Positions 1 through 64,000 of a stretch of DNA of 64,000 bases are shown one piece after another. How positions within the stretch are numbered: the stretch's first letter is position 1; each line of letters opens with the position of its first letter. This DNA is from Streptosporangium brasiliense (GTDB lineage: Bacteria; Actinomycetota; Actinomycetes; Streptosporangiales; Streptosporangiaceae), in the NCBI RefSeq assembly GCF_030811595.1, contig NZ_JAUSRB010000001.1, positions 744,001-808,000 of the forward strand, given 5' to 3'. The notes beneath the pieces were generated by a model. The model was not told the origin of the DNA. It worked only from the letters and a program-made list of their open reading frames with translations, and searched no databases. The translations under genes and the position numbers were made by a program.

Positions 1-69
1 ACCAGCCGTTGCGGGACCGAGGAGATTACCGAAGACATTCGCTACGGTCTTAACGCGGCAAGTACGGCG

Positions 70-1290
70 ATGCACTGTTGTCGAGTGGCTGACAACGATT
101 TCAAGGCACTGCTCGCCTCGCCTGACGTACGCCGGTTCGTACTCGCGGGCTTCGTGGGCCGGATGCAGATGTCCATGCTGGGCATCGCGACGATCCTGCT
201 GGTGACCTCGGCCACCGGCTCCTACGCACTCGCCGGCGCGGTGGGTGCCACCATCCTGGTCTCCCAGGCGTTCGCCGCTCCACGGATCGGCCGGCTGGGC
301 GACCGCTACGGGCAGGGGCGGGTCCTGCGGCCGGTCGTGCTGCTGCACGCGCTCGGGCTGGCCGGCATCATGGCCGGCGTCGCGACGGGCGCGGTCTGGC
401 TGCTGTTCCTGTCGGCGGTCTGCGCGGGCCTGGCCTTCCCCCCGCTGGGCCCGATGGTCCGCGCCCGGTGGACGGCGCTGGTGGGCGGGACCCCGCAGCT
501 GAAGACGGCCTTCTCCGTCGAGGGGGCCATCGACGAGGTGATCTACATCGTCGGCCCGGTGCTCGCCACCATGCTCGCCGCGGCGCTCCACCCGGCGGCG
601 GGCTTCGTCGCGGGCCTGGTCCTGACGGTGGCCGGCGGGCTGGCCTACGCCGCCATGCGGCGCACCGAGCCGCCGCTCGCCACCGAGCACCGCCGCGAGC
701 CGTCCCTCCTGAGGGTCTCCGGGCTGCGCCTGGTGCTGGTGTTCGGGCTCGCGCTGGGCGTCATCCTCGGCTCGGTGGAGATCTCCATGGTCGCCTTCAC
801 CGAGGATCTGGGCCGGCCCGCGCTCGCCGGCCCGTTCGTCGCCGCGCTGTCGGTCGGCAGCCTCGTCACCGGCCTGCTGTACGGCTCGCGGCAGTGGACG
901 GCACCGCTGGCCCAGCGGTTCCTGGCCTGTTCGGCGTGCCTGGCCGTCGGCCTGCTGCCGCTCGTCGTCACCACCGGCCTGCCGCTGATGGCCCTCAGCG
1001 CGTTCGTCGCCGGCGCGGCCATCGCCCCGACGCTGATCGTCATGTACGAGATCGTGGAGACGTTGGTGCCCGCGGCCCGCAGCAGCGAGGGGTTCGCCTG
1101 GGTGCAGAGCGCCCTGGTGATCGGCCTGGCGGCGGGTGTGTCGCTCTCCGGCCAGGTGACGGACGCCCTCGACGGGCACCACGCCTTCCGGGTCACCGCC
1201 GCGGCGGGGGCCGTGGCGCTCGTGATGGCGGCGCTGTACGTGCGGCTCGGGCAGGGCGTGCGGCGCGCCGAGGCCGTGCTCGTGAAATGA
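70..1290 (+). CDS. MFS exporter, putative cluster transporter
   Basis: A 406-residue polytopic membrane protein of the major facilitator superfamily. The loop 2-3 motif A is visible as GRLGDRYGQGR at about residues 74-84, and about 12 hydrophobic segments follow one another. It lies about 145 bp upstream of the PKS gene on the same strand, so it probably exports the cluster product or gives self-protection; this is inference from position. No strong ribosome binding site precedes the ATG; a GTG five codons in is an alternative start. The substrate cannot be read from the sequence. Confidence 0.8.
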   Translation: MHCCRVADNDFKALLASPDVRRFVLAGFVGRMQMSMLGIATILLVTSATGSYALAGAVGATILVSQAFAAPRIGRLGDRYGQGRVLRPVVLLHALGLAGIMAGVATGAVWLLFLSAVCAGLAFPPLGPMVRARWTALVGGTPQLKTAFSVEGAIDEVIYIVGPVLATMLAAALHPAAGFVAGLVLTVAGGLAYAAMRRTEPPLATEHRREPSLLRVSGLRLVLVFGLALGVILGSVEISMVAFTEDLGRPALAGPFVAALSVGSLVTGLLYGSRQWTAPLAQRFLACSACLAVGLLPLVVTTGLPLMALSAFVAGAAIAPTLIVMYEIVETLVPAARSSEGFAWVQSALVIGLAAGVSLSGQVTDALDGHHAFRVTAAAGAVALVMAALYVRLGQGVRRAEAVLVK

Positions 1291-1312
1291 CGACCGCGCC
1301 GGCCGTCCGGAG

Positions 1313-1326
1313 GGGACCGCGGTCCC
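1313..1326. promoter_or_regulatory. 14-bp perfect palindrome upstream of PKS
   Basis: GGGACCGCGGTCCC is a perfect palindrome in the 145-bp gap between the MFS gene and the PKS gene. The 100 bases after it are unusually AT-rich for this genome, as expected of a promoter region. It could be an operator or just a GC-rich chance palindrome. No regulator can be assigned. Confidence 0.35.
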
Positions 1327-1435
1327 AAGGACTTCGGTAATTCCCTCGGTGGAAAAAGGCCCGGCCGGTGCGATGCTTAATTCGGAAGCGATGACTTGTA
1401 AATGCGGCGAAGCGCCAACGCGAAGTAGGGACACG

Positions 1436-4400
1436 ATGCGTGATATCGCGATAGTCGGCATGGGATGCCGTTTCCCCGGCGCAGGAAATCTGAACGAATA
1501 TCTGGGAATCCTGCTCGGCGGCGAGCACCGATTTCATTCGGTGCCGGCGGAGCGCTGGGATCACGGGGTTTTCCACGACCCCGCCGACCGCAGGGCGGCG
1601 CGGAAGGCCTACACCGACCAGGTGTCCTACCTGGAGGGCATCGACCGCTTCGACGCCGCCTACTTCCGGATGCCGCCGCGGCGGGTGCGGACGATGGACC
1701 CGCAGCAGCGGCTCCTGCTCGACGTCGCCCGTGAGGCCGTCCAGGACGCGGGCTGGGAGCGGCGCCCGTTCGACCGGGAGAACACGGGCGTCTACTTCGC
1801 GATGAGCACCGCCGACTTCATGTATCTCACGCCCGACCCCATGGACATGGAGCCCTGGTCGATCCCGGGCGAGCAGCTCAACATGGCGGCCACCAACGTC
1901 AGCCAGTTCTACGACCTCGGCGGGCCCAGCTTCACGGTGGACTCCTCCTGCTCGTCGGGACTGGTCGCGCTGCACGAGGCCGTCGTCGCGCTCCGCACCG
2001 GGGTGTGCGCCGAGGCGCTCGTCGGAGGGGCCTACGTCAACCTCATCCCGCACAGCCTGATCGGCTTCTCCAAGGTGGGCGCGGTCTCGCCCAGCGGCGT
2101 GTGCAGGCCCTTCGACCACCGCGCCGACGGCTTCGTGCTCGGCGAAGGGGTCGGCGTGGTGGTCCTGCGCCCGCTGGAGGCGGCGCTGGCCGCCGGCGAC
2201 CGCGTCTACGCGGTGATCCGCGGCATCGGCTGCTCCAACGACGGCACCACCGACGGGCCGATGACGCCGCGGTCGAAGGGCCAGCGCCTGTCACTGCGCC
2301 GGGCCTACGCCGACGCCGGCGTCGACCCCGGCTCCGTGGGCTTCATCGAAGCCCACGGCACCGCCACCACGGTCGGCGACCGGGTGGAGCTGGAGTCGCT
2401 GCAACGGGTCCGGAACGAGTCCGGCGCGGAGCCCGACCCCGCCTACCTGGGATCGGTCAAGGCACTGATCGGCCACTCCCTCACCGCCTCCGGCATGGCC
2501 TCCCTGATCAAGACGGCGCTCGCCCTGCACCACTCGGTGATCCCCCGCCAGCCGGAGACCCTGCCGGGCCCGGAGGCGGACCCGGCGGCCGCCGCCCTGC
2601 GGATCCCGGACGCCAACGTCCCCTGGCCGCGGACCGGCTCCGCCGTCCGCCGCGCGGGCATCAACTCCTTCGCCTTCGGCGGGACCAACGTGCACGTCGT
2701 GCTGGAGGAGGCGCCGGCCGGCCCCGAGCCGGCCGAGCAGCCGGAGCCGCCCCGCGCCGAGCTGTTCCTGTTCTCCGCCGGCTCGGCGGAGCTGCTGGCC
2801 GACTATCTCGACCGCTTCCTCGACCACCTCGCCGCCGACCCCGGGCTGTCGCAGGCGTCGATCGCCGCCACGCTCGCCGGGCGCGAGCTGCTCAAGGCGC
2901 GGCTGGCGGTCGTGGCGGCCGACCGGGACGAGCTCGTCCGGCTGCTGCGCTCGGCGGGTACGGCGCTGCGGGAGGGGAGGACCGGCTCGCTGGGCGACGG
3001 CGTGTACGCCGCCGACGCGCCCGTAGACGCCAAGCAGCGCTCGGTGGCGTTCCTGTTCCCCGGCCAGGGCAGCCAGCGGCCCCACCTCCTGGCGGACCTG
3101 TACGAGCGCTTCGGCAGCTTCCGCGAGGTGGCCGGCGCGCTCGACGCGGTGGCCAGGGAGAACTTCGGCGTCGACGTCCTGGACAGCGTCTACGGGGAGG
3201 GCGCCGACAGCGAGGCGGGCCGGGAGCGGATGAAGGGCACCGACGTGTGCCAGCCCCTGCTGGGGGTGCTCGGCCTCGCGGCCGCCCACCTGGCGCGCTC
3301 CTGCGGGGTCACGCCGTCGGTGACGCTCGGGCACAGCGTCGGGGAGTTCCCCGCCGCCGCGGCCGCCGGGGCGATGGACGAGGCCGAGGCGGTCCGCATC
3401 ATGGGCGGCCGCGGCGCCGTCATGCGGCGGGCGGAGACCGGCGAGGGCGGCGGGATGCTCGTCGTCCAGGCCGACGCCGCCGCGACCGCCGAGCTGTCGG
3501 AGGGGATCGACGGCGTGTGGCCCGCGTGCTTCAACCACCCGCGGCAGACGGTCGTCGCCGGGATGCCGGAGGGCCTGGCCGCGCTCGCCGAGCGGTGCGC
3601 GGCGGCCCGCGTCAGCGCCCAGCCGCTGGCGGTCTCCAACGCCTTCCACACCCCCCTGCTCGAAGGCGTCCGCGCCGACGTCCGCAAGGACCTGGAGCCG
3701 CGCGAGATCGGCCGCCCCGCGGACGCGGCCTTCGTCTCGTGCGTCAGCGGCGCGCGCGCCGAGGACCCCGCGACCCTGCGCGACCTGTGGGAGGGACACG
3801 CCTCGTCGCCGGTGCGCTTCGCCGACGCCACGCTCGCCGCCCACGAGCTGGGCGCCCGGATCTTCGTCCAGGTCAGCGGGGGCCGCTCGCTCCTGGCGAT
3901 GACCCGGCGGACCCTGGGCGACCAGAACGGCTGCCACTACGTCGCGCTGTCCGGCGACACCCCCGACGGCGGCCGCAGCTTCCTGAGCGGGCTGGGCCAG
4001 CTCGCGGTGCTCGGGGTGCCGGTGACGCTGCCCGACGACGGCCACCGGCCGGTCGTGGACCTGCCGCCCTCGCCGCTGCTGCGCAAGGTCCACGCGCTGC
4101 CCCCCTTCCCGATGCCGGCCGCGCGGCCGGCGGCCGCGGCGCAGGCCGTACGGCCCGGGCCCGCGGTGCCCGCATCCGCGGCCCAGCCGGGACCGGCCGC
4201 GCCCGCCGCGCAGCCGGGTCCCGCACAACCGTCCACAGCGGAGGAGAGTCATGTGAGCGAGATCGTCAGTCTTTTCCGTGAGCAGATCGCCCTGCTGCGC
4301 GCCGCCGGGGCCGGAGCCGGCCTGCCGCCGGCCGCCGGCGAGGCGCTCCTCGCCCAGCAGGCCCCGCGGGCCGTCCCGGCCCAGGCCCCGCAGGCCGTCC

Positions 4401-5947
4401 CGGCCGCGGCGCCGCCCGGCGGGTCCGCCGCCGTCCGGGACCGGGTCTGCGAGCAGATCGCCAGGATCGGCGCGTTCCCGATCGAGCAGCTGACCGGCCG
4501 GACCCTCCTGGTCGAGGAGCTCGGGTTCGACTCGCTGATGATCACGGAGCTGCGGACCTCGCTCCAGGGCGTCTGGCCCGCGCTGGCCGGCGGCCTGACC
4601 GGCCTGGCCAAGCGGCCGGCCATCGACGAGGTGGTCGCCGCCGTGGCCGCGCGGATCGGTGTGGCCCCCGAGGTCCCCGCCGCGCCCGTCCCGGACGTCG
4701 CCCCCGCCCCCGTCGCGGTCCCCGACGCGGCGGTGCCGCGGCAGCGGGTCGCGATGGAGACGGGCATCGAGAGCTGGGCCGACCTCGTCGAGCACCGGGA
4801 GTTCATGAAGGGGATCGGCCGTAACCCCTACTTCATCGACCACCAGGCCAACATCAGCTCGACGACCGTGGTGGAGGGCAAGGAGCTGATCAGCTTCTCC
4901 AGCTACAACTACCTCGGCCTCTCCGGGCACCCGAAGGTCAACGCCGCAGTCCGCGAGGCCGTCGAGCGCTACGGCACCTCGGTCTCGGCCAGCCGCTTCC
5001 TGTCCGGCAACCGGCCGATCCACCACGAGCTCGAAGCCGAGCTGGCCGCCCTGCTGGGCACCGAGGACGCGGTGGTCATGGTCAGTGGGCACGCCACCAA
5101 CGTCTCCGTCATCGGGCACCTCGTCGGGGCGGGCGACCTCATCGTCCACGACGAGCTGGCCCACGACAGCATCCTGCAGGGGTGCCACCTGTCCGGCGCC
5201 ACCCGCCGGCCCTTCGCGCACAACGACCCGGCCGCGCTGGAGGAGGTGCTCAGACGCCACCGCCATCTGCACCGCAGGGCGCTGGTCATCATCGAAGGGG
5301 TCTACAGCATGGACGGCGACATCGCCGACCTGCCGGCCATCATCGAGATCAAGAACCGCCACGGCGCCGTCCTCCTCATCGACGAGGCCCACAGCCTCGG
5401 GACGGTCGGCAAGTCCGGCGGCGGCGTCGGCGACTACTTCGACGTCGACCGCTCCCAGGTGGAGCTGTGGTCGGGCACCCTGTCCAAGGCCGGGGCGAGC
5501 TGCGGCGGCTACGTCGCCGGCTCCCGCGACCTCGTCGACTACCTGAAGTACACCGTCCCCGGCTTCGTCTACAGCGTGGGGATGACCCCGCCCAACGCGG
5601 CCGCCGCCCTCGCCGCCCTGCGGGTGATGCGCGAGGAGCCGGAGCGCCTGGAACGGCTGCGGAGCAACTCCGAGCTGTTCCTGCGGCTGGCCAAGGAGGC
5701 CGGCGTCGACACCGGCGTGAGCGCCGACTCGCCGGTCGTCCCCTGCATCGTCGGCGACTCCCAGCAGTGCCTGGCGCTGGCCAACAGGCTCTTCGACCGG
5801 GGCATCAGCGCCAACCCCATCCTCTATCCCGCGGTGCCCGAGGAGCTGGTCCGTCTCCGGTTCTTCGTCACCTCCGAGCACACCCCGCAGCAGATCGAAC
5901 ACACCATCGGCGTCCTCGCCGAGGAGCTGAGAAGCCTGTCGAGCTGA
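1436..5947 (+). CDS. PKS-alpha-oxoamine synthase (KS-AT-ACP-AOS)
   Basis: A 1503-residue, one-module synthase. The KS (about 1-425) has the active-site Cys172 in DSSCSSG plus both catalytic His motifs (EAHGT, IGHS). The AT (about 538-820) has Ser634 in GHSVGE, and NAFH at the specificity position suggests malonyl-CoA. An Ala/Pro-rich linker leads to an ACP (Ser1033 in GFDSL) and a PLP alpha-oxoamine synthase (about 1106-1500, Lys1351 in GTLSKAG). There is no KR, DH or ER. Expected chemistry: one malonyl extension of an acyl chain, then decarboxylative condensation with an amino acid and release, as in RedL of undecylprodigiosin. The N-terminal loading domains of RedL are absent. An in-frame GTG at 1349 would add 29 non-conserved residues; the ATG at 1436 begins the typical KS sequence, so it is preferred. 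Iterative use of the module is possible. Confidence 0.9.
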   Translation: MRDIAIVGMGCRFPGAGNLNEYLGILLGGEHRFHSVPAERWDHGVFHDPADRRAARKAYTDQVSYLEGIDRFDAAYFRMPPRRVRTMDPQQRLLLDVAREAVQDAGWERRPFDRENTGVYFAMSTADFMYLTPDPMDMEPWSIPGEQLNMAATNVSQFYDLGGPSFTVDSSCSSGLVALHEAVVALRTGVCAEALVGGAYVNLIPHSLIGFSKVGAVSPSGVCRPFDHRADGFVLGEGVGVVVLRPLEAALAAGDRVYAVIRGIGCSNDGTTDGPMTPRSKGQRLSLRRAYADAGVDPGSVGFIEAHGTATTVGDRVELESLQRVRNESGAEPDPAYLGSVKALIGHSLTASGMASLIKTALALHHSVIPRQPETLPGPEADPAAAALRIPDANVPWPRTGSAVRRAGINSFAFGGTNVHVVLEEAPAGPEPAEQPEPPRAELFLFSAGSAELLADYLDRFLDHLAADPGLSQASIAATLAGRELLKARLAVVAADRDELVRLLRSAGTALREGRTGSLGDGVYAADAPVDAKQRSVAFLFPGQGSQRPHLLADLYERFGSFREVAGALDAVARENFGVDVLDSVYGEGADSEAGRERMKGTDVCQPLLGVLGLAAAHLARSCGVTPSVTLGHSVGEFPAAAAAGAMDEAEAVRIMGGRGAVMRRAETGEGGGMLVVQADAAATAELSEGIDGVWPACFNHPRQTVVAGMPEGLAALAERCAAARVSAQPLAVSNAFHTPLLEGVRADVRKDLEPREIGRPADAAFVSCVSGARAEDPATLRDLWEGHASSPVRFADATLAAHELGARIFVQVSGGRSLLAMTRRTLGDQNGCHYVALSGDTPDGGRSFLSGLGQLAVLGVPVTLPDDGHRPVVDLPPSPLLRKVHALPPFPMPAARPAAAAQAVRPGPAVPASAAQPGPAAPAAQPGPAQPSTAEESHVSEIVSLFREQIALLRAAGAGAGLPPAAGEALLAQQAPRAVPAQAPQAVPAAAPPGGSAAVRDRVCEQIARIGAFPIEQLTGRTLLVEELGFDSLMITELRTSLQGVWPALAGGLTGLAKRPAIDEVVAAVAARIGVAPEVPAAPVPDVAPAPVAVPDAAVPRQRVAMETGIESWADLVEHREFMKGIGRNPYFIDHQANISSTTVVEGKELISFSSYNYLGLSGHPKVNAAVREAVERYGTSVSASRFLSGNRPIHHELEAELAALLGTEDAVVMVSGHATNVSVIGHLVGAGDLIVHDELAHDSILQGCHLSGATRRPFAHNDPAALEEVLRRHRHLHRRALVIIEGVYSMDGDIADLPAIIEIKNRHGAVLLIDEAHSLGTVGKSGGGVGDYFDVDRSQVELWSGTLSKAGASCGGYVAGSRDLVDYLKYTVPGFVYSVGMTPPNAAAALAALRVMREEPERLERLRSNSELFLRLAKEAGVDTGVSADSPVVPCIVGDSQQCLALANRLFDRGISANPILYPAVPEELVRLRFFVTSEHTPQQIEHTIGVLAEELRSLSS
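4240..4255 (+). promoter_or_regulatory. internal in-frame ribosome binding site and GTG
   Basis: Inside the PKS gene a near-ideal GGAGGAG (4240-4246) sits six bases before an in-frame GTG at 4253. Starting there would give a separate 564-residue ACP-AOS protein ending at 5947. The site lies exactly at the end of the Ala/Pro-rich linker and before the helix that precedes the ACP. It may be a working internal start or a scar of a fusion between two once-separate genes. Confidence 0.45.
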
Positions 5948-5968
5948 GAAGCCTGTCGAGCTGAGAAG
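5924..5968 (+). repeat. 17-bp tandem repeat across PKS stop codon
   Basis: The unit GAGCTGAGAAGCCTGTC occurs at 5924-5940 and 5941-5957, and 11 more bases follow at 5958-5968. The TGA stop of the PKS lies in the second copy. A 17-bp unit is not a multiple of three, so copy-number change alters the C-terminus or stop. Confidence 0.9.
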
Positions 5969-5989
5969 AACCCCGCCTGCTCGCAACGA

Positions 5990-8716
5990 ATGGATGAGAC
6001 ATTGGACTGGGCGACCGGAAAAATCGTGACTTCCACCGCTACCTACACCTCGATCGAGATCGAGGAGCTGGCCCTCGGAATGGCCGCGGTCCTGAGCGAA
6101 CACTCGGTGACCGCCGGCGACCGCGTAATGATCAGTGCTGACAACTCCGCCGAGTACGTCGCGGTGCTGCTGGCCCTGATGCACCTGGACACGTCGATCG
6201 TGCTGGTCGACCACCGCGAGACGGCGGCTGAACGGCGCAGGACGAGCTCGGTCTCCGGGGCCCGCCTGCTCATCACCGACAGCGCCGACCTCACCGACCT
6301 CAGCGACCTCGTCGCTGGCACCGACACGCTGGCGATCCACTCGCTGGCCGAGGAGGCGCGCCGCCGCGAGGTGGGGGCGGAGTTCCTCTCCCTGTCGGCC
6401 TGGCACGCCCGCACCGACGCGCTGATCACCTGGTCCTCGGGGTCGACCGGCTCCGCCAAGGGCGTCGTGCGCTCGGGCCGGGCCTTCCTCAACGACCTGC
6501 AGCGCACCCGGGAGCGCATGGGCTACCGCCCGGAGGACGTGCTGCTGCCGCTGCTGCCCTTCTCCCACTTCTACGGGCTGACGCTCGCGATCCTGCAGTG
6601 GACGGTCGGCTGCTCCCTGGTGATCGCGCCGCGGGACCGGCTCGACCTGGCCGTGCGGCTGGCCGCCATCGCCGGCGTCACGGTGATCGACGCGACGCCG
6701 TCGACCTACCACGGCCTGCACGCCCTGGCCCAGCGGAGGCCGGGGACCCTGCGCGAGCTGAGCACCGTGCGCATGTTCTGCACCGGCGGGGCGCCGCTGC
6801 CCGCGTCGCTGGCCGAACGGTTCGAGCGCACCTTCAGCCGCCCGCTGCTCGACGGCTACGGCAGCAACGAGGCCGGCAACATCGCCCTGGCCAACCTCGC
6901 CAACCCGGTGGCGTGCGGGCGGCCGCTCACCGACGTGGATGTGCGCGTCCTGGGCGCCGACGGGGAGCCGGTGGAGACCGGCAAGGTCGGTGAGATCTTC
7001 GTGTCGTCGCCGAGCATGATGGAGGGATATCTCGCGGCCGACGGCACGATCGTGCCGGTCGAGACGGAGCTGTACCCGACCGACGACCTCGGCTACTGGA
7101 TGCCGGGCGGCAACCTCGTGGTGATGGGCCGCAAATACGCCGTCCACCGGATGGGACACAACCTCTACCCCGAGGCCATCCAGCGCAAGGCGGAGTTCTG
7201 CGGGCGCCCGGTGAAGGTCGTGGGGGTCGAGGACGAGCGGCAGGGCAGCCAGCTGGTCTTCTTCGTGGAGGACCCGAACGAGGCGTCGGCGGCGCACTGG
7301 CGCACCGCCATCTGCTCGCTGCTGCCGTCCTACGAGCACCCCAACAAGGTCGTCGTGCTGCCCGCCCTGCCGGTCAACGGCGCCGGCAAGCCCGACATCA
7401 GGCTGCTGCGCAAGCTCGCCGAGAACGCCGTCTACCGGCCCGCCCGATTACGGCCGCACCGGGCCGTGCCGGAGCCCGCGGACGCCGAGCTCCCCGGCGA
7501 CCTGGCGAAGGTGCCGTTCGCCGAGCGGGTGGCCGGCCTGCGGGCGCTGGCCGACTTCCTGCACACCGACGCCGACGCCGTCATCGAGATCCTCACCGAG
7601 ATCTCCGACTACAAGTCGGTGGAGATGGAGATCGACGCGGCGCTGCACACGCTCGCCGGCGCGGTCGAGGAGGTCGTCCGCAACGGGCCGTCCAAGGTGG
7701 ACAAGATGGCGGTCTTCATGTCCTCCAACGTGCTGCTGTCGTCCTACGTGCTGTATCTGATGGTGCCCGCGCTGTTCACCGAGAGCATCGTGGTGCGGCC
7801 GTCCACCCAGGTCGCCGACCAGACCTGGCGGCTGCACGAGCTGCTGGCGCCGGTGCACGGGATCCCGGTCGAGATGACCTCGCTGAGCCAGCGGAAGTTC
7901 CGGGAGGGCCCGGTGAGCGAGGCCGACGTCGTGGTCTTCACCGGCACCTACCAGAACGCCGAGACCATCCGCGCGGACCTGTCGCCGGAGCAGATCTTCA
8001 TCCTGTTCGGGCAGGGCGCCAACCCGTTCATCCTGACCCCCGGGGCCGACGTCGACCTGGCCTCCGAGGACGCCATCCGCATCCGGATGCTCAACTCCGG
8101 GCAGGACTGCTTCGGGCCCGACGTCTTCTTCGTCCCCGAGTCCGACGCCCCCAGGTTCGTCGAGGCGCTCGTCAAGCGGCTGTCGGCGATGACCTTCGGC
8201 GAGTATGACGACCCGGAGGCGGACTACGGGCCGATGTGCTACCCGAGCGCGATCGTCGAGGCGGCCGAGTTCCTCCGGGACAACGACAGCCACATCATCT
8301 ACGGCGGCCAGATCGACTTCCGCACCCGCCAGATCCAGCCGACGGTGCTGCTGCGCTCGGTGAAGGAGAAGATGGCGCTCAGCGAGATCTTCTCCCCCAT
8401 CTTCAACATCGTCACCTACACCGACCTCAAGCAGGTCTACGAGCGCCTGTCGACGGGCTACTACCAGGACCGGGCCATGGGGGCGATGGTGTACGGCGAC
8501 GCCGCCGAGCTCGTCGAGCACCTGCGCAAGCGGCACATGGTGGCCGTCGACGAGACCCTGCTGGACATCGACGACGGCAACCAGCCCTTCGGCGGCTTCG
8601 GGATCATGGCCAACTACGTCAGCCACCGCAAGGAGCGGACGGCCAAGCCACTGCTCATCTCCCAGGTCGTCGCCGAGTTCGCCTCGGACAAGGCCGAGGC
8701 GGTGGGCAGCCGATGA
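5990..8716 (+). CDS. Adenylation domain-aldehyde dehydrogenase fusion
   Basis: A 908-residue two-domain protein. Residues 1-about 480 are an acyl-adenylating enzyme: P-loop WSSGSTGSAKG (148-158), YGSNEAG, and the C-terminal Lys467 in NGAGK. Residues about 510-900 resemble aldehyde dehydrogenase, with FTGT, the nucleophile Cys707 in NSGQDC, and a normal C-terminal end. The Glu of the usual ELGGK motif is missing (LFGQGANPF), as in thioester-reducing relatives. There is no carrier domain between the halves. One plausible reaction is acyl-AMP to Cys-bound acyl to aldehyde with NAD(P)H, a single-chain analogue of LuxE plus LuxC; this is inference. It could instead load the ACP. It starts 42 bases after the PKS and ends in an ATGA overlap with the next gene. 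Confidence 0.85.
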   Translation: MDETLDWATGKIVTSTATYTSIEIEELALGMAAVLSEHSVTAGDRVMISADNSAEYVAVLLALMHLDTSIVLVDHRETAAERRRTSSVSGARLLITDSADLTDLSDLVAGTDTLAIHSLAEEARRREVGAEFLSLSAWHARTDALITWSSGSTGSAKGVVRSGRAFLNDLQRTRERMGYRPEDVLLPLLPFSHFYGLTLAILQWTVGCSLVIAPRDRLDLAVRLAAIAGVTVIDATPSTYHGLHALAQRRPGTLRELSTVRMFCTGGAPLPASLAERFERTFSRPLLDGYGSNEAGNIALANLANPVACGRPLTDVDVRVLGADGEPVETGKVGEIFVSSPSMMEGYLAADGTIVPVETELYPTDDLGYWMPGGNLVVMGRKYAVHRMGHNLYPEAIQRKAEFCGRPVKVVGVEDERQGSQLVFFVEDPNEASAAHWRTAICSLLPSYEHPNKVVVLPALPVNGAGKPDIRLLRKLAENAVYRPARLRPHRAVPEPADAELPGDLAKVPFAERVAGLRALADFLHTDADAVIEILTEISDYKSVEMEIDAALHTLAGAVEEVVRNGPSKVDKMAVFMSSNVLLSSYVLYLMVPALFTESIVVRPSTQVADQTWRLHELLAPVHGIPVEMTSLSQRKFREGPVSEADVVVFTGTYQNAETIRADLSPEQIFILFGQGANPFILTPGADVDLASEDAIRIRMLNSGQDCFGPDVFFVPESDAPRFVEALVKRLSAMTFGEYDDPEADYGPMCYPSAIVEAAEFLRDNDSHIIYGGQIDFRTRQIQPTVLLRSVKEKMALSEIFSPIFNIVTYTDLKQVYERLSTGYYQDRAMGAMVYGDAAELVEHLRKRHMVAVDETLLDIDDGNQPFGGFGIMANYVSHRKERTAKPLLISQVVAEFASDKAEAVGSR

Positions 8717-10407
8717 CCCCCACCGACAGTGCCGGCTACGCGAGCGCGTGGCACGCGGCCGTCGACTTCCTCCAGGCGAGCGGAGTCGAGACGGTCTTCG
8801 GACTGCCCGACGACGACCTCGTCCCGCTGAAGGCGCTCGAACCCACCGACGTCAGGATGGTGCTCTGCCGCGACCAGCGGGCCGCGGCCTTCATGGCGGC
8901 CGGTCACGCGCTCAGGTCGGGGCAGACCGCGGTGTGCGTCATCGGCAAGGGTCCCGCGGCCGCCAACGTCGTGGGCGGCCTGGTCGAGGCCCGCTGCTCC
9001 GGGGCGCCGATGGTCGTGCTGGCCTCCGGCACCTCCGCCAGCGCGCGGGGCTCGGGGGCCTTCCAGGAGCTGGACCAGATGGCGATGCTGTCGCCCGTGG
9101 TCAAGTGGGCGCACCGGGTCGACCACCCCGACCGGGTCGTGCCCGCCATCGAGCGCGCCTTCCTGGTCGCCGCCAACGGCGCGCCGGGCCCCGTCTACCT
9201 TGAGTTCTCCGCCGACCTGCTGGAGGCCGAGGTGGTCCGCGGCCGTCCGTGGCGGCTGCCGCGGACGCACCGCCCCACGCCGGACGGGCCGGCGCTGGAG
9301 ACCTCGCTGGCGGCGCTGCGCGCCAGCCGCCGCCCCGTCCTGCTGGTCGGCGGCGGGATGCGGCACCGCAACGCCGACGGCCAGGTGGAGCGGCTCGCCG
9401 AACGGCTCGGCGCGGCGATCTTCGTCACCGCGACCGGCCGGGGGAGCGTCGACGAGGACCACCCGCTCTTCTGCGGCCTGGCGGGTCTCTACGCCCCCGA
9501 GGAGTCGCATCCGCTGTGGGCCGGGACCGACCTGGTGGTGGCCCTCGGCAGCAGGCTGGAGGAGACGGCCACCTACCGGCCCGGCTTCGCCGGCCCCGGC
9601 ACCGACGTGCTGCAGGTCAACCTCGAACCGGCCGAGGTGTCGGCCGAATGGGGCGGACCGGTGGTCATCGGCGACGGCGGCGCGGCCGTACGGGCGTGGC
9701 TGGCGGGTCTCGCCGAGGAGGGGAACGGGGCCGATCCGGAGTGGGCCGACTCCGTGCGGAGCTGCCACAGCCGGTCGGCCGGACGGGTGGCCGCCGAGCG
9801 GCGGCGGGTGGCCGAGCTGCCCGGGATCCACATCGCCGAGGTCCTGTACGTCCTCGACGAGGTGCTGCCGGCCAAGCGGATCCTGGTGCAGGAGAACGGC
9901 CTGCAGGACATGTGGTCCTACTTCTACCCCTTCTGGAGCTGTGGCGCCTCGGCCGACTCCATCGTGCCGTCGGAGCAGACCAGTCTCGGCTTCGGCGCCG
10001 TCGCCGCGGCGGGGGTGAAGCTCGCCGCCCCGGACCACGCGGTGGCCGCCTTCGTCGGGGACGGCGCCTTCGGCAAGCTCGGCGCCGACCTCGACGTCCT
10101 GGTCGACGAGGGGATCGGGGTGCTGTACATCGTGCTGGACAACGGCGGCTACGGCTGGCTGCAGGCCCAGCTCGACAAGGGGGGAGCCGGGAGCTCGCGC
10201 TTCCGGTTCGTGCGGGAGCCCGCCGCGGCCGGTGACGGCCGGCCCGGGCCGTACCACGCGGTCGTGGACGACCGGGTGGGGCTGAAGAAGGAGCTGTGGC
10301 AGGCGGCGCAGGAGAGCGCCGCCGGCCGCGTGGCCGTCGTCTGGATACCGGTGCGGCTGGAGGACGTGCCGGCCGACCTCACGGAAATGGAGGGACAGCA
10401 CTCATGA
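8713..10407 (+). CDS. ThDP-dependent enzyme, acetolactate-synthase fold
   Basis: A 564-residue ThDP enzyme of the acetolactate synthase/benzoylformate decarboxylase type with the N-terminal PYR, central and C-terminal PP domains. The ThDP/Mg motif starts GDGAF (449-453) and ends with Asp476-Asn477 in place of the usual NN. The cofactor-activating Glu of the RDER/RHEQ motif is Gln55 here (CRDQRAAAF), an unusual substitution. The ATG overlaps the stop of the fusion gene (ATGA) and the stop overlaps the next ATG, so it is translationally coupled. Likely role: C-C bond formation with, or decarboxylation of, a 2-oxo acid. A PigD-like addition to an unsaturated thioester or an acyloin condensation with the neighbouring aldehyde are both possible. 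It is not a housekeeping acetolactate synthase: no regulatory subunit lies nearby. Confidence 0.85.
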   Translation: MTPTDSAGYASAWHAAVDFLQASGVETVFGLPDDDLVPLKALEPTDVRMVLCRDQRAAAFMAAGHALRSGQTAVCVIGKGPAAANVVGGLVEARCSGAPMVVLASGTSASARGSGAFQELDQMAMLSPVVKWAHRVDHPDRVVPAIERAFLVAANGAPGPVYLEFSADLLEAEVVRGRPWRLPRTHRPTPDGPALETSLAALRASRRPVLLVGGGMRHRNADGQVERLAERLGAAIFVTATGRGSVDEDHPLFCGLAGLYAPEESHPLWAGTDLVVALGSRLEETATYRPGFAGPGTDVLQVNLEPAEVSAEWGGPVVIGDGGAAVRAWLAGLAEEGNGADPEWADSVRSCHSRSAGRVAAERRRVAELPGIHIAEVLYVLDEVLPAKRILVQENGLQDMWSYFYPFWSCGASADSIVPSEQTSLGFGAVAAAGVKLAAPDHAVAAFVGDGAFGKLGADLDVLVDEGIGVLYIVLDNGGYGWLQAQLDKGGAGSSRFRFVREPAAAGDGRPGPYHAVVDDRVGLKKELWQAAQESAAGRVAVVWIPVRLEDVPADLTEMEGQHS

Positions 10408-11654
10408 GAACGTACGGACAGCGGCGTGTCGTCATCACGGGACAGGGCGTCATCTCGCCGGTCGGGCTGAGCGTCCAGAACTTCTGGGACGCGCTGCTGG
10501 CGGGCCGGAGCGGCGTGGGGCCGATCACCTCCTTCGACACGACCGACCTCCCGGTGAAGATCGCCGGAGAGGTGACCGGGTTCGACCCCCTGGAGTACAT
10601 GCCCCGCACGGTCAGCCGCAGGATCGACAAGTACGCCCAGTTCGCCGTCGCCGCGGCGATGCAGGCGATCGAGGACTCCAAGCTGGTCATCGACGACGCC
10701 AACACCCACCGGGTCGGGGTGCTCATCGGCTCCGGGTACGGTCCCACCGCGCTGGTGCAGTCCGGCACGCTGACGCTCGACGAGCGCGGCCACCGCGCCC
10801 TGGCGCCGTGGCTGTCGGCGGCCACCTCGATCGACTGCGCCGCCGGTGAGATCGCCCTCAAGGTGGGCGCCACCGGACCCTCCGGCGCGGTGAGCACGGC
10901 CTGCGCGTCGGGGACCTCGGCGGTGGGGGAGGCGATGCGGATGATCCAGCGCGGTGACGTGGACGCGGTCATCGCCGGCGGCGCCGACAACTCCATCACC
11001 TCCTTCGACATCGGCTCGACCGCGATGTCCCGGGCGCTGTCGCGCCGCAACGACGACCCGCAGCGGGCCAGCCGTCCCTTCGACAAGGACCGGGACGGGT
11101 TCGTCATGGCCGCCGGCGCCGGGGTCCTGGTGCTGGAGGACGCCCGCTCCGCCGAGCGCCGCGGCGCCCCGATCCTCGCCGAGGTCGTGGGGTACGGGGC
11201 GACCAGCGACGCCTACCACCCGACCGCGCCGCACCCGGAGGGGCTCGGCGCCCGCCGGGCCATGCAGCTCGCGCTGGACGACGCCAGCGTGGCCGCCTCC
11301 GAGATCGACCACATCAACGCGCACGGCACCAGCACCGTGCTCAACGACCGGACCGAGGCCGCCGCCATCCGCAGGGTGTTCGGCGACCACGCCCCCAACA
11401 TCCCCATCACCGGGGTGAAGTCCATGACAGGGCACATGATCGGTGCGGCCGGCGCCGTCGAGCTCATCGCGACGGTGCAGGCCCTGCTCACCGGCATCGT
11501 GCCGCCGACCATCAACTGCGACGACCCCGAGGACGCCGGGCTGAACTTCGTGCCGCACCGGCCGCAGGAGCACGACATCAGGGTGGCGATGAGCAACTCG
11601 TTCGGCTTCGCCGGGCACAACGCGACCCTCGTCGTGCGGCGTTTCGAGCACTGA
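10404..11654 (+). CDS. FabF-type beta-ketoacyl-ACP synthase II
   Basis: A 416-residue condensing enzyme with the full Cys-His-His set: TACASGT, NAHGTST and SMTGHMIG. The length and the RRVVITG start are those of FabF/KAS II rather than of a modular KS. It overlaps the ThDP gene by four bases and is followed after about 100 bp by a free ACP. In undecylprodigiosin clusters the pair RedR (KAS II) and RedQ (ACP) builds the acyl chain; the same division of labour is inferred here. It could also take part in polyene or aryl chain growth, but no chain-length-factor partner is present. Confidence 0.92.
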   Translation: MRTYGQRRVVITGQGVISPVGLSVQNFWDALLAGRSGVGPITSFDTTDLPVKIAGEVTGFDPLEYMPRTVSRRIDKYAQFAVAAAMQAIEDSKLVIDDANTHRVGVLIGSGYGPTALVQSGTLTLDERGHRALAPWLSAATSIDCAAGEIALKVGATGPSGAVSTACASGTSAVGEAMRMIQRGDVDAVIAGGADNSITSFDIGSTAMSRALSRRNDDPQRASRPFDKDRDGFVMAAGAGVLVLEDARSAERRGAPILAEVVGYGATSDAYHPTAPHPEGLGARRAMQLALDDASVAASEIDHINAHGTSTVLNDRTEAAAIRRVFGDHAPNIPITGVKSMTGHMIGAAGAVELIATVQALLTGIVPPTINCDDPEDAGLNFVPHRPQEHDIRVAMSNSFGFAGHNATLVVRRFEH

Positions 11655-11756
11655 CCCAGACCATCCGCCCGCACCGCAACCACAACATCACCCACCAGAT
11701 CACAACGTAACGGCAACCATGCCGCCCGGACGGCGGCGACAACCGAGGAGAACGAG

Positions 11757-12011
11757 ATGAGCAAGGAACGACTTCTGGCAGAGCTGGCCGAGATCGTCAA
11801 CGAGGTCGTCGGCCTGCCGGTCAACGAGGTGCAGCTCGACCGGCACCTCCGCGACGACCTGGACATCGACTCGCTGTCGATGGTGGAGATCATGGTCGCC
11901 GTCGAGGAGAAGTTCGGCGTGGCGACCCCCGACGAGATCGCCGGCGAGCTGGAGACCGTCGCAGCCGTCATCGACCACATCGAGCGCAACAGCTCGGTGG
12001 GCGTGGCCTGA
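11757..12011 (+). CDS. Acyl carrier protein
   Basis: An 84-residue free acyl carrier protein with the phosphopantetheine site Ser39 in DIDSLS, flanked by acidic helix II residues (VEIMVAVEEKFG). An AGGAGAA ribosome binding site lies just before the ATG. It sits between FabF and the acyl-ACP desaturase, so it is the likely carrier on which the chain is built and desaturated. No phosphopantetheinyl transferase gene is in the window. Confidence 0.95.
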   Translation: MSKERLLAELAEIVNEVVGLPVNEVQLDRHLRDDLDIDSLSMVEIMVAVEEKFGVATPDEIAGELETVAAVIDHIERNSSVGVA

Positions 12012-12088
12012 GCCGGTCGTGGCGGGGACGGCCGCTCCGGCCGTCCCCGCCCCGCGGTCCCCCCGATCACTTCAAGGAGGTTGCGCAC

Positions 12089-13024
12089 GTGAGCAGCACG
12101 GTTGACCACGAGCGGTCGGCGACCCTGTTCTGGGAGCTGGAGCCGGTCGTGGCCGAGAACATGGAACGCCACCTGGCGGTGGTGCGGGACTGGAATCCAC
12201 ACGACTACGTGCCCTGGAGCCAGGGGCGCGACTTCGCCCTGCTCGGCGGCGAGGACTGGCGGCCGGAGGACACCCGGATCGACCCGGCGGCCCGGGCCTC
12301 GCTGATCGTGAATCTGCTGACCGAGGACAACCTGCCCGCCTACCACCACAACCTCATGACCGCTCTCGGGTCGGGTGGCGCGTGGGGTGAGTGGGTCTAC
12401 CGCTGGACGGCCGAGGAGGCCCGGCACGCCATCACCCTGCGCGACTATCTGGTGGTGACCCGGGCGGTCGACCCGGTGGACCTGGAGAAGCGCCGCATGC
12501 AGTTCACGTCCTCGGGCGGCGCCGGCGAGCCGGTGGAACTGCTGCCGAACGTGGTCTACACCGCCTTCCAGGAGCTCGCCACGCGCCTGTCGCACCGCAA
12601 CACCGGCTCGGCCACGGGCTGCCCGATCGGCGAGCAGCTCCTGGCCCGCATCGCCGCCGACGAGAACCTGCACATGCTCTTCTACCGGAATCTGGTCGGC
12701 TCGGCGCTGGAGCTGGCGCCCGACGAGACGATGGAGGCGATCCGGGACGTGGTGAGGGACTTCGAGATGCCCGGCGCCGGCCAGCCCGGCTTCCGGCGCT
12801 TCGCCACGATGATCGCCAATGCCGGGATCTACGACCTGCGGCTCCACCACGACAAGGTCATCATGCCCATCCTGCGGCACTGGCAGATCTTCGAGCGCGC
12901 GGACTTCACCGCCCGGGGAGAGGCCGCCCGGGAGGACCTGGCGGCGTTCCTGCGCAAGCTCGACGCCCAGGCCGGCCGGTTCACCGAGCGCCGCGCGGAG
13001 CGGAGCGCCGCGGCGAGGAGATAG
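12089..13024 (+). CDS. Soluble acyl-ACP desaturase (ferritin-like di-iron)
   Basis: A 311-residue member of the stearoyl-ACP desaturase family (FA_desaturase_2; DesA1/DesA2 type). Di-iron ligands can be read as Glu79 (TEDN), Glu109-xx-His113 (EEARH), Glu162, and Glu192-xx-His195 (DENLH). The GTG start has an AAGGAGG about ten bases upstream. The family inserts a cis double bond into an ACP-bound acyl chain using O2 and ferredoxin. Being the last gene of the rightward operon, next to the ACP, it most likely desaturates the cluster acyl chain and not membrane lipid. It ends 19 bp before the convergent regulator. Confidence 0.9.
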   Translation: MSSTVDHERSATLFWELEPVVAENMERHLAVVRDWNPHDYVPWSQGRDFALLGGEDWRPEDTRIDPAARASLIVNLLTEDNLPAYHHNLMTALGSGGAWGEWVYRWTAEEARHAITLRDYLVVTRAVDPVDLEKRRMQFTSSGGAGEPVELLPNVVYTAFQELATRLSHRNTGSATGCPIGEQLLARIAADENLHMLFYRNLVGSALELAPDETMEAIRDVVRDFEMPGAGQPGFRRFATMIANAGIYDLRLHHDKVIMPILRHWQIFERADFTARGEAAREDLAAFLRKLDAQAGRFTERRAERSAAARR

Positions 13025-13043
13025 CGGCGGCGCTCCGCCCGGC

Positions 13044-15752
13044 TCATCCCGCCTTGACGAGCGCGACGCGGCTGGAGACGTTCAGCTTCCGGTAGATGTT
13101 GGTCAGGTGCAGCTCCACGGTCCGTTGCGAGACGAACAGCAGCTGCGCGATCTCCCGGTTCTTCCTGCCGTCCACCACGAGCTGGGCGACCCGCTTCTCG
13201 GCGGGGGTCAGGGCCGCCCACCCGGTCTGCGCGCGCCTGCGAGGGCGCGCGCCGTACCGGACCAGCTCGGCGTGGGCGTGGTCGGCGAGCGCGGTGCCGC
13301 CGCAGCGCTGGGCGAGGTCCAGGCCGCGGCGCAGCATGTCGCGGGCCTCGCCCTCCTGGTCGGCCTCCGCGAGCGCGGTCCCCAGCTCGACCACCGCGCG
13401 GCCGAGCTCCAGCGCCGCGGGGGACTTCTCCAGGATCTGGACGGCCTCGCGCAGGATGGTCACCCGCTTGCGGGGATCGGGGGTGAGCAGGGCCAGGGTC
13501 CTGAGGCTGCCGCCCAGGGACCGTCCGGCCGGCCAGGCCCGCGCGGCGACGACCTGCTCCCGTGCGATCGTCCGTGCCCGGGACCCGTCGCCGAGCCGGT
13601 CGAGGGCGAGCGCCGCAGCCGAACGCCACATGCTCACCGCCGGGTTGGCCACCCCCCACCGGGCCAGGCGCTCGCCGCAGGCGAGGAGGTCCTCGACGCC
13701 CGCCCGGAGGTCGCCGCAGGCGATCCGGAGGCGTCCGCGGCTGTCCAGCAGGTGGTTGTGGCGCCAGGTGCCGGGCGGCTCGTGGGGGAGGCCGGCCTGG
13801 CGCAGCAGGTCGGCCGCCTCCTCGTGCTCTCCCCGTTCCAGGAGCACGTCGACCAGCGTGGCGAGATGGTGGAACAGCACGGGCTCCGGCAGGCCGTCGG
13901 CGACGGCGGCGACGGCGGCCCGCGCGGCCACCTCCGCCTGCGCGACGTCCCCCCGGCGCAGCGCGACGTGCGATCTCAGCACCGCGAGTTCGGGGACCTG
14001 TACGGCGGGCAGGTGCTGTTCGGCGTCGAGGAGCTGCCGCTCCACGGTGTCGAGACGGTCGGCGTACACCAGCGGCAGCAGGGAGAAGCTGGTCACCAGG
14101 GAGCCGGCGCCGACCGACCGGCCGGTCGCCGGCGCCGTCTCGGCCTCCCTGATCGAACGTTCGAGGTCCTCGCCGCGCCAGGCCAGCCGGGTGGCCAGCG
14201 CCGCCCGGGCCCCGCTGTCGGTGGCGCTCGCGGCGGGGCCCCACTCCCGCCCCGCCGGGCCGGCGTGCAGCGTCTCCAGGATCATCCGGTATCCCCGCAG
14301 CCGCCGGCTGAGGGTCGGATCCTGGCCGTCGAGCAGGCCGACATGCTCGTCGAGCACGGAGATCGCGCCGTCGAGATCCCCCAGGGCGGCCGTGGCGAGG
14401 GCGAGGTGCTGCCCGATGAGGGCGTGCTCGGCCGAGGTCCTGACGCCGGTGCTGGCGTGCCGCAGATGCCGGATCGAGGCGCGGGCGTCGTAACCGCCGA
14501 GGGCGACGCCCAGCTGCAGCGTCAGCTTCGCCCGGTGGACCGGTGACAGCGAGCTCTGGATCGCCCGCTGCAGGCACGCCGTGGACTGTTCGAGGTCACC
14601 CGTCGAGGCCAGCCGCACGGCGACGTCGCAGAGCAGGTCGGTGATCTCCGGGTCGGTGGTGGGGGCCGCGGCGAGCAGGTGGCGCCCTATCAGCGAGGCG
14701 TCGCCGTTGCGCGCGGCCAGGACCTTGGCGGCGGTCAGATGGTGCCGGCTCCGCTCACCGGTGCGCATGCAGCGGTAGAGCGCGGTCCGCACGATCGGGT
14801 GGACGAAGGCGACGGTGCCCCCCGCGCGCAGCAGGCCCAGCTCGGTGAGGGACTGGATCGTGTCGGCGCACACCGAGCCCTCGAAGCCGCACAGCTCCCT
14901 GACGAGGGTCGGGCGGGCGCCGCCGCCGAGGACGGCGAGGACCTTGGCGACATCCAGCGAGTGGGTCGAATGGCGGGCGAGCCTGTCCGAGATGTACTGG
15001 GCGGTCCGCGGCGGGGCCAGGCCGGGCAGCAGGCCCGCCGACTCCTCGTCCATCGTGACGCCCTCGGCGTCGAGCAGCCGGGCCAGGTCATGGGTGAAAC
15101 GCGGGTTGCCACCGGTGAGCTGCCGGCACAGGGCCGCGAACTGCGGGCTGGGCGGCGTCTGCCGGTAGCTCCCCAGGAGCCGTTCGACGTCCTCCTGCCC
15201 GAGCGGGCTCAGGTGGATCTCGGTGCGGTTGAGCGTGTTGCGGAGATCGTCGTAGGACTCCCGCGACGCCGGGCGCTCGCCGGTGGACACCGACGCCACC
15301 AGCAGGAGTGGGATCCCCGACAGCCTGCGTGCCAGGTGCGCCAGCCAGCCGAGCGACAGGTGGTCGATGCGGTGCACGTCGTCGACGACGAGCGCCAGCG
15401 GGCCCTCGTCGGTGAGGTGGCGGACATGCTCGTGGAGCCCGGCGAACAGCTCCTCCGGTCCGGAGCCGGGGACGGCGGGCGGCACGCTGACGCGTCCGGG
15501 TTCGAGGAGCTCCCGGACGGCGCCGAGTGGCTGCTGGGGGTGCTGATGGCCGCCGGAGGTGAAGAGGACGCGGACCCCGTGCCGCCGGGTGGCCTCCACC
15601 ACGTAGTTGAGCAGGGCGGTCTTCCCCGCCCCGGCACCGCCTTCCACGATCACGAGGGCGGAGCGGTTCTCCGCGAGGTCACCGATGAGCCCGTCGATGA
15701 GTGTGGTCTCATGCCTGCGGCCGACTAACGGGTATGGATCGTTTCCGTGCAC
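13044..15752 (-). CDS. Large LuxR-family ATPase regulator (LAL)
   Basis: A 902-residue LAL regulator. An N-terminal AAA-type ATPase has a Walker A motif at about 38-46 (EGGAGAGKT) and a VVDDVH Walker B. A long helical, TPR-like middle follows, and the C-terminal 60 residues are a LuxR DNA-binding domain (LTPAEKRVAQL ... NREIAQLLFVSQRTVELHL). The start is GTG. It faces the cluster tail to tail, which is the usual place for a pathway-specific activator; its target promoters are not identified. The inducing ligand is unknown. Confidence 0.9.
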   Translation of the reverse strand: MHGNDPYPLVGRRHETTLIDGLIGDLAENRSALVIVEGGAGAGKTALLNYVVEATRRHGVRVLFTSGGHQHPQQPLGAVRELLEPGRVSVPPAVPGSGPEELFAGLHEHVRHLTDEGPLALVVDDVHRIDHLSLGWLAHLARRLSGIPLLLVASVSTGERPASRESYDDLRNTLNRTEIHLSPLGQEDVERLLGSYRQTPPSPQFAALCRQLTGGNPRFTHDLARLLDAEGVTMDEESAGLLPGLAPPRTAQYISDRLARHSTHSLDVAKVLAVLGGGARPTLVRELCGFEGSVCADTIQSLTELGLLRAGGTVAFVHPIVRTALYRCMRTGERSRHHLTAAKVLAARNGDASLIGRHLLAAAPTTDPEITDLLCDVAVRLASTGDLEQSTACLQRAIQSSLSPVHRAKLTLQLGVALGGYDARASIRHLRHASTGVRTSAEHALIGQHLALATAALGDLDGAISVLDEHVGLLDGQDPTLSRRLRGYRMILETLHAGPAGREWGPAASATDSGARAALATRLAWRGEDLERSIREAETAPATGRSVGAGSLVTSFSLLPLVYADRLDTVERQLLDAEQHLPAVQVPELAVLRSHVALRRGDVAQAEVAARAAVAAVADGLPEPVLFHHLATLVDVLLERGEHEEAADLLRQAGLPHEPPGTWRHNHLLDSRGRLRIACGDLRAGVEDLLACGERLARWGVANPAVSMWRSAAALALDRLGDGSRARTIAREQVVAARAWPAGRSLGGSLRTLALLTPDPRKRVTILREAVQILEKSPAALELGRAVVELGTALAEADQEGEARDMLRRGLDLAQRCGGTALADHAHAELVRYGARPRRRAQTGWAALTPAEKRVAQLVVDGRKNREIAQLLFVSQRTVELHLTNIYRKLNVSSRVALVKAG

Positions 15753-15843
15753 ATCATCCCCATCTCATCGGGTGAAGTAGCTGCACATGCCGTAAGTATC
15801 GTGATTGTCGATAGAGAATCACTCGAAGCAGGTTCAGCGAGAT

Positions 15844-15924
15844 GTGACGGCTCGGTTCCGGCGGCGGTGACCGGATCACGGCGGCGGTGACGGGGTTCCG
15901 GCGGCGGTGGTGACGGGGTTCCGG
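15844..15924. repeat. GTGAC-centred intergenic repeats, array A
   Basis: Between the regulator start and the amidase terminator, GTGAC occurs on the + strand at 15844, 15867, 15887 and 15910, each embedded in GGCGGCGGTGACGG-like sequence separated by GGTTCC. Related arrays lie at 20285-20444 and 32124-32202. The rest of the 260-bp gap shows no gene. Confidence 0.6.
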
Positions 15925-15950
15925 CGGCCGCGCGGGGCGTGGCCGCGGAA

Positions 15951-15989
15951 GTTCCGTGTCGCGCGCCCCGGCGGTGCGCGACACGGAAC
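15951..15989 (-). terminator. Terminator of the amidase operon
   Basis: A perfect 14-bp inverted repeat, GTTCCGTGTCGCGC at 15951-15964 and its complement at 15976-15989 with an 11-base loop, 25 bases past the amidase stop. No T-run follows, which is common in actinomycetes. Confidence 0.75.
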
Positions 15990-16014
15990 GGCTCTCCGCG
16001 GCGGACGCCGTGTG

Positions 16015-17025
16015 TCAGCGTTCGGCCAGATACCGCCGGCCCAGGGCGCGCAGCCGCTCGTGGGCCGACTCGTAGACGGCGGACCCGCCGAGATACGCCT
16101 TGGGAATCTTGGCGAGCATCGTGTAGTTGGTGTCGCAGACGTTGCCGACCGGCGCCTCGCCGATCTGGCTGACCAGCTGGTAGGCGTCCAGGGTGTCCAG
16201 GCCGGTGAGGTCGGCGGCCCAGGTGACGAGGTCGTGCTGGCTGATCCGGAAGGCGTCCTCCAGCGGGCGGGCCGAGCCGGTCGACATCAGGTGGGCGTCG
16301 TCCTCCAGGCGCGGCCAGGGGGTGCTCACACCCTTGATCAGCTCCACCGCGACCACGGTGTTCATCGCCGCCTCGACGGCCGTGCCGCAGACCTCGCCGT
16401 GTCCCTGGCGGGCGTGCCCGTCGCCCACCGCGAACAGCCCGCCCTCGACGTTGACCCCGAGGTAGACGGTCACCCCGGCGCGCAGTTCGGGGGTGTCCAT
16501 GTTGCCGCCGTGGGCGTCCGGGGTGATCGTCATCCGGGCCTCGGACGCCGCGGGGGCGACGCCGACCGTGCCGTGCATCGGGTCCAGCGGGAGCTCCACC
16601 GTGAAATCGCCCTTGCGGGCGTGATAGCGGGCCACGCCCGCCTTCACGTCGATGTCGTAGCGCCACACGACCTCCTCCAGGGGAGGGGTGAGCATGGCCG
16701 TGGCGTGCGTGCCGGTCAGCGCGCCGAAGTGCGGGAAGGTGGCCGACACCGCCCAGTCCCTGGCGGGCTCGATGGAGACGAAGTGCAGCGCGAGCGTGTC
16801 GCCGGGCTCGGCCCCCTCGACGTGGAAGGGCCCGGTGACCGGGTTCAGGTAGGGGAAGTCGCAGACGCTCGACGGCAGGTCGTCGACCGAGCGGACCCGG
16901 CCGCCGAAGCAGTCCTCGGTGTACATCTCGACGATCGTGCCGGGCTTGATCCGGCCGATGGCCGGACGTCCGCCGAAGGTGTAGCTCAGCTCCTCGGGGG
17001 CGGGCCGGTAGGAGACGATGTTCAT
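16015..17025 (-). CDS. fmdA: Acetamidase/formamidase (FmdA/AmdA family)
   Basis: A 336-residue cytosolic amidase of the FmdA_AmdA family, recognisable from the conserved blocks GPFHVEGAEPGDTL, TPDAHGGNMD, VGDGHARQGHGEVCG and the C-terminal region. It hydrolyses short aliphatic amides to ammonia and the acid. The ATG chosen (17025) overlaps the stop of a 29-codon ORF in an ATGA, so translation is probably coupled. It is the last gene of an operon with an APC permease and an AmiC-like sensor; together they suggest uptake and use of a small amide or related nitrogen source. The exact substrate (formamide, acetamide or another) cannot be decided. Confidence 0.9.
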   Translation of the reverse strand: MNIVSYRPAPEELSYTFGGRPAIGRIKPGTIVEMYTEDCFGGRVRSVDDLPSSVCDFPYLNPVTGPFHVEGAEPGDTLALHFVSIEPARDWAVSATFPHFGALTGTHATAMLTPPLEEVVWRYDIDVKAGVARYHARKGDFTVELPLDPMHGTVGVAPAASEARMTITPDAHGGNMDTPELRAGVTVYLGVNVEGGLFAVGDGHARQGHGEVCGTAVEAAMNTVVAVELIKGVSTPWPRLEDDAHLMSTGSARPLEDAFRISQHDLVTWAADLTGLDTLDAYQLVSQIGEAPVGNVCDTNYTMLAKIPKAYLGGSAVYESAHERLRALGRRYLAER

Positions 17026-17111
17026 CGCGCACCCGCCCGACTGAGGTTCGTCACCGAGTTGAGCAGGGAAGAGGTGAAACCCTCCTCGACCTCGAGAAAA
17101 ATTTCGAACAT
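17022..17111 (-). CDS. 29-residue small ORF coupled to amidase
   Basis: A short ORF starting MFEIFLEVEEGF and ending RAGAR. It has its own AAGGA eight bases before the ATG and its TGA overlaps the amidase ATG (ATGA), while the amidase itself has no separate Shine-Dalgarno site. It lies 72 bases after the permease. It may be a leader that couples translation, or a small functional peptide, acidic and amphipathic at its N-terminus. I do not recognise it. It has no Cys, so a lanthipeptide is unlikely. Confidence 0.6.
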   Translation of the reverse strand: MFEIFLEVEEGFTSSLLNSVTNLSRAGAR

Positions 17112-17183
17112 GTGATCTGTCCTTGCGTGGTCGGATCGGTGGGGCGGGGGCCGGCACGTCCCCGGCGGAGCCGGGCGCGGTGG

Positions 17184-18581
17184 CTATCGGTGGGACTTCT
17201 CGTGTGTCTCGCCCAGAGCGGCCAGCAGGGGACGGCGGCCGTAGGCGTAGAAGGTGGCGAGCACGAGCACACCGATGCCGAGCCAGATGAGCCCCAGGAC
17301 CTGGGCCGCGATGTTGGCGTTGATCACCACGTAGACCAGGATCGCGAAGCCGATCACGGGGGCGATCAGGTGCCGCCACCAGTCGCGGCTGCCGCGCCGG
17401 ATGACGTAGTGGACGACCACCGAGATGTGCAGCGCGAGGAAGGCGGTCATCGCGCCGAAGTTGACCAGGCTGCTGATCAGCGGGATGCCGTCCTCACGGG
17501 TGGTCAGGTAGAGCCCGACGGCCAGGGAGATGACGGCCACCAGCAGGGTGGCGTTGACCGGCACCTTGTGCTTGGGGTGGACCTTGGCCAGGAAGGGGGG
17601 CAGCTGGCGGTCGCGGGCCATGGCGTACAGCAGGCGCGAGGTGGCGGCCTGGGCGACCAGGGAGTTGGCGAAGCCCCAGGCGATGGCGGTGGCGACGGCG
17701 GTCAGGACACTGAGCCAGTGGCCTCCGGCGAACTCGGCCATGTCGTAGAACGCGGTGCCCGCCGGGTCGCCCTTGGTCAGCAGCTCGGTCCGGTTGGGGG
17801 TGAGCAGCGCGCCCACCCAGGTCTGCACGATGAACAGCGCGCCGGCCAGGCCCAGCGCCGCGACCATCGACCTGCCGATCTTCCGGCTGTCGACCTTGCT
17901 CTCCTCGGCCAGCATGGAGATGCCGTCGAAGCCGAGGAAGGACAGCACCGCGACGGAGACCGCGCCGAAGACCAGCGGCCAGGAGAAGGTCTCGGAGTCG
18001 AACAGCGGGGTCAGCGCCCCCGCCTGGGCCTTGCCCATGGCCAGCGCGCCCAGGCCGATGACCAGGAAGATCGCCAGCACGATGAGCTCGCCGATCAGCA
18101 TGATCTTGGTGATCCGCGCGGTCATCTGGATGCCCGCGTAGTTGACGGCCGTGTTGAGGACCACGAACACGATCAGCCACCCCCAGATCGGGACGGCGGG
18201 CACGAACGAGGCCATCGCCGCGCTCGCGATGAGGTAGAGCAGCGCGGGCACCAGCACGTAGTCGAGCAGGATCACCCATCCGGCCAGGAAGCCGATGGGG
18301 GGAGTGATGCCCCGGCCCGCGTAGGTGTAGACCGAGCCGGCCATCGGGAAGGCCTTGGCCATCTGCGCGTAGGACAGCGCGGTGAAGGCCATCGCGACCA
18401 TGCCGATGACATAAGCGAGCGCGACCATGCCGCCGGAGGCCTGGAAGACCCCGCCGAAGATGCCGAACGGCGCGATCGGGACCATGAAGATCAGGCCGTA
18501 GACGAGCAGGTCGGTGAAGCTCAGGGACCTGCGGAGTTCCTGCTGGTAGCCGAACTGCTCCAGGGACGGCTCAGTGGTCAT
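17184..18581 (-). CDS. APC-family amino acid/amide permease
   Basis: A 465-residue transporter of the amino acid-polyamine-organocation superfamily with about 12-13 membrane segments. The TM1 region (LLVYGLIFMVPIAPFG) and the GFDGISMLAEES block are typical. It lies between the AmiC-like sensor and the amidase on the same strand, so it probably imports the amidase substrate or a related amino acid. A 9-bp inverted repeat sits about 40 bases upstream of its start and may be an operator. Confidence 0.88.
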   Translation of the reverse strand: MTTEPSLEQFGYQQELRRSLSFTDLLVYGLIFMVPIAPFGIFGGVFQASGGMVALAYVIGMVAMAFTALSYAQMAKAFPMAGSVYTYAGRGITPPIGFLAGWVILLDYVLVPALLYLIASAAMASFVPAVPIWGWLIVFVVLNTAVNYAGIQMTARITKIMLIGELIVLAIFLVIGLGALAMGKAQAGALTPLFDSETFSWPLVFGAVSVAVLSFLGFDGISMLAEESKVDSRKIGRSMVAALGLAGALFIVQTWVGALLTPNRTELLTKGDPAGTAFYDMAEFAGGHWLSVLTAVATAIAWGFANSLVAQAATSRLLYAMARDRQLPPFLAKVHPKHKVPVNATLLVAVISLAVGLYLTTREDGIPLISSLVNFGAMTAFLALHISVVVHYVIRRGSRDWWRHLIAPVIGFAILVYVVINANIAAQVLGLIWLGIGVLVLATFYAYGRRPLLAALGETHEKSHR

Positions 18582-18621
18582 GGGACGGCTCCTATACGTG
18601 GGTGCAGCCGTAACGATAGGA

Positions 18622-18642
18622 CTTTTCCTTGAAAAGGAAAAG
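18622..18642. promoter_or_regulatory. Inverted repeat upstream of permease
   Basis: CTTTTCCTT-GAA-AAGGAAAAG is a perfect 9-bp inverted repeat in the 78-bp gap between the AmiC-like gene and the permease. It resembles the palindrome before the AmiC-like gene (CCTCCT-AAA-AGGAGG) in having CCT/AGG arms around an A-rich centre, which fits a shared MarR-type operator. It could alternatively form an RNA hairpin that limits read-through. Confidence 0.5.
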
Positions 18643-18659
18643 GTTTCAGGCGGAAGCTT

Positions 18660-19748
18660 TTAGCGCACGATGTCGAAGTCCAGGCCGTCGGCCCGGCCGA
18701 TGTGCGCGCGCCGTCGCACGCCCCCGCCCTGGAGCGTCAGCCGTCCCCGCGCGGTGACGATCGAGGTGCCGTCGGCGATCGTGTCCACCGCGGGCACCGC
18801 GAGCGTCCCGGCCCGCGAGCCGAGCGCGGCGAGCATCAGCACCGCCTCGTAGCATCCCTGGCCGTGCCCGTTGAGCAGCGGGGCGTCGGGGCCGAAGCGG
18901 CGGACGTAGCGCTCGCCGAGACTCAGGCTGTCGTCGGTGACCAGGCTCGCGAAGTAGCCCATCGCCCCGTAGAGCTCGCCGGTGGCGTCACCGCCGATGC
19001 CCAGCAGGCCGTGCTCCTCCAGCGCTCCGCACAGCCGCGGGTGCGGCAGCCCGGCCGAGGTGAAGGCCCGGTTGAAGGCGACGAGATCGCTGCCGATCAG
19101 GCTGAGCAGCACGGCGTCGGCCCGGCTGGCGGTCAGCTCCTCCAGGACCGGCGCGAAATCCCGCATGCCGTACGGCACGTACCGCTCGCCGGCGACCACG
19201 ACGTTGCGGGCGGCGAGATGGAGGCGGGCCGTCTCGTGGACCAGGCGCGGCCAGACGTAGTCGTTGCCGAGCAGGAACCACCTGCGGGCCCGGCGCCGGT
19301 CGATCAGCCAGTCGAGACCCGGCCTGAGCTGGCGGCCGGGGGTCTCGCCCAGGAAGTAGACCCCGGGCGAGTGGCCGCCCCCCTCGTACGGCGGGGCGTA
19401 GACGAACGGCACCCGCCCGGCCAGCGCCCGGACCACGGCGATCCGCACGTCGCTGCCGCAGGTGCCGACCACCGCCTCGATCGCCCCGGTGGCCGCCAGC
19501 CTCCCGACCTCGGCGGCCACCTGCGCGGCGGGTCCGCCGCCGTCGATCAGGACCAGCTCGACGGGCCTGCCCAGCATCCCACCCGTGAGGTTGACCTCGT
19601 CGGCGGCGAGGATCGCGCAGTTGATCGCGCATGGTCCCACCAGGCCGAGGACGCCGGAGACGGGCACCACGAGGCCGACGCGCAGGGCGCGGCTCCGGAT
19701 GAGCTCGGCTTCCAGAGGTTGGATGACGGGTGTGATGGCTTCTGCCAC
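18660..19748 (-). CDS. AmiC-like amide-sensing periplasmic-binding-fold protein
   Basis: A 362-residue type I periplasmic-binding-fold protein (Peripla_BP_6) related to the amide sensor AmiC and to urea/amide ABC-transporter binding proteins. It has no signal peptide or lipobox, which fits a cytoplasmic sensor like AmiC better than a transporter subunit. In Pseudomonas AmiC restrains the antiterminator AmiR until amide binds; no AmiR-type gene is visible here, so a different partner, perhaps the divergent MarR protein, is needed. GTG start; an AGGAGG about 12 bases upstream lies inside a palindrome. Confidence 0.8.
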   Translation of the reverse strand: MAEAITPVIQPLEAELIRSRALRVGLVVPVSGVLGLVGPCAINCAILAADEVNLTGGMLGRPVELVLIDGGGPAAQVAAEVGRLAATGAIEAVVGTCGSDVRIAVVRALAGRVPFVYAPPYEGGGHSPGVYFLGETPGRQLRPGLDWLIDRRRARRWFLLGNDYVWPRLVHETARLHLAARNVVVAGERYVPYGMRDFAPVLEELTASRADAVLLSLIGSDLVAFNRAFTSAGLPHPRLCGALEEHGLLGIGGDATGELYGAMGYFASLVTDDSLSLGERYVRRFGPDAPLLNGHGQGCYEAVLMLAALGSRAGTLAVPAVDTIADGTSIVTARGRLTLQGGGVRRRAHIGRADGLDFDIVR

Positions 19749-19760
19749 GTAGCCGAGTAT

Positions 19761-19775
19761 CCTCCTAAAAGGAGG
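19761..19775. promoter_or_regulatory. Palindrome between AmiC-like and MarR genes
   Basis: CCTCCT-AAA-AGGAGG is a perfect inverted repeat in the 74-bp divergent gap. It contains the AmiC-like gene's Shine-Dalgarno sequence on the minus strand, so protein binding or RNA folding here would control that gene. Probable MarR operator. Confidence 0.5.
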
Positions 19776-19822
19776 GTCTTGGCAGGCCCGTTACTTAGCC
19801 GGGATGCAGACGGGAGCTTCAC

Positions 19823-20299
19823 GTGGTGACGACCGGACTGGGATCCTCGCTCGCCTACCTGCTCAGCCGGGCCGAGCGCAGCGTCAACCGCGGCCTGGCC
19901 GCCGCGGTGACCGCCGAGGACGTCACGGTCGAGCAGTGGCGCATCCTGCGCGCCCTGGCCGACGGCCGCGGGCACTCGATGGGCGACCTGGCCGAGGCCG
20001 TGCTGATGCCGCATCCGACGCTGACCAAGGCGATCGACCGGCTCATCGACCGCTCGCTCGTCTACCGGGGGCACGACCCGGCCGACCGGCGCAGGGTCGC
20101 GGTCTTCCTCGCCGACCGGGGGGCCGAGCTGCTCGCCCGGGTGGAGGGCGGGGTGGCCGGTCACCACCGGGTGATCGAGGCCGCCTACGGCACCGAGCGG
20201 ACCGAGCAGCTCATGCGTGACCTGGAAGGGCTCGTCAGGGCCCTGGACGAGCCCTCCCGGCCGGTCGAGCGGAACCTGAGCGGTCCCGCCCGTTCGTGA
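19823..20299 (+). CDS. MarR-family transcriptional regulator
   Basis: A 158-residue winged-helix repressor: recognition region HPTLTKAIDRLIDRSLVYR followed by the DPADRRRVAVFL wing typical of MarR. It is transcribed away from the AmiC/permease/amidase operon, with a palindrome in the shared gap, and is probably its ligand-responsive regulator. Two consecutive GTG codons (19823 and 19826) can serve as start. The stop is inside the first unit of the 32-bp repeat array. Confidence 0.9.
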   Translation: MVTTGLGSSLAYLLSRAERSVNRGLAAAVTAEDVTVEQWRILRALADGRGHSMGDLAEAVLMPHPTLTKAIDRLIDRSLVYRGHDPADRRRVAVFLADRGAELLARVEGGVAGHHRVIEAAYGTERTEQLMRDLEGLVRALDEPSRPVERNLSGPARS

Positions 20300-20444
20300 C
20301 GGCGCCGTACGCCCTTCCCGCCCGCCGGTGACGTGGCCGTCTGTCCGTCCCGCCCGCCGGTGACGGCGTTCCGCGTTCATACCGCCCGTCGGTGACCCGG
20401 TCGTACGTCAATACCGTCCGTCCGTGACGGGGTCCTCCGTTCCC
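20285..20444. repeat. Five-unit, exactly 32-bp intergenic repeat array B
   Basis: Five degenerate units of exactly 32 bp, best described as CCCGCCCGCCGGTGACGG plus 14 variable bases. GTGAC falls at 20296, 20328, 20360, 20392 and 20424. The array starts in the last codons of the MarR gene and fills the convergent gap before glutamate dehydrogenase. Units differ from each other, so it is not a CRISPR. No gene is seen in 20300-20523. Confidence 0.8.
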
Positions 20445-20523
20445 GCCGCGGCCGGAGCGCGTGCGGCGGGCGGCACCCGCGGCGGGCGAGGCCCGATCCC
20501 CCGGCGGGGACCGGGCCGTCCCG

Positions 20524-21810
<1,287 letters not shown>

Positions 21811-21864
21811 GAAGGAGAGCCTCCATACGGTGAGCGGGGCGCCGTTGCCCCGCTCAGAGCGGTT

Positions 21865-21877
21865 TGTGATGATCACA
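21865..21877. promoter_or_regulatory. TGTGATGATCACA palindrome in gdh promoter
   Basis: A perfect 6-bp inverted repeat around one base, reminiscent of GntR/FadR or CRP half-sites though shorter than a CRP site. On the minus strand a possible -10 (TAGTGT) overlaps it, which would suit a repressor of glutamate dehydrogenase. Confidence 0.45.
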
Positions 21878-22066
21878 CTAGTTGCGGGGTTCCGACCCGC
21901 CAATCGGGGAACGTTGAGTTCTTATGGTCGATTCTTGTGGGTTTCCTCACTTATGAGGCGATCTGTTGTTATCGATCAGACCGGTTGGGCACGGTGAGGG
22001 CAACGCGCCAATATGGCAGGCTCCTGTTCTGACGCCTGCCGTTCTGTAGTGCTTGAGAGGATCAAC

Positions 22067-23629
22067 GTGCCGGAACTTGTGGTCGGGCCACTGCTGCGTT
22101 ACGTGGACGAGACCAGCGCGTCGGTGTGGGTGGAGACCAGCGAGCCGTGCGAGGTGACGGTCGAGGTCGGCGGGGTGCGGTCACAGGCGCTGACGTTCAC
22201 CGTGCACGGTCACCACTACGCGATCGTCGACGTCGGCGCCGAGGGCGCCTACGAGGTCCGCCTCGCGGGGGAGACCGTGTGGCCGCTGCCGGACCGGCCG
22301 CCCAGCCGCATCCGTTTCTTCGGCCCCGGCGGGCCCCGGCGGGTGATGTTCGGCTCCTGCCGGACCAGCGTGCCCCATGACACGCTGCACATCGTCTCGC
22401 ACGGGGTCGACGTCCTGCGCGCCTACGGCTGCACCATGATGGGCGCCCCCGAGGAGGAGTGGCCCGACCTGCTGCTCCTGCTCGGCGACCAGGTCTACGC
22501 CGACGAGCCGTCCGTCGAGATGCTGGAGTTCATCAGGAACCGCAGGGACGGCGAGCCGGCGGGCGAGATCGCCGACTTCGAGGAGTACGCCGAGCTGTAC
22601 CGCCAGGCGTGGACCGACCCGGAGATCCGCTGGATCCTCTCGACGGTGCCCAGTGCGATGATCTTCGACGACCACGACCTGCGCGACGACTTCAACACCT
22701 CCGCCACGTGGCGCGAGCAGATGGCCAAGGTCCCGTGGTGGCCGCGCCGGGTGGTCTCCGGGCTCGGGGCCTACTGGATCTACCAGCACCTGGGCAACAT
22801 GTCGCCGCAGGAGCGCGCGTCGGACGAGCTGCTCAGCAAGTTGTGCGCGGCCGAGGGCGACGGGTCCGAGATGCTCGACACGTTCGCCGAGCACGCCTAC
22901 GACGTTCCCGCCGACAACCGGTGGAGCTACTCCCGCGACCTCGGCGGCACCCGCCTGATCATGCTCGACTCCCGCTGCGCCCGGCAGCTCGCCCCGGGGG
23001 ACCGGCGCATGATCGACCCGGTGGAGTGGGAGTGGCTCACCGAGGAGCTCCGCAGGGGCGGCGTCGAGCGCTTCGTGATCGGCACGTCGGTGCCTTTCCT
23101 GCTCCCGGCCGGCATCCACCACATCCAGAACTGGAACGAGGCCCTGGCCCAGGGGGCCTGGGGCAAGCGGATGGCCCGCTGGTCCGAGGCGCTCCGCCAG
23201 GCCGTCGACCTGGAGCACTGGGCGGCCTTCCGCCGGTCGTTCGAGGATCTGTCGGACCTGCTGGCCCGGACCGGCAAGCCCGTGGTCGTACTCTCCGGCG
23301 ACGTGCACTACTCCTACGTCGCCAAGGCCGAGGGGCTGCCCATCTACCAGCTCGTCTGCTCCCCGATCCGCAACCCGCTGAGCCGTACGCTCCGCCTGGC
23401 CAACATCGTCGCGCAGTTCGGTCTCGCCACCCTGGTCGGCGGATGGCTGTCCCGGCTGGCCAGGATCCCCAAGCCGCCGTTCAGGTGGCGCATCGTCCAC
23501 GGGCCGTGGTTCTCCAACGCGGTGGCCACGCTGTCCCTGGGGGCCGACCCCTTGTCCGTCCGCTGGGACACCGCCGCCGCCACCGAGATCTCGGAGATCA
23601 CCACGGTGAAGCTGACCGGGGGCGGGTGA
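22067..23629 (+). CDS. PhoD-like metallophosphoesterase
   Basis: A 520-residue protein of the alkaline phosphatase D-like metallophosphatase group. Metal-binding blocks are FGSCR, LLLLGDQVYADE, IFDDHDLRDDF and VVLSGDVHYSYV. The GTG at 22067 has GAGAGGA six bases upstream; an earlier ATG at 22013 lacks such a site. No signal peptide is evident, so it may be cytoplasmic, unlike secreted PhoD. It lies divergently from glutamate dehydrogenase with no operon partner. The substrate is unknown. Confidence 0.85.
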   Translation: MPELVVGPLLRYVDETSASVWVETSEPCEVTVEVGGVRSQALTFTVHGHHYAIVDVGAEGAYEVRLAGETVWPLPDRPPSRIRFFGPGGPRRVMFGSCRTSVPHDTLHIVSHGVDVLRAYGCTMMGAPEEEWPDLLLLLGDQVYADEPSVEMLEFIRNRRDGEPAGEIADFEEYAELYRQAWTDPEIRWILSTVPSAMIFDDHDLRDDFNTSATWREQMAKVPWWPRRVVSGLGAYWIYQHLGNMSPQERASDELLSKLCAAEGDGSEMLDTFAEHAYDVPADNRWSYSRDLGGTRLIMLDSRCARQLAPGDRRMIDPVEWEWLTEELRRGGVERFVIGTSVPFLLPAGIHHIQNWNEALAQGAWGKRMARWSEALRQAVDLEHWAAFRRSFEDLSDLLARTGKPVVVLSGDVHYSYVAKAEGLPIYQLVCSPIRNPLSRTLRLANIVAQFGLATLVGGWLSRLARIPKPPFRWRIVHGPWFSNAVATLSLGADPLSVRWDTAAATEISEITTVKLTGGG

Positions 23630-23663
23630 CGCCGGGCGCCGTGGCGGAGCCCGCCTCCGGAGA

Positions 23664-23696
23664 GGTGCGGCTCATCCGTGAGGGACGGGCCGCACC
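23664..23696. terminator. Bidirectional terminator-like hairpin
   Basis: GGTGCGGC (23664-23671) pairs with GCCGCACC (23689-23696) across a 17-base loop in the 74-bp convergent gap between the phosphoesterase and ornithine aminotransferase. Confidence 0.5.
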
Positions 23697-23703
23697 GGCG
23701 GGG

Positions 23704-24915
23704 TCATCCGGCGAACTCCCCGAGGGCGTCGGCGAGCTGGTCGACGGCCCAGATGAGGTCCTCTTCGGAGACGACGATCGGCGGGGCGAGGCGGATGGTC
23801 GAGCCGTGGGTGTCCTTGGCGAGGACGCCGCGGCGCATCAGGGCCTTGGAGATCTCGCGGCCGGTCGCCAGGGAGGGGTCGATGTCGACGCCCGCCCACA
23901 GGCCGCGGCCGCGCACGGTCACCACGCCCCGGCCGATCAGGCCGCGCAGCCTCTCGTGCAGCACCGCTCCGAGCTCCTTGGCCCGCGTCTGGTACTCGCC
24001 GGTGTTGAGGATCTCGATGACCGCGTTGGCCACCGCGCAGGCGAGCGGGTTGCCGCCGAAGGTGGAGCCGTGCTGGCCCGGCTTGATCACGCCGAGCACG
24101 TCCTCGTCGGCGGTGATCGCCGAGACCGGGACCACACCGCCGCCCAGGGCCTTGCCCAGCACGTAGATGTCGGGGACGACCCCTTCGTGGTCGCAGGCGA
24201 AGGTGTCGCCGGTGCGGCCGAGGCCGGACTGGATCTCGTCGGCGATCATCAGGATGTTCTCCGCGCTGCAGAGCTCGCGGACCTGGGTGAGGTAGCCGTC
24301 CGGCGGGACCAGCACGCCGGCCTCGCCCTGGATGGGCTCCAGCAGCACCGCGACGGTGTTGGCGTCGACGGCCTCGCGGATCGCCTCGACCGAACCGTAC
24401 TTCACGACCTTGAAGCCCGGGGTGTAGGGGCCGAAGCCGTCGTGGGCGTCGGGGTCGGTGGAGAAGCTGATGATCGTGGTGGTGCGGCCGTGGAAGTTGT
24501 CCTCCATCACGATGATGTTGGCCTGCTCCGCGGCCACGCCCTTGACCTCGTAGCCCCACTTGCGGGCGACCTTGATCGCGGTCTCCACGGCCTCGGCGCC
24601 GGTGTTCATCGGCAGGACCATGTCCTTGCCGGTGAGGTCGCCCAGCCCGGCGGCGAAGGCGGCGAACTGGTCGTGGAAGAAGGCGCGGCTGGTCAGCGTG
24701 AGCTTGGCGAGCTGTTCCTGCGCCGCTGCGACGATCTTCGGGTTACCGTGGCCGAAGTTCAGCGAGGAGTAGCCGGACAGGCAGTCCAGGAACCGCTTGC
24801 CCTCCACGTCGGTGACCCAGGCACCCTGCGCCTCGTGGATCACGATGGGGAGCGGGTGGTAGTTGTGCGCGCTGCGGCGCTCGCTGAGCTCGATGAAGTC
24901 TGCTGTGCTGGTCAT
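23704..24915 (-). CDS. rocD: Ornithine--oxo-acid transaminase
   Basis: A 403-residue class III aminotransferase with the PLP lysine in LGKALGGG and the blocks NTGAEAVETAIK and FHGRTTTIIS that mark ornithine delta-aminotransferase. It converts ornithine and 2-oxoglutarate into glutamate semialdehyde and glutamate. It follows the dimethylargininase gene by 43 bp on the same strand, so the pair probably feeds arginine-derived carbon and nitrogen into glutamate. Confidence 0.93.
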   Translation of the reverse strand: MTSTADFIELSERRSAHNYHPLPIVIHEAQGAWVTDVEGKRFLDCLSGYSSLNFGHGNPKIVAAAQEQLAKLTLTSRAFFHDQFAAFAAGLGDLTGKDMVLPMNTGAEAVETAIKVARKWGYEVKGVAAEQANIIVMEDNFHGRTTTIISFSTDPDAHDGFGPYTPGFKVVKYGSVEAIREAVDANTVAVLLEPIQGEAGVLVPPDGYLTQVRELCSAENILMIADEIQSGLGRTGDTFACDHEGVVPDIYVLGKALGGGVVPVSAITADEDVLGVIKPGQHGSTFGGNPLACAVANAVIEILNTGEYQTRAKELGAVLHERLRGLIGRGVVTVRGRGLWAGVDIDPSLATGREISKALMRRGVLAKDTHGSTIRLAPPIVVSEEDLIWAVDQLADALGEFAG

Positions 24916-24958
24916 CCGATATTCGCCGTTCCTTGGTTCTTGGCCGTTCTACCTGCGT

Positions 24959-25753
24959 TCATCCCCGGATCTCGAGCGTGCAGCACTTGGGGCCGCCGCC
25001 CGCTTTGCGCAGCTCCGACAGTTCGACCGGGATGACCTCGAAGCCGTGGCGCTTGAGCTCCAGCTGAAGGTTCGCCGCCTCGGCGTTGATCATCACCCGG
25101 GTGCCGTCGCTGACCGCGTTGAGGCCCAGCACGGTCGCGTCCTCCTCGTCCGCGACGACGGCGTCGGGGAACAGGTTCTTCAGTACTTCTTGGCTCCCCG
25201 CCGAGAAGGCCCCCGGGAAGTATGCCACGTTATGTCCGTTTAGTGGGAACAGTGCGGTGTCCAGGTGATAGAAGCGCGGGTCCACCAGCTGCAGCGTCAC
25301 CACCGGGAGACCCAGGAACTCCTGAGCCTCCTTGTGGGCGGTGATGTCGGTGCGGAACCCCGTGCCGGCCAGCACCATGTGGTCGAGGGTGAGGAAGTCG
25401 CCCTCGCCCTCGTTGGTGAAGGCCGCCTCGTGCACCCGCTCGTAGCCGTTGTCGACGAACCACTTCAGGTAGGCGGGCCCCTCGGCGGCGCGCTCCCGGT
25501 GCGCGAACCGCGCGCCGTACACCCGGCCGCCGACGACCAGCGCCCCGTTGGCCGCGAAGACCATGTCGGGCAGCCCCTCCACCGGGTCGATCAGGCTGAC
25601 CCGGTGCCCCAGCTCCTCGTAGGCGCTCTTGAGCCCCTCCCACTGCCGGATCGCCACCTCGCGGTCGGCGCCGGCCTCCGGATCCATCCACGGGTTGATC
25701 GCGTACTCAACCGCGAAGTGGTCAGGCCGACACATGAGGTAGTGCCTCGTCAT
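24959..25753 (-). CDS. ddaH: Dimethylargininase / arginine-modifying hydrolase
   Basis: A 264-residue guanidino-group-modifying enzyme. The catalytic Glu/His/Cys blocks are FTNEGEGDF, FYHLDTALF and the C-terminal GGGPKCCTLEI. Members hydrolyse dimethylarginine to citrulline and dimethylamine; some relatives act on arginine and give ornithine. Being next to ornithine aminotransferase, an ornithine-yielding activity is attractive but unproven. I preferred the ATG at 25753 (MTRHYLMCRP) over an in-frame start 23 codons upstream. An Lrp/AsnC gene precedes it by about 110 bp on the same strand. Confidence 0.85.
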   Translation of the reverse strand: MTRHYLMCRPDHFAVEYAINPWMDPEAGADREVAIRQWEGLKSAYEELGHRVSLIDPVEGLPDMVFAANGALVVGGRVYGARFAHRERAAEGPAYLKWFVDNGYERVHEAAFTNEGEGDFLTLDHMVLAGTGFRTDITAHKEAQEFLGLPVVTLQLVDPRFYHLDTALFPLNGHNVAYFPGAFSAGSQEVLKNLFPDAVVADEEDATVLGLNAVSDGTRVMINAEAANLQLELKRHGFEVIPVELSELRKAGGGPKCCTLEIRG

Positions 25754-25862
25754 GGAGAACTCCGCAAAGGGACGTCGTAGTGAGAACGGCAACAGCCTAG
25801 GAACGGCGTTCACGCTGGCCAAGGGCCCGATCTTGCGTGTCCGCGCGGGTCTCTTGCGTGCT

Positions 25863-26336
25863 TCAGGCCACGAACGTCGATCCGTTGCGTGAGGTGACCA
25901 GGGGGGTGTCGATGAGCCGGGAGAGCACGATGGAGCTCTTGGTCCGCACCACGAAAGGCTCCGAGGCGATGCGCTCGATCACCTGCTCCACATGGCGCAC
26001 ATCGGTGGCCCTGATGTGCAGCAGCGCGTCGGCCTCCCCGGTGATGGTGCACGCCGAGACCACCTCAGGGAGGCGGGCCACGGCCACCCCGATCTCCGAC
26101 GGCGAGGTCTTGCCCGCGCAGAACAGCTCCACGTAGGCCTCGGTGGTCCAGCCGAGCGCGGCCGGCTCCACCCGCGCGGTGAACCCGGTGATCGCCCCCG
26201 CCTCGCGCAGCCGGTCCACCCGCCGTTTCACCGCCGACGCCGACAGGCCCACCCGGTGCCCGATCTCCGCGTAGGTGCTGCGGGCGTCCTCGACGAGCGC
26301 CCCGATGATGTCACGATCCAGCCGGTCCAATTCCAC
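25863..26336 (-). CDS. Lrp/AsnC-family transcriptional regulator
   Basis: A 157-residue feast/famine regulator: N-terminal helix-turn-helix (TYAEIGHRVGLSASAVKRRVDRL) followed by a RAM ligand-binding domain. I chose the GTG at 26336, which gives the usual family length; another GTG lies five codons upstream and no ribosome binding site decides between them. Its position just ahead of ddaH-rocD suggests arginine- or ornithine-dependent control of that pair. Confidence 0.88.
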   Translation of the reverse strand: MELDRLDRDIIGALVEDARSTYAEIGHRVGLSASAVKRRVDRLREAGAITGFTARVEPAALGWTTEAYVELFCAGKTSPSEIGVAVARLPEVVSACTITGEADALLHIRATDVRHVEQVIERIASEPFVVRTKSSIVLSRLIDTPLVTSRNGSTFVA

Positions 26337-26464
26337 GCTGCTTTGTAACACAGCGACCCTCGCGGTCCCGCAACGCGCCAGGCCACAGCGGTCCGGCCCG
26401 CTCCGCCGCGGAGCCCGGCGCCGGGGTGAGGGGCCGCCCCGCCGTGCGCCCCGCACAGACGGCG

Positions 26465-26496
26465 AGAGGGCCGCGACGGACGTGTCGCGGCCCTCT
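26465..26496 (-). terminator. Terminator of CDP-alcohol transferase operon
   Basis: A perfect 13-bp inverted repeat, AGAGGGCCGCGAC (26465-26477) with its complement at 26484-26496 and a 6-base loop, 21 bases beyond the stop of the leftward DUF5941 gene. Confidence 0.75.
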
Positions 26497-26517
26497 GCGG
26501 GGATGTCGGGGCGTGCC

Positions 26518-27225
26518 TCAGGCGGGCTCGGCCTCGCCGGTGGCCTGCTCCATGGCCTCCTCGGGAGAGGCCTCCAGGTCGTCGCCGGCCTGGGCGAGCG
26601 CCGACGCCTTGTCCAGGCGGACCCAGCTCGTCACGCTCTCGACGGCGAACAGCACGCCGAGGTAGAGCGTGAGGGCGGCCAGCACCCAGGTGAGCACGCC
26701 GAGCGCGGCGCCGGCGCCGATCAGCAGCAGCCGGAGCTCCCAGCCCAGCCCGGCCTGGAACACCCAGGCGGGCGGCCAGATGCTCTGCCGGGTCCGGTAG
26801 ACCGTGTCGTAGGTGTGGTAGCCGATCACGTAGAGCAGCACGAACAGCAGCCATTTGGGCGCCTCGGCGGCCAGGCCGACCAGGATGATCGTGAGGAACT
26901 CGGTGCCCCGGATCAGCGGCGGCGCCAGCCAGTCGAGCTTGCCCAGGTGGTCGCGGGCCGCGGTGGGCAGCACCAGGAGCACCATGACCACGACCGGGAC
27001 CAGCAGGACCGGTCCGTTGCCCAGCAGCCCGGTCGCCGCCATCGCGACGATCGCCAGCAGCGCGACGAGCGCGGCCGGCACCGGGGGCAGCCCAGGTCCG
27101 ACCTTGTCGCGCAGCGCCGTCACCAGCGGACCGTCGTCGCGGTAGGCGAGCAGGCGTGCGGTCTGCACGCGCAGCCGCTCCTCGTAGGGGTCCGGAGCGG
27201 GGGTGGTCTGCGGCTGGGTGATCAT
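26518..27225 (-). CDS. DUF5941-type membrane protein
   Basis: A 235-residue integral membrane protein with about five to six hydrophobic segments between residues 48 and 195 and charged ends. It looks like the DUF5941 domain that in other actinomycetes accompanies or is fused to a CDP-alcohol phosphotransferase; I recall this association and cannot verify it here. Its ATG overlaps the stop of that enzyme's gene (ATGA), so the two are coupled and probably act together. Function unknown. Confidence 0.7.
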   Translation of the reverse strand: MITQPQTTPAPDPYEERLRVQTARLLAYRDDGPLVTALRDKVGPGLPPVPAALVALLAIVAMAATGLLGNGPVLLVPVVVMVLLVLPTAARDHLGKLDWLAPPLIRGTEFLTIILVGLAAEAPKWLLFVLLYVIGYHTYDTVYRTRQSIWPPAWVFQAGLGWELRLLLIGAGAALGVLTWVLAALTLYLGVLFAVESVTSWVRLDKASALAQAGDDLEASPEEAMEQATGEAEPA

Positions 27226-28799
27226 GCGAGCGACCTCATCAGACGTCCGGTGAGCGAGTAGGCGGTGGCGATGCCGCCCCAGATGATCAGCGTGATGAAG
27301 GTGACCCGGGCGTCGAAGAAGGCGCTGACGATGGCGATGGCGGCGAAGCGCTCACCGATCGGGAAAACGATCATCTTGCGGGCCCAGTGCACGGCCCGGT
27401 TCCGGCCCGCCTTGCTCCACATCTTCAGCAGCCCGCGGATCCCGCCGCTGCGCGCGACCTTGCGCTGCTCCAGCGCCGCCCGGAGGTCGGTGTCGGCGCT
27501 GATCGCCAGAGATATCGAGGGGAGCGGGGACGGGGGCTTGCGCCGGTTGGCCGCGCCGAAGGAGAAGTCCAGCAGGTGCTTGATGGACTGCATGCCGAGC
27601 GCGGCCAGCGCCAGCGTCCACACGTCGCCCACGCCGGAGACGGCCGCGCCGACCGCCAGGCCGGCGAAGACCACGTATTCCTTGAAGCGGTCGAAGGTGG
27701 CGTCCAGCCAGGCCCCGAGCACGCCGAACTTGCGGGCGTAGCGCGCGACCTGCCCGTCCACGCAGTCGAACACGAACGCGAAGTAGATCAGGATGCCGCC
27801 GGCGACCATCCCGGCCCGCGCGCCGGTGGCGAAGCAGGCCGCCGCCGCCACGCCCAGGGCGATCGAGATCAGCGTGACCTGGTTGGGCGTGAGCCCGCGC
27901 CGGGCCGCCCAGCGGGCGATGAAGCGCGAGTAGGTGCTGACGAAGTAGGTGGTGAAGAAGCCGTCGGCGCCCTTGACCGCGTTGTTCAGCCGGGCCTTGT
28001 CCTCGTTGTAGGTGGACATCTCGGCCACTGCCTCGTCGGCCTGCCCGCGGGTGTTCAGCCGGCGGAAGAACAGGTCGCGGCGGCCCCGGATGCCGACCGA
28101 GACGCCCTTCCGCACCAGGCCCAGGACCAGGAGCTGGAGCAGGTCGTCTCCGGGGCCGAGCAGGTGGGCCATGTCGGCGAGCTCGCGGGCCGCCTCGGCC
28201 AGCGTGGGCGCGTGCTTGTGGTGCAGGTGCAGCGGGCCGAGCAGGACGGCGTTGGGCCGGGTCACCGCGTGGTAGGCCGAGCCGACCGAGATCACCCGGG
28301 ACTTGGCGGCGCGGACCCGGACCGGGAGGTCCTCGAACGTCCGGTCGCCGATCTCCGGCTCCGCCTCGTCGATGGGGACGTTGGCGACGATGGCGTCGCC
28401 GTTCTCGTCCTCCTCGCGGGGCTCCTTGGCGATCAGCGCGAGCGCGCCGCGCTTCGACTTGGTGATCTGGTAGATCAGCTCGTCGTGGATCAGCGAGTTG
28501 GCCGGGAGGATGAGCAGGTTCTCCGTGGCGTGCTCGACCGCGTCGGCCACGGCGCGCAGGTCGCCGGCCAGATCGGAGGTCTCGACGAGCCGCCCCGGGA
28601 AGCCCTGGTAAACCGGAGCGTCGCCGGTGCGGGCGATCGTCACCGGTGCGGGATCGATCGAGGCGAGCTGGCCGTGCAGCTTGCCGATCACAGTGGGGCA
28701 GCCGGGGAGCGCGGGCAGAGTCAGCGCGGCGGGCGGCGTCGACTGGCCGGGGGCGGCATCGGGGCCGGGCGATGAACCCAGCAGGACCACGCGGGGCAT
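27222..28799 (-). CDS. CDP-alcohol phosphatidyltransferase with N-terminal nucleotidyl-transferase-like domain
   Basis: A 525-residue two-part protein. Residues 1-about 240 resemble a sugar-1-phosphate nucleotidylyltransferase-like region without a clear catalytic signature. Residues about 280-520 are a membrane CDP-alcohol phosphotransferase with the complete motif DxxDGxxAR...G...D...D (Asp345, Asp348, Gly349, Ala352, Arg353, Asp366, Asp370). The family joins a CDP-activated alcohol to an acceptor hydroxyl, for example in phosphatidylinositol or dialkyl inositol phosphate synthesis; the acceptor here is unknown. The ATG at 28799 has AAGGG upstream. It forms an operon with the DUF5941 membrane protein. 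Confidence 0.85.
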   Translation of the reverse strand: MPRVVLLGSSPGPDAAPGQSTPPAALTLPALPGCPTVIGKLHGQLASIDPAPVTIARTGDAPVYQGFPGRLVETSDLAGDLRAVADAVEHATENLLILPANSLIHDELIYQITKSKRGALALIAKEPREEDENGDAIVANVPIDEAEPEIGDRTFEDLPVRVRAAKSRVISVGSAYHAVTRPNAVLLGPLHLHHKHAPTLAEAARELADMAHLLGPGDDLLQLLVLGLVRKGVSVGIRGRRDLFFRRLNTRGQADEAVAEMSTYNEDKARLNNAVKGADGFFTTYFVSTYSRFIARWAARRGLTPNQVTLISIALGVAAAACFATGARAGMVAGGILIYFAFVFDCVDGQVARYARKFGVLGAWLDATFDRFKEYVVFAGLAVGAAVSGVGDVWTLALAALGMQSIKHLLDFSFGAANRRKPPSPLPSISLAISADTDLRAALEQRKVARSGGIRGLLKMWSKAGRNRAVHWARKMIVFPIGERFAAIAIVSAFFDARVTFITLIIWGGIATAYSLTGRLMRSLA

Positions 28800-28949
28800 G
28801 GCACCCTTTCGTGCGGGGGCGGGGTGAAACAAGGCGCGGGGAGTTCGCCAGGGGCCAAAGTTTAGTGAGTTTTGGATGAACAACACGCATCCGTGATCCA
28901 TCTGTGCCACTTGATCATGGTTGACGCCGTGCGACACGGGGCATCCCAC

Positions 28950-28955
28950 TAGACT
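28950..28955 (+). promoter_or_regulatory. -10 box of leaderless recO start
   Basis: TAGACT lies exactly six bases before the recO GTG and no Shine-Dalgarno site fits between. This geometry predicts a transcript starting at or next to the GTG. The same arrangement precedes dnaG. Confidence 0.6.
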
Positions 28956-28961
28956 GACCTG

Positions 28962-29699
28962 GTGAGTCTGTACCGTGACGACGGCATCGTGCTGCGCACC
29001 CACAAGCTGGGCGAGGCCGACCGCATCGTCACGGTCCTGACTCGGCGCACCGGGAAGATCAGGGGGGTCGCCAAGGGGGTCCGGCGGACCACCTCGCGCT
29101 TCGGCGCCCGGCTGGAGCCGTTCACCCACGTGGACCTCCAGCTCCACACCGGCCGCACGCTCGACGTGATCACCCAGGCCGAGACGGTCCGTCCGTACGG
29201 CGAGGCGCTCGTCACCGACTACCCGCGCTACACCGCGGGCAGCGCGATGCTGGAGACCGCCGACCGGCTGGCCCTGGGGGAGAAGGAGCCCGCGCTCCGC
29301 CAGTTCCTGCTGCTCGTCGGCGGTCTGCGCACGCTCGGTTCGGGGGAGCACGATCCCCGGCTGGTCCTTGACGCCTATTTCCTGCGCTCGCTGGCCGTCG
29401 CCGGTTACGCTCCTGCCCTGGAGTCGTGTGCCCGCTGCAGGACGCCCGCGATCCGGGCGTTCGCCATCGTGGCGGGGGGCGTGGTCTGCGGCGCCTGCCG
29501 TCCCGCCGGCGCCGCCGTGCCCGCCGGGGAGACCCTCGCCCTGATGGTCGCGCTGCTGAAAGGCGACTGGCTCACCGCCGACGCCTCCGAGAGCCGGCAC
29601 CGCACCGAATGCAGCGGCCTGGTCGCGGCATATCTCCAGTGGCACCTGGAGCACGGCATACGCTCTCTCCGACACGTAGAAAGGGAGCTTGCCCAGTGA
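28962..29699 (+). CDS. recO: DNA repair protein RecO
   Basis: A 245-residue RecO: N-terminal OB fold ([26 protein letters not shown]) and a C-terminal zinc finger with CARC and CGAC pairs. It loads RecA on SSB-coated DNA with RecR in gap repair. The GTG start is supported by a leaderless-type promoter. The gene overlaps uppS by four bases (GTGA), the usual actinobacterial pairing. Confidence 0.95.
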
Positions 29700-30475
29700 A
29701 CGTCCGTCCCCCGGCCCCGCACCCGTCCGGCGCCACCCCGCCCCCCATCCCGCGTGACCTCGTACCCCGGCACGTGGCGATCGTGATGGACGGCAACGGC
29801 CGGTGGGCCAAGCAGCGCGGCCTGCCGCGGACCGAGGGCCACAAGGCCGGTGAGGCGTCGCTGTTCGACGTGATCGAGGGCGCGATCGAGCTCGGCATCC
29901 CCTACCTGTCGGCATACGCCTTCTCCACCGAGAACTGGAAGCGCTCCCCCGACGAGGTGCGCTTCCTGATGGGCTTCAACCGCGACGTCATCCGCCGCCG
30001 CAGGGACGATCTCCACGCGATGGGCGTACGGGTCCGCTGGGCGGGCCGTCCCGGCCGGCTGTGGAAGAGCGTCATCCAGGAGCTGCAGGACGCCGAGCGG
30101 ATGACCGAGCGCAACTCCCGGCTGACCCTGCAGTTCTGCGTCAACTACGGCGGCCGCGCCGAGATCGTGGACGCGGCGCTGCGCCTGGCCGAGGACATCG
30201 CCGCCGGGCGGGTCAAGCCCGGCCGGGTGAAGGAGGAGACCTTCGCCCGCTACCTGGACGAGCCGCAGATCCCGGACGTCGACCTGTTCCTGCGCTCCTC
30301 GGGCGAGCAGCGCACCTCCAACTTCCTGATCTGGCAGACGGCCTACGCCGAGATGGTCTTCCTCAACCGGCTGTGGCCCGACTTCGACCGCCGCGACCTG
30401 TGGGAGGCGTGCGAGACCTACGCCAAGCGCGACAGGCGGTACGGCGGAGCCGTACCGAACGCGGTTACAGAATAA
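29696..30475 (+). CDS. uppS: Polyprenyl diphosphate synthase (cis, UppS)
   Basis: A 259-residue cis-prenyltransferase with the catalytic [10 protein letters not shown] block near residue 31 and the C-terminal [19 protein letters not shown] block. It makes the long-chain polyprenyl diphosphate carrier for cell wall synthesis. The GTG overlaps the recO stop and has AAGGGAG upstream. A short AT-rich stretch follows the stop and may hold the promoter of the next gene. Confidence 0.95.
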
Positions 30476-30519
30476 TGTTATGTTCCGGGTGACGCCGAAC
30501 CGCTGAGAGGTGCGCCCGG

Positions 30520-31284
30520 ATGACTGTCAGGATCGAACGCGACGGCTCCGTCACCACCGTCGTCCTGTCCCGGCCGGAGGTCCGCAACGCCGTGGACGGG
30601 CCCACGGCCGCGGCCCTGGCCGGTGCCTTCCGTGATTTCGAGGCCGATCCCGGCGCGGCGGTGGCCGTGCTGTGGGGCGAAGGCGGCACGTTCTGCGCGG
30701 GGGCCGACCTCAAGGCCATCGGCACGGACCGGGGCAACCGGGTGGCCCCCGGCGGTGACGGGCCGATGGGGCCCACTCGGATGCGGCTGACCAAGCCGGT
30801 GATCGCGGCGGTCGCCGGGCACGCCGTCGCGGGCGGGCTGGAGCTGGCGCTCTGGTGCGACCTGCGGGTGGCCGAGGCGGACGCGGTGTTCGGGGTCTTC
30901 TGCCGCCGCTGGGGCGTCCCGCTGATCGACGGCGGTACCGTCCGGCTGCCACGGCTGATCGGGACCGGCCGCGCGCTGGACATGATCCTCACCGGCCGCC
31001 CCGTCCCCGCCCAGGAGGCCCTCGACATGGGCCTGGTCAACCGGGTGGTGCCGGTCGGCGGGGCGCGTGAGGCCGCCGAGGGCCTGGCCGCCGCCATCGC
31101 GCGTTTCCCGCAGGACTGCATGCGCGGAGACCGGCTGTCGGTGCTGGAGCAGGAGGGGCTGGCCGAGGAGGAGGCCATGGCGGGCGAGCTGCGCCACGGC
31201 ATGGACGCCCTGCCGGGCGCGGTGGCCGGCGCCGCCCGGTTCGCCGCGGGCGCCGGGCGCCACGGCGACTTCGGCGCGCTCTGA
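30520..31284 (+). CDS. Enoyl-CoA hydratase/isomerase family protein
   Basis: A 254-residue crotonase-fold enzyme with the oxyanion-hole blocks GTFCAGADLKAI and AGHAVAGGLELALWCDLR. In the second acid position the canonical Glu region reads GVPLIDGGT, so hydratase versus isomerase activity cannot be told. It starts at an ATG 45 bases after uppS. Housekeeping fatty acid or organic acid metabolism is likely; there is no pathway neighbour. Confidence 0.85.
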   Translation: MTVRIERDGSVTTVVLSRPEVRNAVDGPTAAALAGAFRDFEADPGAAVAVLWGEGGTFCAGADLKAIGTDRGNRVAPGGDGPMGPTRMRLTKPVIAAVAGHAVAGGLELALWCDLRVAEADAVFGVFCRRWGVPLIDGGTVRLPRLIGTGRALDMILTGRPVPAQEALDMGLVNRVVPVGGAREAAEGLAAAIARFPQDCMRGDRLSVLEQEGLAEEEAMAGELRHGMDALPGAVAGAARFAAGAGRHGDFGAL

Positions 31285-31476
31285 GGCGCCGGCCGCCGCC
31301 GCGCGGGCGGGGCCCGGGTCCCCGCCGTGGTGGAGGCCCGCAGCGGTCAGGGCGCGATCGGGGCCGTCAGCCCCTGACCTCGCGCAGGCGGCCGGTCTCG
31401 ACCTCGTGGCCGGAGCCGCACGGAGTCGGCGTGCGGGACGGAGGGGCCGTCCCGCAAGTGACCACGGAAGGTGGCC

Positions 31477-32025
31477 TCAGGCGCGGCGCCGGGCCCGGTA
31501 GGCGGCGACGTGCATGCGGTTCCCGCAGGTGCGGCTGTCGCAGTAGACCCGGGAGCGGTTACGCGACTCGTCCACGAAGACGTGCCCGCAGTCGGGGGCC
31601 GAGCAGGTGCGCAGGCGCTCCCACTCGCCCTCGACGAGCAGGTGGGCCAGCGCGACGCCCAGGTCGGCCGACAGGTGTTCGCTGAGCGAGGCGCCGGGGG
31701 CGAAGTAGTGGACGTGCAGGGCGTGACCGTCGTGCTCGGTCAGGCGCGGGGTGATGCGGGTGCCGCTCAGCAGCGTGTTCAGCCGGATGACCGCGGTGGG
31801 CTGGTCGGGGGCGGTGAAGACTTTGTGGAGGGCCTCGCGCAGGGCGCGCACCTGGACCAGGTCCTCGGCGCCGAGCTCGCCGATGCCGCTCACCTCCCGG
31901 CGTTCCACGAACTCCGTCAGCTGCTCCAGGGTGACCAGTCCGTCCTGGCCTCCCGTGGCGGAGGAGGTGTTGACAAGATCGACCACGGTGGCGAGCGAGT
32001 ACACCATGTCATGTCCAAATGGCAT
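31477..32025 (-). CDS. CGNR zinc-finger regulator (ABATE domain)
   Basis: A 182-residue protein with an N-terminal ABATE-type domain and a C-terminal CGNR zinc finger (CSAPDCGHVFVD ... CDSRTCGNRMHVAAYRARRR). The family is presumed to bind DNA and is often linked to stress or secondary metabolism. The ATG at 32025 has GGAGG upstream. Upstream in-frame sequence is low-complexity repeat DNA and not part of the gene. Confidence 0.88.
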   Translation of the reverse strand: MPFGHDMVYSLATVVDLVNTSSATGGQDGLVTLEQLTEFVERREVSGIGELGAEDLVQVRALREALHKVFTAPDQPTAVIRLNTLLSGTRITPRLTEHDGHALHVHYFAPGASLSEHLSADLGVALAHLLVEGEWERLRTCSAPDCGHVFVDESRNRSRVYCDSRTCGNRMHVAAYRARRRA

Positions 32026-32123
32026 GTTGCCTCCAGTTGAATGCGGTTCTAACGTGGGGGGCGCGTACGGCGGCTCGCCGTCCCGGAAGCGTATCTCTCC
32101 GGGGCGTGTTCGGGGTGCCTGTC

Positions 32124-32202
32124 GTGACCGCGCGCCGCCGCGCCGTGACCGGGCGGTGGCCATCGTGACGCCGGCCGTGCCCGGGACGGTGGTCATCGTG
32201 AC
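32124..32202. repeat. GTGAC-centred intergenic repeats, array C
   Basis: In the 364-bp gap between zur and the CGNR gene, GTGAC occurs at 32124, 32145, 32165 and 32198. The last two lie in near-identical 33-bp units (GTGGCCATCGTGACGCCGG and GTGGTCATCGTGACGCCGG). The rest of 32026-32389 is GC-rich and shows no gene. Confidence 0.6.
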
Positions 32203-32389
32203 GCCGGCCGCGCCCGTACACCTGTCCGGCGGGCCCGCCGCCGGGTCCGCCGCGACCTCCGCGCTGTCCCCCCCACGCTGTCCCGCCGTGTCCGTTCGGC
32301 GCCGTTCCCGGCGGTGCCCGCCCCTGCCCGCCCCTGCCCGGGCCGTCGCCCGTGGCCGGTCCGGCGGACCCCGCCGACCGGCCGGCCGC

Positions 32390-32797
32390 TCAGGCCCGGC
32401 TCGACGCGCCCGCGGGCTTGACGGCGTCCGAGCAGGAGGCGCAGGTGCCGAAGACCTCGACGGTGTGAGTGATCTCGGTGAAGCCGTGCTCGGAGCCGAC
32501 GGCCTCGGCCCAGCGCTCCACCGCGGGTCCGGCCACCTCCACGGTCCGCCCGCAACGGCGGCAGACCAGGTGGTGGTGGTGGTCACCGCTGGCGCACGCG
32601 CGGTAGACCGACTCGCCGTCGTCGGTCCTGAGCGTGTCGACATGGCCGCTGTCGGCCAGTGCCTGCAGCGCCCGGTAGACCGTGGTCAATCCGATCTTGG
32701 CGCCTTCCGCGCGCATCTCGGCGTAGACGTCCTGCGCGCTGCGGAAACCCTCGCTCTGGCGGAGGATCTCATGGACGGCATCCCGTCTGTTGCTCAT
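32390..32797 (-). CDS. zur: Zinc uptake regulator (Fur family, Zur)
   Basis: A 135-residue Fur-family repressor with the winged-helix block LTTVYRALQALADSGHVDTL, the metal-sensing DHHHHLVCRRCG block and a structural CASCS pair. It is the last gene of the leftward znuA-znuC-znuB-zur run and overlaps znuB by four bases. With the Zur box ahead of znuA this supports zinc-dependent autoregulation. Confidence 0.93.
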   Translation of the reverse strand: MSNRRDAVHEILRQSEGFRSAQDVYAEMRAEGAKIGLTTVYRALQALADSGHVDTLRTDDGESVYRACASGDHHHHLVCRRCGRTVEVAGPAVERWAEAVGSEHGFTEITHTVEVFGTCASCSDAVKPAGASSRA

Positions 32798-33627
32798 GGG
32801 CTGGACTCCTGTGGTCGGCTCCGGCGTACGAATCTACCGAGCCCGAGGGCCAGGACGAACCCTCCGAGGGCCACGATGACGATGATGGCGCCCGGGGGGA
32901 CCTCGACGTAGAACGAGGAGGTCAGGCCGCCGACCGTGGCGACCATCCCGAAAAGCATGGAAAGTGCCATGGTGCTCCGGAAACCCCTGGTGATCTGCTG
33001 GCTGGTCGCCACCGGGACCACCATCAACGCGCTGACCAGCAGCAGTCCCACCACGCGCATGGCGATGACCACGGTCAGCGCGGCGGTGACGGCGATCAGC
33101 AGGCTCAGCAGGCGCACCGGCAGCCCGCTGGCCCTGGCGACCTCCTCGTCCTGGCAGAGCACGTACAGCTCGCGTCCGAAGAGGGCCACCACGCCGAGCA
33201 CGGCGACCGCCAGCAGGCCGATCACCCACACGTCCTCGGTGCTGACGCTGCTGATCGAGCCGAACAGGTAGGACATCAAGGTGGCGTTGCTGCCGCCCGG
33301 GGCCAGCGAGATGAGCAGCACGCCGCCGGCGATGCCGCCGTAGAACAGCAGCGCGAGCGCCACGTCGCCGCTGGTCCTGCCGCGCGCGCGGACCAGCTCG
33401 ATCGCCACGGCGCCGAGCACCGAGACCGCCACGGCGGTCAGCACGGGGGCGGTGCCGGTCAGGAAGCCGAGCGCCACACCGGTCAGCGCGACGTGCCCGA
33501 TTCCGTCGCCCAGCAGCGCCAGGCGGCGCTGCACGATGAACGTGCCGATGGCGGGGGCGGCCAGGCCGACCAGGAGGGCGGCGATCAGCGCCCGCTGCAT
33601 GAAGTCGAACTGCAGAAGGTCGATCAC
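32794..33627 (-). CDS. znuB: Zinc ABC transporter permease ZnuB
   Basis: A 277-residue ABC-3 family permease with about eight membrane segments and the GDGIGHVALTGVALG block typical of ZnuB/MntB permeases. The GTG start (33627) overlaps the stop of znuC (GTGA) and its stop overlaps the zur ATG. It forms the channel for zinc import. Confidence 0.93.
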   Translation of the reverse strand: MIDLLQFDFMQRALIAALLVGLAAPAIGTFIVQRRLALLGDGIGHVALTGVALGFLTGTAPVLTAVAVSVLGAVAIELVRARGRTSGDVALALLFYGGIAGGVLLISLAPGGSNATLMSYLFGSISSVSTEDVWVIGLLAVAVLGVVALFGRELYVLCQDEEVARASGLPVRLLSLLIAVTAALTVVIAMRVVGLLLVSALMVVPVATSQQITRGFRSTMALSMLFGMVATVGGLTSSFYVEVPPGAIIVIVALGGFVLALGLGRFVRRSRPQESSP

Positions 33628-34403
33628 GGTGCGGGTCTCCAGTCGAGCGGGCTCGAGGGCTTCTCCTCGGCGTGCGGGTGCACGTGGTCGTGACCGGGCA
33701 GCGCGTGCGCGCCGACCGCGTGGGGCGGCGGCCCGTCGTGGCAGACGCATCCGTCCCTGAGGACCACCGCGCGGGTGATGAGCGACTCCATGGGACCGAG
33801 CTCGTGGGCGACCAGCAGGACCGTCTTGCCCTGGTCGACGAGCGTGGACAGGGTGTCGGCCAGGAGCTGCTGGCTCTGGGAGTCCACGCCGGCCGTGGGC
33901 TCGTCCATGACGAAGGTGTCGGGCTCTCCGGCGAGGGCGCGGGCGATCAGCACCCGCTGCTGCTGCCCGCCGGACAGGGCCTGGACCGGGTCCCCGGCGC
34001 GGTGGGCCATGCCGACGGCCTCCAGCGCCCTGGCGGTCGCCTCCCGGTCGGCCGCGCTGGTCGGGCGGAGCCGCCGCTGCCTGGCGATCCGGCCCGAGGC
34101 GACGACCTCGCGGATGGTCGTCGGCACGCCGCCGCCCACCGAGAGCCGCTGGGGCACGTAGCCGATCCGCCACCATTCGCGGAACCGCGCGGGCGGCGCG
34201 CCGTACAGGAGGGTCGAGCCGCCGGACAGCGGTGTCAGGCCGAGCAGAGCGCGGATGAGGGTGGACTTGCCCGATCCGTTGGCGCCGAGCACGGCCACGA
34301 CCTCGCCGGGCTTGACGGTCAGGTCGATGCCGCGGAGCACCGGACGGCGGTCCAGGCTGACCTGGCCGCCGTTCATGGTGAAAACTGCTTGGTTGGATGT
34401 CAC
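33624..34403 (-). CDS. znuC: Zinc ABC transporter ATPase ZnuC
   Basis: A 259-residue ABC ATPase: Walker A GANGSGKST, signature LSGGQQQR, Walker B FVMDEPTAGVD and the switch His in LLVAHEL. A His-rich C-terminal tail (GHDHVHPHAEEK) may bind zinc. GTG start nine bases after the znuA stop. Confidence 0.94.
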   Translation of the reverse strand: MTSNQAVFTMNGGQVSLDRRPVLRGIDLTVKPGEVVAVLGANGSGKSTLIRALLGLTPLSGGSTLLYGAPPARFREWWRIGYVPQRLSVGGGVPTTIREVVASGRIARQRRLRPTSAADREATARALEAVGMAHRAGDPVQALSGGQQQRVLIARALAGEPDTFVMDEPTAGVDSQSQQLLADTLSTLVDQGKTVLLVAHELGPMESLITRAVVLRDGCVCHDGPPPHAVGAHALPGHDHVHPHAEEKPSSPLDWRPAP

Positions 34404-34412
34404 GTGTTGCCT

Positions 34413-35390
34413 TTACGGGCAGTTGAGCGCTGCCTGAAGTGCGGTGAGGTTCTGGCGCATGGCGGACAGGTAGTCGCCGCCCGCCGGCTGGCTTTCGACC
34501 GGGTCCAGGACCGCGGTCTTGGCCCCGACCTCCTGGGCGAGAACCTCGGCGACCTTGGGGCTGACGAGGGTCTCGGTGAAAATCGTAGTCACTTTCTCCT
34601 GCTTGGACACTTTCGCCACTTCGGCGAGGCGGGCGGGAGAGGGCTCGGCGTCCGGGTCGAGGCCGCTGACCCCGATCTGGTGCAGTCCGTAGCGGTCGGC
34701 GAGATAGCCGAACGCGGTGTGGCTGGTGACGATCGCCTTCGACCCGCACGCGCTCAGGCCCCGGGCCAGCTCGCCGTCGAGGGCCGTGAGGTCGGCCGCG
34801 GTCTTGGCGGCGCGGTCCTTGTAGCCCTGCGCGTGCGCCGGGTCGACGGCGGCGAGCTTCTCGCCGAGCTGGGTGGCGACGGTCGCGAAACGGGACGGGT
34901 CAAGCCATAGGTGCGGGTCGTAGGCGAGGTCGTGCCCGTGCTCCTCCTCACCCGGGTGGGCCTCCTCCTCCGCGTGCTCGTCGCCGGCGACCGCCGGGAG
35001 GGTCTTCACCGCCGCCGCCGCGTCGAAGCCCCGGCCGGCGGCGTGCTGCTCGACCGCCTCGTCCACGGCGGGCTGCACGCCCTTGATGTAGGCGACCAGG
35101 GAGGTCTCCTCCAGCCCGGCCACCTGGAGCGGGGACAGCTCCAGGTCGTGCGGCTCGACGCCGGGCTTGGTCAGGCCCGTGACGGTGACGTCGGGGCCGC
35201 CCACCCGCTCGGCCAGCCACTGCAGCGGATACATGGCGGCGGTGACGTCGGGCTTGCCTCCCTGCGCGCCGCCCGGCCGGGCGGAGTCGGCTGAGCCGGA
35301 ACCACAGGCGGCGGTGGCGGTGAGAACGGTCGCGAGAGCGAGCAGGGCCGCGCCGCGCATGCGCATACGTCGGGAGAAGTCGGACATCAT
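34413..35390 (-). CDS. znuA: Zinc ABC transporter substrate-binding lipoprotein ZnuA
   Basis: A 325-residue metal-binding lipoprotein of the cluster 9 family. The signal peptide ends in a lipobox-like TAAC followed by a Gly/Ser linker. The His/Glu-rich loop around residues 135-155 (EEAHPGEEEHGHD) is the typical zinc-scavenging loop of ZnuA proteins, and conserved His blocks such as EPHDLELSP and DPHLWLDP follow. A near-perfect Zur box begins 22 bases upstream of the ATG. Confidence 0.94.
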   Translation of the reverse strand: MMSDFSRRMRMRGAALLALATVLTATAACGSGSADSARPGGAQGGKPDVTAAMYPLQWLAERVGGPDVTVTGLTKPGVEPHDLELSPLQVAGLEETSLVAYIKGVQPAVDEAVEQHAAGRGFDAAAAVKTLPAVAGDEHAEEEAHPGEEEHGHDLAYDPHLWLDPSRFATVATQLGEKLAAVDPAHAQGYKDRAAKTAADLTALDGELARGLSACGSKAIVTSHTAFGYLADRYGLHQIGVSGLDPDAEPSPARLAEVAKVSKQEKVTTIFTETLVSPKVAEVLAQEVGAKTAVLDPVESQPAGGDYLSAMRQNLTALQAALNCP

Positions 35391-35411
35391 GTCCGCCAGT
35401 ATGGCCGCAAA

Positions 35412-35426
35412 TGAAAACGGTTGTCA
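35412..35426. promoter_or_regulatory. Zur box upstream of znuA
   Basis: TGAAAACGGTTGTCA is a 15-bp near-palindrome matching the actinobacterial Zur operator pattern TGAAAAC-N-GTTTTCA with one arm mismatch. It lies 22-36 bases before the znuA ATG. Confidence 0.8.
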
Positions 35427-35484
35427 AAATCGCGGCTGGAGGCCGACCGGTCGGAGAGGGGGGACGCCCCGGCGGCTCCGGCGG

Positions 35485-35877
35485 CTAGAAGGCTCCGAAG
35501 CGGTCGGCGGCGAGCAGGATCAGGAAGGTGAGCAGGGCGACACGCAGGATGCGGCCCTTGGCGCCGAGCGACGGCCACGACATGTAGGCGAGCCAGCCGA
35601 CGAACCCGATCACCGGCAGCACCGCGAGGCCGCCCCAGAAGGACGCCACGGCGAAACCGGTCAGGAGCAGGACCACGAGCGCCACCGGGGCGATCCAGCG
35701 GGGGAGCTGGAACAGGAAGACGAGCGGGGCCGCGCTGCGCCGCTCGACCTTCTGCCGCAGGCCGGTCGCGCCCGGGGTGAAGAACTGCTCACCGGGTGGG
35801 AGCGGGCGCTGTCTCCGCTGCTGAGGGCGGTGCTGGGCCAGCGGGTGTGCGGGTCGCTCGCTGTGTTTGTCGGCCAC
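35485..35877 (-). CDS. Small membrane protein, DUF6703-like
   Basis: A 130-residue protein: a charged N-terminal 48 residues, then three hydrophobic segments (about 58-77, 81-97 and 108-124). It looks like a conserved actinobacterial membrane protein that I recall as DUF6703; function unknown. It is divergent from the DinB gene and downstream of none of the zinc genes. The 240-bp gap to the DinB gene is GC-rich and shows no other element. Confidence 0.6.
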   Translation of the reverse strand: MADKHSERPAHPLAQHRPQQRRQRPLPPGEQFFTPGATGLRQKVERRSAAPLVFLFQLPRWIAPVALVVLLLTGFAVASFWGGLAVLPVIGFVGWLAYMSWPSLGAKGRILRVALLTFLILLAADRFGAF

Positions 35878-36117
35878 GGCCCGAGCCTAACGCCGCGACG
35901 CCCGGCGCGACATGCCCCACGCCCGCCCGCCCGCCTCCGGGGCCGGGCGGACCCGGTGCCAGGTGCGCCGGGTCACCTGTCGGCCGTGGCCGGAGCCGCG
36001 GGTGAGGGCGGCGGCGGGTGGGTCCCTCGCCGTCCGTCTCCGGAGCCGCCGGGCGGGGGCCGACAGCGGTTGTGTCCGGTTCCTCGCCGGCCGTGGCCGG
36101 GCGGTACGTTGCCGAAC

Positions 36118-36624
36118 ATGACCGACAATCGCATTCCTCCCCCTTTCGTCGGCGACGAGCGCGCCATGTTGAACAACTGGCTTGAGTGGCACCGCGGGAC
36201 CCTCGCCGCCAAGTGCGCCGGCCTGTCGGAGGACCAGCTCCGCGAGCGCTCCGTGCCGCCGTCGGCCATGTCCCTGCTCGGCCTGGTCCGCCACATGGCC
36301 CACGTGGAGCGGGCCTGGTTCCGGCACATCCTCAACGACGAGGACGTCCCCTCGCTGTACGGCAAGGACGTCAACCCCGACGCGGACTTCGACGGCGCGG
36401 ACACCGCCTCGGCCGAGGAGGCGTTCGCCGTCTGGCGGGCCGAGGTCGAGCACGCCCGCGAGGTGTCGGCCGAGGTGCCGCTGGACGCCGTGGGCAGGCG
36501 GAAGCGCCGCGGGCAGGACTGCTCCCATCGGTGGATCCTCGTCCACATGATCGAGGAGTACGCCCGCCACAACGGCCACGCCGACCTGCTGCGAGAGCGC
36601 ATCGACGGCGTGACCGGGGAGTAG
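36118..36624 (+). CDS. DinB/DUF664 family protein
   Basis: A 168-residue DinB-like four-helix protein of the DUF664 branch. Possible metal-binding histidines lie in LVRHMAHVERAWF and EEYARHNGHADLLRE. Actinobacterial members include mycothiol-dependent enzymes, so a thiol-transferase role is possible; no substrate can be named. The ATG at 36118 was chosen because the protein begins there with the family's usual N-terminus; the upstream open frame is spurious. Confidence 0.8.
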   Translation: MTDNRIPPPFVGDERAMLNNWLEWHRGTLAAKCAGLSEDQLRERSVPPSAMSLLGLVRHMAHVERAWFRHILNDEDVPSLYGKDVNPDADFDGADTASAEEAFAVWRAEVEHAREVSAEVPLDAVGRRKRRGQDCSHRWILVHMIEEYARHNGHADLLRERIDGVTGE

Positions 36625-36710
36625 CCGGACACGGTCCCCGCGTCCCCGCCGCCCGTCTCCGGCGACGTGCCGGGAGCGGGGGCGGGACCGTCCTCTGGCA
36701 TGCTGTGCGG

Positions 36711-36989
36711 ATGCTGGCTCTCATCCGTTACTCGGTGCCGCCCGGCCAGACCGAGGAGTTCCTGGCCCGGGCGCACGACATCGTCGACACCCTGGCCGGA
36801 CAGCCCGGATACGTGCGCGGCCGGGTCGCCCGGTCGGTGGACGAACCGGAGCTGTGGGCGCTGGTCAGCGAGTGGGAGGGGGCCGGGTTCTACCGGCGCG
36901 CCCTGGGGGCCGCGCGGATGGCGATGTATCCGCTGATGACCCTGATGATCAACGAGCCGAGCGCCTTCGAAGACGTGAACCGTCTTTAA
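36711..36989 (+). CDS. Antibiotic biosynthesis monooxygenase (ABM) domain protein
   Basis: A 92-residue ferredoxin-like ABM-fold protein (RYSVPPGQTEEFLARAHDIVDTLAGQPGY ... WALVSEWE). Members include small monooxygenases, heme degraders and proteins of unknown role. It stands alone about 90 bp after the DinB gene and 120 bp before glyS. Its function is unknown. Confidence 0.75.
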   Translation: MLALIRYSVPPGQTEEFLARAHDIVDTLAGQPGYVRGRVARSVDEPELWALVSEWEGAGFYRRALGAARMAMYPLMTLMINEPSAFEDVNRL

Positions 36990-37110
36990 CCAGCCTTTCC
37001 ATCGCAAGGCAGGCGTCATGCTCCATGCGCGCGTCCCGCTCGTCCGACTCCCCTAAGCTGGGAACTCAATCATTCCTCGCCGACCTCCAGCCGGATGGAG
37101 ACTTTCCCTT

Positions 37111-38496
37111 ATGGCACGCCGTACGGACATCATGGACACCATCGTCAGCCTCGCCAAGCGACGTGGCCTTGTCTACCCCTCCAGCGAGATCTACGGCGGC
37201 CTGCGCGCCTCCTGGGACTACGGGCCGCTGGGCGTGGAGCTCAAGAGCAACGTGAAGCGGCAGTGGTGGAAGAGCGTGGTGCAGGGCCGTGACGACGTCG
37301 TCGGCCTCGACTCCTCGGTGATCCTGGCCCGTGAGGTCTGGCAGGCCAGTGGCCATGTGGAGACCTTCACCGACCCGCTGACCGAGTGCCAGGCGTGCCA
37401 CAAACGCTACCGGGCCGACCACCTCGAAGAGGCCTACGAGGAGAAGCACGGCAAGGCCCCGGAGCACGGCCTGGCCGACATCACCTGCCCCAACTGCGGC
37501 AACAAGGGCGCCTTCACCGCGCCCAAGCAGTTCAGCGGCCTGCTGAAGACCTACCTCGGCGCGGTCGAGGACGAGTCCGGCCTGGCCTACCTGCGGCCGG
37601 AGACCGCGCAGGGCATCTTCATCAACTACCTCAACGTGCAGCAGTCCGCCCGCAAGAAGATCCCGTTCGGCATCGGCCAGATCGGCAAGTCGTTCCGCAA
37701 CGAGATCACCCCGGGCAACTTCATCTTCCGCACCCGCGAGTTCGAGCAGATGGAGATGGAGTTCTTCGTCAAGCCGGGCACCGACGAGGAGTGGCACCAA
37801 TACTGGATCGACGAGCGCTTCGGCTGGTACACCGATCTGGGCATCAACCCGGACAACCTCCGCATCTACGAGCACCCGCAGGAGAAGCTGTCCCACTACT
37901 CCAAGCGGACCGTCGACATCGAATACCGCTTCAACTTCACCGGCAGCGAGTGGGGCGAGCTTGAGGGCATCGCCAACCGGACCGACTTCGACCTGACCGC
38001 GCACGGCAAGGCCTCCGGCACCGACCTCAGCTTCTTCGAGCAGGACACCGGCGAGCGCTACGTCCCGTACGTGATCGAGCCGGCGGCCGGTGTCGACCGC
38101 GCCACGCTCACCTTCCTGATCGACGCCTACACCGAGGACGAGGCGCCCAACGCCAAGGGCGTCATGGAGAAGCGCACGGTCATGCGCCTCGACCACCGGC
38201 TCGCGCCGGTCAAGGTCGCGGTGCTCCCGCTGTCGCGCAACGCCGACCTGTCGCCGAAGGCCAAGGACCTGGCCGCCCAGCTCCGCCGCCGGTGGAACGT
38301 CGAGTTCGACGACGCGGGCGCGATCGGCCGCCGCTACCGCCGCCAGGACGAGATCGGAACGCCGTTCTGCATCACCGTCGACTTCGACACCCTCGACGAC
38401 CATGCGGTGACCATCCGCGAGCGCGACTCGATGGCCCAGGAGCGCGTGGCCCTCGACAAGGTCGAGTCCTACCTCCGCCAGCACCTCAACGACTGA
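37111..38496 (+). CDS. glyS: Glycyl-tRNA synthetase
   Basis: A 461-residue class II synthetase of the homodimeric (archaeal/eukaryal and actinobacterial) type. Class II motifs can be seen: motif 2 [25 protein letters not shown] and a C-terminal anticodon-binding domain ([10 protein letters not shown]). The insertion contains two CxxC pairs (CQACHK, CPNCGN) likely to bind zinc. A GGAGA lies about 11 bases before the ATG. A strong terminator follows. Confidence 0.96.
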
Positions 38497-38517
38497 GGAC
38501 CGCTCCTTCCGACCGGT

Positions 38518-38552
38518 GACGGCCGGCGGCCCCGACGGGGCCGCCGGCCGTC
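38518..38552 (+). terminator. Strong hairpin terminator after glyS
   Basis: A perfect 16-bp inverted repeat (GACGGCCGGCGGCCCC and complement) with a 3-base GAC loop, followed by GCTTTT, 22 bases past the glyS stop. Confidence 0.9.
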
Positions 38553-38624
38553 GCTTTTCCCGGGCGGGCCCGGCCCCGTACCCCAGGGCCTGAACCGGCG
38601 GTGAACGTGTTTGAATGTTGAGAC

Positions 38625-38656
38625 AATTGGTTTACACCAATTGGTTTATACCAATT
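38625..38656. promoter_or_regulatory. Tandem DasR/HutC-type operators upstream of ppdK
   Basis: Two overlapping 18-bp palindromes, AATTGGTTTACACCAATT (38625-38642) and AATTGGTTTATACCAATT (38639-38656), share AATT and repeat every 14 bp. Each fits the GntR/HutC word TGGTnTAnACCA bound by DasR. They lie in a 280-bp AT-rich promoter region; a possible -35 TTGACT is at 38684. Confidence 0.7.
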
Positions 38657-38838
38657 CTCCGGGCGGCCGATATCGATGTTGATTTGACTCCGATTTGAAT
38701 TGGATTAGACCGCTTGATGGGGTCTGACGTGCGTGAATACACCTCAACACCTTGGGTGACGTTTCATCATCTTATTCGTCGGTAGAGTCCGAAGTGAGGC
38801 GGAACCACACGTCATTTGAAGTCGCAGAAGGAGCAACC

Positions 38839-41484
38839 GTGCCCAAGTACGTTTACGACTTCACCGAGGGCAACAAAGATCTCAAGGATCTGCTCGGCGG
38901 TAAGGGTGCCAACCTGGCTGAGATGACCAATCTCGGGCTGCCGGTGCCCCCCGGCTTCACCATCACCACCGACGCGTGCCGCCGGTTCCTGGCGGACGGC
39001 GAGCTCCCCGCGGGCCTGGAGGAGGAGGTCTCCCGGCACCTGGCCGCGCTGGAGGAGCGGATGGGCCGCCGCCTGGGCCAGGCCGACGACCCCCTGCTGG
39101 TGAGCGTACGCTCCGGGGCGAAGTTCTCCATGCCCGGCATGATGGAGACCGTCCTCAACATCGGGCTCAACGACCAGTCCGTGCACGGCCTGGCCAAGCA
39201 GTCCGGCGGCAACGAGCGCTTCGCCTGGGACTCCTACCGGCGTCTCATCCAGATGTTCGGCAAGACCGTCCAGAACATCGACGCCGCGCTGTTCGACGAC
39301 GCCCTTGAGGAGATCAAGGACGGCCGCGACGACCTGGACCTGGAGGCGGCCGACTTCCAGCGGCTCGTCGAGACCTACAAGGACATCATCCGCACCCAGA
39401 CCGGACGGGACTTCCCCGCCGACCCGCACCAGCAGATGCGCATGGCCGTCAAGGCGGTCTTCGACTCCTGGAACGCCCCGCGCGCCGTCCTCTACCGCCG
39501 CCAGGAGCGCATCCCGGCCGATCTCGGCACGGCGGTCAACGTCTGCTCGATGGTCTTCGGCAACTGCGGCATGGACTCCGGCACCGGAGTGGCCTTCACC
39601 CGCGACCCCGGCAGCGGGCACCAGGGCGTCTACGGCGACTACCTGCAGAACGCCCAGGGGGAGGACGTGGTGGCCGGCATCCGCAACACCATGTCGCTGC
39701 AGGAGCTGGAGGGCATCGACAAGTCCGTCTACGACGAGCTCATGCAGATCATGGAGAAGCTGGAGAACCACTACCGCGACCTGTGCGACATCGAGTTCAC
39801 GGTCGAGCGCGGCAAGCTCTGGATGCTCCAGACCCGGGTGGGCAAGCGGACCGCCGGTGCCGCCTTCCGCATCGCCGTACAGCTCGCCGACCAGGGGCTG
39901 ATCGACCTCGACGAGGCCGTGACCCGGGTCACCGGGGCCCAGCTCGCCCAGCTGATGTTCCCGCGCTTCGCCAAGGACGCGGAGACCACGAAGATCACAA
40001 CGGGCATGAACGCCTCCCCGGGCGCGGCCGTCGGCAAGGCGGTCTTCTCCTCCGAGCGGGCCGTCGAGCTCGCCGCCCAGGGCGAGGCCGTCATCCTCGT
40101 CCGCCACGAGACCAACCCCGACGACCTGTCCGGGATGATCGCCGCCCAGGGCGTCCTGACGAGCCGCGGCGGCAAGACCTCGCACGCGGCCGTGGTCGCC
40201 CGCGGCATGGGCAAGACCTGCGTCTGCGGCGCGGAGGAGCTGGAGGTCTCCACCAAGGAGCGCAGGTTCACCGCCCCCGGCGGCGTCGTGGTCTCCGAGG
40301 GGGACGTGATCTCCATCGACGGCTCCAGCGGCGCCGTCTACCTCGGCGAGGTGCCCGTGGTCGCCTCCTCGGTCGTGGAGTACTTCGAGGGCACCGGCGA
40401 CACCGGCGACGAGCTCGTCCAGGCCGTGCACCGCATCATGAGCCACGCCGACGGTGCCCGGCGGCTGGAGGTGCGGGCCAACGCCGACAACGCCGAGGAC
40501 GCCGCCCGCGCCCGCCGGTTCGGCGCCCAGGGGATCGGACTGTGCCGTACCGAGCACATGTTCCTCGGCGACCGCCGCCAGCTCGTCGAGGACCTGGTCC
40601 TGGCCACCTCCGGCGAGGAGCGGGAGCGGGCGCTGGCCGCGCTGGAGCCGCTGCAGAAGGCGGACTTCACCGAGATCTTCCAGGCGATGGAGGGCCTGCC
40701 CGTCACGATCCGCCTGATCGACCCGCCGCTGCACGAGTTCCTGCCCGACTACACCGAACTGGCGGTCAAGGTCGCCCTCGCCGGCGAGGGGGCCGACGAC
40801 AAGGACCGCCGCCTGCTCGCCGCGGTCAAGCGCCTGCACGAGCAGAACCCGATGCTCGGCCTGCGCGGCGTACGGCTCGGCCTGGTCATCCCCGGCCTGT
40901 TCGCGATGCAGGTCCGGGCGATCGCCGAGGCGGCCAAGGCCGTCCCGGGAGCCCGCGCGGAGATCATGATCCCGCTCGTCGCCGCCGTCCAGGAGCTGGA
41001 GACCGTCAAGGACGAGGCGCGGGCGATCCTCGCCGAGGTCGGCGTCGAGGCGCTGGTCGGCACGATGATCGAGGTGCCCCGCGCGGCGCTGACCGCCGGG
41101 CAGATCGCCGAGGCCGCGGAGTTCTTCTCCTTCGGCACCAACGACCTGACCCAGATGACCTGGGGCTTCTCCCGGGACGACGTCGAGGCCGCGTTCTTCT
41201 CCAAGTATCTGGAGCTGGGCGTCTTCGGCGTCTCCCCGTTCGAGTCCCTGGACCGCGACGGCGTCGGCCGGCTCGTGCGGATCGCCGCAGAGGAGGGCCG
41301 GGCCACCCGTCCCGACCTCAAGCTGGGCATCTGCGGTGAGCACGGGGGCGACCCAGAGTCGGTCCACTTCTGCCACGAGGTGGGCCTGGACTACGTCTCC
41401 TGCTCGCCGTTCCGCATCCCGGTCGCCCGGCTGGAGGCCGGACGCGCGGCCCTGGCCGCCCCCACGGACTCCGGCACCCGCTAG
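38839..41484 (+). CDS. ppdK: Pyruvate, phosphate dikinase
   Basis: An 881-residue PPDK: N-terminal ATP-grasp region, the central phosphohistidine domain with catalytic His449 in GGKTSHAAVVARG, and the C-terminal PEP/pyruvate barrel (FSFGTNDLTQMTWGFSRDD, LGICGEHGGDP). It interconverts ATP, phosphate and pyruvate with AMP, PPi and PEP. The GTG at 38839 with AGAAGGAG upstream gives the family N-terminus PKYVYDFTEGN; an open frame reaching 38752 is not used. The tandem TGGTTTAnACCA operators upstream suggest control by a GntR/HutC regulator, linking PEP supply to sugar or N-acetylglucosamine status. Confidence 0.95.
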   Translation: MPKYVYDFTEGNKDLKDLLGGKGANLAEMTNLGLPVPPGFTITTDACRRFLADGELPAGLEEEVSRHLAALEERMGRRLGQADDPLLVSVRSGAKFSMPGMMETVLNIGLNDQSVHGLAKQSGGNERFAWDSYRRLIQMFGKTVQNIDAALFDDALEEIKDGRDDLDLEAADFQRLVETYKDIIRTQTGRDFPADPHQQMRMAVKAVFDSWNAPRAVLYRRQERIPADLGTAVNVCSMVFGNCGMDSGTGVAFTRDPGSGHQGVYGDYLQNAQGEDVVAGIRNTMSLQELEGIDKSVYDELMQIMEKLENHYRDLCDIEFTVERGKLWMLQTRVGKRTAGAAFRIAVQLADQGLIDLDEAVTRVTGAQLAQLMFPRFAKDAETTKITTGMNASPGAAVGKAVFSSERAVELAAQGEAVILVRHETNPDDLSGMIAAQGVLTSRGGKTSHAAVVARGMGKTCVCGAEELEVSTKERRFTAPGGVVVSEGDVISIDGSSGAVYLGEVPVVASSVVEYFEGTGDTGDELVQAVHRIMSHADGARRLEVRANADNAEDAARARRFGAQGIGLCRTEHMFLGDRRQLVEDLVLATSGEERERALAALEPLQKADFTEIFQAMEGLPVTIRLIDPPLHEFLPDYTELAVKVALAGEGADDKDRRLLAAVKRLHEQNPMLGLRGVRLGLVIPGLFAMQVRAIAEAAKAVPGARAEIMIPLVAAVQELETVKDEARAILAEVGVEALVGTMIEVPRAALTAGQIAEAAEFFSFGTNDLTQMTWGFSRDDVEAAFFSKYLELGVFGVSPFESLDRDGVGRLVRIAAEEGRATRPDLKLGICGEHGGDPESVHFCHEVGLDYVSCSPFRIPVARLEAGRAALAAPTDSGTR

Positions 41485-41508
41485 GAGCGCCCGCCCGGTC
41501 ATCGGGCG

Positions 41509-41552
41509 CCCCGCGCTCCGGTGCCGCCGGGCGGGGCGCCCGGAGCGCGGGG
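41509..41552 (+). terminator. Hairpin terminator after ppdK
   Basis: CCCCGCGCTCCG (41509-41520) pairs perfectly with 41541-41552, with a second GC-rich stem in the loop; 24 bases past the ppdK stop. The remaining gap to dgt (to 41765) shows no gene. Confidence 0.7.
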
Positions 41553-41765
41553 CGGCGGCCGGGACCGTTCAGGGCGGCGGGGTGGGCCGGTGTCCACCCC
41601 GCCGGCCCGCGCGGCCGGTTCCGCAGGGGGCCGGACGCCGATGAAGGCCGTCCGCGGTCCGGCGGGCCCGCCTGGCACGGTCCGATGCCCGCAGGTCAGG
41701 GTCATCAGGTGTTTTCTTGCCGTTCGGCATGGACCGCTCCTTTCCTGGATAAAATCACTGCACTT

Positions 41766-42998
41766 ATGCACGGTTACGACGAGCACGACCAGGCAAGATG
41801 GGTGCCGGAACCTCCCGGCAACCCGGAGAGAGGCCCGTTCGAGCGAGACCGGGCGCGGGTGCTGCACAGCGCGGGGCTGCGGCGGCTGGCCGCCAAGACC
41901 CAGGTGGTCGGGCCTGGGGAGACCCTCGGCAGCGGGCAGCACATCCCGCGCACCCGGCTGACCCACTCGCTGGAGTGCGCGCAGATCGGCCGGGAGATGG
42001 GCCAGTCGCTCGGCCGCGACCCCGACCTGATGGAGACCGCCTGCCTGGCCCACGACCTCGGGCACCCGCCGTTCGGGCACAACGGGGAGACCGCGCTCAA
42101 CGAGCTGGCCGCCGGATGCGGCGGGTTCGAGGGCAACGCCCAGAGCCTGCGCCTGCTGACCCGGCTGGAGGCCAAGGTCGTCACCGAGGACGGCCGCAGC
42201 GCCGGGCTCAACCTCACCCGCGCCTCCCTGGACGCCGCCGTCAAATATCCCTGGACCCGCGAGACGAGCCCGAAATACTGCGCCTACGGCGACGACCTGG
42301 CCGTCTTCGAGTGGATCAGGGAGGGCGCGCCCGAAGGGCGGGTCAGCTTCGAGGCCCAGATCATGGACTGGGCCGACGACGTCGCCTACTCGGTGCACGA
42401 CCTGGAGGACGCCCTCCACTCGGGCGCCGTCGCGCCGGAGGCGCTGCGCGAGGCCGGCGAGCGCCGCGAGGTCTGCGCGACCACCCGCGACTGGTACGCC
42501 CCGGACGCCGACACCGGTGAGCTGGAGGACATCTTCAGCCGGCTGGTCGCCCAGCCGCTCTGGCCCCGCCACTTCGACGGCTCACTCGCCGCCCTCGCCG
42601 CGATCAAGGGCCTCACCAGCTCGCTCATCGGCCGCCTGTGCCGCTCGGCGCAGATCGCCACCCGGGAGGCGTACGGCCCGGCCGCCGGCCGCCACGGCGC
42701 CGACCTGATCGTGCCCAGGGCCACCCGCCTGGAGTGCGCCCTGCTGAAGGGGCTCACCGCCCACTACGTGATGACCAGGGACGCGCACAACGCCAACCAG
42801 GCCAGGCAGCGCGAGCTCATCCACGACCTGGCCCACCTGATCATGCTGGGCGCGCCCGGCACGCTGGAGCCCGCGCTCCGGCCCTCCTTCACCAGGGCCG
42901 GCGGCGACGCCGGGCGGCTCCGCGTGGTCGTCGACCAGATCGCCTCGCTCACCGACACCTCCGCGGTCACCTGGCAGCGGCGCCTGTCCGGCCGCTAA
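41766..42998 (+). CDS. dgt: Deoxyguanosinetriphosphate triphosphohydrolase-like protein
   Basis: A 410-residue HD-domain dNTPase. The HD metal ligands can be read as His in RTRLTHSLE, His-Asp in CLAHDLGHPPFGH, and a downstream Asp in MDWADDVAYSVHD. It hydrolyses dGTP or other dNTPs to the nucleoside and triphosphate. I chose the ATG at 41766 (MHGYDEHD); it lacks a Shine-Dalgarno site and a TAAAAT at 41750-41755 lies ten bases upstream, so a near-leaderless start is possible. The stop overlaps the convergent gene by four bases. Confidence 0.9.
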   Translation: MHGYDEHDQARWVPEPPGNPERGPFERDRARVLHSAGLRRLAAKTQVVGPGETLGSGQHIPRTRLTHSLECAQIGREMGQSLGRDPDLMETACLAHDLGHPPFGHNGETALNELAAGCGGFEGNAQSLRLLTRLEAKVVTEDGRSAGLNLTRASLDAAVKYPWTRETSPKYCAYGDDLAVFEWIREGAPEGRVSFEAQIMDWADDVAYSVHDLEDALHSGAVAPEALREAGERREVCATTRDWYAPDADTGELEDIFSRLVAQPLWPRHFDGSLAALAAIKGLTSSLIGRLCRSAQIATREAYGPAAGRHGADLIVPRATRLECALLKGLTAHYVMTRDAHNANQARQRELIHDLAHLIMLGAPGTLEPALRPSFTRAGGDAGRLRVVVDQIASLTDTSAVTWQRRLSGR

Positions 42999-43876
42999 CC
43001 CCCGATGGTGATGTTCTCGTCGTCCGGCTGCGGGGGCTTCTCGGTGGCCTTGGGCTTGGCCGCCGGCTTGGACTTGCACAGGGTGGCGCACTTGGGCGCC
43101 GCCCCGGTCTGGGCCATCACGGCCTGCATCTCGTCCTTGGGTGAGAGCGTGCGGTTGCCGTTCAGCCAGGCGTCCAGGTAGTTCCACGGCTTGACCATGC
43201 CGCGCCGTACCCACCAGAGCGCGGGCTCGGTCTTCCAGGAGATGGCGAAGTAGAGGTTGCTGGCGGTGGAGCGGGCGTTGCCCGAGTTACCGACCTGGCC
43301 CAGGACCTGGCCCGCGCTGACCCGCGTCCCCGGCCGGATCCCCGGGGTGACCCTGTCGAGGTGCCCGCCGAGGTAGCGCACGCCGTCGTCCCCGATGACG
43401 GTGACGAACCGGCCCTCGCGGTCGGTCCCCCGGTCGGTGGAGGGCGTCCAGCGGTTCTTGATGTTGACCTCGTGGACCACGCCGTTCACCGGCGAGACGA
43501 ACGAGCACCCCTTGGCCGCCCAGATCGTGGTCTTGGGCAGGACCAGCAGCCTGCTCTCGTAGGTCACCCGGCAGCCCCTGACGGGGAAGACGTAGGTGTG
43601 GTCGGACACCTTGGGCGGCGGCACCTGCACCGGGTCGTCGGCCTTGGGCCGGTCGACCGTCACCCTCACCGGCACCTTGGGGGTGGGCGTCGCCGTGGGC
43701 GCCGGAATCGTCGCGGTCACCGCGCCCGGCGCCGCGGCGACCGCCTCGGCCACGGGAGCCGGAGGAAGGGTGCTGATGCCCGCCACGCCGCCCGGTGAGG
43801 CGCAGGCCCCGGTGACGAGCGCCGCGCTGGTTACCGCGGCCAACCGTGCTATATGCCCCGATCGCATGATCTCCAC
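42995..43876 (-). CDS. LytM/M23-fold protein lacking zinc ligands
   Basis: A 293-residue exported protein: an N-terminal signal with a lipobox-like TGAC, a Pro/Thr-rich linker and a C-terminal M23 (LytM) fold ending in a Lys/Pro-rich tail. The M23 beta core is clear (VSPVNGVVHEV, LGGHLDRVTPGIRPGTRVSAGQ). However, the HxxxD zinc motif is replaced (LVLPKTT region) and the final HxH reads NLY. It is therefore probably catalytically dead and may regulate peptidoglycan hydrolases, as EnvC-type LytM proteins do. It converges on dgt with a four-base overlap. Confidence 0.82.
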   Translation of the reverse strand: MEIMRSGHIARLAAVTSAALVTGACASPGGVAGISTLPPAPVAEAVAAAPGAVTATIPAPTATPTPKVPVRVTVDRPKADDPVQVPPPKVSDHTYVFPVRGCRVTYESRLLVLPKTTIWAAKGCSFVSPVNGVVHEVNIKNRWTPSTDRGTDREGRFVTVIGDDGVRYLGGHLDRVTPGIRPGTRVSAGQVLGQVGNSGNARSTASNLYFAISWKTEPALWWVRRGMVKPWNYLDAWLNGNRTLSPKDEMQAVMAQTGAAPKCATLCKSKPAAKPKATEKPPQPDDENITIGG

Positions 43877-43991
43877 CCGCGTAACTTATCGAGAATCAGC
43901 CTTTACCTTTGTAACCGACCTTCCGATTGGTCACGACCCGTTCGAGAAAGTCGTCCCCGTCGTCCGGCTCGGACCTGTCGGAGGGCCCCAC

Positions 43992-43997
43992 TAGACT
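43992..43997 (+). promoter_or_regulatory. -10 box of leaderless dnaG start
   Basis: CTAGACT here precedes the dnaG GTG by six bases (TAGACTcacggcGTG), the same layout as at recO. No ribosome binding site is present. Confidence 0.6.
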
Positions 43998-44003
43998 CAC
44001 GGC

Positions 44004-45857
44004 GTGGCAGGCCGGATCAGTGACGAGGACATCGCGCTCGTGCGGGAGCGCTCACCGATCGCCGACATCGTGGGTGAGCACATCCAGCTCCGCAACGCGG
44101 GCGGCGGAAACCTGAAGGGGCTGTGCCCCTTCCACGACGAGAAGAGTCCGTCCTTCAACGTCACCCCCACCCGGGGATACTGGTACTGCTTCGGCTGCGC
44201 CGAGGGCGGCGACGTCATCACCTTCGTCCGGCGGCTGGAGCACCTGTCGTTCGGCGAGGCCGTGGAGCGGCTGGCGAACCGGGCCGGCATCCAGCTCCGC
44301 TATGAGCAGGGCGGCTACGTCCCCGGCCGCGAGCAGGGCGAGCGGAGCCGGCTGATCGAGGCGCACCGGGCGGCGGCGGAGTTCTACGCCTCGAAGCTGA
44401 CCGCGCCGGAGGCCGCGGTCGGGCGCAGATTCCTGTCGGAGCGGGGCTTCGAGCGGGTCGACGCCGAGCACTTCGGGGTGGGCTACGCCCCCGCCGAGTG
44501 GGAGGCGCTCTCCCGCCACCTGATGGCCCGGGGGTTCACCAGCGCGGAGCTGATCAAGGGAGGCCTCGCCAAGGAGGGGCGGCGGGGTCCGATAGACCGC
44601 TTCCGGGGGCGGCTGGTCTGGCCCATCCGCGACATCACCGGCGACGTGATCGGTTTCGGCGCGCGGAAGCTGAACGACGCCGAGGACGGCCCGAAATACC
44701 TCAACACCCCCGAAAGCCCGCTCTACAAGAAGAGCGAGGTCCTCTACGGCGTCGACCTGGCCAAGCGGGAGATCTCCAAGCGGTCCCAGGCGGTGATCGT
44801 CGAGGGCTACACCGACGTGATGGCCTGTCACCTGTCGGGCGTGCCGACGGCGGTGGCCACCTGCGGCACCGCGTTCGGCGAGGAGCACATCAAGGTGCTG
44901 CGCCGGCTGCTGCTGGACCACACCGGTTCCCAGGGCGAGGTGATCTTCACCTTCGACGGAGACTCCGCCGGGCAGAAGGCGGCGCTGCGGGCCTTCGCCG
45001 ACGAGCAGAAGTTCGTCACCCAGACCTTCGTGGCCGTGCAGGCCGACGGGCTCGACCCGTGCGACCTGCGCGTGCGGCAGGGCGAGGCCGCCGTGCGCGA
45101 CCTGATCGCCAGCCGGGAGCCGCTGTTCGCGTTCGCCATCCGCAGCGTGATCTCCCGTTACGACGCCACCACCAACGAGGGGCGGCTGGCCGCGCTCGAC
45201 GCAGCGGCGCCCATCGTGTCCCGGATCAAGGACCACGCGCTGCGTAAGCTCTATGCGGTGAGCCTGGACCGCTGGCTCGGCTTCAACAACGAGGGCTTCG
45301 TGCTCGACCGGATCGTGGAGGTCTCCACGAGAGCGGCCCAGCCAGGGCCGCGCCAGAAGGCGGCGCCGAGGAAGATCGCCGACCTGACCGACCCCAGGGT
45401 CCGGACCGAGGCCGAGGTCCTCAAACTGGCAGTGCAGCGCCCGGCGCTGCTCGGCCCCGGGTTCGACGTGATCGGCGCGGAGGCGTTCAGCCTTCCCGAG
45501 CATCTCGCCCTCCACCGGCTCATCATCGGAGTGGGAGGCGTGGCGGCCGCCGGCGCTGGCGGTCGGGAGTGGGTGGACCGGTTGCTGGAGAGCGCCGACG
45601 ACGCGCTGCGGGGGCTGGTGACCCGGTTCGCGGTCGAGGAGGTCCGGGTGGACCTGACGAGCGAGGAACGATACGCCGCAGGGATGCTGGTGGCACTTGA
45701 GCTCATCACCGTCACACATGCGCTCGACCAGCTCAAGTCACGGATGGAGCGGACCAACCCGGTTGAGCAACAGCAGGACTACAACCGCCTCTACGGCGAG
45801 CTGGTCGCGCTGGAGCAGCAGCGGCGCGTGCTGAAGGAACGCGCCGCCGGAAGCTGA
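44004..45857 (+). CDS. dnaG: DNA primase
   Basis: A 617-residue primase: CHC2 zinc finger (CPFHDEKSPSFNV ... YCFGC, about residues 38-65), catalytic core with the TOPRIM blocks IVEGYTDVMA and FTFDGDSAGQKAA, and a C-terminal helicase-binding domain. It makes the RNA primers of replication. The GTG start is set by the leaderless promoter layout. It precedes the sigma factor gene by about 110-140 bp; dnaG-rpoD adjacency is a classic arrangement. Confidence 0.96.
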   Translation: MAGRISDEDIALVRERSPIADIVGEHIQLRNAGGGNLKGLCPFHDEKSPSFNVTPTRGYWYCFGCAEGGDVITFVRRLEHLSFGEAVERLANRAGIQLRYEQGGYVPGREQGERSRLIEAHRAAAEFYASKLTAPEAAVGRRFLSERGFERVDAEHFGVGYAPAEWEALSRHLMARGFTSAELIKGGLAKEGRRGPIDRFRGRLVWPIRDITGDVIGFGARKLNDAEDGPKYLNTPESPLYKKSEVLYGVDLAKREISKRSQAVIVEGYTDVMACHLSGVPTAVATCGTAFGEEHIKVLRRLLLDHTGSQGEVIFTFDGDSAGQKAALRAFADEQKFVTQTFVAVQADGLDPCDLRVRQGEAAVRDLIASREPLFAFAIRSVISRYDATTNEGRLAALDAAAPIVSRIKDHALRKLYAVSLDRWLGFNNEGFVLDRIVEVSTRAAQPGPRQKAAPRKIADLTDPRVRTEAEVLKLAVQRPALLGPGFDVIGAEAFSLPEHLALHRLIIGVGGVAAAGAGGREWVDRLLESADDALRGLVTRFAVEEVRVDLTSEERYAAGMLVALELITVTHALDQLKSRMERTNPVEQQQDYNRLYGELVALEQQRRVLKERAAGS

Positions 45858-45997
45858 TCGCGTAATTGGCTTTAATTTCCATGCGCTGATTCGACCAAAC
45901 CCTAATAAGGTCTCGGTTCGATAATGATCCGGGCCTTACCTTCGGTGCCAAAAATAGGTCTGCCATTTTGGGGACCCAATACAGCAGACTGTGTCCC

Positions 45998-47146
45998 GTG
46001 GGTGCATCGGTGCTGCCAAGTGGGCCGCCATCGGTAGACCAGGTGGCCGACCTCGTTGCGAAAGGGAGGGAGCGCGGAAGCGTCACGGTCGACGACGTGG
46101 CCGCCGCTCTCGACAAATCCGAGCTGCCGTCCGACGCGCTCGAACGCGTCGTCCGCATGCTCGCCGAACACGGAGTGGAGGTTCTCGAGCCCCAGGGCGA
46201 TGAGGAGACCACCCGCTCGGATGAGGAGGACGTCGGTAAACGGGCGCCGACCAGCGATCTGGTCCGCATCTACCTGCGGGAGATCGGGCGGGTGCCACTG
46301 CTGACGGCCGAGGAGGAGGTGGAGCTCGCCAAGTCCATCGAGGCGGGGCTGTTCGCCGAGGACAAGCTGGCGAACATCGTCTCGCGGCTGGCCTTCCCGG
46401 AGTTCAAGGAGCTGGTCTGGCAGGGCACGCGGGCCAAGCAGCGGCTGATCGAGGCCAATCTGCGGCTCGTCGTCTCCATCGCCAAAAGATATGTGGGCCG
46501 CGGGATGCTGTTCCTGGATCTGATCCAGGAGGGCAACCTCGGGCTCATCCGGGCGGTCGAGAAATTCGACTACACCAAGGGATACAAGTTCTCCACGTAT
46601 GCCACATGGTGGATTCGCCAGGCGATCACACGGGCCATCGCCGACCAGGCGCGCACCATTCGCATTCCGGTGCACATGGTCGAGACGATCAACAAGTTGG
46701 TCCGGGTGCAGCGCCAGCTCCACCAGGATCTGGGCCGCGAGCCGGCGCCCGAGGAGATCGCGCTGGAGATGGATCTCCCGATCGACCGGGTGATCGAGAT
46801 CCAGCGCATCGCGCAGGAGCCCGTCTCGCTGCAGTCGCCGATCGGCGAGGAGGACTCCGACCTCGGTGACTTCATCGAAGACGCCGACGCGGTCGTGCCG
46901 ATGGAGGCCGCGGCCTTCATCATGCTGCAGGACCAGCTCGACGACATCCTCGCCACGCTGTCCGACCGTGAGCAGCGCATCATCCAGCTGCGCTTCGGCC
47001 TGGCCGACGGACACCCCCGGACGCTGGAGGAGGTCGGCCGGGAGTTCGGCGTGACGCGGGAGCGGATCCGGCAGATCGAGTCCAAGACCCTGGCCAAACT
47101 CCGCCATCCGACCAGAGCTCAGATGCTCCGCGACTATCTCGACTGA
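45998..47146 (+). CDS. Primary-type RNA polymerase sigma factor
   Basis: A 382-residue sigma-70 factor of group 1/2 (HrdB/SigA type). Regions: 1.2 ([19 protein letters not shown]), 2 ([35 protein letters not shown]), 3, and 4 ([30 protein letters not shown]). A short acidic N-terminal region 1.1 is present, without the long extension of some actinomycete HrdB proteins. The start is uncertain: an in-frame TTG at 45968 would add ten residues. I prefer the GTG at 45998, because CAGACT lies seven bases upstream, echoing the leaderless layout of dnaG and recO. Its place behind dnaG suggests the principal sigma factor. Confidence 0.85.
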
Positions 47147-47155
47147 GAGTCCGTA

Positions 47156-47196
47156 CGGCGAAGGCCCCCTGGTGCGCGTCCCGGGGGCCTTCGCCG
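47156..47196 (+). terminator. Hairpin after sigma factor gene
   Basis: CGGCGAAGGCCCCC (47156-47169) pairs perfectly with 47183-47196 over a 13-base loop, starting nine bases past the stop. No T-run. Confidence 0.7.
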
Positions 47197-47287
47197 TTCC
47201 CGGCGCCGGGGCCGGTGCCCGCGCCCGCGCCCGCAGGCCGACGGTGGCGCTTGTCACATCCGCCTGAGGGTCACCCGGTTGGCGGAT

Positions 47288-47306
47288 TGAGGTAAGGGGA
47301 AGCTAA
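47288..47306. promoter_or_regulatory. Iron box (IdeR/DmdR-like) upstream of efeB
   Basis: TGAGGTAAGGGGAAGCTAA matches 14 of 19 positions of the DtxR/IdeR operator TTAGGTTAGGCTAACCTAA. It lies 159 bases before the ATG of a Dyp-type peroxidase. The rest of the 318-bp gap holds only the hairpin above. Confidence 0.5.
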
Positions 47307-47464
47307 GTTAGGGACGCCTGACCGACCATCAGGCGCCTCGATGCCTCCCGTCCGCCGTTCCGCCACCGCCCATGGCCTCCTCGCCCCGGCCGGCACCGCC
47401 GTCGGACCGCTGTCCGGTCCGGCCGTGGTCGCGGCCGGTCGATCTTTCACGAGAAGGGGAAGAG

Positions 47465-48673
47465 ATGCCCGATCTCAGCCGACGCAGGCTCCTGACCGGC
47501 GCGGGCCTCGCCGTGGGCGCCGGGGCCGCCGCCGTCGCGGGCGCAGGCTTCGTACGACAGGCGCAGCCGGAGCCGGTCCGGGCCGACTCGCCCGGTGCCT
47601 CGATCCCGTTCCACGGTCCGCACCAGGCCGGGATCGCCACCCCGGTCCAGGACCGGCTGCACTTCGCCGCCTTCGACCTGAGCACCGACTCCCGCGAGGC
47701 GGTGGTGGCGATGCTGAAGGCGTGGACCGCCGCGGCGGCCCGGATGACCGCGGCGCAGGAGGTCGGCGGCGGGGCGACGGGCGCGGAGCTCGCCCCGCCG
47801 GACGACACCGGCGAGGCCATCGGCCTGCCCGCCTCGCGGCTCACGCTGACGGTGGGTTTCGGCCCCACATTCTTCGACAAGCTGAAGCTGCCCAGGCCGG
47901 ACCGGCTCAAGGAGCTGCCGCACTTCCCGGGGGACAAGCTCGACCCGGCCCGCAGCGGCGGCGACCTCTGCGTGCAGGCGTGCGCCGACGACCCCCAGGT
48001 CGCGGTGCACGCCGTACGGAACCTGGTGCGCATCGGCTTCGGCACGGCGTCGGTCCGGTGGTCCCAGCTCGGCTTCGGCAAGACGTCCTCGACCACGCCG
48101 GACGCGCAGACCCCGCGCAACCTGATGGGCTTCAAGGACGGCACCGCCAACATCGCCGGGACCGACGGCAAGCGGCTGGACGAGCACGTCTGGGTGGGCG
48201 AGGAGGGGCCCGAGTGGATGCGCGGCGGCTCCTACCTCGTGGCCCGGCGGATCCGGATGCACATCGAGACCTGGGACCGGACCTCGCTGAAGGAGCAGGA
48301 GGACATCTTCGGCCGGACCAAGCGGGAGGGCGCCCCGTACGGGGGCACACGCGAGCACGACCCCGTGGTCCTGGCCAAGATGCCGGTCGACTCCCACGTG
48401 CGGCTGGCCCACCCGGACTCCCTGGGCGGGGTGACGATCCTGCGCCGGGGCTACTCCTTCACCGACGGCAGCGACGGCCTGGGACGGCTGGACGCGGGCC
48501 TGTTCTTCCTGGCCTACCAGCGTGACCCCGAGAAGGGGTTCATCCCGATCCAGCGCGCCCTGGCGGCCAAGGACACGCTCAACGAATACATCCAGCACGT
48601 CGGGTCCGGCGTGTTCGCCTGCCCGGGCGGGGTGCAGCCGGGCTCCTACTGGGGCGCGGGACTCCTCACCTGA
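47465..48673 (+). CDS. efeB: Dyp-type peroxidase / deferrochelatase EfeB
   Basis: A 402-residue Tat-exported heme peroxidase. The twin-arginine signal is SRRRLLTGAGLAVGAG. Dyp-family blocks include GFKDGTAN with the catalytic Asp, a proximal His in VDSHVRLAHP, and RRGYSFTDG. EfeB works with EfeU and EfeO in ferrous iron uptake, or releases iron from heme; EfeU and EfeO are not adjacent here, so it stands alone. The ATG at 47465 has AAGGGGAAGAG upstream. An iron-box-like site lies further upstream. Confidence 0.9.
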   Translation: MPDLSRRRLLTGAGLAVGAGAAAVAGAGFVRQAQPEPVRADSPGASIPFHGPHQAGIATPVQDRLHFAAFDLSTDSREAVVAMLKAWTAAAARMTAAQEVGGGATGAELAPPDDTGEAIGLPASRLTLTVGFGPTFFDKLKLPRPDRLKELPHFPGDKLDPARSGGDLCVQACADDPQVAVHAVRNLVRIGFGTASVRWSQLGFGKTSSTTPDAQTPRNLMGFKDGTANIAGTDGKRLDEHVWVGEEGPEWMRGGSYLVARRIRMHIETWDRTSLKEQEDIFGRTKREGAPYGGTREHDPVVLAKMPVDSHVRLAHPDSLGGVTILRRGYSFTDGSDGLGRLDAGLFFLAYQRDPEKGFIPIQRALAAKDTLNEYIQHVGSGVFACPGGVQPGSYWGAGLLT

Positions 48674-48697
48674 CCTGAGGTCCGGCCGCCGGCCTGT

Positions 48698-48733
48698 CCT
48701 CAGGGGCCGCCCGCGGCCGGACGGCCCCTGAGG
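48698..48733. terminator. Bidirectional terminator hairpin
   Basis: CCTCAGGGGCCG (48698-48709) and its perfect complement (48722-48733) with a 12-base loop, in the convergent gap between efeB and the EEP gene. Confidence 0.75.
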
Positions 48734-48762
48734 TCCCGGAGCCGGTCCGGCCGGATGGGCCC

Positions 48763-49899
48763 TCAGCCGCCGACGGACACCAGCACGTCCTGCGCGCGGT
48801 GGTCGGACAGGCCATGGGGATCCAGGAGGCCGTAGTCGTGGACGGTGGCCGCCGAGGTGAAGGTCCAGTCGAGCTGCCACAGGGCCGGCCCGCCGGCCGG
48901 CCAGGAGGCGGGCAGCAGGTCGGGGGAGGCGCGGTTGGCGTTGGAGAGCCGGCCGGACAGCCACCCCAGGTCGCCCATGGCGTAGGTGGTGTTGAAGTCG
49001 CCGGTGACGACGAGCGCGCCGCGGTTGGCGCCGACGTCGGCCTCCAGGCCGTCGAACTGTGCCTGGCGGGCGGCGTCGCGGTCCCGTAACCCGGTGTAGA
49101 ACCGCGAGGTCAGCGGGCTGTCGTCCAGCATGTACTGGGTGGGGACGTGCACGTTGTAGACCGACAGCACGGAGGCGCCGACCCGCAGGTCGGTCCGTAG
49201 GACCTTGGCCAGGTCGAACGCCGCCCGCCACGGGGAGCCGGGGCCGAGGACCCCGGCCGGCCCCAGCGCCCGGGCCGAGACGATGGGCAGGCGGGACAGT
49301 GTGACCAGCTCGCCGTTCACCGCGAGGTGGTATCCGGGGAACTCCCGGCGCAGCCGTGCCAGGTCGTCGACCTGGCGCGGGGCGCCGCCGGACCAGTGCA
49401 GATACTCCTGGAGCGCGTAGACGTCGGCGTCGCGGGTCCTGAGGAAGGCGTAGAAGCGGTCCGGGTCGTCGTCCTGGTCCCAGTATTCGGTGTTCCACGA
49501 CAGTACGCGGAGCGCGCCGGCCGGGGCGGCGGCCGCGGTGCCGCCGGTCAGCGCGCCGGGGTTGAGCCCACTCTGGCCCGCGCCGAGGAGGAGGGAGGCG
49601 GCCGCCAGGACCGCGCACCACCGCCGGGTCCGGCCGGCCCGGCCGGTCAGCGGCACGGCGGCCAGCAGCAGGAGCGGCGCGGCGAGATAGACCAGCGGCG
49701 GCACGAGGTCCGGTACCAGCCACAGCCAGAACCGGCCCGACAGCAGGTGGTGCAGGACGACGAACGCCAGCCACGCGGCGGCGGCCCAGGCGAGCGCCCG
49801 GGCCCGCCGCCGGGGCGTACGGCCGGCCGGCGCGGGCGGCCGCCGCGCCGCGGCGCCTGTCATGTCCGCCGTCTCCGCTCCGCCGTACACGCCCTTCAT
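48763..49899 (-). CDS. Membrane EEP-family phosphatase, VanJ-like (intact)
   Basis: A 378-residue protein with about three N-terminal membrane segments (up to about residue 110) and a C-terminal endonuclease/exonuclease/phosphatase domain. Its catalytic residues are intact: SWNTE, ALQE, TGDFNTT and SDHR. This architecture is that of VanJ/StaP, outward-facing lipid-diphosphate phosphatases linked to teicoplanin resistance. It is the last gene of the surface-glycan operon, so it may recycle a polyprenyl diphosphate or trim a lipid intermediate. The ATG at 49899 overlaps the preceding stop (ATGA); an ATG 12 codons later has a better GGAG site and is an alternative. Confidence 0.82.
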   Translation of the reverse strand: MKGVYGGAETADMTGAAARRPPAPAGRTPRRRARALAWAAAAWLAFVVLHHLLSGRFWLWLVPDLVPPLVYLAAPLLLLAAVPLTGRAGRTRRWCAVLAAASLLLGAGQSGLNPGALTGGTAAAAPAGALRVLSWNTEYWDQDDDPDRFYAFLRTRDADVYALQEYLHWSGGAPRQVDDLARLRREFPGYHLAVNGELVTLSRLPIVSARALGPAGVLGPGSPWRAAFDLAKVLRTDLRVGASVLSVYNVHVPTQYMLDDSPLTSRFYTGLRDRDAARQAQFDGLEADVGANRGALVVTGDFNTTYAMGDLGWLSGRLSNANRASPDLLPASWPAGGPALWQLDWTFTSAATVHDYGLLDPHGLSDHRAQDVLVSVGG

Positions 49900-50927
49900 C
49901 CTCCGCTCCGCAGCACGGCCGGGGCCGGGACGTCGTAGACCCCGCGGAAGCGCCGGGACACCAGCCACTGCGCCGCCCCGGCGGCCACGCCACCGATGAT
50001 GACGAGGTTCACCAGGAAGTGCACGCCGACGAAGAACAGGCCGAAGAGCGGGCAGCGCCGGGCGAACACATACCGGTACATGCCCGCGTCACAGGCCAGT
50101 GAGACGGCCAGCCAGAGCACCGGTACGGCGGCGGCAGCGGGGCCCAGGAGCAGGGGCAGCGGCAGGGTGAGGGCCGCGAACGCCGCCGCCAGGGAGGCCC
50201 AGGCCCGGGAGGCGGTCTCGTAGCCCCGCGCGAACCTGCGCCGCCGGGCGTACAGGGGCACGCGCAACCGGCCGCGGTGGAAGAGTTTGCGCAGCAGCGC
50301 CCCCAGCTCGCGGTCGTGGCCCATCCGGCCGCGCACGGCCGAGGTGATCACGACGGTCCGGCGCAGGCTGAGCCGCCGGCCGTAGTCGACCTCCTCGGTG
50401 TGGCGCAGCAGCGGGTTGAACGGCCCCGTCTCGGCGAAGACGTCCGCGCGGATCGCGAACATCGCCGACCACAGGAAGGAGACCTCGCCCTCCGAGCCGA
50501 TCGACCAGTAGTGGTGCTGCAGGGCGCGGTAGTCCTCGGTCCGGGTGGAGCGGATCAGCGGTTCGGGGTCCTCGATGCCGCAGACGGCGCCGAGGCCGGG
50601 GTCGGCCTCCAGGAGCGCCACCGCGGTGGCCACCGCGTCGGGGGCCAGCGCCACGTCGGAGTCGACGAAGAACAGGATCTCGCCGGCCGCCCGGGCGGCC
50701 CCGGTGTTGCGGGCCACCGCGGAGCCGCCGTTGGCCGGGGTCCGGACGACGGGCACCCCCATGGACTCCGCGATCGACACCGATCCGTCGGTGCTGCAGT
50801 CGTCCACCACCATGATCTCCAGGGGGGAGTGGGTCTGCTCCCGCAGGGCCGCCAGGCACAGCGGCAGGAACCGCGCGTGGTTGTAGTTGGGCACGATGAC
50901 GGTGACCAGTGGACGGTCCGGTCCCAT
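49896..50927 (-). CDS. GT2 glycosyltransferase with C-terminal membrane segments
   Basis: A 343-residue family 2 glycosyltransferase: GT-A fold start (VTVIVPNYNHARFLPLCLAAL), VVDDCSTDGS and the metal-binding DSD of FFVDSDVAL. About three hydrophobic segments follow residue 240, so it is membrane-anchored with a cytoplasmic active site. It is a paralogue of the two GT2 genes at 54354 and 55368 in the same operon. The donor and acceptor are unknown; polyprenyl-linked acceptors are likely from context. Confidence 0.88.
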   Translation of the reverse strand: MGPDRPLVTVIVPNYNHARFLPLCLAALREQTHSPLEIMVVDDCSTDGSVSIAESMGVPVVRTPANGGSAVARNTGAARAAGEILFFVDSDVALAPDAVATAVALLEADPGLGAVCGIEDPEPLIRSTRTEDYRALQHHYWSIGSEGEVSFLWSAMFAIRADVFAETGPFNPLLRHTEEVDYGRRLSLRRTVVITSAVRGRMGHDRELGALLRKLFHRGRLRVPLYARRRRFARGYETASRAWASLAAAFAALTLPLPLLLGPAAAAVPVLWLAVSLACDAGMYRYVFARRCPLFGLFFVGVHFLVNLVIIGGVAAGAAQWLVSRRFRGVYDVPAPAVLRSGG

Positions 50928-50930
50928 GGG

Positions 50931-52262
50931 TTACCCCGCTTTCGGATTCTGGTCCGGGTTCGGATGACGGTCCGGGGCGCGGCGCGCGGACGGCCCGGCG
51001 CCGCGGGCGCTCTCCCCGGCGGCCGGTGAGACGACCACGTCCTGCAGATGGTGGGTGGACATCCCCTCGGGGGAGCGCAGCTCGTAGCGGTGCACGCGCA
51101 GGCCGGGCGAGGTGAGGGTCCAGTCCATCCGCCACAGCCGCAGCCCCGCGAAGGTGAGCGTCGCCGGGTACGGTGACCGGCCGGCGCGCGCCGCGTCGGC
51201 CAGGCCCGCCAGCCGCCGCGCGTGTCCCGTGCCGGGCAGCGTGTTGAGGTTGCCGGAGACCAGCACGGGGTTGCGGTTACGGCCGAGATCGGCGGCCAGC
51301 GCGTCGAACTGGGCCGTCCGCGCGGTGTCCAGCGCCGCTATGGACCGGTAGAACTCCCGGCTCAGCGGGCTGGAGCTGAGGTAGAGCATGTCGTAGAAGT
51401 GCACGTTGTACACCGAGACCAGGCGTCCGCCGACCCGCAGGTCGGTGCGGAGGGCCGCGTCCGTCCAGGAGGGCGCGAGCGGGTTCGGGTCCGCCCCCAG
51501 CGCCGCCTGGCCCGCCACGGGGAGGCGTGAGATCGTCAGCAGGCCGCCGGCGGTCGCGATGTGGTGGCCGGGGAACTCGCTCCGCAGCCGCTCCCCGTCC
51601 CGCAGGGGCAGCGGGGCCCCGGGGCCGCACCCCGAGTGCTCCTGGAGCAGGTAGACGTCGGCGTCGAACCCTTTCAGGTAGGCGAAGAAGCGGCCGGGGT
51701 CGTCGGTGGTGTTCCAGCAGTAGGTGTCCCAGGAGACGACGTGGAGCGCGCCGGGCGGGGCGGGCCCGTCCCCGGCCCACGCCCAGGGGGCGCGCGGGTT
51801 CAGCCCCGCCTGGTCCAGGCCGAGGACGAGGGCGGCCGCGGCGAGCAGGGCCGTCCACGCGCGGACGGTCCGGGCGGTCCGGACGCGGCACAGCCGGAGC
51901 ACCGCGAGGGCCGCGAGCAGCGCCGCCGGCAGCAGCGCGAACAGCAGGGGCGGCACAATGAGATCGGGGACGACCCACACCCAGGTGCGGCCGGTGAGCA
52001 GCCGGCGCAGCGCGATGAGCGCCACCTGCGCCGCCGCCAGGCTGACCAGCACCCGTTCGAGGCGGGACAGCCGCGTGCGGGCGAGCAGGAGCATCGCCAC
52101 CGCCCCGAGCACCAGCAGCGGCCCGAGGCAGAACATCAGGAGCGGCAGCGCGCCCCCCCACCACCAGAACCTGCCGGTCAGCCAGTTGGCCAGGGCGGAC
52201 AGCAGCCACACCGCCGACACCCCAAGCGCCACCCGCACCGCCCAGCGCCCCGCCACGGTCAT
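50931..52262 (-). CDS. VanJ-like EEP paralogue with lost catalytic residues
   Basis: A 443-residue paralogue of the EEP protein at 48763, with four to five N-terminal membrane segments and a C-terminal EEP domain. The catalytic set is altered: SWNTE has become SWDTY, TGDFN has become SGNLN, and SDH has become STH, while LQE is kept. It is therefore predicted to be inactive as a phosphatase, perhaps a lipid-binding or regulatory partner of the intact copy. It overlaps the methyltransferase stop (ATGA). The C-terminal tail is Arg/Pro-rich and disordered. Confidence 0.8.
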   Translation of the reverse strand: MTVAGRWAVRVALGVSAVWLLSALANWLTGRFWWWGGALPLLMFCLGPLLVLGAVAMLLLARTRLSRLERVLVSLAAAQVALIALRRLLTGRTWVWVVPDLIVPPLLFALLPAALLAALAVLRLCRVRTARTVRAWTALLAAAALVLGLDQAGLNPRAPWAWAGDGPAPPGALHVVSWDTYCWNTTDDPGRFFAYLKGFDADVYLLQEHSGCGPGAPLPLRDGERLRSEFPGHHIATAGGLLTISRLPVAGQAALGADPNPLAPSWTDAALRTDLRVGGRLVSVYNVHFYDMLYLSSSPLSREFYRSIAALDTARTAQFDALAADLGRNRNPVLVSGNLNTLPGTGHARRLAGLADAARAGRSPYPATLTFAGLRLWRMDWTLTSPGLRVHRYELRSPEGMSTHHLQDVVVSPAAGESARGAGPSARRAPDRHPNPDQNPKAG

Positions 52263-53335
52263 GCCGCCGTCCCCGCCGTCCCCGCCGTCCCCGCTGTTTC
52301 CGCCGCCTCCGCCGTGCCGGGCGCCCGGTCGCGGATGCGCAGCCAGAACGACGCCGGGCGGTAGGACTCGGTGAGCCCCAGGCGGTGCCAGAGCGGCTCC
52401 ACCAGCCCGCGCAGCCGCGCGTCACCGTCGATGAACGCGTTCGGCAGCTCGGTGTCGAACCGGGCCGGGTCGGCCAGGAGGAAGGCCGCGAGCAGATACT
52501 GCTCGGAGTAGTGCCGCCAGCGCCACTCGGGCGGGTAGTCGCTGGGCAGCAGGATGTCGTGCAGCTGCACCAGGACGCCCGGCCGCAGCAGCGGCAGGAT
52601 CTCGAAGAAGAAGACGGTCACGTCCGATCCCATGAAGACCCGGTGCGACCCGTCGAGGAAGACGATGTCACCGGCCTCCAGGTCGGCGAACAGCCCCGGG
52701 TCCACGCGCTCCAGCGGGCTGCGGACCACCGTGTCGCACAGCGCGTCGACGGTGGCGCGTGGTGCCGGGTCGATCGAGGTGACGTGGGTGCGCAGGCCGT
52801 GGTCGTCGATCGCGCGGCGGACGAACTTCGTGGAGTTGCCCGAGCCGATCTCGACGTACCGCCGCGGCGCGGCCTCGGTGAGGAAGCCGTACAGCGCGAG
52901 CGCGTCCAGCGGCGGCAGCCAGCCGTTGTCCCAGTACGGCGTGGTGCCGCCCGGGTGCTCCCGCACCGGGATGGCGGCCAGGCGCTGTTCCAGGGCGAGG
53001 AAGCGGGTGAGCCGCTCGGCGTAGCGGGCCCGGCCCCGTTCGAGCAGCGCCGCGATCTGCGGGTGGTCCGGCCTGCCGTACCCGAAGCGCGGCTCCGGCC
53101 GGGCGGGGTGGTCGATGAAGATCGGCCGGCGCAGGCCGAAGGCGGACAGGACCGTGCCGTGCACCGCCGGGTGCCGCTCCAGCCACGCGAAGGGCCGGTC
53201 GGCGAGGGGCAGCGCGGCCAGCGCCCGCAGCAGGGGTCCGCTCACCCGCCCGGCGGGGAGCTGGCGGACGAGGTGGCGGAGCTGCTCGCGGCCCGGGGAG
53301 GCCGGCGGCGGGCCGCTGTGCGAGGTCGATGTCAT
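52259..53335 (-). CDS. Class I SAM-dependent methyltransferase
   Basis: A 358-residue methyltransferase with the SAM-binding VEIGSGNSTKFVRRAI motif at about residues 160-176 and a following acidic IDP and DIVFLDGSH block, like the Methyltransf_24 group. Its position among glycosyltransferases suggests O-methylation of a sugar or lipid. The last residues are a Thr/Ala/Gly repeat tail encoded by a 9-bp tandem repeat. ATGA overlaps at both ends tie it to its neighbours. Confidence 0.82.
   Translation of the reverse strand: MTSTSHSGPPPASPGREQLRHLVRQLPAGRVSGPLLRALAALPLADRPFAWLERHPAVHGTVLSAFGLRRPIFIDHPARPEPRFGYGRPDHPQIAALLERGRARYAERLTRFLALEQRLAAIPVREHPGGTTPYWDNGWLPPLDALALYGFLTEAAPRRYVEIGSGNSTKFVRRAIDDHGLRTHVTSIDPAPRATVDALCDTVVRSPLERVDPGLFADLEAGDIVFLDGSHRVFMGSDVTVFFFEILPLLRPGVLVQLHDILLPSDYPPEWRWRHYSEQYLLAAFLLADPARFDTELPNAFIDGDARLRGLVEPLWHRLGLTESYRPASFWLRIRDRAPGTAEAAETAGTAGTAGTAA
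52266..52310. repeat. 9-bp tandem repeat at methyltransferase 3' end
   Basis: GCCGTCCCC occurs three times perfectly at 52266-52292, and two degenerate copies follow to 52310. It encodes the repetitive C-terminal tail and lies immediately upstream of the next gene's start. Confidence 0.85.
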
Positions 53336-54357
53336 GATGGGGAGGCTCCTTGCTGTCGGGTGAGTCGTGTGTGCTGGTCCCCGGCGGGCGGGGTGGGGCG
53401 GTGACCGCGCCGGCCGGTCCGGGCGAGCCAGCCCAGGACGGCGGCGGTCGACGCCAGGTCGGCCACGGTGATCAGCACCCGGCTCAGCGCCACCAGCGTG
53501 ACCAGGCCGCTGCCGGTCAGCAGGGTGGCGACGGTGAGCCCGAGGACGGCCTCGCGCGGGCCCAGCCCGGAGGGCATCACCAGGGTGAGGACCCCGGCCA
53601 CGGTGGACAGCGCGAAGCCGCCGACCCCCACGGTCAGGGCCCCGGACAGGGGCGCGCCGAGCGCCACCGCGAGCACCGTGACGTGCAGGCCGCTGATCAG
53701 CCAGCCGGCCGCCATCAGCCCGGTCACCGTGAGCAGGACGCGCCGTCCGGGCAGGACCGGCGGGACGTCGCCGCGGCGCAGCACGCGCTGGGCCACGCCG
53801 AGCAGCCTCTCCAGCAGCCGGGGCAGGGCCGCCGGCACGAGCGCGGCGGCCAGCGCCGGCAGCAGCGCCCACCACAGCGCGTCGGCCGCCACCAGCCAGG
53901 GCAGGGCGACCAGCCCGACCGCGAGCCCGGCGACCACCGCCAGTCCCTGGCTGGCCACGAATGCCCCGGCCAGCCTGGCCGGGGGCTCGCCGAGCGGCCT
54001 GGCCTGCGCGGCGTGCGCCACCGCGGGCCAGACGCCGCCCGGCAGGTAGCGGGTGAGCCCGGCGAGGAAGAACACCCGGACCGCCACCGGCCAGGGCAGG
54101 CGGGTGCCCAGCCCGGCCAGCAGCATGCGCCAGCCGATGAAGCCGGGCACCCCGCCGACGGCCGCCAGCGCCGCGGCGAGCAGGGCGTTCCCCCAGCCCA
54201 CCAGCCGCAGGCTCGCGCCCAGGCCATGGCGGACCCGCCACAGCTGGTAGCCGAGGAAGCCGGCCACGAGCAGGTAGGCGGCCACGCGCAGCCCGGCGAG
54301 CGCCCGGCGGCCCGCCGGGGCGGCCAGGAGGCGGCGGGCGCCCCGCACGGCCGTCAC
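53332..54357 (-). CDS. Lysylphosphatidylglycerol-synthase-TM (UPF0104) family membrane protein
   Basis: A 341-residue integral membrane protein with about eight to nine hydrophobic segments and the family blocks LTRYLPGGVWP and GPREAVLGL. The LPG_synthase_TM/UPF0104 group includes flippase domains; proteins of this type are often found in glycolipid clusters and may move a lipid intermediate across the membrane. The GTG start (54357) overlaps the preceding gene (GTGA) and its stop overlaps the methyltransferase ATG. Confidence 0.82.
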   Translation of the reverse strand: MTAVRGARRLLAAPAGRRALAGLRVAAYLLVAGFLGYQLWRVRHGLGASLRLVGWGNALLAAALAAVGGVPGFIGWRMLLAGLGTRLPWPVAVRVFFLAGLTRYLPGGVWPAVAHAAQARPLGEPPARLAGAFVASQGLAVVAGLAVGLVALPWLVAADALWWALLPALAAALVPAALPRLLERLLGVAQRVLRRGDVPPVLPGRRVLLTVTGLMAAGWLISGLHVTVLAVALGAPLSGALTVGVGGFALSTVAGVLTLVMPSGLGPREAVLGLTVATLLTGSGLVTLVALSRVLITVADLASTAAVLGWLARTGRRGHRPTPPAGDQHTRLTRQQGASPS

Positions 54358-55364
54358 GCGGGCGCCTTGGCGTACATGCGGCGGAACGAGCGCGAGGTCA
54401 GCCACTGCACGATCCCGACGCCCGCCCCGGCCGCGATGGTCAGGTTGACGAGGAAGTGCGTGCCGACGAAGAACAGCCCGAAGCCCGCGCCCCGGGTGGC
54501 GAACACGTATCGGTACATCTTCCGGTCGATGCCCAGCCAGGCGGCCAGCAGCAGGGCCGGCAGCGCCGCCGACCACGCGGCGCCGGTCAGCAGCGGCACG
54601 GGCAGGGCGAGGAGCGTCAGCGCGGCGGCCAGGCTCGCCGCCGACTCCGGCGAGCCGACCACGCCCGCGGCCCGCCGGGGCTGCAGGAAGAACGGCACGT
54701 GCACGCGGGTGCGGGTGAAGACCTTGCGCAGCGCGATGCGCAGGGTGGCGTCGTCGTCGTGGCGCCCGCGCACGGCCGAGGTGAGCAGCACGGTGTAGCG
54801 CTCGTTGAGCCGCTCGCCGATGTCGGCGCCCTCCGACTGGGTGAGCTCGGCCGTCCACGGCCCGACCTCGGCCCACACGGCGGCGGGGAAGGCGATGATC
54901 GCGACGGGCAGGAATCCCTTGATCGGGCCCTCGGCGACCAGGTACCAGTAGTGGCGGTAGAGGGTGCGGTACTCCTTGACCAGGCTGTCACGCCGCAGCG
55001 GGACCGCCTCGTAGTTGCCGGAGACCGCGCCGATGCCGGGGTCGGACCCCAGCAGCGCCACGGCCTGGGCGACCGCGTCGGGGGCGAGCGCGACGTCGGA
55101 GTCGAGGAAGAACAGCACCTCGCCCCGCGCGTGCGCCACGCCGAGGTTGCGCGCGGCGGACACCCCGCTGTTGCGCGGCGTGCTGAGCACCCGCACCCCG
55201 TGGGACTCGGCGACCCGTACGGAGTCGTCGGTGCTGCAGTCGTCCACGTAGATGATCTCGATGGGGGAGTACGTCTGCTCCTGGACCGAGCGCAGGCACA
55301 GCCCGAGCACGTCGGCGTAGTTGTAGTTGGGGATGATGACCGAGACGAGGGGCGTGGCGGTCAT
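54354..55364 (-). CDS. GT2 glycosyltransferase with C-terminal membrane segments
   Basis: A 336-residue family 2 glycosyltransferase: VSVIIPNYNYADVLG, YVDDCSTDDS and FFLDSDVALAPDAV, then about three membrane segments after residue 240. It is a close paralogue of the protein at 49896 (both end in a MYRYVFA ... FGLFFVG ... HFLVNL block). It lies three bases after the upstream GT2 gene and overlaps the flippase-like gene. Confidence 0.88.
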   Translation of the reverse strand: MTATPLVSVIIPNYNYADVLGLCLRSVQEQTYSPIEIIYVDDCSTDDSVRVAESHGVRVLSTPRNSGVSAARNLGVAHARGEVLFFLDSDVALAPDAVAQAVALLGSDPGIGAVSGNYEAVPLRRDSLVKEYRTLYRHYWYLVAEGPIKGFLPVAIIAFPAAVWAEVGPWTAELTQSEGADIGERLNERYTVLLTSAVRGRHDDDATLRIALRKVFTRTRVHVPFFLQPRRAAGVVGSPESAASLAAALTLLALPVPLLTGAAWSAALPALLLAAWLGIDRKMYRYVFATRGAGFGLFFVGTHFLVNLTIAAGAGVGIVQWLTSRSFRRMYAKAPA

Positions 55365-55367
55365 GGT

Positions 55368-56399
55368 TCACCAGCCTTTCGAGGGGTCGGCCGGGCGCCG
55401 GCGCCCGGCCGCGCGCCGGGAGGGCCCGAAGGAGGAGTCGAGCGTGGCGCGCACCCATCCGGTGGCGGCGCCCGACAGCAGCGCCGCGTGCGTGAGCAGG
55501 TGCACCCCGGTGAAGAAGGCCAGGAACGCCGGGCCCTTCTCCCGCAGCACGAACCGTGACAGCGGCGGATCGCAGAGCGCGAACGCGGCGAGGCAGGCGC
55601 CGGTCAGCGACAGCGCGGGCGGCCACACCAGGCCGGCGGGGACGCTCGCCGCGGCCAGCGCGACGGCGAGGAGACCCGGCACGCGGTTGACCTTCAGGGC
55701 GTCGGGCCGCAGCCGGTTGCGGGCGGAGAAGCGCAGCAGTTGCGCGCGCCGGTACTGCTCGGCCAGCAGCGGCAGGAGCCGGTCGGCCTCGTCGTGGCGG
55801 CCGGTGACCTCGGCCGAGATCCGGATGCGGTGCCGCGCCAGCAGTCGCTCGCTGTACTCGTCGTCCTCGGCGCAGCGCAGGTTCTCGTCGAACGGCCCCA
55901 CCTCGTCGAAGACCGCCCGTGGGACGGCGGCGAGGGCGAAGACCGCCGTCGCCGTCGGACCCGCCGCCCGGGTGAGGGCGTGGTGCAGGTGCAGCGTCCG
56001 GTAGACCTCCACGGGACCGTCGTCGATGAGCGGTTCCTTGGCGTACACGCCGTAGACGCACCCGCATCCGGGGTCCTCGCCGAGCAGCCGCACCGCGTTG
56101 AGCACCGCGTCCGGGGCCAGGCCGACGTCGGAGTCGAGGAAGAACAGGATCTCGCCGCGGCCCGCCGCCGCCCCGGTGTTGCGGGCCGCCGACACGCCCC
56201 GGTTGCGGGGGTGCGCCACCAGCCGGCACGGGAAGGCGCCCGCGATCTCCCGGGACCGGTCGGTGCTGGCGTCGTCGACGACGATCACCTCCAGACTGGG
56301 GTAAGTCTGCGCCAGCGCCGCCGTGAGGCAGGCGCGCAGCGTCTTGGCCGAGTTGTGCACCGGGACGACGACCGAGACCAGGGGGTACGGCCGGGACAT
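55368..56399 (-). CDS. GT2 glycosyltransferase with C-terminal membrane segments
   Basis: A 343-residue family 2 glycosyltransferase: VSVVVPVHNSAKTLRACL, VVDDASTDRS and FFLDSDVGLAPDAV, then membrane segments near the C-terminus and a basic tail. The third GT2 of the operon and the most divergent. The ATG at 56399 has AAAGGCGG upstream and was preferred; another ATG at 56429 overlaps the UbiA stop (ATGA) and would add ten residues. Confidence 0.87.
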   Translation of the reverse strand: MSRPYPLVSVVVPVHNSAKTLRACLTAALAQTYPSLEVIVVDDASTDRSREIAGAFPCRLVAHPRNRGVSAARNTGAAAGRGEILFFLDSDVGLAPDAVLNAVRLLGEDPGCGCVYGVYAKEPLIDDGPVEVYRTLHLHHALTRAAGPTATAVFALAAVPRAVFDEVGPFDENLRCAEDDEYSERLLARHRIRISAEVTGRHDEADRLLPLLAEQYRRAQLLRFSARNRLRPDALKVNRVPGLLAVALAAASVPAGLVWPPALSLTGACLAAFALCDPPLSRFVLREKGPAFLAFFTGVHLLTHAALLSGAATGWVRATLDSSFGPSRRAAGRRRPADPSKGW

Positions 56400-56425
56400 G
56401 ACTGCCGCCTTTCGGGTCGTGGGGT

Positions 56426-57487
56426 TCATCGCAGGACCGTCGCGGCCAGCGCGGGGTGGTGGGCCAGCACGAGCGTCACGCCGAGCACGACGGCCAGCGC
56501 CACCGCCGTGGCGGCCAGACCCCGGTCGCGCAGCACCCCCCGCACCGGATCGCCGCCGCCCCCCTCGACGAGCACCACCTGCAGGTAGCGGAACAGGGCG
56601 AAGATCACGAACGGCGTGGCCAGCAGCATCGCCGGCTGGCCGTAGGGGCCGAACGGCGCCTCGGTGCGCAGGTACATCAGGCCGGCGACCGCGGTGAGCA
56701 CGCAGGTGAGCTGGAGCATCTGGTCGGCCAGCCCCACCGAGTAGCCGCGCAGCGCGGGCCGGTGGGCGGTCCCGGACTCCAGCAGCTCCTGGCGCCGCTT
56801 GCCGGTCACCAGCAGCAGCGACACCGAGAACACCGCGACCAGCAGCCACCCGGAGACCGGTTCCCCGATCGCCGCGTACCCCTGGACGACGCGTAGCGCG
56901 AAGCCCAGCGCGACGGCGCACACGTCGATCAGGGGGATGTGCTTGAGCACGCGGGTGTAGGCGACGTTGAGCGCCAGGTAGGCCAGCAGGGGCCAGTACG
57001 GCCGGCCGGGACCGGAACCGGCCACCACGCCGAGCAGCGCGAGCAGGGCGGCGCAGTACAGGCAGGCGGCCCAGACCGGCACCCGCCCGGCGGCGACCGG
57101 ACGGTGGCGCTTGACGGGGTGGTGGCGGTCCCGGTGCCGGTCGGCGATGTCGTTGCCGACGTACACGCAGGCCCCGGCCAGGACGAAGCCGGCCACGGCC
57201 CAGCCCGTCGCGCCGAGCATCGCGAGGGTCCAGACGCTCGCGTCGGCGAGCGCGAGGGGCACCAGCAGGACGCTCTTGGCCGCGTGCAGCGGCCGTATCA
57301 GGGCCGCCAGGTCCGCCGGCAGCCCCGGCCGCCGGCCCGGCGCACCGTCCGCCGTGCCGCCTGGCGCACCGTCCGCCGTGCCGCCTGGCGCATCGTCCGC
57401 CGTGCCGTCCGGCGCACCGTCGGCGAGCGGCTCCGGCGGCCGGGCCACCCCCTGGGAGCCGGGAGGTTCGATGACACGCATATGCAC
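56426..57487 (-). CDS. UbiA-family phosphoribosyl/prenyl transferase, DPPR synthase-like
   Basis: A 353-residue polytopic UbiA-fold enzyme. The block GNDIADRHRDRHHPVKRHRP at about residues 111-130 is the signature of decaprenyl-phosphate phosphoribosyltransferase (Rv3806c type) and not of quinone prenyltransferases. It would transfer phosphoribose from PRPP to polyprenyl phosphate, the first step of polyprenyl-phosphoarabinose synthesis. The N-terminal 55 residues are disordered and contain a GGTADGAP repeat. The DprE1 oxidase partner is not in the window; the adjacent NAD-dependent epimerase could act downstream. Confidence 0.85.
   Translation of the reverse strand: MHMRVIEPPGSQGVARPPEPLADGAPDGTADDAPGGTADGAPGGTADGAPGRRPGLPADLAALIRPLHAAKSVLLVPLALADASVWTLAMLGATGWAVAGFVLAGACVYVGNDIADRHRDRHHPVKRHRPVAAGRVPVWAACLYCAALLALLGVVAGSGPGRPYWPLLAYLALNVAYTRVLKHIPLIDVCAVALGFALRVVQGYAAIGEPVSGWLLVAVFSVSLLLVTGKRRQELLESGTAHRPALRGYSVGLADQMLQLTCVLTAVAGLMYLRTEAPFGPYGQPAMLLATPFVIFALFRYLQVVLVEGGGGDPVRGVLRDRGLAATAVALAVVLGVTLVLAHHPALAATVLR
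57339..57425. repeat. 24-bp coding tandem repeat in UbiA N-terminus
   Basis: Units at 57339-57362 and 57363-57386 are identical, the third (57387-57410) differs at a few positions, and a partial fourth follows. Each 24-bp unit encodes eight residues (GGTADGAP), so copy-number change keeps the frame. Confidence 0.9.
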
Positions 57488-57499
57488 CTCCGGCCGGGA

Positions 57500-58546
57500 T
57501 CAGAAGAAGACTTTCGCGAGCGACAGCGCACCCTGCCGCCACGCGTCGCGGCTGGTCCGGCCGGCCGCGGGCGCCCCGCGGCCCTGCTGCCGCCGGTTCT
57601 CCCGCCACCAGGCGTAGGTGCGCAGGATCGCCTCCTGGTTGGAGAAGCGGGGCTCGAAGCCGAGACGGTCCCGGGCCTTGTCGATGCTGACGTAGGAGTC
57701 CGCGAGCAGCTTGTACAGCAGCCGCTCGTACACCGGGGACAGCCCCGTCCTGCCCAGCAGCCGCAGGGCGGCCAGGGTCGGCCCGGCCGGGAGCGGCACC
57801 AGCCGCCTGCCGTGGCCCGCCGCGTCGAGCACCGCCTGGAAGTCCTCGCGCAGGGTGCCGAACGCGGCGGCGGCGATGTTGAAGGTGTCGCCGGCCACGT
57901 CCGCGGGCGCCTGGAGCACGCGCAGGATCGCCTCGACCAGGTCGTCGATCGCGAGCATCTGGATGCGCACGTCGCCGCGGCCCAGCAGCGGGAAGTTACG
58001 GCCCTCCTCGGCCCATTCGAAGAGCATCGAGAACAGTCCCATGCGGCCGGGGCCGAGGAAGGTCTTGGGCCGCAGGACCGGCACGCACATCCCCTCCTCC
58101 CGGAACGCCTCCGCCACCTCCTCCGCCGCCGCCTTGGCCCGGCTGTAGGGGTCGACCGGCTCCCGGGGATGGCTCTCGGCCGTGGGGACCGTCCGCGGCA
58201 GGCCGTACACCGCCGTGGAGGAGACGTGCACGGCGCGCGGCACGCCGGCCCGGCGGGCGGCCTCCAGCACGCTGCGGGTGCCTCCGACGATCACGTCGCG
58301 GATCTCGCCGGCCGGGTAGCTCGGCAGCGCCGCGGCGCAGTGCACCACCGCCTCGGCCCCGGTGACCAGTCCGGTCATCAGCGGGGTGTCACGGATGTCG
58401 CCGATCGCGTACCGCGCCCGCGGGCACCCGTCGGAGCGCGGGCGCAGGTCCACGCCCAGCACGTCGTACCCCGCCTCCGTCAGGCCCCGGACCAGGTTCC
58501 CGCCCAGCATCCCGGAGCTGCCCGTGACTACGACCCGGACGGCCAT
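57500..58546 (-). CDS. NAD-dependent epimerase/dehydratase (extended SDR)
   Basis: A 348-residue extended short-chain dehydrogenase: Rossmann motif TGSSGMLGGNL at residues 9-19, the catalytic Ser-Thr in HVSSTAVYG and Tyr-x-x-x-Lys in YSRAK. It acts on an NDP-sugar or a lipid-linked sugar. Its place directly upstream of the UbiA gene suggests it supplies or epimerises the sugar of that pathway. It overlaps the aminotransferase gene by 19 bases. Confidence 0.88.
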   Translation of the reverse strand: MAVRVVVTGSSGMLGGNLVRGLTEAGYDVLGVDLRPRSDGCPRARYAIGDIRDTPLMTGLVTGAEAVVHCAAALPSYPAGEIRDVIVGGTRSVLEAARRAGVPRAVHVSSTAVYGLPRTVPTAESHPREPVDPYSRAKAAAEEVAEAFREEGMCVPVLRPKTFLGPGRMGLFSMLFEWAEEGRNFPLLGRGDVRIQMLAIDDLVEAILRVLQAPADVAGDTFNIAAAAFGTLREDFQAVLDAAGHGRRLVPLPAGPTLAALRLLGRTGLSPVYERLLYKLLADSYVSIDKARDRLGFEPRFSNQEAILRTYAWWRENRRQQGRGAPAAGRTSRDAWRQGALSLAKVFF

Positions 58547-59967
58547 CGCGGCGCCACCTTCTCCCGCACGAACCGGGTGAGCAGCCGCGGCAGGCCCTGG
58601 TCCAGGGTGGCGGCGAGACTGTCGAGGAAGTATTCGACGTCCGCGGGCTCGACGACCAGCGGGGGTGCGGCGACCAGCGGGTTGTCCCCGTTCAGCGTGT
58701 AGTAGGCGTAGACGCCGTGGTCGCGGTAGAGCGCGTCGACGACCGAGCAGGTGATCAGCTTGATGCGGAAGTTGGGGTCCTTGGCCAGGCCGCCCGGGGC
58801 GAGCCTCGCGGCGAGGTCGAGGATCTTCGGCCCGCCGTCCAGGAAGATCCCGTACAGCGCGCCCGCGCCCCGCACCGCGGCCACCGTGTCCGGGTGCCCC
58901 TTGCGGATCCGCTCCAGGCCCGGGGCGAGGACGCGCTCGATCTCGCGCGCCCGCCCCGGGTAGTCGTCCTCGACGGCGACGTTGACCGCCTCGATCGCGG
59001 TGGCGGTCTCCTCGCCGAACCCGTAGTACGTCGTGCTGGTGCTGTGCATCACCGAGTCGGCGAGGTTGTCGTAGGCCCTGCGGAACACCCGCTCGCGCGC
59101 GATGTACGCCGAGATCGACGACTTGCCGCCGCCGAACGACTTCGACGTGGTCACGATGTCCGGGACGAGGCCGGGATGGCGCATGAAGTAGAAGAGGCTG
59201 CCGGTCTTGCCCCAGCCCGTGTAGATCTCGTCGAAGATCAGCATGATGTCGTCCGCGTCGCAGAGCTCCCGCAGCCCGCGCAGGAACTCCTCGGAGCAGG
59301 AACGCATGGTCGAGGCGCTGAACGGCTCGATGATGATCGCGTACACGTCGCAGCCGCCGTCGCGGGTGCGTGCCGCGGCGGTCGCGGCGCGCACGGCGTC
59401 CAGGTCGCCGTAGGGGAAGGTGCCCACCCCCGGGATGCCCGGGAAGCGGAAGCGGTCCGGGGTGCCGGTGAGGGTGCCGGAGCCCAGCAGCTTGCCGTGG
59501 AAGGCGATGTCGGCGCGGAGGATCCGCTGCCGGCGCCCGCCGTGGTACTTGTAGGCGAGCTTGACCGCGCCCTCCACCGCCTCGGCGCCGGAGTTGGGGA
59601 AGAACGACATGTTCAGGTCGCCGGGCAGCAGCTGGGCGAGGTTGTGGCCGAGCGCCGCCACGTAGGGTGAGAAATAGGTCTTGTGCACCTCCATCCTGTG
59701 CGCCTCCTGGAAGCGCCGGCGGGCGGCCAGCACGCGGGGGTGGTTGTGGCCGTGGTTGAGCACGCCGACCCCGCCGGTGAAGTCGAGGATCCTCCGGCCG
59801 CCCCGGGTCCAGATCCAGGCGCCCTCGGCGCGCTCGACGAGCTCCCGGCCGAAACCGAACGAGGTCATCAGCGACACCTGGCTGCGGCTGACGTGTTTGC
59901 GGTAGAGGTCGTGAACGTCTCTGGCGGTGAGCCGCTCGCATTCTTCGAGGCTGATCAGTTCGGACAC
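58528..59967 (-). CDS. Class III PLP aminotransferase
   Basis: A 479-residue fold-type I aminotransferase of class III: PNSGAEAVEGAVKLAYKYHG, IFDEIYTGWGKTG and the PLP lysine in TTSKSFGGG. The GTG at 59967 has AAGGAG seven bases upstream; an upstream open frame starting with an ATG at 60024 lacks support. It is the first gene of the ten-gene leftward operon. Substrate unknown: an amino sugar precursor, a diamino acid or an aldehyde are all possible. Confidence 0.85.
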   Translation of the reverse strand: MSELISLEECERLTARDVHDLYRKHVSRSQVSLMTSFGFGRELVERAEGAWIWTRGGRRILDFTGGVGVLNHGHNHPRVLAARRRFQEAHRMEVHKTYFSPYVAALGHNLAQLLPGDLNMSFFPNSGAEAVEGAVKLAYKYHGGRRQRILRADIAFHGKLLGSGTLTGTPDRFRFPGIPGVGTFPYGDLDAVRAATAAARTRDGGCDVYAIIIEPFSASTMRSCSEEFLRGLRELCDADDIMLIFDEIYTGWGKTGSLFYFMRHPGLVPDIVTTSKSFGGGKSSISAYIARERVFRRAYDNLADSVMHSTSTTYYGFGEETATAIEAVNVAVEDDYPGRAREIERVLAPGLERIRKGHPDTVAAVRGAGALYGIFLDGGPKILDLAARLAPGGLAKDPNFRIKLITCSVVDALYRDHGVYAYYTLNGDNPLVAAPPLVVEPADVEYFLDSLAATLDQGLPRLLTRFVREKVAPRWPSGS

Positions 59968-60345
59968 GCGCACTCTCCTTTCCCCGTCGCCGGGGGATCG
60001 GTGCTCATCGGGACGCGGCGCCACGGTTCCGGCGGCCCCGGAACGGCGATCGGCCCCGGGCCCCCTCCGGAAGTGAAGTGGAGTCGCATCGACGATGCGG
60101 CCCGGCTGTCAAGGGCGGGTAAAGGCGCGGCTTGACACCGTCGAGTCACGCGTTTCCAGATGATGAGACAGATGGGGAGCCGCGAGCCCGACGTCCGGCG
60201 TGTCCGTTCTCCGGCGCGGGCCCGGCCGGTCCCGCGGGCGCCGTCTCACCATTCGAGAACGCTCCGGTCCGGTACGGCGTGCCGTGGGAGGGCGGGGGCG
60301 GACGCCCACGGCTCCGCCGTCCGCCGTCCGATGCCGGGGGCGTGA
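59968..60345. other. Intergenic region of divergent operons
   Basis: No gene is supported here. The only structure seen is an inverted pair TGTCAA (60107-60112) and TTGACA (60132-60137), 19 bases apart, which could be back-to-back -35 boxes or an operator. Confidence 0.4.
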
Positions 60346-60362
60346 GAAAGGCCCCGCCTTTC
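60346..60362 (-). terminator. Short hairpin after small ORF
   Basis: GAAAGGC-CCC-GCCTTTC, a perfect 7-bp stem with a 3-base loop, 39 bases beyond the stop of the small leftward ORF at 60402. Confidence 0.4.
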
Positions 60363-60401
60363 CGCCATTCATCCGGCCGGTCGAAAAGATCCGGAAAAGG
60401 G

Positions 60402-60635
60402 TTATCCGAAAGGCGTGTCCGGGCCGGTGGCGCCGTAACCCGGAACGGGCGGGGCGCCGTCCGGTGCGGCCGCGGCGCTGCCCGGCCGGAGGCCGTCGAT
60501 TCCGGCGGGATCCTCGTTCTCCGCCTTCGCGGTGCGGGACTTGACGGGCAGGTGGTGGGCCACGACGGGCCGGTCCTCGTTGATGCGGCCCCAAACCGTG
60601 GTTGTGGCCAGCGATAAATAGAACATGACCACCAT
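60402..60635 (-). CDS. Small coding-like ORF of unknown function
   Basis: A 77-codon ORF (74 if it starts at the second ATG, MFYLSLATT). From about codon 16 to 63 nearly every third base is G or C while second bases are mixed, the signature of real coding sequence in this genome. The N-terminus is hydrophobic, the rest rich in Ala, Pro, Gly and Asp. No clear Shine-Dalgarno site; an inverted repeat covers the start and a hairpin follows the stop. It could be a small secreted or precursor peptide, or the remnant of a larger gene. I do not recognise it. Confidence 0.4.
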   Translation of the reverse strand: MVVMFYLSLATTTVWGRINEDRPVVAHHLPVKSRTAKAENEDPAGIDGLRPGSAAAAPDGAPPVPGYGATGPDTPFG

Positions 60636-60641
60636 TTATCG
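60612..60641. promoter_or_regulatory. Inverted repeat CGATAAAT-N14-ATTTATCG
   Basis: Perfect 8-bp arms at 60612-60619 and 60634-60641 in a locally AT-rich patch between the small ORF and the SARP gene. Likely an operator or promoter element. ATATGG direct repeats at 60684 and 60692 lie just downstream, ahead of the SARP gene. Confidence 0.45.
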
Positions 60642-60808
60642 GGCAATTCGCCGTGAACTTCAGATATCGACAGGTGGTCATATATATGGGTATATGGCGC
60701 TGATGATATGTGGCTGTGCGGCGCTGACGGACGGAGCGGCTCCGGCCGCCCGAATATCGACGGGCCAGGACCTGCCGCGGGGCGGACGGCGTCCGGCGGT
60801 GCCGGGTC

Positions 60809-63800
60809 ATGCGCTTTAGCGTCCTCGGCACGCTCGAGGTCCGCTCCGGTGACCACCGGCTGGTCCGGCTGGGCGCCGCCAAGCAGCGCACCCTGCTGGC
60901 GGTGCTGCTGCTGAACGTCAACCGGCCCGTCCCCGCCGACCGGCTGGTCGAGGCGCTGTGGCCGCAGCGGCCGCCCCGCACCGCCGCGGTCGCGCTGCGC
61001 ACCTACGTGTCCGCGCTCCGGCAGGCCCTCGGGCCGGCCGACCGGACCGAGCCCCCGCTGCTGTGCACCGTGCCGGGCGGCTACCAGATGCGGCTCTCCC
61101 CGGCCGACCTCGACCTGCTGACCTTCGAGGAGCTCGCGGCGCAGGGACGCCAGGCGCTGACCGACGGGCGGCCGGGACTGGCGGCCGAGCGGCTGCGGCG
61201 GGCGCTCGGGCTCTGGCGCGGCCGGCCGTTCGAGGACGTCGCGCTGGACCCGGCACTGGACCAGGCGCTGGGCACCGAGCTGGTCCGGCTGGAGGAGCGC
61301 AGGCTCGCCGCGCAGGAGACCTGGATCGACTCCCAGCTCGCCCTCGGCCACCACGGCGACCTGCTCGCCGAGCTGGGGGTGCTGGTCGCCGAGGAGCCGC
61401 TGCGGGAGCGATTACAGGCCCAGTGGATGCTCGCCCTGTACCGTTCGGGCCGTCAGGCCGACGCGCTGCGCGCCTACCGGGAGCTGCGCCGGCAGCTCGT
61501 CCACGAGCTCGGCGTGGAGCCGAGCCCGCCGCTGCAGCGGCTGCACCGCCAGATCCTGGCCGGTCACGCCGGCCTGGCCCCGCCCGCGGACGCCCCCGCC
61601 GGCCTGCCCGGAGCCCCGTCCGGTGCCTCGCCCGGCGGTCCGTCCGGCGGTCCGTCCGGCGGTCCGTCCGGTGTCGTGTCCGGCGGTCCGTCCGGGGCCG
61701 CCTCCGGTCCGTCCGGTGGTCTGTCCGGAGCCGCGTCCGGGGCCGCCTCCGGTCCGTCCGGTGGTCTGTCCGGAGCCGCGTCCGGGGTCGCCTCCGGAGC
61801 CGCGTCCGGAGTCCCGGCCGGGGCCGCCTCCGGGGCCGCTTCCGGTGGCCCGGCCGGTGGCCCGGCCGGAGCGCCGGCGGTACCCAGGCAGCTCCCCCGG
61901 GACATCGCCAGCTTCACCGGCCGGGCCGCGGAGCTGGCCGACCTGCTGGCGCTCGCCCATCCGGCGGACCGCCCCGACGCGCCCGCGCCGGGTCCGGGGG
62001 CCCCGGCGTCCGGCCCCGAGGTGCCGGTGATCGGCGCCATCCGCGGCATGGCCGGGGTCGGCAAGACCACGCTCGCCGTGCACGCCGCGCACCTCCTGGC
62101 GGACCGCTTCACCGACGGGCAGCTCTTCGTCGACCTGCACGGCTTCACCCAGGGGGTGGCGCCGGTCGACCCGGCCGACGCGCTGGACCAGATGCTGCGC
62201 TCCCTGGGCGTGCCCGGTGAGCAGATCTCGCACGACCTCGACTCCCGGGCCGCCCTCTACCGGACCCGGCTGGCCGGCCGGCGCGTGCTCATCCTGCTGG
62301 ACAACGCGCTCGGCGAGGCCCAGGTGCGGCCCCTGCTGCCCGGCACTCCCGGCTGCCTGACGCTGATCACCAGCCGCAGGCGCCTGGCCGGCCTCGACGA
62401 CGTCCGGACGCTCTCCCTGGAGGTCCTCCCGCCCGGCGACGCGCTGACGCTGTTCACCCGCACCGCCGGTGAGCAGCGCCTGGCCGGCCAGCCGCCCGGG
62501 CTGCTCACCGAGATCGTCGAGCTGTGCGGCCGGCTGCCGCTGGCGATCCGCATCGCCGCCGCCCGGCTGCGCGTCAGGCCCGGCTGGACCCCGGCGGACC
62601 TGGCCGGCCGGCTCCGCGACCACCAGCACCGGCTCAGCGAGCTCGAAGTCGGCCAGCTCAGCATCACGGCGACCATGGACCTGTCCTACCACCACCTCAG
62701 CCCCGGCAGGCAGGGCATGTACCGGCTGCTCGGCCTGCACCCGGGGCCCGACATCGAGCGGCACGCGGCCGCGGCCCTGGCGGGCACCACCCCCCAGCAC
62801 GCCGGCCATCTCCTCGACGACCTGGTCGACGCCCACCTGCTGCAGGAACCGGTCCCGGGCCGCTACCGCTTCCACGACCTGGTACGCACGCACGCCACCG
62901 CCACCCTGGCCGACGAGGACGCCGACGCCGACCGGCGCACCGCGCTGATGCGCCTGTTCGACCACTACATCCGCACCGCTTCGGCCGCCGTGGACACGGC
63001 GCACACCTACGAGACCGACCACCCCGTCCGGGCCCGGGGGCAGGACGCCCGCTCCGGGGCCCCCGGGGACCGGGCGCGCGCGTCGGAGTGGCTGGACGCC
63101 GAGCTGACCAACCTGCTCGCCACCGCCGCGTACGCGGCCCGGCACGGCTGGCCCGCCCACGCCCTGCACCTGTGGGCGTCCCTCCACCGCCACCTGCACA
63201 CCCGCGCGCACTACACCCACGCCCGCACCCTGCACGGCAACGCCCTGCACGCCGCCCGCGCCCTCGCCGACCGCGACCGGGAGCTCGCCGCCCTGTGCGG
63301 CCTGGGCGACGTGCATCTCGCCCAGGGGCGGTTCGGGCGGGCCGCCGACTACTTCGAGCGGGCGTTGGAGATCGCCCGGGTGACCGGCAACCGGGACGGG
63401 GAGCTGGGCGCGCTGTGCGGTCTGGGGCACGTGCACCGGGCGCAGGGCTGGTTCGGGCGGGCCGCCGACTGCTTCGAGCGGGCGTTGGAGATCGCCCGGG
63501 TGACCGGCAACCGGGACGGGGAGCTGGGCGCGCTGTGCGGTCTGGGGCACGTGCACCGGGCGCAGGGCTGGTTCGGGCGGGCCGCCGACCACTTCGAGCA
63601 GGCACTGAAGATCGCCGACGTCACCGGCAGCCGCGACGGCGAGCTGCGCGCGCTGACCGGCCTCGGCATCACCCACCTCATGCGGGGCGAGCACCGGCCG
63701 GCCACCGACCGCTACCGCCGCGCCCTGCGGATCGCCCGCCGGATCGGCGACCGCAACGCCCAGTTCGAGGGCCTGTACGGCCTCGGCCGTGTCCACCAGG

Positions 63801-64000
63801 CCACCGGCCGCCCCGACCGGGCCTTCACCTACCACCGGACCGCTCTCGACATCGCCCATGACCTCGGCCACCCGGCGGGCCAGGTGCGCGCCCTGCACGG
63901 CCTGGCCCGCGCCCACCGTGACCTGGGCCGGCACGAGGAGGCCCGCGAGCAGTGGCGGCGTGCCCTGGACATCCTCACCGACCTGGGCGTCCCGGAGGTC
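60809..64000 (+). CDS. AfsR-like SARP regulator with NB-ARC and TPR domains (partial)
   Basis: An open frame from the ATG at 60809 to the window edge (1064 codons, no stop), so the 3' end is missing. Domains: OmpR-type DNA-binding (1-about 90, RFSVLGTLEV ... RLGAAKQRTLLAVLLLN), bacterial activation domain BTAD (about 100-250), a Gly/Ser/Pro/Ala-rich linker (about 252-357), an NB-ARC ATPase with P-loop GMAGVGKTT near 413-421, and C-terminal TPR repeats of 40 residues. This is the AfsR/SARP layout of regulators of antibiotic and surface pathways. It diverges from the glycan operon and is its likely regulator. No strong Shine-Dalgarno site precedes the ATG. Confidence 0.88.
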   Translation, partial: MRFSVLGTLEVRSGDHRLVRLGAAKQRTLLAVLLLNVNRPVPADRLVEALWPQRPPRTAAVALRTYVSALRQALGPADRTEPPLLCTVPGGYQMRLSPADLDLLTFEELAAQGRQALTDGRPGLAAERLRRALGLWRGRPFEDVALDPALDQALGTELVRLEERRLAAQETWIDSQLALGHHGDLLAELGVLVAEEPLRERLQAQWMLALYRSGRQADALRAYRELRRQLVHELGVEPSPPLQRLHRQILAGHAGLAPPADAPAGLPGAPSGASPGGPSGGPSGGPSGVVSGGPSGAASGPSGGLSGAASGAASGPSGGLSGAASGVASGAASGVPAGAASGAASGGPAGGPAGAPAVPRQLPRDIASFTGRAAELADLLALAHPADRPDAPAPGPGAPASGPEVPVIGAIRGMAGVGKTTLAVHAAHLLADRFTDGQLFVDLHGFTQGVAPVDPADALDQMLRSLGVPGEQISHDLDSRAALYRTRLAGRRVLILLDNALGEAQVRPLLPGTPGCLTLITSRRRLAGLDDVRTLSLEVLPPGDALTLFTRTAGEQRLAGQPPGLLTEIVELCGRLPLAIRIAAARLRVRPGWTPADLAGRLRDHQHRLSELEVGQLSITATMDLSYHHLSPGRQGMYRLLGLHPGPDIERHAAAALAGTTPQHAGHLLDDLVDAHLLQEPVPGRYRFHDLVRTHATATLADEDADADRRTALMRLFDHYIRTASAAVDTAHTYETDHPVRARGQDARSGAPGDRARASEWLDAELTNLLATAAYAARHGWPAHALHLWASLHRHLHTRAHYTHARTLHGNALHAARALADRDRELAALCGLGDVHLAQGRFGRAADYFERALEIARVTGNRDGELGALCGLGHVHRAQGWFGRAADCFERALEIARVTGNRDGELGALCGLGHVHRAQGWFGRAADHFEQALKIADVTGSRDGELRALTGLGITHLMRGEHRPATDRYRRALRIARRIGDRNAQFEGLYGLGRVHQATGRPDRAFTYHRTALDIAHDLGHPAGQVRALHGLARAHRDLGRHEEAREQWRRALDILTDLGVPEV
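61694..61783 (+). repeat. 45-bp perfect tandem duplication in SARP linker
   Basis: Two identical 45-bp units (61694-61738 and 61739-61783), each encoding GAASGPSGGLSGAAS, inside a longer low-complexity linker built of GGCGGTCCGTCC and GCCGCGTCCGGG words. Confidence 0.92.
63331..63589 (+). repeat. 120-bp near-identical TPR duplication
   Basis: Bases 63331-63469 match 63451-63589 with a single mismatch (A/G at 63351/63471), a period of 120 bp or 40 residues. Flanking TPR units are much more divergent at the DNA level. Confidence 0.95.

Follow-up and report, generated by a model that had tools for sequence, protein, structure and literature searches.

Organization of the operon

The window analysed here is a 64,000-nucleotide stretch of the Streptosporangium brasiliense genome, in which ten minus-strand open reading frames with coding-like codon usage span positions 48763-59967. 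The initial annotation had described ten same-strand genes that overlap or almost touch, and the coordinates of the reading frames bear this out. Overlaps occur at six junctions, of 19 bp for AT/EPI and of 4 bp each for UbiA/GTa, GTb/FLP, FLP/MT, MT/VJ1 and GTc/VJ2; at the three further junctions the genes are separated by 3 to 18 bp. The features of the locus are as follows.

58528..59967, minus strand: AT, class III PLP aminotransferase of 479 aa (Pfam domain; PLP lysine and FDE aspartate conserved)
57500..58546, minus strand: EPI, extended SDR, NAD-dependent epimerase/dehydrogenase (Pfam domain; TGxxGxLG and YxxxK)
56426..57481, minus strand: UbiA, predicted polyprenyl-phosphate phosphoribosyltransferase, DPPRS-like (sequence searches, contact residues)
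55368..56429, minus strand: GTa, GT2 glycosyltransferase with C-terminal membrane segment(s) (Pfam domain)
54354..55364, minus strand: GTb, GT2 glycosyltransferase with C-terminal membrane segments (Pfam domain)
53332..54357, minus strand: FLP, MprF-like lipid flippase homologue, LPG_synthase_TM (weak Pfam match; structure model)
52259..53335, minus strand: MT, Methyltransf_24 SAM methyltransferase, accessory (Pfam domain)
50931..52262, minus strand: VJ1, membrane EEP paralogue whose active site is degenerate (Pfam Exo_endo_phos)
49896..50927, minus strand: GTc, GT2 glycosyltransferase with C-terminal membrane segments (Pfam domain)
48763..49899, minus strand: VJ2, predicted membrane-anchored EEP (DNase I/sphingomyelinase-fold) phosphodiesterase or phosphatase (model; intact catalytic residues)
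60107..60136, minus strand: conserved candidate operator or promoter element between operon and regulator
60809..64000, plus strand: divergent SARP/AfsR-type regulator, continuing beyond the window end (Trans_reg_C, BTAD, NB-ARC and TPR)

Because the same ten genes recur in the same order in Herbidospora, Acrocarpospora and Microbispora, the arrangement is more than chance. A tRNA-Val call at 51748-51817, inside VJ1, was dismissed as a likely false positive.

The regulator that starts at 60809 is a conserved divergent neighbour of the operon in most close relatives, and the unit very probably takes it in. The element between them reads GTCAAG-N4-GCCTTTACC-N-G-N3-TTGACA and is a candidate operator or promoter. 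Its exact pattern has a single match in the 10.5-Mb genome, and the element also lies upstream of AT in Streptosporangiaceae loci. A second copy with 2 mismatches was seen at 34399, by a zinc-uptake ABC operon; no meaning was attached to it, since a reversed control pattern also matched.

Predicted activity of the UbiA-type enzyme

A phmmer search of UbiA against the PDB matched only DPPRS chains (Rv3806c, 3e-27), and a profile comparison placed 8j8j at 1e-64 and the best other UbiA protein at 2e-10. The PRPP/Mg contact residues of Rv3806c have described roles (PMC10994848), and UbiA is identical at nine of these 12 positions (R22, K28, Y70, N73, D77, K87, R90, Y138 and K143). The three differences are Q135 to N, K208 to P and Y157 to F, the last of which, a phenylalanine, is present in some mycobacteria too. 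Since Rv3806c is the only PDB sequence match and nine of the 12 contacts are kept, UbiA is very probably a polyprenyl-phosphate phosphoribosyltransferase that uses PRPP. At the level of sequence this upholds the initial annotation of a DPPR-synthase-like (PRPP:polyprenyl-phosphate) enzyme. The curated NCBIfam equivalog cut-offs for DPPRS were missed (170.9 bits against 234 for NF008977, 150 against 207 for NF008978); we therefore call the protein DPPRS-like and do not class it as orthologous to the arabinan enzyme. The same annotation treated DPPR synthase as the arabinan enzyme of mycolic-acid bacteria, and it is the restriction to these bacteria that fails, for DPPRS-like enzymes occur in Citrobacter and Pseudomonas (PMC11127046).

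Membership of the UbiA superfamily is general enough to accommodate an ordinary aromatic or lipid prenyltransferase whose neighbours build an unrelated glycolipid. However, the significant sequence matches are to DPPRS alone, and the phosphoribose contacts K28 and Y70, which are not conserved across the wider superfamily (PMC10994848), are invariant in the operon-type UbiA, so that we regard this alternative as very improbable. Homology to DPPRS could equally suggest a redundant DPPR pathway supplying the wall arabinan donor. The initial annotation had suggested a search for a separate arabinan DPPR synthase, and this search recovered a complete canonical DPPRS-DprE1-DprE2 set elsewhere in the genome, all three members of which exceed an NCBIfam cut-off. 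The operon UbiA and the canonical DPPRS form separate clades with support of 100/100, and the canonical type is present in 12 of 16 genus genomes while the operon type is found in merely 4. Given the genome's own set and the separate clades, the operon UbiA is not the arabinan enzyme and its pathway is distinct from the arabinan pathway of the cell; a role in supplying wall arabinan is correspondingly remote. The first reaction is nevertheless predicted to be identical to that of the mycobacterial DPA/arabinan pathway (Rv3806c, DprE1/DprE2). Beyond it the operon has an extended SDR and lacks a DprE1/DprE2 pair.

Characteristics of the other proteins

The nearest NCBIfam models to AT are PigE and putrescine aminotransferase, both far under cut-off, and its identity to the proteins of Herbidospora, Sphaerisporangium and Acrocarpospora is 83-89%. 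In Nonomuraea gerenzanensis AT is present in a stretch of the record without annotation. EPI carries a conserved C-terminal tail (...WRQGxLxxxKVFF). The FLP score against LPG_synthase_TM (29.7 bits) falls slightly under the Pfam cut-off of 33.4; its structure model has a pLDDT of 86.5, and all Foldseek matches with probability 1.0 are MprF.

Neither VJ1 nor VJ2 has an NCBIfam match. VJ1 shows three active-site changes (N to D, D to N and D to T) that are shared by its nine closest orthologues. VJ2 has no Pfam match, and its confident model (pLDDT 92) displays the EEP fold with intact catalytic residues. N-terminal transmembrane helices precede its EEP domain, which the model and the positive-inside pattern predict to lie outside the cell. 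This layout resembles the topology of VanJ/StaP, membrane-anchored proteins with an EEP domain predicted outside the cell. The label "VanJ-like" for VJ1 and VJ2 is based on topology and EEP motifs, not on VanJ sequence, and the operon proteins differ from VanJ/StaP (PMC4790382) in being tied to a glycan module and in the catalytic degeneracy of VJ1.

Conservation of the module in actinomycetes

Comparison with other genomes established that the operon represents one form of a module with a patchy distribution, recurring in genomes scattered over several families of actinomycetes. In 68 well-flanked AT loci (loci L031-L110 were picked by AT similarity), AT, the SDR and a membrane EEP were present in every case, UbiA in 67, the MprF-like flippase in 65 and GT2s in 64. 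The gene order is shuffled among these loci, and MT is found in 11 of the 68. A survey of 299 genomes of the order detected UbiA in 35 and the SDR in 36, including all 35 with UbiA; AT was detected in 34, 32 of them shared with UbiA (Fisher 3e-37, on counts that are phylogenetically non-independent). Two genomes have AT without the operon-type UbiA, so AT may use another substrate.

Gene fusions join a GT2 to the flippase in five loci and to an EEP in two (Pfam was run on one of each), which argues that these parts belong to one pathway. The earlier proposal that the genes act jointly is upheld. A varying set of GT2 and GT4 enzymes invariably lies near the module, and tailoring genes at other loci encode a sulfotransferase, a deacetylase, an acyltransferase, GT4 and GT87, the last in seven loci of Micromonosporaceae or Nonomuraea that carry the module. 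Apart from the flippase no exporter is conserved, MMPL being present in 12 loci only. A Wzx-like stand-in for the flippase at locus L118 was rejected, having neither Pfam nor NCBIfam support. Clustered relatives of the SARP-type regulator, and other regulators, adjoin many copies of the module.

A predicted lipid-linked pentose pathway

We consider the operon, with a probability of roughly 0.6, to be a dedicated and probably SARP-regulated route to a polyprenyl-phosphate-linked pentose glycoconjugate, apart from the arabinan pathway. The kit probably attaches ribose to a lipid carrier in the membrane, modifies it, extends it with sugars and moves the product outside. Following phosphoribosyl transfer, the 5'-phosphate would be removed by a phosphatase from outside the operon or by VJ2 outside the cell. 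The SDR, whose genetic link to UbiA is strong, would epimerise or oxidise the lipid-linked pentose, and the aminotransferase may aminate the pentose or a co-substrate. Sugars would be added by GT2 enzymes anchored in the membrane (in other genomes by GT4), and the methyltransferase would decorate the product. The MprF-like protein, a fold predicted with confidence, would flip the lipid-linked product outward. There, VJ2 could cleave a phosphodiester or phosphate for product release, remodelling or carrier recycling, with VJ1 as a possible inactive partner. The product perhaps bears an amino sugar, a proposal that derives only from the presence of the aminotransferase.

Two steps of known pathways have no gene in the operon: it encodes no HAD phosphatase, nor was one seen among the annotated recurrent gene clusters of other loci, and no GT-C is found among its ten genes or in the conserved core. 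Of the products first envisaged, a lipid-linked glycan is still the most likely from sequence, but a cell surface polymer finds no counterpart in any polysaccharide polymerase- or ligase-like protein of the operon or conserved core.

No published cluster of this kind was found in the literature, which is weak evidence as open-licence papers only were covered. The ArnBCDTEF undecaprenyl-phosphate-aminoarabinose pathway resembles the proposed one in having an amino-pentose on polyprenyl phosphate, a GT2 and a flippase, and polysaccharide deacetylase, the Pfam family of ArnD, is found in some module variants. That pathway derives its pentose from UDP-GlcA and uses a DegT-type aminotransferase, whereas PRPP is predicted for the operon, whose AT is class III and which lacks an ArnT-like GT-C. 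Closer parallels are the three-component pentofuranose systems of Citrobacter youngae O1/O2 (PMC11127046), which share with the predicted pathway a UbiA-type PPPRS and an SDR epimerase acting on lipid-linked pentose (PPPRS and epimerase together yield polyprenyl-P-Xylf), and which have a dedicated flippase, a part that the MprF-like protein may play here. The operon departs from them in lacking GT-C (GT136) and HAD phosphatase, in having this putative MprF-like flippase in place of their four-helix transporter, and in adding the aminotransferase, several GT2/GT4 enzymes, membrane EEPs and the SARP-type regulator. Since the family of the host forms sporangia, the Actinoplanes sporangium polysaccharide clusters (PMC13390465) were also considered; their text has no UbiA, epimerase or phosphoribosyl enzyme.

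Alternative readings of the pathway

How the lipid-linked pentose would be used admits several answers. The parallel of PPPRS, SDR epimerase and flippase with Citrobacter O2, together with the GT87 that accompanies the module in the seven loci above, makes a variant three-component system possible, in which the polyprenyl-P-pentose is flipped, a GT-C encoded elsewhere modifies a wall glycan, and the GT2s serve to produce the backbone or other polyprenyl-P-sugars. We hold this only tentatively, because GT-C is absent from the window operon and the core, variable GT2/GT4 enzymes are always near and GT2s are fused to flippase or EEP. Slightly less favoured is the suggestion that polyprenyl-P-pentose made from PRPP acts as primer instead of donor and starts an (amino)pentose oligosaccharide, which cytoplasmic GT2/GT4 enzymes extend on the carrier, the MprF-type protein flips and the membrane EEP releases. 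If true, this would be a new way of starting and releasing a lipid-linked glycan or specialised metabolite.

The patchy distribution and the SARP-type and other regulators adjoining many copies would suit a specialised-metabolite pathway no less than a structural wall polymer. VJ2 might then free a small bioactive amino-oligosaccharide, with VJ1 and VJ2 also serving in self-protection, and the varying tailoring genes would fit. This remains a minority view on a par with the three-component variant: the flippase is the sole conserved exporter, surface-glycan clusters of actinomycetes can equally be patchy and variable, and the genome has many SARPs (40 BTAD matches).

PRPP-based lipid-linked pentoses have so far been known as side-chain or arabinan donors. 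What is new in the pathway proposed here is that a widespread, though patchily distributed, module joins a PRPP-type first enzyme to an aminotransferase, to a flippase of MprF-like type and to membrane phosphodiesterases, in a core without GT-C. Should this reading hold, some twenty genera of actinomycetes, including many known antibiotic producers, would make lipid-linked pentose glycoconjugates of an unstudied class, and glycolipid roles would be added for MprF-type and EEP membrane proteins.

Organization of the operon

Ten genes fill positions 48763-59967 of the minus strand. Overlaps occur at six of the nine gene junctions, five of them by 4 bp, with gaps of 3-18 bp at the remainder, a pattern that resembles a translationally coupled operon and bears out the tight packing proposed in the initial annotation.

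Genes of the operon in order (48763-59967, all minus strand)
1. AT, minus strand, class III aminotransferase
2. EPI, minus strand, extended SDR
3. UbiA, minus strand, DPPRS-like UbiA
4. GTa, minus strand, GT2 glycosyltransferase
5. GTb, minus strand, GT2 glycosyltransferase
6. FLP, minus strand, MprF-like flippase homologue (LPG_synthase_TM)
7. MT, minus strand, methyltransferase (Methyltransf_24)
8. VJ1 (50931-52262), minus strand, membrane EEP protein
9. GTc, minus strand, GT2 glycosyltransferase
10. VJ2, minus strand, membrane EEP protein

ARAGORN reported a tRNA-Val at 51748-51817; this call lies antisense within the VJ1 gene and is probably a false positive.

The operon UbiA and a separate arabinan-type set

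A single-sequence search of UbiA against solved structures returned the decaprenyl-phosphate phosphoribosyltransferase (DPPRS) Rv3806c as the sole match (E 3e-27). A profile of the operon UbiA's own family, which contains one canonical member, scored Rv3806c at 1e-64; the best value for any other UbiA structure was 2e-10. Alignment to the PRPP/Mg contact residues listed for Rv3806c (PMC10994848) demonstrated identity at R22, K28, Y70, N73, D77, K87, R90, Y138 and K143, with changes of Y157 to Phe, Q135 to Asn and K208 to Pro. Across 38 family members the identical contacts are invariant, except for R22 (at least 90%). The DPPRS-like designation made initially is therefore retained; since the score does not reach the curated DPPRS cut-offs, the operon UbiA is a diverged relative rather than the arabinan enzyme itself.

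An arabinan-type DPPRS, about which the initial annotation had left a question, is present elsewhere in the genome, consecutive with DprE1 and DprE2 (L030:6816-9854, contig C2 at ~227 kb). All three exceed their NCBIfam cut-offs (388 bits against 207, 597 against 500 and 299 against 250, respectively). In a tree of 54 proteins, a 100/100 branch splits canonical DPPRS from operon-type UbiA. Within the genus, the canonical type occurs in 12 of 16 genomes and the operon type in 4 of 16; two congeners (G013 and G014) carry the operon type only. The complete set stands in a Streptosporangiaceae-type genome, outside mycolic-acid bacteria. This arabinan donor pathway is the target of anti-tuberculosis drugs.

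Conservation of the module

We fetched 80 named AT-bearing loci from Streptomyces, Micromonospora, Salinispora, Herbidospora, Microbispora, Kitasatospora, Amycolatopsis and others. Among the 68 with sufficient flank, all selected by AT, EPI and EEP proteins were found in 68, UbiA in 67, FLP in 65, GT2 in 64 (at least two in 59) and MT in 11. Gene order and direction differ between families, which argues for shared function rather than mere inherited synteny. Because the fetched loci were chosen by AT, an independent survey of 299 genomes of the order was made. Operon-type UbiA occurred in 35 genomes, each of them among the 36 with the SDR; AT occurred in 34, 32 of them shared with UbiA (Fisher value 3e-37, too optimistic as the genomes are related). 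The SDR is thus more tightly linked to UbiA than any other partner, which would fit a role in editing a lipid-linked pentose.

AT is nearly obligate. Two loci (L114, L115) keep SDR and UbiA without it; L115:8450-16996 holds a sulfotransferase, two GT4 enzymes and a UDP-glucose dehydrogenase, a gene content that suggests a sulfated, uronic-acid-containing product. In two genomes (L111:12769-18439, L112) a 63% identical AT lies beside a GT2, a transporter-like membrane protein and two flavin oxidoreductases (a GMC oxidoreductase and an amine-oxidase-like flavoprotein). UbiA and SDR are both missing there, and an aminated lipid-linked sugar may be made by another route.

A divergent 1064-codon ORF (60809 to the window end) with Trans_reg_C, BTAD, NB-ARC and TPR domains encodes a SARP/AfsR-type regulator. 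As the genome has 40 BTAD hits, a single adjacency would mean little. In 22 of the fetched loci, with a few genomes counted twice, the upstream neighbour of AT is a regulator belonging to this protein cluster (Pfam content from the window's copy only); it is divergent in 14 of them, mostly Streptosporangiaceae, and the conserved adjacency does not look accidental. Between operon and regulator lies GTCAAG-N4-GCCTTTACC-N-G-N3-TTGACA (60107-60136). Close relatives keep this element upstream of AT, and the pattern matches the genome exactly once. A copy with two mismatches (34399-34426) sits at an operon for a zinc-uptake ABC transporter, perhaps by chance.

Fusions and accessory proteins

GT2 and FLP share a single open frame in five loci (Actinokineospora, Longispora, Hamadaea, two Salinispora), as do GT2 and EEP in two (Kitasatospora, Streptomyces); one of each was confirmed by Pfam, which also identified an acyltransferase-GT2 fusion in Nonomuraea. 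The FLP model (pLDDT 86.5) gave only MprF among Foldseek matches at probability 1.0. The VJ2 model (pLDDT 92.4) comprises helices followed by an EEP domain, matching human neutral sphingomyelinase first, with a sugar-phosphatase EEP also listed, and the positive-residue pattern favours a predicted extracellular EEP domain. VJ2-type copies retain N/E/N/H/D/N/D/H. In VJ1 and the nine orthologues closest to it the residues are D/E/N/H/N/N/T/H, which probably leaves VJ1 without catalytic activity. This degenerate paralogue is kept beside an intact copy; second EEP copies in Streptomyces carry another, recurrent single-residue change. The C-terminal tail of the SDR (57500-57560), strongly conserved with invariant W, Q, G, L and F, looks unusual for the fold and may serve in membrane docking or partner binding.

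Proposed pathway

UbiA is strongly predicted to transfer phosphoribose to polyprenyl phosphate. The SDR would then epimerise or oxidise this lipid, a step supported by co-occurrence with its chemistry proposed, and AT would aminate. Families, fusions and folds suggest that the GT2s would extend the lipid-linked sugar, FLP would perform flipping and VJ2 cleavage. Class III aminotransferases usually use terminal aldehydes; no oxidase yielding one is obvious in the operon, and a 5'-phosphatase for lipid-linked phosphoribose is absent from the ten genes.

PRPP-based lipid-linked pentofuranose pathways are already known, and a 2024 paper (PMC11127046) states that Gram-positives hold additional candidate systems. 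Orf13 of Citrobacter O2 edits a lipid-linked pentose (PMC11127046), and the module SDR may do likewise. The module differs from these pathways in its aminotransferase, flippase family, EEP pair and regulator; no description of it was found in the open-licence literature. Its core also differs in having no GT-C, which favours the lipid-linked pentose as a possible primer, while the pentose may instead be a donor, as favoured by GT87 in seven loci. A primer-and-release reading of the module is less likely.

Other module loci add aldo/keto reductases (46 loci), GT4 (25), polysaccharide deacetylase (12), MMPL (12), methyltransferases (9) and sulfotransferase (4), and in L093, L100, L103 and L110 GT4 enzymes seem to stand in for GT2s. 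The module thus consists of a constant core with variable glycosyl and tailoring genes, the pattern that a family of related products would be expected to show.
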